IMG/VR virus record: IMGVR_UViG_3300006919_000420
Location: 1 to 24,503 of that record
Length of the DNA stretch: 24,503 nucleotides
From: a virus
Reading direction: 5' to 3' (one strand)
Positions 1 through 24,503 of the stretch are shown piece after piece. The translations under genes and the position numbers were made by a program. The notes under the pieces were generated by a model that saw nothing but the letters and a program-made list of their open reading frames with translations, did not search any database and had not been told where the DNA came from. How positions within the stretch are numbered: the stretch's first letter is position 1; each line of letters opens with the position of its first letter.

Positions 1-548
1 CCGTTAAGGCAATCGACGATGCTCACACCCGTTTAAATACGGCTGTTCTCTTGGAGAACCAAGAGAGATGGTGCCTTGAAGAGTCTAGCTCTGTAGGCGG
101 CGGTTCACTTGGTGGCGCTGCACAAGGTGGAGTTCAGTTCAACCCAGCTTCTCAGATTCACTCAGGTGATACATATGCACCTGCTGATGCACGACTTCCA
201 AAGGTCCTCATTCCGATGATCCGTCGTACATTCCCTGAGCTTATCACTAACGACATCGTTGGTGTTCAGCCAATGAGCGGCCCAGTTGGTCTTGCATTTG
301 CTCTTCGTTATGCTTACCAGTCTACATCACTTGGTGACGGTACCGATGGTGCTTCTTCACAAGGTGGAGCTGGTGGTTCTGTACCTGGTTACACTGGTGC
401 TGCAGGCCTTCCAAACGACGAACTTGGTTATCAGCTTCTTGATACCCGCTTTACTGGTACATCTGCTGGTTCTACTCAGCTTTCTGGTGCTGGTTCCGGT
501 TACTGGGAGTTTGCTAACGGTGATAAGGGCGTTGCACAAATCCTCTAG
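1..548 (+). CDS. 23: Major capsid protein gp23, N-terminal part (5' partial, broken)
   Basis: This is the main shell protein of a T4-type head. The frame is open from base 3 to the TAG at 546-548, and the true start lies left of the window. Family landmarks are the TAVLLENQE stretch (bases about 42-66), the PKVLIPMIRRTFPELITND segment, and VGVQPMSGPVGLAFALRYAY, which matches the T4 gp23 pattern DIVGVQPM.xPVGxIFALR. A Gly/Ser-rich stretch follows (about bases 331-510). The reading frame ends prematurely inside the conserved domain, and the homology continues in the +1 frame from about base 541. Codon use is richer in G+C than the genes to the right, as expected for a very highly expressed gene. 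The TTG codon at 51 is internal (Leu of LLENQ), not a start. Identification as gp23 is secure; whether the break is real is not known. Confidence 0.9.
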   Translation, partial: VKAIDDAHTRLNTAVLLENQERWCLEESSSVGGGSLGGAAQGGVQFNPASQIHSGDTYAPADARLPKVLIPMIRRTFPELITNDIVGVQPMSGPVGLAFALRYAYQSTSLGDGTDGASSQGGAGGSVPGYTGAAGLPNDELGYQLLDTRFTGTSAGSTQLSGAGSGYWEFANGDKGVAQIL

Positions 549-555
549 CTTTTGA
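540..555 (+). other. Frameshift and in-frame stop inside gp23
   Basis: Upstream the gp23 frame reads G-V-A-Q and then runs to TAG at 546. Downstream the homologous frame is shifted by +1 and begins at about 541 (TCC TCT AGC TTT) but immediately meets TGA at 553-555 before continuing D-T-G-D-I-P-Q. The smallest repair is removal of one A from the AAA at 538-540 plus one base change in the TGA. A combination of small indels around AGCTTTTGAG would also restore it. Two lesions in 16 bases of an otherwise well-conserved essential gene point to an assembly or sequencing error or a chimeric join more than to a natural pseudogene. Confidence 0.85.
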
Positions 556-1389
556 GATACCGGTGATATTCCACAGGTTGAAGTTAAGTTCGAAAAGACA
601 GCAGTTGAGGCCGGTACACGCCGCCTTGGTGCTCGTTGGTCAGTCGAGCTTGAGCAAGACCTCAAGAACATGAACGGTATCGACATTGACGCTGAGATCA
701 CAAATGCAATGAGCTACGAGATCCAAGCTGAAATCGACCGTGAGATGCTTATGCGCATGATTCAGTCTGCTCTTACAGCTGGATACGGTCCTGGTTTCTC
801 AGTTTGGTCACCTGCTTCTGCAGATGGTCGCTGGCTCGTTGAGCGTAACCGTGACTTCTATCAGCGTTTGATCGTTGAGGCTAACCGCATTGCTGTACGT
901 AACCGTCGTGGTGCTGCTAACTTCATCGTTGCTACTCCACGTGTTTGCGCTATCCTTGAGATGCTTCCTGAGTTCCAGTGGGTCCCAGTTGCTGGTGACG
1001 TCAATACTCAGCCAGTAGGTATCGGTAAGGTTGGTTCACTTGGTGGACGTTTCAACGTTTATCGTGACACTCGTACAGAGGCTATGTACAACACAGGTTA
1101 CGGCCAGACCATCGGTAACGGTGCTGGTAGCGGTACATCTGGTGTTGAGTACGCACTTCTTGGATATAAGGGACCTGAGTTCTATGACACAGGTATCATT
1201 TACTGCCCATACATCCCAGTTATGGTACAGCGTACAATCGGACCTAACGACTTCGCACCACGCGTAGGCTTGCTTACACGTTACGGAGTTGTTGATAACA
1301 TCTTTGGTGCTAATCTTTACTACCACGTTGTTATCGTTCAGGGTCTCGGTTCTGAGTTCACTCCTGGTTCATCTTCAGTTTACTTTTAA
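556..1389 (+). CDS. 23: Major capsid protein gp23, C-terminal part (separated by frameshift and TGA)
   Basis: This is the continuation of the capsid protein. After the TGA at 553-555 the frame is open to the TAA at 1387-1389. It carries the gp23 landmarks in order: VEVKFEKTAVEAGTRRLGAR, WSVELEQDLKNMNGID, the helix EIQAEIDREMLMRMI, RRGAANFIVATPRV, and the C-terminal block GYKGPEFYDTGIIYCPYIPV followed by NDFAPRVGLLTRYGVV. Each corresponds to a segment of T4 gp23 (for example LELAQDLK, GYKGPNEMDAGIYYAPYV and FKTRYGI). The first ATG is at 670, but homologous coding sequence clearly begins upstream at about 541, so 670 is not a natural start. Joined with the upstream part, the visible protein is about 460 residues, close to a full T4-type capsid protein lacking its extreme N-terminus. 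A UUCG-loop terminator follows 35 bases later. Confidence 0.9.
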   Translation, partial: DTGDIPQVEVKFEKTAVEAGTRRLGARWSVELEQDLKNMNGIDIDAEITNAMSYEIQAEIDREMLMRMIQSALTAGYGPGFSVWSPASADGRWLVERNRDFYQRLIVEANRIAVRNRRGAANFIVATPRVCAILEMLPEFQWVPVAGDVNTQPVGIGKVGSLGGRFNVYRDTRTEAMYNTGYGQTIGNGAGSGTSGVEYALLGYKGPEFYDTGIIYCPYIPVMVQRTIGPNDFAPRVGLLTRYGVVDNIFGANLYYHVVIVQGLGSEFTPGSSSVYF

Positions 1390-1423
1390 TTAGTAAACGG
1401 GTTAACCGTATAACAATTAACTT

Positions 1424-1453
1424 AGACGGGGTCTTCGGGCCCCGTCTTTTTTT
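1424..1453 (+). terminator. Intrinsic terminator after gp23, UUCG tetraloop
   Basis: AGACGGGG at 1424-1431 pairs with CCCCGTCT at 1440-1447. The stem extends inward through a T-G wobble and a C-G pair to close a TTCG loop (1434-1437), giving the very stable C(UUCG)G tetraloop. A run of seven T follows (1447-1453). It lies 35 bases after the gp23 stop and isolates the capsid gene from the next gene. Confidence 0.93.
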
Positions 1454-1485
1454 GTTTATTTTTAACCCTTTTATATATAACTACC

Positions 1486-1493
1486 CATAAATA
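1486..1493 (+). promoter_or_regulatory. T4-late-promoter-like box CATAAATA
   Basis: CATAAATA differs from the T4 late consensus TATAAATA at one base. It lies in an AT-rich gap just after the gp23 terminator and only 5 bases before the ATG at 1499, with no Shine-Dalgarno sequence between. In T4 geometry the transcript would begin at or very near the ATG. Similar boxes with the same or similar spacing precede three other genes in the window. Confidence 0.45.
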
Positions 1494-1498
1494 TATAC

Positions 1499-1909
1499 AT
1501 GGCTACACAAACATTTAACGCGGGTGTATATCAATTATCAGCAACTAAAACAATCAATAGAAGCTTATCCTTATCAGGAGCTAATGATGAAGTTGTTTTA
1601 AAAGCATCTGGTACAGTTGATCCAGCATCCAGTGAATTAACATTTGGATTACTTTATGACGATCCAGGAGCAGGCGGGTATGGACCAGCATTAAGTGCAA
1701 AAGCTCTTTCTATTTCTGGTGGTACAAATACAACATTTAACACCAGTCTTACAGCTGCAAATACAAAGTATGCAATTGTAGACATTCACGGTAGTACAAT
1801 CACATTTACTCAAACTGCGTGGGGTAATACAACATTGTTCCCGGATACTTCTGGTGGAGCAAATGCTGTAGGACCTGAGCATCGCCGTAAGTACTTGCTT
1901 GGTTACTAA
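1499..1909 (+). CDS. Probable virion structural protein, 136 aa, function unknown
   Basis: I do not recognise a named family. The protein starts MATQTFNAGVYQLSATKT, has no signal peptide or membrane segment, and is rich in Ser, Thr, Gly, Ala and Val in alternating polar/hydrophobic stretches (SGTVDPASSELTFGLLYDD, KALSISGGTNTTFNTSL), which suggests an all-beta fold. The C-terminus is basic and aromatic (EHRRKYLLGY). It stands alone between two strong terminators directly downstream of gp23, so it is probably a strongly expressed monocistronic late gene. That position and composition fit a small head decoration or other virion surface protein, but this is inference from context only. The start at 1499 follows an AT-rich late-promoter-like box and has no visible Shine-Dalgarno sequence. 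Confidence 0.75.
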   Translation: MATQTFNAGVYQLSATKTINRSLSLSGANDEVVLKASGTVDPASSELTFGLLYDDPGAGGYGPALSAKALSISGGTNTTFNTSLTAANTKYAIVDIHGSTITFTQTAWGNTTLFPDTSGGANAVGPEHRRKYLLGY

Positions 1910-1933
1910 TTAATATACACTATAAAGCTTAAG

Positions 1934-1963
1934 AAAGCCGGTCATATATGACCGGCTTTTTTT
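1934..1963 (+). terminator. Intrinsic terminator, perfect 26-nt palindrome
   Basis: Bases 1934-1959 are a perfect inverted repeat whose outer arms read AAAGCCGGTC and GACCGGCTTT around an ATA/TAT centre, followed by seven T (1957-1963). It starts 25 bases after the stop of the 136-aa gene. It has only a weak T-run on the opposite strand, so it works mainly for plus-strand transcription. Confidence 0.9.
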
Positions 1964-2017
1964 ATTGTCTCTCTACGTCTAAGCGGGTCTGAGAGGGTTG
2001 CCTATAAAGGATGCGCG

Positions 2018-2026
2018 TATATAATA
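2018..2026 (+). promoter_or_regulatory. AT box TATATAATA, possible late promoter of the sulfotransferase gene
   Basis: TATATAATA ends 5 bases before the ATG at 2032, the same spacing as the CATAAATA box before the 1499 gene. It is a poorer match to TATAAATA. It supports 2032 rather than the in-frame ATG at 2011 as the real start, because the upstream ATG would place the box inside the coding region. Confidence 0.3.
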
Positions 2027-2031
2027 GTGAT

Positions 2032-2850
2032 ATGGAAATCTTTATGAATTGCTCTATGCCACGAGCTGGTTCAACTTTATTACAGAATATCTTAGCGCAG
2101 AACCCAGACTTCTACTGCACACCCACTTCCGGTATTATGGATTTCATGGTAGATGTGAGAAGAAATTTTACTACTAACCCGGCAATTCAAGCTCAAGATG
2201 AAGATGAGATGAAAAAGGCATTTCAATCATTTTGCAAGAAAGGGTTATATGGATATTTTGAAGCTTTAACAGATAAAAAATATGTAGTAGATAAAAATAG
2301 AGAGTGGTGCTCTTTTTTTAATTTTGCAAAATTTATTCTTGAGAAGCCACCAAAAATGATCGGAATGGTTAGACATTTACCACAGGTCTTCGCTTCTTTA
2401 GAATTAAAATATAGGAATACTTCACATAAAGATTCCGGGGTTGTAGAACGTGAAAGTTTTGTTAATACAACAACGGAAAAGCGTGCAGAGTTTTTTGCAG
2501 GAACAAGACCGTTAGGTACTGCATTAGAGAGAATGTATGAAGTAACTATGCAAGGCCTTCATAAGGAAATGCTCTTTATACGGTATGAGGACCTATGTAT
2601 GTATCCACGTGAAATAATGGAAGAGGTTTATGCATATTTAGAGATACCTAGTTATGAGCATAATTTTAGCTTTATCGAGCAATTGACAAATGAGAACGAT
2701 ACTTTTCACGGCATATTAGCTGATCATAAAATACGCCCTATGTTAGAATATACAGATAACAACCCAGTAGAAATACTAGGTCAAAGCACCATTGCCTGGA
2801 TTCAGAATCAATATAAATGGTACTATGAGGTATTTGGTTATAATATGTAA
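2032..2850 (+). CDS. Sulfotransferase-family protein
   Basis: Members of this family move a sulfuryl group from PAPS to a hydroxyl or amine acceptor, often a glycan. From the ATG at 2032 the protein has 272 residues. The 5'-phosphosulfate loop is clear at residues 8-17 (SMPRAGSTLL). A second conserved segment, MVRHLPQVFASLE (about 112-124), gives the Arg and Ser that normally hold the 3'-phosphate, and DKNREW (87-92) and FIRYEDLCMYP (182-192) are further family landmarks. Length is typical for bacterial and viral Sulfotransfer_3-type enzymes. An in-frame ATG at 2011 would add seven residues; AAAGG touches that ATG with no spacing, so I prefer 2032, which places the P-loop near the N-terminus as usual. 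The acceptor cannot be deduced. Its position next to the adhesin block suggests a glycan or virion component. It converges on the minus-strand fibre gene with zero intergenic bases. Confidence 0.88.
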   Translation: MEIFMNCSMPRAGSTLLQNILAQNPDFYCTPTSGIMDFMVDVRRNFTTNPAIQAQDEDEMKKAFQSFCKKGLYGYFEALTDKKYVVDKNREWCSFFNFAKFILEKPPKMIGMVRHLPQVFASLELKYRNTSHKDSGVVERESFVNTTTEKRAEFFAGTRPLGTALERMYEVTMQGLHKEMLFIRYEDLCMYPREIMEEVYAYLEIPSYEHNFSFIEQLTNENDTFHGILADHKIRPMLEYTDNNPVEILGQSTIAWIQNQYKWYYEVFGYNM

Positions 2851-5421
2851 TTACGTTTCAAGTGCTTCTATTCTAGATTTAAGATCATCTATAATACCTT
2901 GTTGCTCTTGAACAGCTTTAACTAGTACTGGGATAACATAATCGCTAGTATAAGTAAACTTATCTCCTGTATTATCGATAATAACGTTATCCTCACCTTC
3001 AACTTCGAGAACGTCTTGAGCAAGGAAACCATAACGTTTTGGCCCGTAAGGTACAGATGAATTCTTTTCTTTAGTGTATCTAAACTCTTTCGGCTTAAGG
3101 TCTCCGATAAACTCAAGACCTTTTGTAATATCATTAATGCATGTCTTATAACGGCAATCAGAAAGTGATGACCAAGTACCGCCGGCAACATAGTTTGCTG
3201 TCATAGCAGTGTTACCTATAACAACCGTATTAGAACCGCAACTAATAGCTTCACATCCAATAACAATACTATTTTGATCGTTATTGGTTAATGAACGAGC
3301 ACGACGTCCGATGTAAATACCGTAATCGGATGATGTATTCTGACCAGTACCAGTACCGCAATGTGAACCAGCATCAACTCCAATACCAACGTTTTGCGAT
3401 CCACTGTTATAGCAAAGTGCATCTGCACCAATACCTACGTTAGATGCTGATGTAGTTCCTATACGAAGAGCTCCACATCCAATAGCAACGTTACAACTAC
3501 CTGTTGTATTCTGTCGTAATGCAGCAGAACCGATAGCCATGTTAGATGCACCAGTGGTGTTCGTATGCAATGTACAGTAACCGAATGCAACGTTATAGTT
3601 ACCACGGTTATCAGTCATGGTCTCATAACCAATAGCGATGTTACCAATCATAGCTCCACTATTAACCACACTAGAACCTCTTAATGCTCTTATACCAGCT
3701 GCAAAGTTATAACTACCGGTAGCTATACACGAACCAGCATCATGTCCAAAGGCAATGTTATAACCTGCAGTAGTTATACTCTTACCTGCCCAATAACCTA
3801 TACCTATGTTACCTGAACCGGATGATCTACAACCTAAAGCGCAGAAACCAATTCCAGAGTTATAACTACCGGTACCTGTATTAACACTATTGGTACTTGC
3901 AGTATAACCAATACCAACGTTATAGCTTCCTGATGTAGAACCACAACCTGCAGAATATCCAAGATATGTATTACCTGTACCAGTATTAAGTCTACCTGCA
4001 TAATCACCTATACCAATATTACCGCTGGTAGAAGTTTGTGTGCATAAAGTACTTCTGCCTATTGCAACACTACCAGTTCCTGTTGTAATAGCAGCGCCAG
4101 CATTAGCACCTAATGTTGTATTATAATAAGTTTCTTCAAAAACACATTGACCGGTTGTTGCGCAAAGGTTACCTGTACAAGTTGTCTTAGCATTCCAAGC
4201 AGAATTACATGTACTATCAACACCTACTGTATCAGCAGCTACTGTAATGGCTGTCCCTGCTCCAACGTTAACAGTTACGCTTCCGGAAGTGCCTCCACCT
4301 GTCAAACCATTACCAGCAGTTACACCGGTAATATCTCCTACGCATGTAAGACCAGCACAAGTAGATAAAGAGGCAGTTGTTGTATAAGCACTGTTCCATG
4401 TAGTGTTGCATGTTGAATTAATTGCAACATCATCTGCATTAACAGTAATACCCGTTCCAGCTCCAACAGCGAGTGAACCTGTTGTTGTAACGGATCCTGT
4501 AAGACCATTGCCACCTGTTACAGATGTAACAGTACCAGTACATGTTGTTTTAGCATTCCAAGCATCATTACATGTCGTGCTTACACCTACCGTTGTTGCG
4601 CCAACAGTAATAGCAGTACCAGCTCCTACTGTTAGAGTAGCGGTACCACTAGTAGCACCTCCTGTTAGACCGTTACCAGCTGTTACACCTGTAATATCAC
4701 CAACGCAAGTGAGACCTGCGCAAGTAGATAAAGCAGCTGTTGTTGTATAAGCACTGTTCCATGTAGTATTACATGTACTGTTAATTGAAAGCGTACCAGA
4801 TGTTGTAATTGTACCACCGGTTAAGCCTGTCCCGGTACCAACGCTCGTCACGGTACCAGTACATGTTGTTTTAGCATTCCATGTTGAGTTACAAGTAGAA
4901 TCAACACCTACAGTATCAGCAGCTACTGTAATAGCCGTACCTGCTCCAACGTTTAATGTAGCAGCTCCGGAAGTTGCTCCTCCTGTTAATCCGTTACCAG
5001 CTGTAACCGCTGTAATATCTCCTACGCAATTAATACCAGCGCAACCGCTTTGATCCCAAGATCCGGAATTAGATTGTACAGTTGTAGCTGTGCCATTCCA
5101 GCGTGCATTACAAGTTGAGTTGATAGCTACATCATTCGCATTTACAGTGATACCGGTACCAGCTCCTACAGCAAGAGCACCAGATGTTGTAACACCACCG
5201 GTAAGTCCAGCTCCACCATCAACGCAAGTGACGGTTCCAGTACAAGCTGTAGCGCCACATGCAATACCATCAAGTTTAGAACCATCAGCAGATACATCTC
5301 TACCATCAACGGTGCAAGATGCATTCATAAGTATATTAGTACCTACAGTGATGCAATCATTACTCTCATACGTATCAGAAGTATGCGTTAGTTGTCTTTG
5401 TGTTCCTGTTACAGTTGCCAT
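2851..5421 (-). CDS. Tail fibre with YadA-head-like repeats and C-terminal Peptidase_S74 chaperone domain
   Basis: An 856-aa trimeric fibre protein. Residues 1-430 alternate two Gly/Thr-rich modules, one around CTGTVTSVTGGNGLTG and one around CVGDITGVTAGNGLTGG, linked by STCNxxWN. Residues about 430-745 are short repeats of the N-V-G-I-G / AIG-ALxxNTTG type, as in YadA heads and many phage fibres. The C-terminus is an intramolecular chaperone of the Peptidase_S74 (endosialidase-type) family: the SDCRYK motif gives the Ser754/Lys759 pair that normally cuts the chaperone off after trimerisation, followed by KPKEFRYT, YGFLAQDV and a final coiled coil (about 832-856). I count about 36 cysteines, unusual for a fibre. 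It is the last gene of the minus-strand block, starting 4 bases after the stop of the 579-aa gene. The chaperone makes it a strong candidate for a distal receptor-binding fibre. Confidence 0.9.
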   Translation of the reverse strand: MATVTGTQRQLTHTSDTYESNDCITVGTNILMNASCTVDGRDVSADGSKLDGIACGATACTGTVTCVDGGAGLTGGVTTSGALAVGAGTGITVNANDVAINSTCNARWNGTATTVQSNSGSWDQSGCAGINCVGDITAVTAGNGLTGGATSGAATLNVGAGTAITVAADTVGVDSTCNSTWNAKTTCTGTVTSVGTGTGLTGGTITTSGTLSINSTCNTTWNSAYTTTAALSTCAGLTCVGDITGVTAGNGLTGGATSGTATLTVGAGTAITVGATTVGVSTTCNDAWNAKTTCTGTVTSVTGGNGLTGSVTTTGSLAVGAGTGITVNADDVAINSTCNTTWNSAYTTTASLSTCAGLTCVGDITGVTAGNGLTGGGTSGSVTVNVGAGTAITVAADTVGVDSTCNSAWNAKTTCTGNLCATTGQCVFEETYYNTTLGANAGAAITTGTGSVAIGRSTLCTQTSTSGNIGIGDYAGRLNTGTGNTYLGYSAGCGSTSGSYNVGIGYTASTNSVNTGTGSYNSGIGFCALGCRSSGSGNIGIGYWAGKSITTAGYNIAFGHDAGSCIATGSYNFAAGIRALRGSSVVNSGAMIGNIAIGYETMTDNRGNYNVAFGYCTLHTNTTGASNMAIGSAALRQNTTGSCNVAIGCGALRIGTTSASNVGIGADALCYNSGSQNVGIGVDAGSHCGTGTGQNTSSDYGIYIGRRARSLTNNDQNSIVIGCEAISCGSNTVVIGNTAMTANYVAGGTWSSLSDCRYKTCINDITKGLEFIGDLKPKEFRYTKEKNSSVPYGPKRYGFLAQDVLEVEGEDNVIIDNTGDKFTYTSDYVIPVLVKAVQEQQGIIDDLKSRIEALET
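4190..4873 (-). repeat. Imperfect module repeats in the 856-aa fibre gene
   Basis: The anchor GCATTCCA (plus strand; encodes the WNA of the STCNxxWNAKTTCTG linker) occurs at 4190, 4553 and 4874, giving units of 363 and 321 bases (121 and 107 codons). Both units keep the alternating CTGTVT and CVGDIT modules and the same Cys positions. The unequal length shows that modules differ by in-frame insertions and deletions. Confidence 0.75.
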
Positions 5422-5425
5422 AATA

Positions 5426-7165
5426 TTAGTGTCTTAATCGTTTTCTGTTGACTTTATATTTAATGTTGGAGTCTTTAGCTGACTCATACATAGTTCCATA
5501 ATATACCGTTAATCCTCCCGCATCTATCCCTCTATAATACGGAGCTTTATCTGGTTGACCAGAAGCAGATAATTTTACCCTTAGTTGATAACCAGTACTT
5601 GAAAAGGTATGAACATCGTCACTATCTTTATCGTATGTTTCCCATGATGTTCCATTATTATTTGAAACATAAGCTGTTACAGAGCACGATGAGGGTATGC
5701 TAAAATTGTTTAATCCCGGTATAGATACTTGGTCAACATTTGCGTTATTAGTTAAAGTAAATGTCCCAAAAACAACTTCCCAGTTTCCAACCAATTGATT
5801 TGGGTATTTGTTTTCAGCCCAAGTCATAAACAAATGACCATCACTTCCACCATATCCCATTTGAACCCAATATTTAGTTCCATTTGCGGACTCCATAAGA
5901 ACCATAGGACAACTATATCCATGGTTAAAGCTTCTTCCTCTACCACCGGTTGAGGTATCTTCGACATAATTATAAGGGTACTCCATTCCAACAAACTTTA
6001 AATTTGTTGTATCGAGCCAAGAACCATTTCTACCTCTATCTCTATCAGCACTTAAGTGAATGTAGTTTGGATAACCTGGCATTTTATCCATTGGCACACC
6101 ACTCGTTTTTTGGTATTTCGTACCTAATCTCCATATTGAATCATATGTGTAATTATTACTTGGATATATTCTATTATATCTTGTAGGAGCTGATCCACTA
6201 AAACATGGTGTAATGTCAATATCTACAAATCTATTTGAAGCACCTACCCACATTCTGTTAGGACTGTTCACAGGATCGGGAATAAATAGACCCATATCGT
6301 ATGAGTCATCCCCGTCTCCCATATCAGCAATATCACACCAAACGAGTTCTGGTGTTGCGGTACTAGCATCTAGTACTAGAATGAAGTTTCCATTATTGTA
6401 AGAGAAATAAAATACCCTATCATTGATTTCATCATAGTGGAGAGAGTAACGGTATCCGTCACGGTCAATGGTGGCACTCCCGCTGTAGAGATCTCCTGTC
6501 CCAGAACTGTTACCAATAACTTCTTCTGTACCTGTATTTAAATTTCTTCTAACAACTCTTCTATAATGACGAGCGTCATACTCCCCAACATAAATCCACT
6601 CACCAGCAGCTACCATACCAGATTGATAATATAACCCTGCACTTGAAATATTTAAACCTTCTGCCTGAATAAATCTCTGAGGGTTAGAGTGCGAAGGTCT
6701 TGCGTCTTTAACAAAAGTTGTTCCTCCATTTACACAACCGCTATAGTCAAATGTCGTGTAACCATCGACATTATAGGACATCACAACACCAAGTTTATTT
6801 GTAGTGTCGATAGCAATATTGTGCATATGGTTATATGTGTTGCTAGTATTATTATATAAGAAGTAATTATCGTGATAAATTTTAGTGAGTGTACCATCAT
6901 TATTCAAACGACGAACTGCAAATCCATCACCCCAACCAGTAGTAAATAAAAGATCTCCATCAATCTCATAAGCACTTGGAAACCCGATAACGCGATCACC
7001 GCCATCATAATCACCGGAACCACTCCTGACAACTACATTTGAAACACCGCCCTTGTAAACTGGATAAATGCCTATGTTGTAGTTATAAGGGTGATCAGTA
7101 ACAGTAGCTCCAACAATAGATATCACGTTACTTCTAGTTAATGTAGATCCTTTTAATTTACTCAT
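5426..7165 (-). CDS. Probable tail adhesin, beta-propeller-like, 579 aa
   Basis: I do not recognise a named family. The protein is all-beta in character, with aromatic and Gly-rich short strands repeated along its length (GDLLFTTGWGDGFAVRRLNN, GEWIYVGEYDARHYRRVVRR, DRVFYFSYNNGNFILVLD, LVWCDIADMGDGDD). This resembles read-outs of repeated propeller blades. No signal peptide or membrane segment is seen. The last ~110 residues (from about PNQLVGNWEVVFGTFTL) read like a separate beta-sandwich with an ethanol-like W-x-Y segment (NNGTSWETYDKDSDDVHTFS), and the tail is basic (KYKVNRKRLRH). It overlaps the upstream 52-aa gene by 8 bases, has a good Shine-Dalgarno (AGAGGAG at 7173-7179), and precedes the S74 fibre by 4 bases. 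Context suggests a fibre-associated or receptor-binding protein. The gene call is strong; the function is an inference. Confidence 0.8.
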   Translation of the reverse strand: MSKLKGSTLTRSNVISIVGATVTDHPYNYNIGIYPVYKGGVSNVVVRSGSGDYDGGDRVIGFPSAYEIDGDLLFTTGWGDGFAVRRLNNDGTLTKIYHDNYFLYNNTSNTYNHMHNIAIDTTNKLGVVMSYNVDGYTTFDYSGCVNGGTTFVKDARPSHSNPQRFIQAEGLNISSAGLYYQSGMVAAGEWIYVGEYDARHYRRVVRRNLNTGTEEVIGNSSGTGDLYSGSATIDRDGYRYSLHYDEINDRVFYFSYNNGNFILVLDASTATPELVWCDIADMGDGDDSYDMGLFIPDPVNSPNRMWVGASNRFVDIDITPCFSGSAPTRYNRIYPSNNYTYDSIWRLGTKYQKTSGVPMDKMPGYPNYIHLSADRDRGRNGSWLDTTNLKFVGMEYPYNYVEDTSTGGRGRSFNHGYSCPMVLMESANGTKYWVQMGYGGSDGHLFMTWAENKYPNQLVGNWEVVFGTFTLTNNANVDQVSIPGLNNFSIPSSCSVTAYVSNNNGTSWETYDKDSDDVHTFSSTGYQLRVKLSASGQPDKAPYYRGIDAGGLTVYYGTMYESAKDSNIKYKVNRKRLRH

Positions 7166-7316
7166 TAGTCAACTCCTCTACTTTAAGTTTTGCTTCTTCC
7201 AAACCATATTTTAAAATTTTAATAAGCTCATCATCTTCCGACCTTTCCATTTCAAGAGAAAGGTCTTCCGTTCTTTGATCCACGATCCATTGCCAGTATT
7301 CCAAATCTTCTTCCAT
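7158..7316 (-). CDS. Small acidic protein, 52 aa, function unknown
   Basis: This ORF reads M-E-E-D-L-E-Y-W-Q-W and ends K-V-E-E-L-T-N-E followed by TAA at 7158-7160. It begins one base after the stop of the 1033-aa fibre and its last 8 bases overlap the start of the 579-aa adhesin, so it fills what would otherwise be a 152-base gap. The product is highly charged, mostly Glu, Asp and Lys, with spaced Leu/Ile that would form one or two amphipathic helices. It has no Cys, signal peptide or membrane segment. Size and position between two fibre-type genes resemble small fibre assembly or chaperone genes of T4-like phages, but there is no recognisable motif to support that. Tight spacing on both sides is the main evidence that it is a real gene. 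Confidence 0.7.
   Translation of the reverse strand: MEEDLEYWQWIVDQRTEDLSLEMERSEDDELIKILKYGLEEAKLKVEELTNE
7173..7179 (-). promoter_or_regulatory. Shine-Dalgarno AGAGGAG for the 579-aa adhesin
   Basis: On the minus strand AGAGGAG ends 7 bases before the ATG at 7165, inside the last codons of the 52-aa gene. It is the strongest ribosome-binding site I noticed in the block. It confirms the 7165 start and implies independent strong initiation, in contrast to the LamG genes, which rely on stop/start overlaps. Confidence 0.8.
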
Positions 7317-7317
7317 A

Positions 7318-10300
7318 TTATGCGATGGTTGTTTCTACCCAAAATTGGTGGTAATTGTTATTATTGTTGCCACTAATCTGATACATATAGTTTGTATTCA
7401 GACCACTATAAACGAGAGATGCAGAAGCTCTTGATAAGCTACCTGCTGAAGCTGCTTCATGCTTATATACGTTGTAAGCTGTAACAAACCTATCATTTGA
7501 ACTTGGTGGATTCCACTGTACATAAAATGCATTATTTAACTTAATTACACTCATGTCAGTTGGTTCTACTGTGCCTAAAGTATAGGAAACACTATCTGTT
7601 CCAGCAGTAGAAAGAATTCCATATTTCATTGCATATACACGATATGCTTGAGTCCCGGTAACAGCAAATGCTAGGTCAATAATTTCCATTGTACCGGAAA
7701 AGTCATCTGGAGGAATAACTGAAATCAACCCGTAATCACTTCCATCAACAGAACTATAAACGAGATAAGCATCAATGTCTGATGTATTAGATGCACTAAA
7801 TGATACGCTGATTGTCTCACCAACTATAGTTGCAGAAACACTTGTTGGAGCATTTGGAGCAGTTATTGAATCAAGTTTAGTACCATCAGCTGCTACATCA
7901 CGGCCGTCAACTGTACCACCTACAATAATATTTCTACTAAATGTTGAGTCGCCGTTAGTATCGTTAATGGTTGTAGTTTTTCTACCTGCCCAACCGCTAC
8001 TCCAGTTATCTGGAGATGAGTTAATTTGAAGTCCTTGTTCCGCGTTTACATAGAGATATTCGCCTGTTTGACCAGTTGCATAAACACATGACTCTCCTGC
8101 ATTTAATATTAGCTCGTTACCACCGTAAGTTCCTACTACATTAGTTCTTAAACCATTAGCATTAGAGATATCAGTCCTATCGGAAAATGTCTTTACTCCA
8201 GCAATTGACTGTGCTCCAGTTGTTCGTACGACTGTACTATCAACAGTAATATTATCCGCATTAGCAGTAATACCATCACCACCTACAACGTTAACAGTTA
8301 CACTACCAGACGTACCACCTCCAGTCAAACCATTACCAGCAGTTACCCCGGTAATATCACCAACACAAGTAAGACCTGAGCAAGTAGATAAAGCAGCTAC
8401 AGTAGTATATGCACTATTCCAAGTTGTATTACAGGTTGAGTTGATAGCTACATCGTTAGTATTAACTGTAATACCGGTACCAGCACCAACGTTAAGAGAA
8501 CCACTGGTTGTAACGCCTCCTGTAAGACCGTTACCACCGTCAACGCATGTAACAGTACCGGTACAGGTTGTTTTAGCATTCCAAGTTGCTGCAGAGGCAA
8601 TATACGCATCAGCGATATCAGTTGAAGGTTGTACTGCAACACCGGTAAAGCATCTTCCCGTATTAATAACAACGTTGTTATCAACTCTAATATCACCACT
8701 TACATTTGAATTACCATTAACATCTAAACGCTGTACTGGGTTTGTACAAGCTAGACCAACGAAACCACCGTTCTCAATATAGAATACAGATGAATTATCA
8801 TCTCGGAAATCTACAATGTCGTTAGCACCAGCCTGGTTAACTGTAATAGCCGGGCCTGAACCATGGTTGACAACAGAAAGAGCTGATGTAGTTGATACAA
8901 TAGTTTCTAAGCAGGTAATATCACCATTAACTGTTAGGTCACCGTTAATTGTAACGTCGCAAGAAAATACTTCATTTACATTAGTTCTAGCAACTGTCGA
9001 GTCAACTGCTAGAGATCCTGTTGTGGTTACAGTGCCTGTTAATCCATCACCACCGGTAACACTAGTAACAGTACCAGTACAGGTTGTCTTGGCATTCCAT
9101 GTAGAATTACACGTACTATCAACACTCACTGTTGTTGCACCAACAGTAATAGCAGTACCAGCCCCTACCGTTAGAGTAGCTGCTCCTGATGTAGCACCTC
9201 CTGTTAATCCGTTACCAGCTGTAACAGCAGTAATATCACCAACACAGTTAATACCTGCACAGCCGCTTTGATCCCAAGAACCACTATTAGATTGTACTGT
9301 TGAATAAACTCCGTTCCAATTCGAATTACATGTTGAATTAATAGCGACGTCGTTAGCATTAACTGTTATACCAGTACCTTGCCCTACCGCTAAAGAACCA
9401 CTCGTAGTAACACCGCCAGTAAGACCATTACCACCATCAACACATGTTACTGTTCCCGTGCAAGTAGTTTTGGCATTCCATGCATCATTACATGTTGTAC
9501 TTACACCCACTGTTGTTGCGCTAACGGTAATAGCGGTACCAGCTCCTACCGTTAGAGTAGCTGCTCCTGATGTAGCCCCTCCTGTCAAACCATTACCAGC
9601 AGTTACCGCCGTGATATCACCAACACAGTTAATACCTGCACAGCCGCTTTGATCCCAAGATCCGGAATTGGATTGTACAGTTGTAGCTGTGCCATTCCAG
9701 CGAGTATTGCAGGTAGAATTAATGGCAACGTCGTTAGCATTAACAGTAATACCAGTACCTTGTCCTACTGCAAGAGAGCCGGATGTTGTAACAGCTCCAG
9801 TTAATCCCGCTCCACCATCAACGCAAGTAACAGTTCCTGTACAAGTAGTCTTAGCATTCCAAGTAGAATTACATGTAGAATCAACACTGACACATGCTGT
9901 TGTAGTACCATTAGTAACAGTAATTCCCGTACATCCACACACAGCTGTAACACCGGCGCTACCTTGATTAACAAATATGGAATCTAGATTAACACCACCA
10001 GAAAGAATATTGCCGGATGTACTAATATCACCAGCAACATCTAATGTATTTGTTGGAGTGGCAGTTCCAACACCGACATAACCGGCACTAACGAAGAGAG
10101 CATTTGTACCAAACTCACCAATAGCAACTGTATCAGTTACTTCATCACTATTAACCTCGATAATAGGGAGACCAGAAGCATCATTAACACTAAAAACTGT
10201 ACCAGTTAATGAATCATTAACACTAAATAGACGACCACTGTCACCATCAACAGAGAATCTATCACCAGAAAGTGTATTATAACTTGTAACAGTTAATCCA

Positions 10301-10419
10301 GCGCAACCATCAAACCCAAGAGCAACAGCTGCACCTGTTAAATTTGGGACAGTAGTACTTTGACTCCCATTTTCGAAATATATATTTCCACTAAGAGGTA
10401 CTGATAAAACGTTGGCCAT
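7318..10419 (-). CDS. Large repetitive tail fibre with two C-terminal fibronectin-III-like domains
   Basis: A 1033-aa structural protein. The N-terminus (MANVLSVPLSGNIYFENGSQ) is followed by a beta-rich segment with GIG/GVGTATPTNTLDVAGD repeats typical of beta-helical fibres. Residues about 150-620 are Cys-containing GNGLTGG modules, including two exact 381-base units. A later segment (GDLTVNGDITCLETIVSTTS to RLDVNGN) is shared with the giant fibre on the right. The last ~190 residues (from about PNAPTSVSATIVGETISV) contain two fibronectin-III-like domains, the second with MSVIKLNNAFYVQWNPPSS and YNVYKHEAA. There is no S74 chaperone. I count 28 Cys, none in the FN3 region. It is separated from the LamG array by 35 bases that hold an AT-rich late-promoter-like box, so it may begin its own transcript. 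Likely a tail or baseplate-attached fibre. Confidence 0.85.
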   Translation of the reverse strand: MANVLSVPLSGNIYFENGSQSTTVPNLTGAAVALGFDGCAGLTVTSYNTLSGDRFSVDGDSGRLFSVNDSLTGTVFSVNDASGLPIIEVNSDEVTDTVAIGEFGTNALFVSAGYVGVGTATPTNTLDVAGDISTSGNILSGGVNLDSIFVNQGSAGVTAVCGCTGITVTNGTTTACVSVDSTCNSTWNAKTTCTGTVTCVDGGAGLTGAVTTSGSLAVGQGTGITVNANDVAINSTCNTRWNGTATTVQSNSGSWDQSGCAGINCVGDITAVTAGNGLTGGATSGAATLTVGAGTAITVSATTVGVSTTCNDAWNAKTTCTGTVTCVDGGNGLTGGVTTSGSLAVGQGTGITVNANDVAINSTCNSNWNGVYSTVQSNSGSWDQSGCAGINCVGDITAVTAGNGLTGGATSGAATLTVGAGTAITVGATTVSVDSTCNSTWNAKTTCTGTVTSVTGGDGLTGTVTTTGSLAVDSTVARTNVNEVFSCDVTINGDLTVNGDITCLETIVSTTSALSVVNHGSGPAITVNQAGANDIVDFRDDNSSVFYIENGGFVGLACTNPVQRLDVNGNSNVSGDIRVDNNVVINTGRCFTGVAVQPSTDIADAYIASAATWNAKTTCTGTVTCVDGGNGLTGGVTTSGSLNVGAGTGITVNTNDVAINSTCNTTWNSAYTTVAALSTCSGLTCVGDITGVTAGNGLTGGGTSGSVTVNVVGGDGITANADNITVDSTVVRTTGAQSIAGVKTFSDRTDISNANGLRTNVVGTYGGNELILNAGESCVYATGQTGEYLYVNAEQGLQINSSPDNWSSGWAGRKTTTINDTNGDSTFSRNIIVGGTVDGRDVAADGTKLDSITAPNAPTSVSATIVGETISVSFSASNTSDIDAYLVYSSVDGSDYGLISVIPPDDFSGTMEIIDLAFAVTGTQAYRVYAMKYGILSTAGTDSVSYTLGTVEPTDMSVIKLNNAFYVQWNPPSSNDRFVTAYNVYKHEAASAGSLSRASASLVYSGLNTNYMYQISGNNNNNYHQFWVETTIA
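8710..9004 (-). repeat. Fibre module shared with 23108-23402
   Basis: This roughly 295-base block encodes the segment running from VFSCDVTINGDLTVNGDITC to RLDVNGN. It aligns without gaps to 23108-23402 in the giant fibre gene (constant offset 14398, checked at three anchors) with high similarity by eye. A more diverged relative lies near 20553-20690. It shows module exchange or duplication between two separate fibre genes. Confidence 0.8.
9092..9853 (-). repeat. Tandem repeat, two 381-bp units in the 1033-aa fibre gene
   Basis: The anchor GCATTCCA occurs at 9092, 9473 and 9854, exactly 381 bases (127 codons) apart. A second anchor, the stretch around CAGCCGCTTTGATCCCAAGA, is also displaced by 381 (near 9259 and 9640). 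Units are very similar but not identical. Each encodes a full CTGTVTCVDGG plus CAGINCVGDITAVTAGNGLTGG supermodule. Confidence 0.88.
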
Positions 10420-10427
10420 TCCATAGA

Positions 10428-10435
10428 TATTTATT
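10428..10435 (-). promoter_or_regulatory. T4-late-promoter-like box AATAAATA upstream of the 1033-aa fibre
   Basis: On the minus strand AATAAATA lies 8 bases before the ATG at 10419 in the only gap (35 bases) between the LamG array and this fibre gene. It differs from TATAAATA at the first base. No Shine-Dalgarno sequence is visible between it and the ATG. Confidence 0.4.
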
Positions 10436-10454
10436 CTAGAAGCAGCGGATAACG

Positions 10455-11150
10455 CTAACGAATAAACCTGGATTTCGTGTGATTATAGTGCTGAAGCACC
10501 TCAGTGTCGGATAATGCTCTATCATAGATACTCGCTGACATAATACTACCGTTCAATTGGTGTATTGGCGTTAATGCATTATTAGGTCCTCCACCTATAT
10601 AGATACCTTGACTAGACGTTCTAATAGTATAGTTAAATGCTTGGCTGTTAACTAATTTACCATTGAAATAAAACTTCATAGTATGAGAATTAGAGCCAGT
10701 TGATTGTAAAACAATCCCAAAATAATTCCAACCAGAAAATGTCCCAACAGTATACTCAACATCTTGCCTATTATCAGACTCTTGCACCCATGATTCCCAT
10801 CTAATTCTATTATTAGCATTAATCATTAATGCGTATGTCTCCTCGTTTCCATACCTTGTTCTAATCAAAGTATCCGTATTACCATTTGTTGCTGTTTTAT
10901 TTGCCCAAGAAAAAACGGATATATTTTGCGTTAGTAACTCTCCATTGTGATCATCAAACCAAATCCAATCTCCATCACTAGCAAAAGTAAATCCCTCACT
11001 TGTTACTGACGCATTACCAGCTAAAGAACCATCCACCTCTTGTATCAAATCTTTGCATGTAGAACCGCTAGTGTAACATCTAGGATGTTTCGCGTGGATG
11101 TGAAAAATCAAACCATCTGTAATAATATCTGAATGTACATGTGCACTCAT
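10455..11150 (-). CDS. ConA-like/LamG-domain protein, short form, last of the array (231 aa)
   Basis: A single concanavalin-A-like jelly-roll domain of the Laminin_G_3 type, a fold that usually binds glycans. The array's N-terminal signature is degenerate here: IITDGLIFHIHAKHPRCY replaces the usual DGLVLxLDAxxPKSY, and the D-R-S-G-N segment is lost (STCKDLIQEVDGS). The core is recognisable: a strand segment NISVFSWANK, then GWNYFGIVLQ, then MKFYFNGKLV and IYIGGG..LNGSIMSASIYDRALSDTEVLQHYN. The C-terminal tag has changed from SRFGL to SRFIR. It is the distal and most diverged copy, starting inside the stop of the previous gene (ATGA overlap). It may be a decaying or specialised member. Confidence 0.82.
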   Translation of the reverse strand: MSAHVHSDIITDGLIFHIHAKHPRCYTSGSTCKDLIQEVDGSLAGNASVTSEGFTFASDGDWIWFDDHNGELLTQNISVFSWANKTATNGNTDTLIRTRYGNEETYALMINANNRIRWESWVQESDNRQDVEYTVGTFSGWNYFGIVLQSTGSNSHTMKFYFNGKLVNSQAFNYTIRTSSQGIYIGGGPNNALTPIHQLNGSIMSASIYDRALSDTEVLQHYNHTKSRFIR

Positions 11151-11863
11151 ATACCAAACTTTCCTTTCGTTGCGTTGTAGTTGTGAAGGATTTCATCATC
11201 ATCTAGCATTTTATTATAGCACAAAACAGAACCAATTGCTCCTACCGCTACTGTCCCAGCATAGCCAGTTCCTATAGTAATTTGACCAGCCGATACTAAA
11301 GCTGTATCTGATCTACTGGTATAATTTGCTGCCCAAGCAGAACCATTTAAACTTCTAAAACCTGTTCTAGCTGTTGCTGTTCTACCAGTTGACATTTTAA
11401 TTGCCATCATGTTCCATTTGTCCACCGCGGCATTATAAGAACTACCACTATCATAATTAGGAGAATGGCGAGAATAGTAACTCCAATTTGTGCCAACCTC
11501 CCAAGTTACTGCGATTTCCTGCCTATAAGAACTGTTTCCTATTCCAGCTTTTTCAAAGATAGTTCTTCTAGAAGGGACCGTCTCACCATATAACCAAATA
11601 ATCAAAGTGCAATCACCGCCCATATCTACTTTATCACTTTGAGATGTACCACCCTGGGATCCCCACCGTCCAGAACCATTAAATTCAAAACACCTAATAC
11701 CGTCTCTTGTAGATAGCGGTGTTTGTGTACCAATAGATGCAAACTCTATACCATTTGCTGCATCTATCCATGTAGAGCCACCTGAGTAACACTTGGGGTT
11801 AGATACATCTAAACATAAAGAAAGACTATCTGTTATTATTTTCGGTTGATATTCTGTACCCAT
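11147..11863 (-). CDS. ConA-like/LamG-domain protein, short form (238 aa)
   Basis: A one-domain member of the tandem adhesin array. It opens with YQPKIITDSLSLCLDVSNPK, a variant of the PKIVTDGLVLxLDA signature, followed by STWIDAANG where most copies have STWxDRSGN. The FDGTDDY core strand is replaced by FEFNGSGRWG. The domain's middle strands (CTLIIWLYGE, WNMMAIKMSTGR) and last strands (GQITIGTGYAGTVAVGAIGS) are present. It ends with EILHNYNATKGKFGI. The start is 2 bases after the stop of the upstream long copy, and its stop overlaps the next start (ATGA). Probably a virion-associated glycan binder; the ligand is unknown. Confidence 0.85.
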   Translation of the reverse strand: MGTEYQPKIITDSLSLCLDVSNPKCYSGGSTWIDAANGIEFASIGTQTPLSTRDGIRCFEFNGSGRWGSQGGTSQSDKVDMGGDCTLIIWLYGETVPSRRTIFEKAGIGNSSYRQEIAVTWEVGTNWSYYSRHSPNYDSGSSYNAAVDKWNMMAIKMSTGRTATARTGFRSLNGSAWAANYTSRSDTALVSAGQITIGTGYAGTVAVGAIGSVLCYNKMLDDDEILHNYNATKGKFGI

Positions 11864-11865
11864 AA

Positions 11866-13059
11866 TTATGAAAATCTACTTCTTGTTGCTCGATAGTTTT
11901 GGAGGACTTCTTTTGCTGTGAGAGCTCTGTTATAAATTCTCATAATATTGATATCACCCTTCCAATACTCAGAGTTAACCCTATAACCTATTAATAGATT
12001 ATTAGCATTCGTCCAATCTAAATTCCCCATTGTTGCTGTTACTGTTTGTATTCCGTTTTTGTACATTATTGCAGAAGTACCAGCATGTGTAATAGTAAAA
12101 TGCGCCCAAGTATCAGATTCTATAGCGTCATCATCATACATTGTATACCACTGACTTCCATTATGGGCCTGATACATTAATCGACCATTACTTGTGCCTT
12201 TTCTTAATTGAAAAACAGCATTACTAGTTCCGGTTTTATCGTAATGCATTACCTTTCTATCATTACTATCTAACGATCCATTAAATTTAATCCAACAATC
12301 TAATGTTATATCAGTAGGGGTTCCCATATCGAAAGATCCAGTACTAACATAATCATCTGTACCATCAAAAGTCATTTGCGCATTACTATCAAATGATACA
12401 TCAGATAGATCAATCGTTGTATTACCGGTACGGTCTATCAAACTTTCTGTGGCTGATCTTGTACCGTTTATAAATGGAGTAGCGTGTGATTTTTGTTCTA
12501 TCTGAATACCTCCAAAATATATAAACCCTGCACTGTTGAGTGTGAGTTGTGGAAAGTAATTTGTACCTGTCAATGTAGAGGAATATTCTATGGCATAATA
12601 GCCATTTTCTTCTGCTCGAACCCTATAAAACTCCCCACTTGCTAAGGTAACACCTGTAACTGCTCCAGTGTTAAGATTTACAGTTAAATTTGTTCGATTT
12701 CCAGTATGCGCTCCTCCCCAACTGACATATACACTTGAAATGCTTCCAGCTTTTAGATACCATGTCGTAGTAAACTGCACTCCAGATGCTTCACCTTCAA
12801 CAGCACCTGTGTATGCGATCCAGTTTGATACATCTGTACTTGGTCGTGTAATTGTGGATGCATTATATCCGCCGGTAAAATTTAAAGTAGTACCTGATGC
12901 GGTTTCCATTCCAGTACCTTTAGAGTATCCTGACGATAAGTTGAAGGGTTGTGAAACTACATTAGTAGTGGGTTCACCCTTATACGACTTACCATCTCCA
13001 GTATCATACTTAAATACTAACCCATCTTGAACAATATCTGGACCTGCATTTGAACTCAT
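11866..13059 (-). CDS. CBM-like plus ConA-like/LamG protein, long form (397 aa)
   Basis: A two-domain member of the array. After the signature GLVFKYDTGDGKSYKGEPTT the LamG domain is interrupted by about 150 residues that look like a carbohydrate-binding-module jelly roll (from VVSQPFNLSSGYSKGTG to IYFGGIQIEQKSHATPF). The shared linker GTRSATESLIDRTGN follows, then the rest of the LamG domain: QMTFDGTDDYVSTG, ITLDCWIKFNG, WAHFTITHAGTSAIMYKNG, NLLIGYRVNSEYWKGDINIM. It ends VLQNYRATRSRFS, a shortened form of the terminal tag. Its ATG lies inside the stop of the preceding long copy (ATGA), and it is followed by a 2-base gap. Confidence 0.85.
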   Translation of the reverse strand: MSSNAGPDIVQDGLVFKYDTGDGKSYKGEPTTNVVSQPFNLSSGYSKGTGMETASGTTLNFTGGYNASTITRPSTDVSNWIAYTGAVEGEASGVQFTTTWYLKAGSISSVYVSWGGAHTGNRTNLTVNLNTGAVTGVTLASGEFYRVRAEENGYYAIEYSSTLTGTNYFPQLTLNSAGFIYFGGIQIEQKSHATPFINGTRSATESLIDRTGNTTIDLSDVSFDSNAQMTFDGTDDYVSTGSFDMGTPTDITLDCWIKFNGSLDSNDRKVMHYDKTGTSNAVFQLRKGTSNGRLMYQAHNGSQWYTMYDDDAIESDTWAHFTITHAGTSAIMYKNGIQTVTATMGNLDWTNANNLLIGYRVNSEYWKGDINIMRIYNRALTAKEVLQNYRATRSRFS

Positions 13060-14312
13060 ATTCCGAACCTCCCTCTAATTGCGTTAAAGTTTTGAGATAT
13101 TTCATCTGCTGTTAAAGTTCTATTATAAATTCTAGCAAGATAAATTTTTCCATCGAAATAGTAGGAATTATTCGTCCTACTGCCTAATTTAACTGTTTGT
13201 GATGTACTTAAATTTACAGATGATATTGTTGAAGCAGTATCAAATAATTCACCGTTTTTGTAAGCTTTAGAGTATGATAAATTCTGCGCTGTAAAAACTA
13301 CATGATTAATTCCAGAGGTAATTATATTAGCAGCATCTAATACTGAATTATTGGGGTAATCGTAAGGTATAAATCGCAAAGTATTGTTATTGGCTGTATG
13401 TATCTCTAATTGCTCGTAATTACCTGCAATTAAAAATCCGATACTACTTGTATCTATATCATCCCATTCAAAAATAACTTCTAATGAAAAATTATTATCT
13501 GCCATAGTGACAGTGCCGCAATCTAAATAATCATCCGTACCATCAAAAGCAATTTGCGCATTATCATCAAATGATGCGTTTGATACATCTATATCAATTG
13601 TTCTAGTTAGATCTATAAGTGAGTCTGTTGCTGATCTAGTACCACCTAATATAAAAGGAGTTGCATGGCTTCTTTGTTCAACTTGATAATCTCTCCAATA
13701 AGAATCTGCATTAATAGAAGTACCAACACACTGACATCTTATTACATTGAGAGAGGTATTACCTGCTCCTGCGGGAATTGTCACGGATAATCTTTCCCAA
13801 TCACCTCCTCCGGTGTGATAACTACTTCCATATCCCCAATAACTTGAACCGTCTTTAGTAGTATTAAGATGTATTCTAGCCATAGAAGCTTGGTCAGTTT
13901 TACACCATACTGAAACTGTATAATCTTTATCTTGATCTATAGATCCCGGAGCTGTTCCGGAAAAATTACTTTCACTATTACCACCAGCTCTTTTTTTCAT
14001 TTTCCATGCGCCTTTGAATCCTGGACCTTCTTCGTTAGGCATCCACTCCATTCCCCCATCAGAACTTATATTAGAATTTGGATAATAGGACCAGTCCCAT
14101 ACCGTTCCATGTAAATTACTATGGTAAGCAGAATTACTAATAAAATAAGTATTGGGATTAGTAGGAACCATAGTACCAATATCAAATGTAGTGGTTGGCT
14201 CTCCTTTATTATATTTGTATGATTGATGACTTTTTGATACTAGAGGATATCCAGTATCAAAGCCAAATACTAAACCTTTAGCTACTATTTTTGGTGAATG
14301 AGATAGTGCCAT
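13056..14312 (-). CDS. CBM-like plus ConA-like/LamG protein, long form (418 aa)
   Basis: The longest of the nine array members. The N-terminal signature is SPKIVAKGLVFGFDTGYP, and a spacer (VSKSHQSYKYN) precedes GEPTTTFDIG. The inserted domain (about residues 50-210) has CBM-type strands: YTVSVWCKTDQASMARIHLN and WERLSVTIPAGAGNTSLNVI. The linker GGTRSATDSLIDLTRTIDID is less conserved than in the other long copies. The LamG core follows: QIAFDGTDDYLDCG, FSLEVIFEWDD, HVVFTAQNLSYSKAYKNGEL, VKLGSRTNNSYYFDGKIYLA. It ends ISQNFNAIRGRFGI. Start and stop overlap the neighbouring genes by 1 and 4 bases, so translation is probably coupled along the array. Confidence 0.85.
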   Translation of the reverse strand: MALSHSPKIVAKGLVFGFDTGYPLVSKSHQSYKYNKGEPTTTFDIGTMVPTNPNTYFISNSAYHSNLHGTVWDWSYYPNSNISSDGGMEWMPNEEGPGFKGAWKMKKRAGGNSESNFSGTAPGSIDQDKDYTVSVWCKTDQASMARIHLNTTKDGSSYWGYGSSYHTGGGDWERLSVTIPAGAGNTSLNVIRCQCVGTSINADSYWRDYQVEQRSHATPFILGGTRSATDSLIDLTRTIDIDVSNASFDDNAQIAFDGTDDYLDCGTVTMADNNFSLEVIFEWDDIDTSSIGFLIAGNYEQLEIHTANNNTLRFIPYDYPNNSVLDAANIITSGINHVVFTAQNLSYSKAYKNGELFDTASTISSVNLSTSQTVKLGSRTNNSYYFDGKIYLARIYNRTLTADEISQNFNAIRGRFGI

Positions 14313-14992
14313 TATATTCCGAATCTACCCCTTTGGGCGTTAAAGTTTTGAAGGATTTCATCTTGAGATAGTTCTTTATTGTATATAAGGATATTACCTA
14401 CCTCAGCTCCGAAATAAGAAGATCCTGCTCCGAAAAAATAATTAAAAGTTATATCATCTCCTCCCGTCCATCCAGCATTTCCGTTTGAGAAACTTTTTGC
14501 TGCTCCATTTTTACTGGAAAAACTATAAGAGTCTGCAGTGCTTCCAAAATGAAAGATAGTAAATCCAGAGCTGTCTAAAGTCGTAGTTTTGCTTGAACTT
14601 GATGTATTTATGTTATCTTTAAAACCAAATGTATTTCCTGTTGTACCATAGTAACCGAATTCATACTTATGACTATCATTAGCTACCTCTACAAACCAAT
14701 AATTCCAACTACTACTAGATTGTGAATCATTAATATTAATAGCCATCATAACTGTAAACCCTACCGCTGGGACAGTTACATTTCCATCTAAAGTAATAGA
14801 ATCATCAGTACCGTCAAAAGAAAAGGTTTTACTTGCTGAGTTATATGTTGCACCATTTATAGTTCCGGTTAATCCGTTACCACTTCTATCAATCCAGGTG
14901 CTACCACTACCAGGGTACGATTTAGGATCTCCCGCATCTAAACAGAGAACCAATCCATCAGTTATGATATTATTGTTATAATTTGTAGCCAT
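14312..14992 (-). CDS. ConA-like/LamG-domain protein, short form (226 aa)
   Basis: This is the smallest copy and close to the minimal form of the array domain. It has NNNIITDGLVLCLDAGDPK, then STWIDRSGNGLTGTINGA, then KTFSFDGTDDSITLDG, which are the classic N-terminal strands of Laminin_G_3 proteins in phages. The central strands are shortened and Ser-rich (INTSSSSKTTTLDSSG). The usual W-Y/N-V-K-NG strand is replaced by FTIFHFGSTADSYSFSSKNG. It ends EILQNFNAQRGRFGI. Its stop TAA and the next ATG share one base, and the same arrangement occurs at its own start. The short inserts suggest different loop lengths and so a different ligand from its neighbours. Confidence 0.85.
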   Translation of the reverse strand: MATNYNNNIITDGLVLCLDAGDPKSYPGSGSTWIDRSGNGLTGTINGATYNSASKTFSFDGTDDSITLDGNVTVPAVGFTVMMAININDSQSSSSWNYWFVEVANDSHKYEFGYYGTTGNTFGFKDNINTSSSSKTTTLDSSGFTIFHFGSTADSYSFSSKNGAAKSFSNGNAGWTGGDDITFNYFFGAGSSYFGAEVGNILIYNKELSQDEILQNFNAQRGRFGI

Positions 14993-15696
14993 TATAATCC
15001 GAATCTAGATTTAGTTGCGTTGTAGTTTTGAGCCACTTCATCTGCTGTTAAAGCCTTATCGTATATTCTTTTCGTGGCAAGCACCCCGTCTACTTGCCTT
15101 GGGATATTTATTCTACCCCTCCCAAACCATCGAACCTTTAAACCTGAATAATCTGCATTCCATTCATACGTTGTGTGATCACCACCTTCCGCTACACCAT
15201 TAAGATACATTTGATATGATGTTCCAGAATCCTCACAAACTAAAACCGCATTATACCATGTGTCTGCTTGAATGGTGGTACTACCATACTTCCAAACTCC
15301 AGGTACCCTATTCCAAAGAGCTAATTTATAGTTAAGAACTGACCAATACCAACTATTATATGCTATACCTTCCGATCCTATAAAATTAGCCGGTGATGTA
15401 GTGTTGTTATAACTCCCAGCGACATTATCATATTTTACCCAACTATCAACCGTCCAACCACCACTCGTTTTAATTGTAATATCAGAACCTAAATCAATAC
15501 AATCATCTGTACCGTCTACCTCTATACTTTTAACTGCTGAATTAAATGCAGCGCCATTTGCTAATGTTCCATTATAACCACTACCACTCCTATCATACCA
15601 AGTTGTACCACTACCGGGATACGATTTAGGGTCAAAAGCATCTAAGCTTAAGACTAATCCGTCAGTTACAATCTTTGGATGGTGAGCTAATCCCAT
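14992..15696 (-). CDS. ConA-like/LamG-domain protein, short form (234 aa)
   Basis: A textbook member of the array: HHPKIVTDGLVLSLDAFDPK, TTWYDRSGSGYNGTLANGA, IEVDGTDDCIDLGSDI, WTVDSWVKYDN, WYNAVLVCEDSGTSYQMYLNG and a C-terminal KRIYDKALTADEVAQNYNATKSRFGL (split here as two family motifs). The last 14 residues are nearly identical to those of the 17194-17934 copy. It starts 5 bases after the stop of the inserted 85-aa gene instead of inside another LamG stop, so it has lost the usual coupled junction on that side. It is likely a virion-surface lectin-like protein. Confidence 0.88.
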   Translation of the reverse strand: MGLAHHPKIVTDGLVLSLDAFDPKSYPGSGTTWYDRSGSGYNGTLANGAAFNSAVKSIEVDGTDDCIDLGSDITIKTSGGWTVDSWVKYDNVAGSYNNTTSPANFIGSEGIAYNSWYWSVLNYKLALWNRVPGVWKYGSTTIQADTWYNAVLVCEDSGTSYQMYLNGVAEGGDHTTYEWNADYSGLKVRWFGRGRINIPRQVDGVLATKRIYDKALTADEVAQNYNATKSRFGL

Positions 15697-15701
15697 AACC
15701 T

Positions 15702-15959
15702 TTATGGCATATCGTTACCTGATGGAGCCCAGGTAGCTGTACTTAAAATGTCTAATATCTCTGAATGTGTGTATGGTCCATCTGTACTAGAAAGAGCATC
15801 AACGGAAGATGGAATAATCTCGCCATCCCATTTAACAAATGTAAGGGTCTCATCAACAGACTTTCTCACTGTATCAGCAGATGTCTCTAATACCTGATCG
15901 AAATTTACATCACCAATTTCAGCGACTTCAAATATCATATATCTTCTGTTCTCGAACAT
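15702..15959 (-). CDS. Small protein, 85 aa, inserted in the LamG array
   Basis: This protein is not related to the genes around it. It begins MFENRRYMIFEVAEIGDVNF and continues QVLETSADTVRKSVDETLTF, VKWDGEIIPSS, and a C-terminal GPYTHSEILDILSTATW. It is acidic, has no Cys, signal peptide or membrane segment, and looks like a small alpha/beta soluble protein. My impression is that similar short conserved proteins occur near structural genes of T4-like marine phages, but I cannot name a family. It has its own AT-rich box 5 bases before the ATG, whereas LamG genes rely on overlaps. It is followed 5 bases later by the next LamG gene. A fibre-assembly or capping role is possible but unsupported. 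Confidence 0.75.
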   Translation of the reverse strand: MFENRRYMIFEVAEIGDVNFDQVLETSADTVRKSVDETLTFVKWDGEIIPSSVDALSSTDGPYTHSEILDILSTATWAPSGNDMP

Positions 15960-15964
15960 ATATA

Positions 15965-15972
15965 TATTTAAT
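15965..15972 (-). promoter_or_regulatory. AT box ATTAAATA before the 85-aa gene
   Basis: On the minus strand ATTAAATA is followed by five bases (TATAT) and then the ATG at 15959. Spacing matches that of the boxes before the 1499 and 2032 genes. It lies in the 35-base gap at the only place where the overlapping LamG chain is interrupted. It may restart transcription within the array. Confidence 0.4.
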
Positions 15973-15993
15973 CTATAAATCTAGTATCTCAAC

Positions 15994-15996
15994 ATT
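15994..15996 (-). other. Vestigial overlapping start codon at interrupted array junction
   Basis: The stop of the 400-aa gene is embedded in TAATG, the same 1-base overlap used at other array junctions, but this ATG runs only M-L-R-Y before TAG. The next real gene starts 35 bases further on. It looks like a remnant of a former coupled LamG start, lost when the 85-aa gene arrived or when a copy was deleted. Chance occurrence cannot be excluded. Confidence 0.4.
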
Positions 15997-17197
15997 ATAA
16001 ACCGAAACGACTTTTAAGAGCGTTGTAGGTTTGGAGAACTTCTGCATCAGTAAGAGATTTATCATGAATAGTAACACGATCAATCTTCCCATTATAAAAT
16101 GCACTTGTCCAGTTTCTACCTATAACATCACATGGACCACCATTTGTAGTATAGGAATTAAAAGTATCTGAATCTGCCACTCCATTAACATACATTTTCA
16201 TAGTACCATCAGAGGCTGAAGCTCCTTCATAATTTACCCAAGTCAACATATACCAATTATAAATAGACATTGTAGTATTACCATCATGAGTTTGCCAAGC
16301 ACCATCATAATTTCTATAATGTATTTTTCCACCATTAAAACCAAAAGCGTTTGTAACAGGGCCTCCACTTGAATTAGACATTACATTATAACCACTAACT
16401 ACATCTGGATTTACCCAAGCATTTAAAGTCCAATCTCCATTACCAAAAGTGTGAGTTGGAATAGAGATATAATCATCAGTACCATCAAAATACTTTTGTG
16501 CGTTACTGTCATAAGACATGTTTGCTAGAGTGATTGTTTTATTACCAGTACGGTCTATTAATCCTTGTGTGGTTGATCTTGTTCCGCTTACAAATGGAGT
16601 AGCATGTGGTTTTTGTTCTACTTGCACTCGTCTTACTTTATACTCCATTAAGCCTCTCCCAGTCCAAGCTGGATATACTGCTAATAAGAACGTGTTACCA
16701 CTTCCTGTATACCATCCTGTCTGTAAGGTATAAATATAACGTGTCCAGCCATTACCAAGGTCTACTGTTGAAGTGGTTGATCCATTATTTGTCAAAGGTT
16801 TTTCATCATAAGTGGTATCATCAACTGTAGTGCCTCTACCATAAAAAATAATACTATAGTCATTTTCTGGATTAATCCAAATATCAATAGATATAGTAGT
16901 TTGTTTAGACGTGTCAATTGTATAGAATGAGGATTGTACTAATCTATCTTGACCTCCGTTTGATGTTTTATTTGCCTTTTTATGGAAATAATTATATCCA
17001 TTCTCAGAAGATACTTCTGTAATGTCGACATCTGCATTGCTAGTTGACGTAGAACTCCACCCTGTAAGACCTGTTGAAAAATCTGGATTGGTTACTAAGT
17101 TCGTAGTAGGCTCTCCTGGATACGATTTTTTGTTATTAACATCGTACAAAAATACTAAACCGTCTTCTATAATATTTGGATTTCCGTGTGCGCTCAT
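15995..17197 (-). CDS. CBM-like plus ConA-like/LamG protein, long form (400 aa)
   Basis: This copy gives the clearest view of the inserted domain. NLVTNPDFSTGLTGW after GEPTT is the typical opening of a CBM_4_9-type carbohydrate-binding jelly roll. The insert goes on with QTTISIDIWINPENDYSIIF and NGWTRYIYTLQTGW and ends at VQVEQKPHATPF. The linker GTRSTTQGLIDRTGNK leads back into the LamG core: QKYFDGTDDYISIP, WTLNAWVNPD, WYMLTWVNYEG, MKMYVNGVADSD, CDVIGRNWTSAFYNGKIDRV. It ends VLQTYNALKSRFGL. Its start overlaps the stop of the 17194 gene by 4 bases. Its own stop retains a TAATG overlap, but that ATG opens only four codons. Confidence 0.87.
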   Translation of the reverse strand: MSAHGNPNIIEDGLVFLYDVNNKKSYPGEPTTNLVTNPDFSTGLTGWSSTSTSNADVDITEVSSENGYNYFHKKANKTSNGGQDRLVQSSFYTIDTSKQTTISIDIWINPENDYSIIFYGRGTTVDDTTYDEKPLTNNGSTTSTVDLGNGWTRYIYTLQTGWYTGSGNTFLLAVYPAWTGRGLMEYKVRRVQVEQKPHATPFVSGTRSTTQGLIDRTGNKTITLANMSYDSNAQKYFDGTDDYISIPTHTFGNGDWTLNAWVNPDVVSGYNVMSNSSGGPVTNAFGFNGGKIHYRNYDGAWQTHDGNTTMSIYNWYMLTWVNYEGASASDGTMKMYVNGVADSDTFNSYTTNGGPCDVIGRNWTSAFYNGKIDRVTIHDKSLTDAEVLQTYNALKSRFGL

Positions 17198-17934
17198 AGT
17201 CCGAATCTAGATTTAGTTGCGTTATAGTTTTGAAAGATTTCGTTATCTGTAAGTACACGATGATAAAATCTAACTACAGCTAATTCTCCTTCTACAGCGT
17301 GACCAGTATTACCTCCCCAACCTCCACCATATGGGTATAATGTCATTAAAGCTAATCGTAAAGTAGTAGAATGACCAGCAGATCCAACTCCACCTGATCT
17401 TCCATGAGCTTGACTATTATACGATTCACCATCTATATAGACAGCCATTGTCGTACTATCTGCCCATCCTGTAACACAATGCCAATTACCATCATTCACC
17501 ACACCATCCGAAACGCTTAAAGCTGCTGCGCCGCCACCTGTATGTAAATGAAGCCCACCTGTAGACAGTACACGTATATTATACTGGCCATTTCCATTCC
17601 AAGGGTGAGAGAAAATACTACCTCCTGTAGTATCTGAGGTTTTTACCCAAACTTCAACAGTAAACTTATCGGTCCCTAGTGAACCATCCACCGTCCAATG
17701 AAGGCGATCCGTATAATTAGTATTACTAAAAGGGCTATGAAAATAATCATTAGAACCATCAAAAACAAAAGCTCCATTTGAATATGTAGGGCCGTTTACA
17801 GATGTAAAATTACAATCATTACCGCTTCTATCATTCCATGCGTCACCACTACCTGGATAGGACTTCTTATTAGCAGCATCTAAATGCAATACTAATCCAT
17901 CTGTTACTATTGAAGGGCTATATAGTGTACTCAT
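17194..17934 (-). CDS. ConA-like/LamG-domain protein, short form (246 aa)
   Basis: A single-domain array member with all family strands: SPSIVTDGLVLHLDAANKK, DAWNDRSGNDCNFTSVNG, AFVFDGSNDYFHSP, FTVEVWVKTSDTTGGSIFSH, WHCVTGWADSTTMAVYIDG, and a Gly-rich segment (GGVGSAGHSTTLRLALMTL) before the final AVVRFYHRVLTDNEIFQNYN. The tag is ATKSRFGL. It is the first short copy after the long 17931 gene, with ATGA overlaps at both ends (17931-17934 and 17194-17197). Its Trp- and His-rich loops differ strongly from those of other copies, as expected if loops determine ligand choice. Confidence 0.87.
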   Translation of the reverse strand: MSTLYSPSIVTDGLVLHLDAANKKSYPGSGDAWNDRSGNDCNFTSVNGPTYSNGAFVFDGSNDYFHSPFSNTNYTDRLHWTVDGSLGTDKFTVEVWVKTSDTTGGSIFSHPWNGNGQYNIRVLSTGGLHLHTGGGAAALSVSDGVVNDGNWHCVTGWADSTTMAVYIDGESYNSQAHGRSGGVGSAGHSTTLRLALMTLYPYGGGWGGNTGHAVEGELAVVRFYHRVLTDNEIFQNYNATKSRFGL

Positions 17935-19097
17935 AATCCGAATCTTGATCTAATTGCGTTAAAGTTTTTAGTAACTTCCGTAGAAGTCAATGCTTGGTTG
18001 TATACTCTTAATAAAGGAAGCTCACCATTTAAATGATAAGTAGTATTCCATCTGGCTCCGATACGCCAATCACCTGACCATGCAGCTGCTGCTAGAGTAG
18101 GCGTATGTGAGTCTTCTGCTACTCCATTCACATAAATTGTCCCGTTTGATGGTGTTTTAGATATTACAACATGATAGTATTCACCTGTATTAAGTGTTGT
18201 TGATGATGTGTAACTATCGGCAGACGAATCTGCAATTTCTACAAATTTAGCGGATACGTTTCCATTGTTCAAGACTCTAAAAAAGTGATCAATACCTACA
18301 CTATTAGGACTTATAAAGATTGGCCCATTACTATAATCATTTACTTTAATAATTACCTCAATAGAAAAACTTGTACCTACGTCTGGATCACTTATAAGAA
18401 ACTGATCATCTGTACCGTCAAAAGACATTTGCGCATTACTGTCGTATGACAAGTTTGATAGAGTAATAGTTTTATTACCAGTACGGTCTACTAATCCTTG
18501 CGTATTTGATCTAGTACCGTTTACAAAAGGTGTACGATGCCCTTTCGTTTCGATTTGAGGAGCTGTAAAGTATATTTTATCTCCTGCTGTATCTAGGTAA
18601 CAGCTTATGTATGCATATGTCACGTTTGTAGAAGGTGTAGTTGCTGTTACACTTATTCGTATCCATTGATCTCTCGGCCAAGTCTCCCATGAGGTTGAAT
18701 CATTATAGGATAAAGTACCAATCCAACCATTTGATGGTTGTGGTCGAAAATAAGGTTTAATACCTGCCATACTAGAACTATTAGTACTCGGTATCCAAAC
18801 ATATACAGAGTATGTATATTCTGTTGATACAGTTGCAGATGTGTAACCGACACCAATATGAGACTCACCATCAGTAAGTTTCTCCATTGAGAGTACTGGT
18901 ATGTCAGGAAATAACCTAGGTACACTAGTGTCGTCAGTAACCCACGAAGCAGTACCACTATTGTTCCAGTATGTAGCTAAATTTGTTGTTCCAGCAGTAT
19001 TAGTAGTAGGCTCACCTACATACGATTTACTGTTTCCAGTATCGTACATAAATGCTAATCCTGCTGTTGCTACTTTTGGTGAGTGAAATAATCCCAT
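17931..19097 (-). CDS. CBM-like plus ConA-like/LamG protein, long form, first of the array (388 aa)
   Basis: This is the promoter-proximal member. The signature is SPKVATAGLAFMYDTGNSKS followed by GEPTTNTAGTTN. The inserted CBM-like domain includes EYTYSVYVWIPSTNSSSMAG, QWIRISVTATTPSTNVTYAY and KIYFTAPQIETKGHRTPF. The linker GTRSNTQGLVDRTGNKTITL precedes the LamG core: QMSFDGTDDQFLIS, FSIEVIIKVNDY, YYHVVISKTPSNGTIYVNG and WRIGARWNTTYHLNGELPLL. It ends EVTKNFNAIRSRFGL. Its ATG shares one base with the TAA of the giant fibre, which ties the array to that fibre's translation and suggests the two act together on the virion. Confidence 0.87.
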   Translation of the reverse strand: MGLFHSPKVATAGLAFMYDTGNSKSYVGEPTTNTAGTTNLATYWNNSGTASWVTDDTSVPRLFPDIPVLSMEKLTDGESHIGVGYTSATVSTEYTYSVYVWIPSTNSSSMAGIKPYFRPQPSNGWIGTLSYNDSTSWETWPRDQWIRISVTATTPSTNVTYAYISCYLDTAGDKIYFTAPQIETKGHRTPFVNGTRSNTQGLVDRTGNKTITLSNLSYDSNAQMSFDGTDDQFLISDPDVGTSFSIEVIIKVNDYSNGPIFISPNSVGIDHFFRVLNNGNVSAKFVEIADSSADSYTSSTTLNTGEYYHVVISKTPSNGTIYVNGVAEDSHTPTLAAAAWSGDWRIGARWNTTYHLNGELPLLRVYNQALTSTEVTKNFNAIRSRFGL

Positions 19098-22000
19098 TAT
19101 ATATTAACTTCTAGTAGTTCAACATCCTTACGTGTACCGTAGATATTATAATTATAGCATCCTTCTGCACATACAACTACTTCTTTATTATTCTGGCAAA
19201 TAACATAAGGAGTATGTGCACTACCTACAGGTGTAAGTTGAGTTGTAACACTGTCTTCATGTACCAACCAATCCCATTCTTCAGGTAATGTAATAGTACC
19301 GCAGCAAGTAGTTCCTCTTACAGTAACACCATGTTCATTACCCTCAAGAACACCATACTTCAACTGACCACCAGTGACTGGGTTATCAATTAAGAAGGAC
19401 TTACAAGTTGCAGTAAAGCTACCATTAACAGCTAATGTAGCGCCTGGTGCAGAGCAATTAATACCAACTCTGTTATTACCAGCATCGACAAACAACATAT
19501 GTGTATTTGTATCAGATTCTACACGGAAGTCATTATCGTTTCCAAACTGATTAACTATAACTTCTCCAGCACAAACGGTTAAATGCTCTTCTCCAGCTGT
19601 ATAAATGCAGAAGGAATTAGTACCGAATTGTAAATATGTGTCAGAATCTCCTGTATGAAATATTTGATCCCCAACGCAAATATCACCCGAGAAGTTCTTA
19701 GTACCGGAAGCTGTCTGAGCTGATGTTAGATCCATTACTACGCCTGTATCGATAGCCACATCGTTAGCATTAACAGTAATACCGGTACCAGCTCCAACTG
19801 CCAACGATCCACTTGTAGTAACAGCTCCTGTAAGACCATTACCACCATCAACACATGTAACAGTACCAGTGCAATTAATACCAGGGCAAGAGGCTTGATT
19901 CAAACTAGCAGCTGTAGTCGCATCTAATCCAATACATGCATTACCAGTTGTTAAACTCGTACCTGAGAGACCTGCAGTTAAGCAAATTCCTGTAATATCA
20001 CCGGTACAGGCAAGACCACTACAGGTTGAAAGAGCAGCTGTAGTTGTGTAAGCGCTATCAAGCTTTAATCCATCAGCTGCTATATCACGTCCATCTACAG
20101 TGCCGGTTACGGTGATATTACCAGTAACGCAAACACCTGTACTACAAGCTCTTAACTTTTCACTGTTATCTGAAACCAATCCAACAATGCCAGCGCCTGG
20201 GCTATATACACCGGTATTATAATCATCGTAGAATCCATAATCTACTTCAGCTGTACAGTTTGCACTCTTAACAACTAGTCTAGAAGTACAAGTGCTATTA
20301 CCAAAAACAGCTACCAAATCCGATTCTGTTGATGTAAAGTGGTAAGAAGCTGCACCGCCTTGTGAGCAAGCATCAGCATGTCTATAAGTAATATAGCCAC
20401 TTTGAGCACCAGTAAGGTTATCATTAAACTGTATACCAGCTCCAGCAGAATTACAATAATTGTAAAGACTGAATAAAGCAGTACCTTCTGCTACTGAACC
20501 ACTCAATGTAAGCTTGGTAGTAGGATCTATTGTACCTAATCCGACATTACCACCATCCTCAATATAGAATACAGAGGCACCATCATCTTCAAAGTTGATA
20601 ATATCATTACTTCCTGTCTGGTTAACTGTTAATGCAGGACCTGTACCAGTATTGGTGATATCCATTGCTGATGTTACCGTGACTGTTGTCTCTAGGCATG
20701 TAAAGTCGCCGAGAACGCATAAGTTACCTTGAACGGTAGCATCACCAGAAATTAATGCACTACCAGCAACTGTAAGTGTTTGACCAGGAGTTGTACAACC
20801 AATACCTAAATTACCACCCGATGTAAGGCACATTCTTGCAGCAGAGCCTTGAGTGTCGTAAAAACACCACCCATCATAAGCACCTATATACATTTTGTTA
20901 CCGTCTCTTGATAGACGCACATTACCGTTCACGAAGTTAACTCCATTACAGAGTGTAGGGAAATCAGTAAATGTTTTACAGCCAGCTATCGTCTGATTGC
21001 CTGAAGTTCTTACAACGGTGCTATCAACGCAAACACAAGCACTTCCGGTGCCGTTATTAACCGTGATACCATCGCAACCAGCTACATTAGTAACAGTCCC
21101 CTGACAACTAAATGCTGCAGCTGTTGTAGCATCAATACCTAAACAGGCAGTACCTGATGTTAGTGATGATCCAGATAGACCACCGGTTAAAGTTATACCA
21201 GCCATATCACCAGTAGTACCGCAAGCTACTGCTGTTACACGGCCAAATTCATCAACAGTAATTGTATCGATTTTACAGTTATCCGCTGTAGAGCCATATG
21301 TACCTGAACCAACACCGCCTGTTGAAAGGGATACATTCAACGTTGGAGTACCGCTAGTACCACCACCAGTCATTTGTGAGCCGGCTGTAACGCCAGCTAT
21401 ATCACCAGTAGGTCCACATGCAACTGCCGTTACTCTACCAAATTCATCAACTGTGATTGTATCAATCTTGCAGTTATCTGCTGTAGAGCCGTATGTACCT
21501 GAACCGACACCACCAGTTGAAAGTGAAACGTTCAACGTTGCGTTACCAGATGTAGCACCACCAGTCATTTGTGAACCAGCTGTAACGCCTGTAATATCAC
21601 CCGTACAATTAATACCTGGACAAGCACTTTGGTTAAGAGTAGTAACTAAAGCACCATCAACCGCAAGGCATGCTGTACCACTTGTTAAGGAAGTACCTGT
21701 AAGACCTCCTACTAAAGTGATACCGGTCATGTCTCCTAAGCATGTTGTATACGAACTACTATCAACACTACCATCAGCTTTCAAGAACTGAGAACTTGTA
21801 CCACCGGATTTAATAAAGCATGTAGCACTTACAGCTCCTACAACAGTTAAAGCTTCATTAGGTGTAGCTGTACCAACACCAACTTTAGTATCACAAACAA
21901 CTAAGGCATTAGAGCCATATTCACCCATTGTGATTATATCACATGAGTCAGTATACACTTCTAAGATTGGTAAGCCAGCAGAATCACTAACAGCAAATAC

Positions 22001-24503
22001 TGTACCGGTTACTGAATCAGTAATTGTGAATAGATTACCACTAGTACCATCTACAGTTAAGACTTCATCACCAGATGGCTCAGCTCCAATACCTAATTTA
22101 TCTACAAAGCCGGTACCACATGCACTTAAGTTTCCAGCTACAGTAAGCTTTTCACCAGGTACTGATACACCAATACCGACGTTATCAGATGAAGCATCAA
22201 GGAACATTGCATATCCATCATTATTACCTTCTACACGGAAATCGTTATCATAACTATCTTCATTAATTACAACACCGGTGTTACTTAATTTAATATGTTG
22301 TTCACCACCCGTATAAAAGCATATTGTATCAGTATCAAAAGCAATACATGTATCAGTATCGGCTAAATGTCTTATTGACGTTGCTACATCAACAACAGAA
22401 CAAAAATTAGCTCCACTCGTATAAGTTTTAGTCCCTCCAATTGACTGATTACCAGACGTTCTTACAACTGTAGAATCAACACATACGCATGCACTTCCTG
22501 TACCATTGGTAACTGTAATACCATCACAGCCGGCTACATTAGTAACAGTACCCTGACAGCTAAATCCAGCTGCTGTAGTAGCATCAATACCAATGCACAT
22601 CGTACCCGATGTTAACGATGATCCAGAAAGACCACCTGTTAAAGTTACACCATCTATATCACCCGTACAGGCAAGACCACTACAGGTTGAAAGAGCAGCT
22701 GTAGTTGTGTAAGCGCTATCAAGCTTTAATCCATCAGCTGCTATATCACGTCCATCTACAGTACCGGTTACGGCGATATTACCTGTTACACAAACACCAC
22801 TACTCGTTGTTTCGAATTTATTACCGCTATCATAATATAAAGATATAGCACCATTTTGGGTGGCTCTTAACATCGATTCCGTCCCACTCTCGTTTTGAAC
22901 GCAAAGCGAATTAGTACGTATTAACAGACTTCCTGTACCACCATCTTCAATAAGACTATTTGAACCGTTATGATAAATTTTTAAATCGCAGCTGGTACCG
23001 AAGTTAGCTATCTCACTATCAGATAGCACAATACCACTTCCTACAAACACCTTACTAGCATCAATAACATCTGCATCATCCATCATATATGATCCAGTTG
23101 TATTAATGTTACCATTAACATCTAACTTTTGTGCAGGGTTAGTATCATTAATACCAACGTTACCACCATCTTCAATATAGAATACTGATGTACCATCGTC
23201 TCTAAAGTCAACAATATCATTTGAACCAGTCTGATTAACTGTAATAGCTGGGCCAGATCCATGGTTGACTACTGAAAGTGCTGAGGTTGTTGATACAATA
23301 GTTTCAAGACAAACAATATCACCATTAACAGTTAGATCACCATTAACTGTTAGGTCACAAGAAAATACTTCATCAACATTAGTTCTTGCAACAGTACTGT
23401 CAACGGAAATTGACCCAGATGCTGTAATTGGCCCACCTGTAAGACCTGATCCTGTTCCAACGCAGGTTACAGTACCGTTAGTACAACTTGATCCTGTTGC
23501 ACCAGTTGTAATATTAGTTACACGGCCAAACTCATCGACAGTAATTTGATCAATTTTTGTACTATCTGAAGTAGAGCCATATGTACCTGAACCAATACCA
23601 CCGGTTGAAAGTGAAGTATTTAAAGTAATACTACCACTAGCTCCACCACCGGTCATTTGTGATCCTGCGGTCACGTTAGTAATATCTCCAACACATGTTG
23701 TAAAGATTTCGGAAATGTCTGTACCACCTGAGAGAATTTCACCGGAAGCATTAACGGAACCACTTACATCTAACTCATAAGCAGGAGTTTCAGTACCAAT
23801 ACCAACTTGACCAGTGTTATCAATAGTCAAACGTGTATTTGCACATAATTTAGCATTATCTGCTATTTGAAAAGATGAACCTCTCGTACCAATAGCATAT
23901 GTATTAGAAGTAGAGCAGAAACTTATTTGCGGACTTGAATCCGGTGCCATTATTTTAACTGTACCTGTACCGCCAGAAATGTCACGTGTAAATTGAGCTA
24001 ATGGAGCACCAGCACCACCACCTGTTACACAAATACCAGATCCAGTAGCACCATCATCATCAACATGGAGACATGCTACAGGGGTTGATGTACCAATACC
24101 AACAGCATCAGCAGAACCATCTACAAACAATGCAGCAGAAAGAGTACTACCTTCAACACGGAAGTCTTTACTATTACCAGGCTCGTTAATAACTATACCA
24201 TTAGATGTAGCTTGTAACCCTTGTACACCTCCTGCGTAAAGACAAAGAGCGTCGGTGTTAAAAGCAATACATGTATCAGGATCACCTGTATGTCTAATTA
24301 CATTACTAACACAAAGAGCAGAGCCAGAGAATGTTTTATCACCTGCAATAGTCTGATTACCAGATGTTCTTACAACTGTAGAGTCAACAGCAATGTTAGG
24401 ATCAGTTGATGTACCATTATCGAGAAGACCATCGCCAGCTGATAGTGTCTGTACACCACCAGTAGCTGCATTATCCCACTTTGCTGTACAAGCACTATCA
24501 ATA
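19097..24503 (-). CDS. Giant repetitive tail fibre (5' partial, at least 1801 codons)
   Basis: The frame is open from the right edge to the TAA at 19097-19099; TTG/ATG codons inside it, such as the TTG at 24130, are internal. The protein is a long beta-helical fibre built of many repeats: VGIGTSTPVACLHVDD-type collars, ATLNVSLSTGGVGSGTYGST modules with ITVDEFGRVT, CDGITVTNGTGSACVCVDST blocks, and FYIEDGGNVGINDTNPAQKL elements. The C-terminal ~90 residues (KYGVLEGNEHGVTVRG, ITLPEEWDWLVHEDSVTTQL, NIYGTRKDVELLEVNI) form a distinct end domain without an S74 chaperone. I count about 69 Cys in the 1677 residues from 24130 onward, against one or two in the short LamG proteins I checked. It is the first gene of the visible minus-strand block and overlaps the first LamG gene by one base. 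Probably the long tail fibre or a main fibre shaft. Confidence 0.88.
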   Translation of the reverse strand, partial: IDSACTAKWDNAATGGVQTLSAGDGLLDNGTSTDPNIAVDSTVVRTSGNQTIAGDKTFSGSALCVSNVIRHTGDPDTCIAFNTDALCLYAGGVQGLQATSNGIVINEPGNSKDFRVEGSTLSAALFVDGSADAVGIGTSTPVACLHVDDDGATGSGICVTGGGAGAPLAQFTRDISGGTGTVKIMAPDSSPQISFCSTSNTYAIGTRGSSFQIADNAKLCANTRLTIDNTGQVGIGTETPAYELDVSGSVNASGEILSGGTDISEIFTTCVGDITNVTAGSQMTGGGASGSITLNTSLSTGGIGSGTYGSTSDSTKIDQITVDEFGRVTNITTGATGSSCTNGTVTCVGTGSGLTGGPITASGSISVDSTVARTNVDEVFSCDLTVNGDLTVNGDIVCLETIVSTTSALSVVNHGSGPAITVNQTGSNDIVDFRDDGTSVFYIEDGGNVGINDTNPAQKLDVNGNINTTGSYMMDDADVIDASKVFVGSGIVLSDSEIANFGTSCDLKIYHNGSNSLIEDGGTGSLLIRTNSLCVQNESGTESMLRATQNGAISLYYDSGNKFETTSSGVCVTGNIAVTGTVDGRDIAADGLKLDSAYTTTAALSTCSGLACTGDIDGVTLTGGLSGSSLTSGTMCIGIDATTAAGFSCQGTVTNVAGCDGITVTNGTGSACVCVDSTVVRTSGNQSIGGTKTYTSGANFCSVVDVATSIRHLADTDTCIAFDTDTICFYTGGEQHIKLSNTGVVINEDSYDNDFRVEGNNDGYAMFLDASSDNVGIGVSVPGEKLTVAGNLSACGTGFVDKLGIGAEPSGDEVLTVDGTSGNLFTITDSVTGTVFAVSDSAGLPILEVYTDSCDIITMGEYGSNALVVCDTKVGVGTATPNEALTVVGAVSATCFIKSGGTSSQFLKADGSVDSSSYTTCLGDMTGITLVGGLTGTSLTSGTACLAVDGALVTTLNQSACPGINCTGDITGVTAGSQMTGGATSGNATLNVSLSTGGVGSGTYGSTADNCKIDTITVDEFGRVTAVACGPTGDIAGVTAGSQMTGGGTSGTPTLNVSLSTGGVGSGTYGSTADNCKIDTITVDEFGRVTAVACGTTGDMAGITLTGGLSGSSLTSGTACLGIDATTAAAFSCQGTVTNVAGCDGITVNNGTGSACVCVDSTVVRTSGNQTIAGCKTFTDFPTLCNGVNFVNGNVRLSRDGNKMYIGAYDGWCFYDTQGSAARMCLTSGGNLGIGCTTPGQTLTVAGSALISGDATVQGNLCVLGDFTCLETTVTVTSAMDITNTGTGPALTVNQTGSNDIINFEDDGASVFYIEDGGNVGLGTIDPTTKLTLSGSVAEGTALFSLYNYCNSAGAGIQFNDNLTGAQSGYITYRHADACSQGGAASYHFTSTESDLVAVFGNSTCTSRLVVKSANCTAEVDYGFYDDYNTGVYSPGAGIVGLVSDNSEKLRACSTGVCVTGNITVTGTVDGRDIAADGLKLDSAYTTTAALSTCSGLACTGDITGICLTAGLSGTSLTTGNACIGLDATTAASLNQASCPGINCTGTVTCVDGGNGLTGAVTTSGSLAVGAGTGITVNANDVAIDTGVVMDLTSAQTASGTKNFSGDICVGDQIFHTGDSDTYLQFGTNSFCIYTAGEEHLTVCAGEVIVNQFGNDNDFRVESDTNTHMLFVDAGNNRVGINCSAPGATLAVNGSFTATCKSFLIDNPVTGGQLKYGVLEGNEHGVTVRGTTCCGTITLPEEWDWLVHEDSVTTQLTPVGSAHTPYVICQNNKEVVVCAEGCYNYNIYGTRKDVELLEVNI
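20004..20101 (-). repeat. 98-bp exact direct repeat, copy 1
   Basis: Identical base for base to 22665-22762 and lying in the same frame of the giant fibre gene. It encodes the VDGRDIAADGLKLDSAYTTT to STCSGLACTG region. Absolute identity of 98 bases amid flanks that differ suggests recent duplication or gene conversion. Confidence 0.92.
21212..21601 (-). repeat. Tandem repeat, two 195-bp units in the giant fibre gene
   Basis: Two adjacent units of 65 codons each run from GDITGVTAGSQMTGG through GVGSGTYGSTADNCKIDTIT to VDEFGRVTAVACG. The anchor CCAAATTC occurs at 21243 and 21438, exactly 195 bases apart. A diverged third unit lies near 23495-23689 (GDITNVTAGSQMTGG to RVTNITTGAT). Confidence 0.9.
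22665..22762 (-). repeat. 98-bp exact direct repeat, copy 2
   Basis: Second copy of the repeat at 20004-20101, 2661 bases away (887 codons, in frame). Outside it the two copies diverge within a few bases on both sides (TGCCGG against TACCGG on the right, CACCG against CACCC on the left). Confidence 0.92.
23108..23402 (-). repeat. Fibre module shared with 8710-9004
   Basis: This block in the giant fibre gene aligns without gaps at a constant offset of 14398 to the 1033-aa fibre gene. It encodes FSCDLTVNGDLTVNGDIVC through SVVNHGSGPAITVNQTGSND to AQKLDVNGN. Differences are mostly synonymous or conservative by eye. Confidence 0.8.

Follow-up and report, generated by a model that had tools for sequence, protein, structure and literature searches.

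The window, by which we mean the whole stretch of DNA analysed here, is an IMG/VR fragment of 24,503 bases. It begins with the gene of the major capsid protein gp23, which is followed by a 136-aa ORF, a sulfotransferase (ST) gene and, on the opposite strand, an S74-type fibre gene; the stop codons of the ST and fibre genes touch at 2850/2851 (Table 1). The first-pass annotation had placed the ST gene among virion genes, and the capsid gene upstream and the convergent fibre gene downstream bear this out. The second piece of the gp23 gene matches 2482 phage records, all at less than 60% identity; among the 12 matches listed ten are cyanophages or marine viruses (31-37%) and two are Stenotrophomonas phages. 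The gp23 frame is interrupted by stops near 546-555, which reflect either an assembly error or a genuine break. The 136-aa ORF matches neither a Pfam nor a PHROG family, and a search of the phage collection at E 0.01 gave no hit. Downstream of ST the opposite strand carries fibre, lectin-like and repeat genes. A series of similar-looking adhesin genes occupies positions 10455-19097 (minus strand), with a LamG/ConA-like domain in two Pfam-tested members; judged by letters, most of these proteins share a similar C-terminal tail, N(F/Y)NA...RF.

Table 1. Features of the ST gene and of its surroundings in the window
Feature	Position	Strand	Evidence
Major capsid protein gp23, in two frames	3..1389	+	PF07068 1.7e-16 and 2.5e-51
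Terminator-like hairpin after gp23	1424..1447	+	Hairpin search
136-aa ORF between gp23 and ST	1499..1909	+	No family found; hairpin of its own
Terminator-like hairpin before ST	1931..1962	+	Hairpin search
ST gene	2032..2850	+	272 aa; reading frame open from ATG 2011; profile, alignment, model
5'-phosphosulfate binding loop P10-L17 (PRAGSTLL)	2059..2082	+	P10 50/50, R11 48/50, G13 49/50 rows
DKNREW motif D87-W92	2290..2307	+	R90, W92 50/50; D87 49/50; K88 47/50 rows
3'-phosphate binding segment R114...S122	2371..2397	+	Both 50/50 rows
His232, putative catalytic residue	2725..2727	+	50/50 rows
S74-chaperone tail-spike-like fibre gene with repeats	2851..5421	-	PF13884 1.5e-9; phrog_4636 tail spike 1.4e-36

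The first ATG of the ST reading frame is at 2011 and the frame ends at 2850. Because the ATG at 2032 coincides in the alignment with the initial Met of the related proteins, including the starts annotated in S-SCSM1, S-SRM01 and S-SKS1, we take 2032-2850 as the correct extent of the gene. Open frame, start alignment and the matches to Pfam and phrog_27463 all agree with the earlier description of an intact ST gene at this place. The gene had also been described as AT-rich, unlike gp23. The difference exists (35.0% GC in ST, while the two pieces of gp23 have 48.5-50.5%), but the composition outlier is gp23, not ST: GC content of the minus-strand genes downstream of ST is 34-42%, and third-position GC is 30% in ST, which is closer to the 33-42% of gp23 than to the 18-28% of the downstream minus-strand genes. 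A foreign origin of ST by codon use was dropped, GC and third-position GC revealing no foreign codon signature. Terminator-like hairpins number three in the stretch against 1.0 expected, and since one of them precedes ST, the gene may form its own transcription unit. The word TATAAATA, which we take to be the T4-type late promoter consensus, occurs with at most one mismatch 66 times in the window (70 expected), not above chance. One sigma-70-like site lies at 1998-2025; the window has 9 such sites against 6.8 expected.

ST matched the Pfam families Sulfotransfer_3 (PF13469, E 3e-12, 47.7 bits against a cut-off of 27) and Sulfotransfer_1 (PF00685, E 1e-9, 38.2 bits against a cut-off of 22), as well as phrog_27463 (2e-36), a PHROG family without assigned function. 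The segments singled out by the first-pass annotation are all present: the P-loop-like SMPRAGSTLL comprises residues 8-17, KNRxW lies in DKNREW (residues 87-92), and the Arg/Ser segment is Arg114...Ser122. Conservation was assessed in a 50-row alignment of the window ST and 49 IMG/VR relatives. Seven positions (P10, S33, R90, W92, R114, S122 and H232) are identical in every row, and ten (R11, G13, S14, D87, K88, Y185, D187, P192, E221 and D223) are the same in 47 to 49 rows. A passage of PMC6637879 defines the PAPS motifs by an Arg in the 5'-phosphosulfate binding loop (5'-PSB) and an invariant Ser in the 3'-phosphate binding segment (3'-PB); R11, R114 and S122 of ST correspond to this definition. 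K88 is aligned with the Lys of the NKD motif of the tyrosylprotein sulfotransferases (TPSTs).

The AlphaFold model of ST has a pLDDT of 93.1 and a pTM of 0.90. In the VIA fold ranking human TPST1 came first (Z 20.2 over 240 residues, 3.7 Å), followed by TPST2 (Z 19.7, 239 residues), the CurM ST (Z 16.3), the olefin-synthase ST (15.8) and 3-OST-3 (14.4); SULT folds had Z 11.5-13.4 among the matches listed. The PDB profile search agrees with the fold, its best match being TPST1 (1e-15). ST is taken as cytosolic, since the chain has no segment ahead of the first strand of its fold. Comparison shows ST to be complete as a P-loop sulfotransferase, TPST-like in fold and with the PAPS-motif positions of the family kept, and the enzyme is very probably a PAPS-dependent sulfotransferase. 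Profile, alignment and fold thus back the family originally assigned. Loss of PAPS-binding residues and affinity to kinases had been named as findings that would speak against it. The residues are kept, and the profile and fold searches, which rank sulfotransferases first, rule out a P-loop kinase; the tree described below held sulfotransferase relatives only.

The position of the catalytic residue may be unorthodox. According to a passage of PMC6637879, the interval between the PAPS motifs holds an essential His or Glu. None of the His/Glu columns between the two motifs reaches 60% among the 50 ST rows. The only conserved acidic position in this interval is D87 (49/50), and the invariant H232 is situated after the second PAPS motif. 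H232 or D87 may be the catalytic residue, and the base could also be another residue. The TPST segment CGEETRVIPR faces CTPTSGIMDF of the window ST: the second Glu is opposite T32 and the two Arg are opposite G34 and F38. In TPST2 these are E99, R101 and R105, which we take to be the catalytic Glu and two acceptor-site Arg. Both features would suit a P-loop protein that has degenerated or been repurposed and lacks sulfotransferase activity. Such a protein is, however, very improbable here, given that 47 to 50 of the 50 rows keep the PAPS-motif positions and that APS-kinase genes recurrently accompany the ST relatives.

Relatives of ST were sought in several collections. A tblastn search of 50,697 phage records at E 1e-5 yielded ten matching records (23-29% identity), two each for S-SCSM1, S-SRM01 and S-SKS1 and four of marine single-cell viruses. 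S-SCSM1 and S-SKS1 infect Synechococcus WH7803. Searching viral contigs with the window ST as the only query protein returned nothing; alignment-based scans gave matches. From two such IMG/VR scans the best 80 of 199 and the best 80 of at least 484 stretches were used, some contigs occurring in both. Clade 1 consists of the window and 47 loci with at least 33% identity to it (L009-L056 without L055, which has 31.5% identity), 48 loci altogether. A scan of genome contigs detected 20 ST loci, and in 18 a long stretch matches the window at 34-45%. These come mostly from MAGs of Bacteroidota, Verrucomicrobiota and Planctomycetota, with the binning taken as given. Some genome-contig STs, for example that of L169, share about 60% identity with phage STs, and by inspection L176 (76%) and L186 resemble phage contigs. 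In two Synechococcus single-cell genomes (L179 and L180) STs with 43% and 39% identity to the window ST lie among host-like genes; the L180 gene stands beside a pair resembling MNT/HEPN by inspection. Bacterial L178 has an ST copy split over two ORFs (5995-6810), and in L050 a second, different sulfotransferase (Sulfotransfer_2, 4e-8) directly follows ST at 4179-4988.

A quick tree of 100 rows leaves out L051 and L053 as partial, L178 because its ST is divided over two ORFs, and L187 and L188 as partial or remote. In it the window is paired with L009 (SH-aLRT 98) and has a long end branch. Phage and cellular rows are interleaved in this one tree, which suggests that the ST gene has moved between phages and bacteria.

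Clade-1 ST genes are often accompanied by a set of three small genes. A short kinase is encoded by the next ORF after ST in 23 of the 48 clade-1 loci and by the second ORF in two more. Counted over all 48 loci, the window included, APS kinase was found in 25, an adenylyltransferase-like protein in 23 and DUF2061 in 25. After grouping at 90% ST identity the numbers were 13/27, 12/27 and 13/27, respectively, and the group of the window had none of them. The window fragment itself contains neither this cassette nor a GT9-like gene. The first-pass annotation had contrasted the virion genes with metabolic genes; for the ST family this opposition does not hold, as an APS-kinase gene is close by in 13 of the 27 close groups.

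Sequence features identify the kinase of the relatives (cluster 2) as a predicted APS kinase. It scored 62.6 bits (5.5e-17) in L018 and 46.5 bits in L029 against PF01583 (cut-off 21.1), and its profile match to a solved APS kinase is 9e-17. G8, Q9, P10, G13, K14, D34, G35, D36, R39, P80 and R85 are kept in 13 of 13 kinase rows, covering the P-loop and DGDxxR. The adenylyltransferase-like protein has about 130 aa and matches PF01467 (1.6e-7; CTP_transf_like, 32 bits against 21). By profile and fold it is nearest to NMN and pantetheine adenylyltransferases. The label ATP sulfurylase was rejected at the profile level, PF01747 reaching 16.6 bits, below the cut-off of 24.3. In its model, fair at best (pLDDT 70.7), the ATP sulfurylase 1v47 scored Z 6.9, a value tied with many PPAT and NMNAT rows (top rows 9.3 and 9.0). 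From its pairing and fusion with the kinase we nevertheless infer an APS-making role for this mini adenylyltransferase. The DUF2061 match in the cassette is 2e-18. Kinase, adenylyltransferase and DUF2061 probably constitute a PAPS-supply cassette.

Outside clade 1 the kinase was found in four of 58 other ST groups (L060, L062, L071 and L087). L087 has the kinase alone; in the other three it is fused to the adenylyltransferase (284-288 aa), and the fused kinase of L062 is divergent (PF01583 27.2 bits, E 4.6e-6). Whole records were searched for 32 hand-picked viral records, three of them known holders of a fused kinase, and for 10 cellular genomes. Sixteen of the viral records had the kinase (12 strong matches and 4 weak ones, one of these under the cut-off), located inside the ST locus in all except G041, where it lies about 20 kb off. 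The adenylyltransferase was present in 15 of the 32 viral records and in none of the 10 cellular genomes, DUF2061 in 11 and two, respectively. In two cellular genomes (L178 6824-7729, minus strand; G025 and G029) DUF2061 shares one frame with APS kinase, a hint that DUF2061 may serve sulfate activation.

The kinase/adenylyltransferase pair is a common viral module that is not exclusive to ST loci. This emerged from scans made without ST and limited to the best 80 of at least 587 and the best 80 of at least 553 stretches; with this limit, and with query sequences taken from cassettes linked to ST, the counts lean towards such cassettes. The partner gene was present in 79/80 and 80/80 stretches, DUF2061 in 40 and 54, and ST in 31 and 22 when 5 kb on either side was considered, for the adenylyltransferase and kinase queries, respectively. 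Among annotated phages the pair is rare, since the adenylyltransferase matched 9 records of the phage collection (four annotated as NMN adenylyltransferase, two as kinase) and the kinase four, one from Salmonella. Some of the ST-less pair loci (L207-L364) have a carbamoyltransferase, GT11 or DNA methylase nearby. By letters, 105 ST-less loci include ST-like P-loop genes of the types LPRCGST... (16) and ARTGSN... (12); the member of each type that was scanned matched no Pfam family at E 0.01.

The gene-neighbour survey proposed by the first-pass annotation thus revealed the APS-kinase cassette in 13 of 27 close groups, and it also showed that fibre-like repeat genes recur beside ST. An ORF was called repeat-rich if it had at least 150 aa and at least 8% repeated four-letter words, and if this share was also three times the shuffled value. 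With L051 and L053 (partial) left out, such an ORF was found within four genes of ST in 15 of 25 clade-1 groups and 40 of 58 others (55/83). In the control, twelve 20-kb stretches from six clade-1 records, 27 of 180 gene positions were near a repeat-rich ORF. Repeat-rich ORFs made up 26/111 of the ORFs of at least 150 aa in clade 1 and 80/326 in the others, compared with 12/145 in the control. Fisher p values for the enrichment range from 0.0012 to 3e-14, the rows not being independent. No repeat-rich ORF was present within four genes in 28 of the 83 groups, some loci ending at a contig edge. The window scored as having one within three genes of ST.

The repeat proteins beside ST differ in kind between clades. 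They are of the S74 tail-spike type in the window, L045 and L070. A YadA-head occurs in bacterial L175, and L010, L029 and L171 gave weak, sub-threshold beta-roll matches. Proteins with YGYFGGG repeats (phrog_19111), kelch-like to the eye, flank ST on both sides in L110 and, by letters, in S-SKS1. S-SRM01, and L005 by letters, have an RCC1-like repeat neighbour. In bacterial L174 and L178 a protein near ST resembles phage repeat proteins by BLAST; it has no Pfam family. The S74 domain as common acceptor was weakened by its presence in 6 of 34 records; the recurring feature is a variety of repeat proteins. Two PHROG families of repeat proteins without assigned function, phrog_19111 and phrog_27227, stand beside ST in L110 (6051-10714), L099 (2543-7261) and L014 (8820-9791).

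Genes for sugar modification also occur near ST. GT9-like genes were found in 37/48 clade-1 loci and 47/120 other loci, and two 2OG-oxygenase clusters in 17/48 and 9/48 clade-1 loci and in 6/120 and 1/120 others. A Pfam scan of 81 neighbours (80 of 94, and the window fibre) detected five GT2 and three FkbM matches among the 25 commonest families. Together with GT25, these GT9-like, GT2 and FkbM-methyltransferase genes would suit an ST that sulfates a host surface glycan or a cytosolic lipid-linked precursor, altering the receptor and masking the cell against superinfection or competing phages. In L060, L062, L071 and others of their group a GT9-like gene lies immediately 5' of ST, and within 4 kb of ST in S-SRM01 lie genes for a glycosyltransferase and a nucleotide-sugar epimerase. 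NoeE, a glycan sulfotransferase, gave a sub-threshold match to ST (E 0.0015, 17.3 bits against a 500-bit cut-off). We nevertheless consider a host-glycan target rather unlikely: in L110 and several kin the ORFs on both sides of ST encode repeat proteins, the nearest genes in the window are the 136-aa ORF and the fibre, and the ST fold is closer to TPST than to the listed glycan STs, although the fold is not decisive for the acceptor.

ST could also be an ordinary auxiliary metabolic gene acting on a small molecule, a lipid or a nucleic-acid component, adjacent to virion genes by chance. Its contexts do vary, S-SCSM1 ST being located among replication and recombination genes, and nucleotide sulfation systems have been reported in phages according to a passage of PMC10829341. 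The frequency of repeat-rich neighbours well above the control argues against this possibility, which we regard as quite improbable.

The explanation we prefer, at somewhat less than even confidence, is that cytosolic ST sulfates the phage's own fibre or its glycan. The fibre encoded at 2851..5421 would then be the candidate acceptor in the window. The earlier suggestion of a virion acceptor, made from gene location, is strengthened by the recurrence of a fibre-like neighbourhood in distant ST clades; virion glycan, host glycan and receptor are all candidate targets. The neighbourhood is an association and no proof of substrate, because fibre loci attract acquired (cargo) genes. Two observations weigh against a fibre acceptor: the direct upstream neighbour of the window ST is the 136-aa ORF, not a fibre, and the GT9-like, GT2 and FkbM genes fit a host-glycan target equally.

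If the phage's own fibre is the target, ST would bind PAPS during infection, made by the host or, where the cassette is present, by the phage. The sulfuryl group would be transferred in the cytoplasm before or during virion assembly, most likely to a repeat-built fibre or adhesin, either on a side chain or on a sugar added by a glycosyltransferase. In about half of the close groups the phage would help to make the donor through APS kinase, the adenylyltransferase-like protein (a putative ATP sulfurylase) and DUF2061; the window phage would depend on PAPS from its host, unless it has a cassette beyond the ends of the fragment. Extra negative charge would alter host binding, stability or exposure of the fibre. 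Family, fold, PAPS motifs and gene linkage are supported by comparison; we infer the activity of ST, its catalytic residue, acceptor, timing and effect. A broader proposal joins these elements into a virion-sulfation pathway of several lineages, with a compact PAPS generator (APS kinase, mini adenylyltransferase as ATP sulfurylase, DUF2061), an ST with an unorthodox catalytic residue, and adhesion fibres sulfated after or instead of glycosylation. We put it forward as possible yet doubtful.

Phage STs are already annotated in a few cyanophages. Passages of PMC10829341 and PMC8290583 mention viral STs, and one in PMC10580990 describes STs in two OM43-phage-like genomes and calls the function of phage STs unclear. 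In the open-access literature we found no paper linking phage ST, APS kinase and the virion, and none on sulfation of phage tail fibres by a sulfotransferase. New here are the probable PAPS-supply cassette in 13/27 close groups, the fibre-like neighbours across ST clades and the cellular relatives. A small sulfation pathway may operate in some phages, perhaps with their own attachment fibres as its target. If fibres are sulfated, this would add a further post-translational step to virion assembly and a new layer to host recognition. The family makes the question testable by providing the enzyme, a candidate acceptor next to it and, in many relatives, a cassette that probably makes the donor.

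Among known systems the TPSTs (human TPST1/2, tick TPST) share with the window ST the 5'-PSB loop, the Lys in NKD/DKN and the Arg and Ser eight residues apart, whereas identity is 14%. Membership in the TPST family was rejected: the fold agrees, but the acceptor-site Glu/Arg/Arg face Thr32/Gly34/Phe38. The CurM and olefin-synthase ST domains (4gbm and 4gox), which work on carrier-bound polyketides, resemble ST in fold (Z 16.3 and 15.8) and gave profile matches; unlike the window ST, 4gox has a Glu facing T32. The cyanophage STs of S-SCSM1, S-SRM01 and S-SKS1 are members of this family, with 23-27% identity along most of their length, and fall outside the 34-row tree group of the window; the BFVD model of the S-SCSM1 ST gave a TM of 0.86 on the window ST as query. 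Xanthomonas RaxST with raxP/raxQ, described in a passage of PMC6637879 as a bacterial sulfotransferase whose donor is supplied by ATP sulfurylase and APS kinase, is likened by description only to the phage STs that have the cassette. It differs in its target, the RaxX peptide precursor, and its PAPS genes are called core genes in the same passage.
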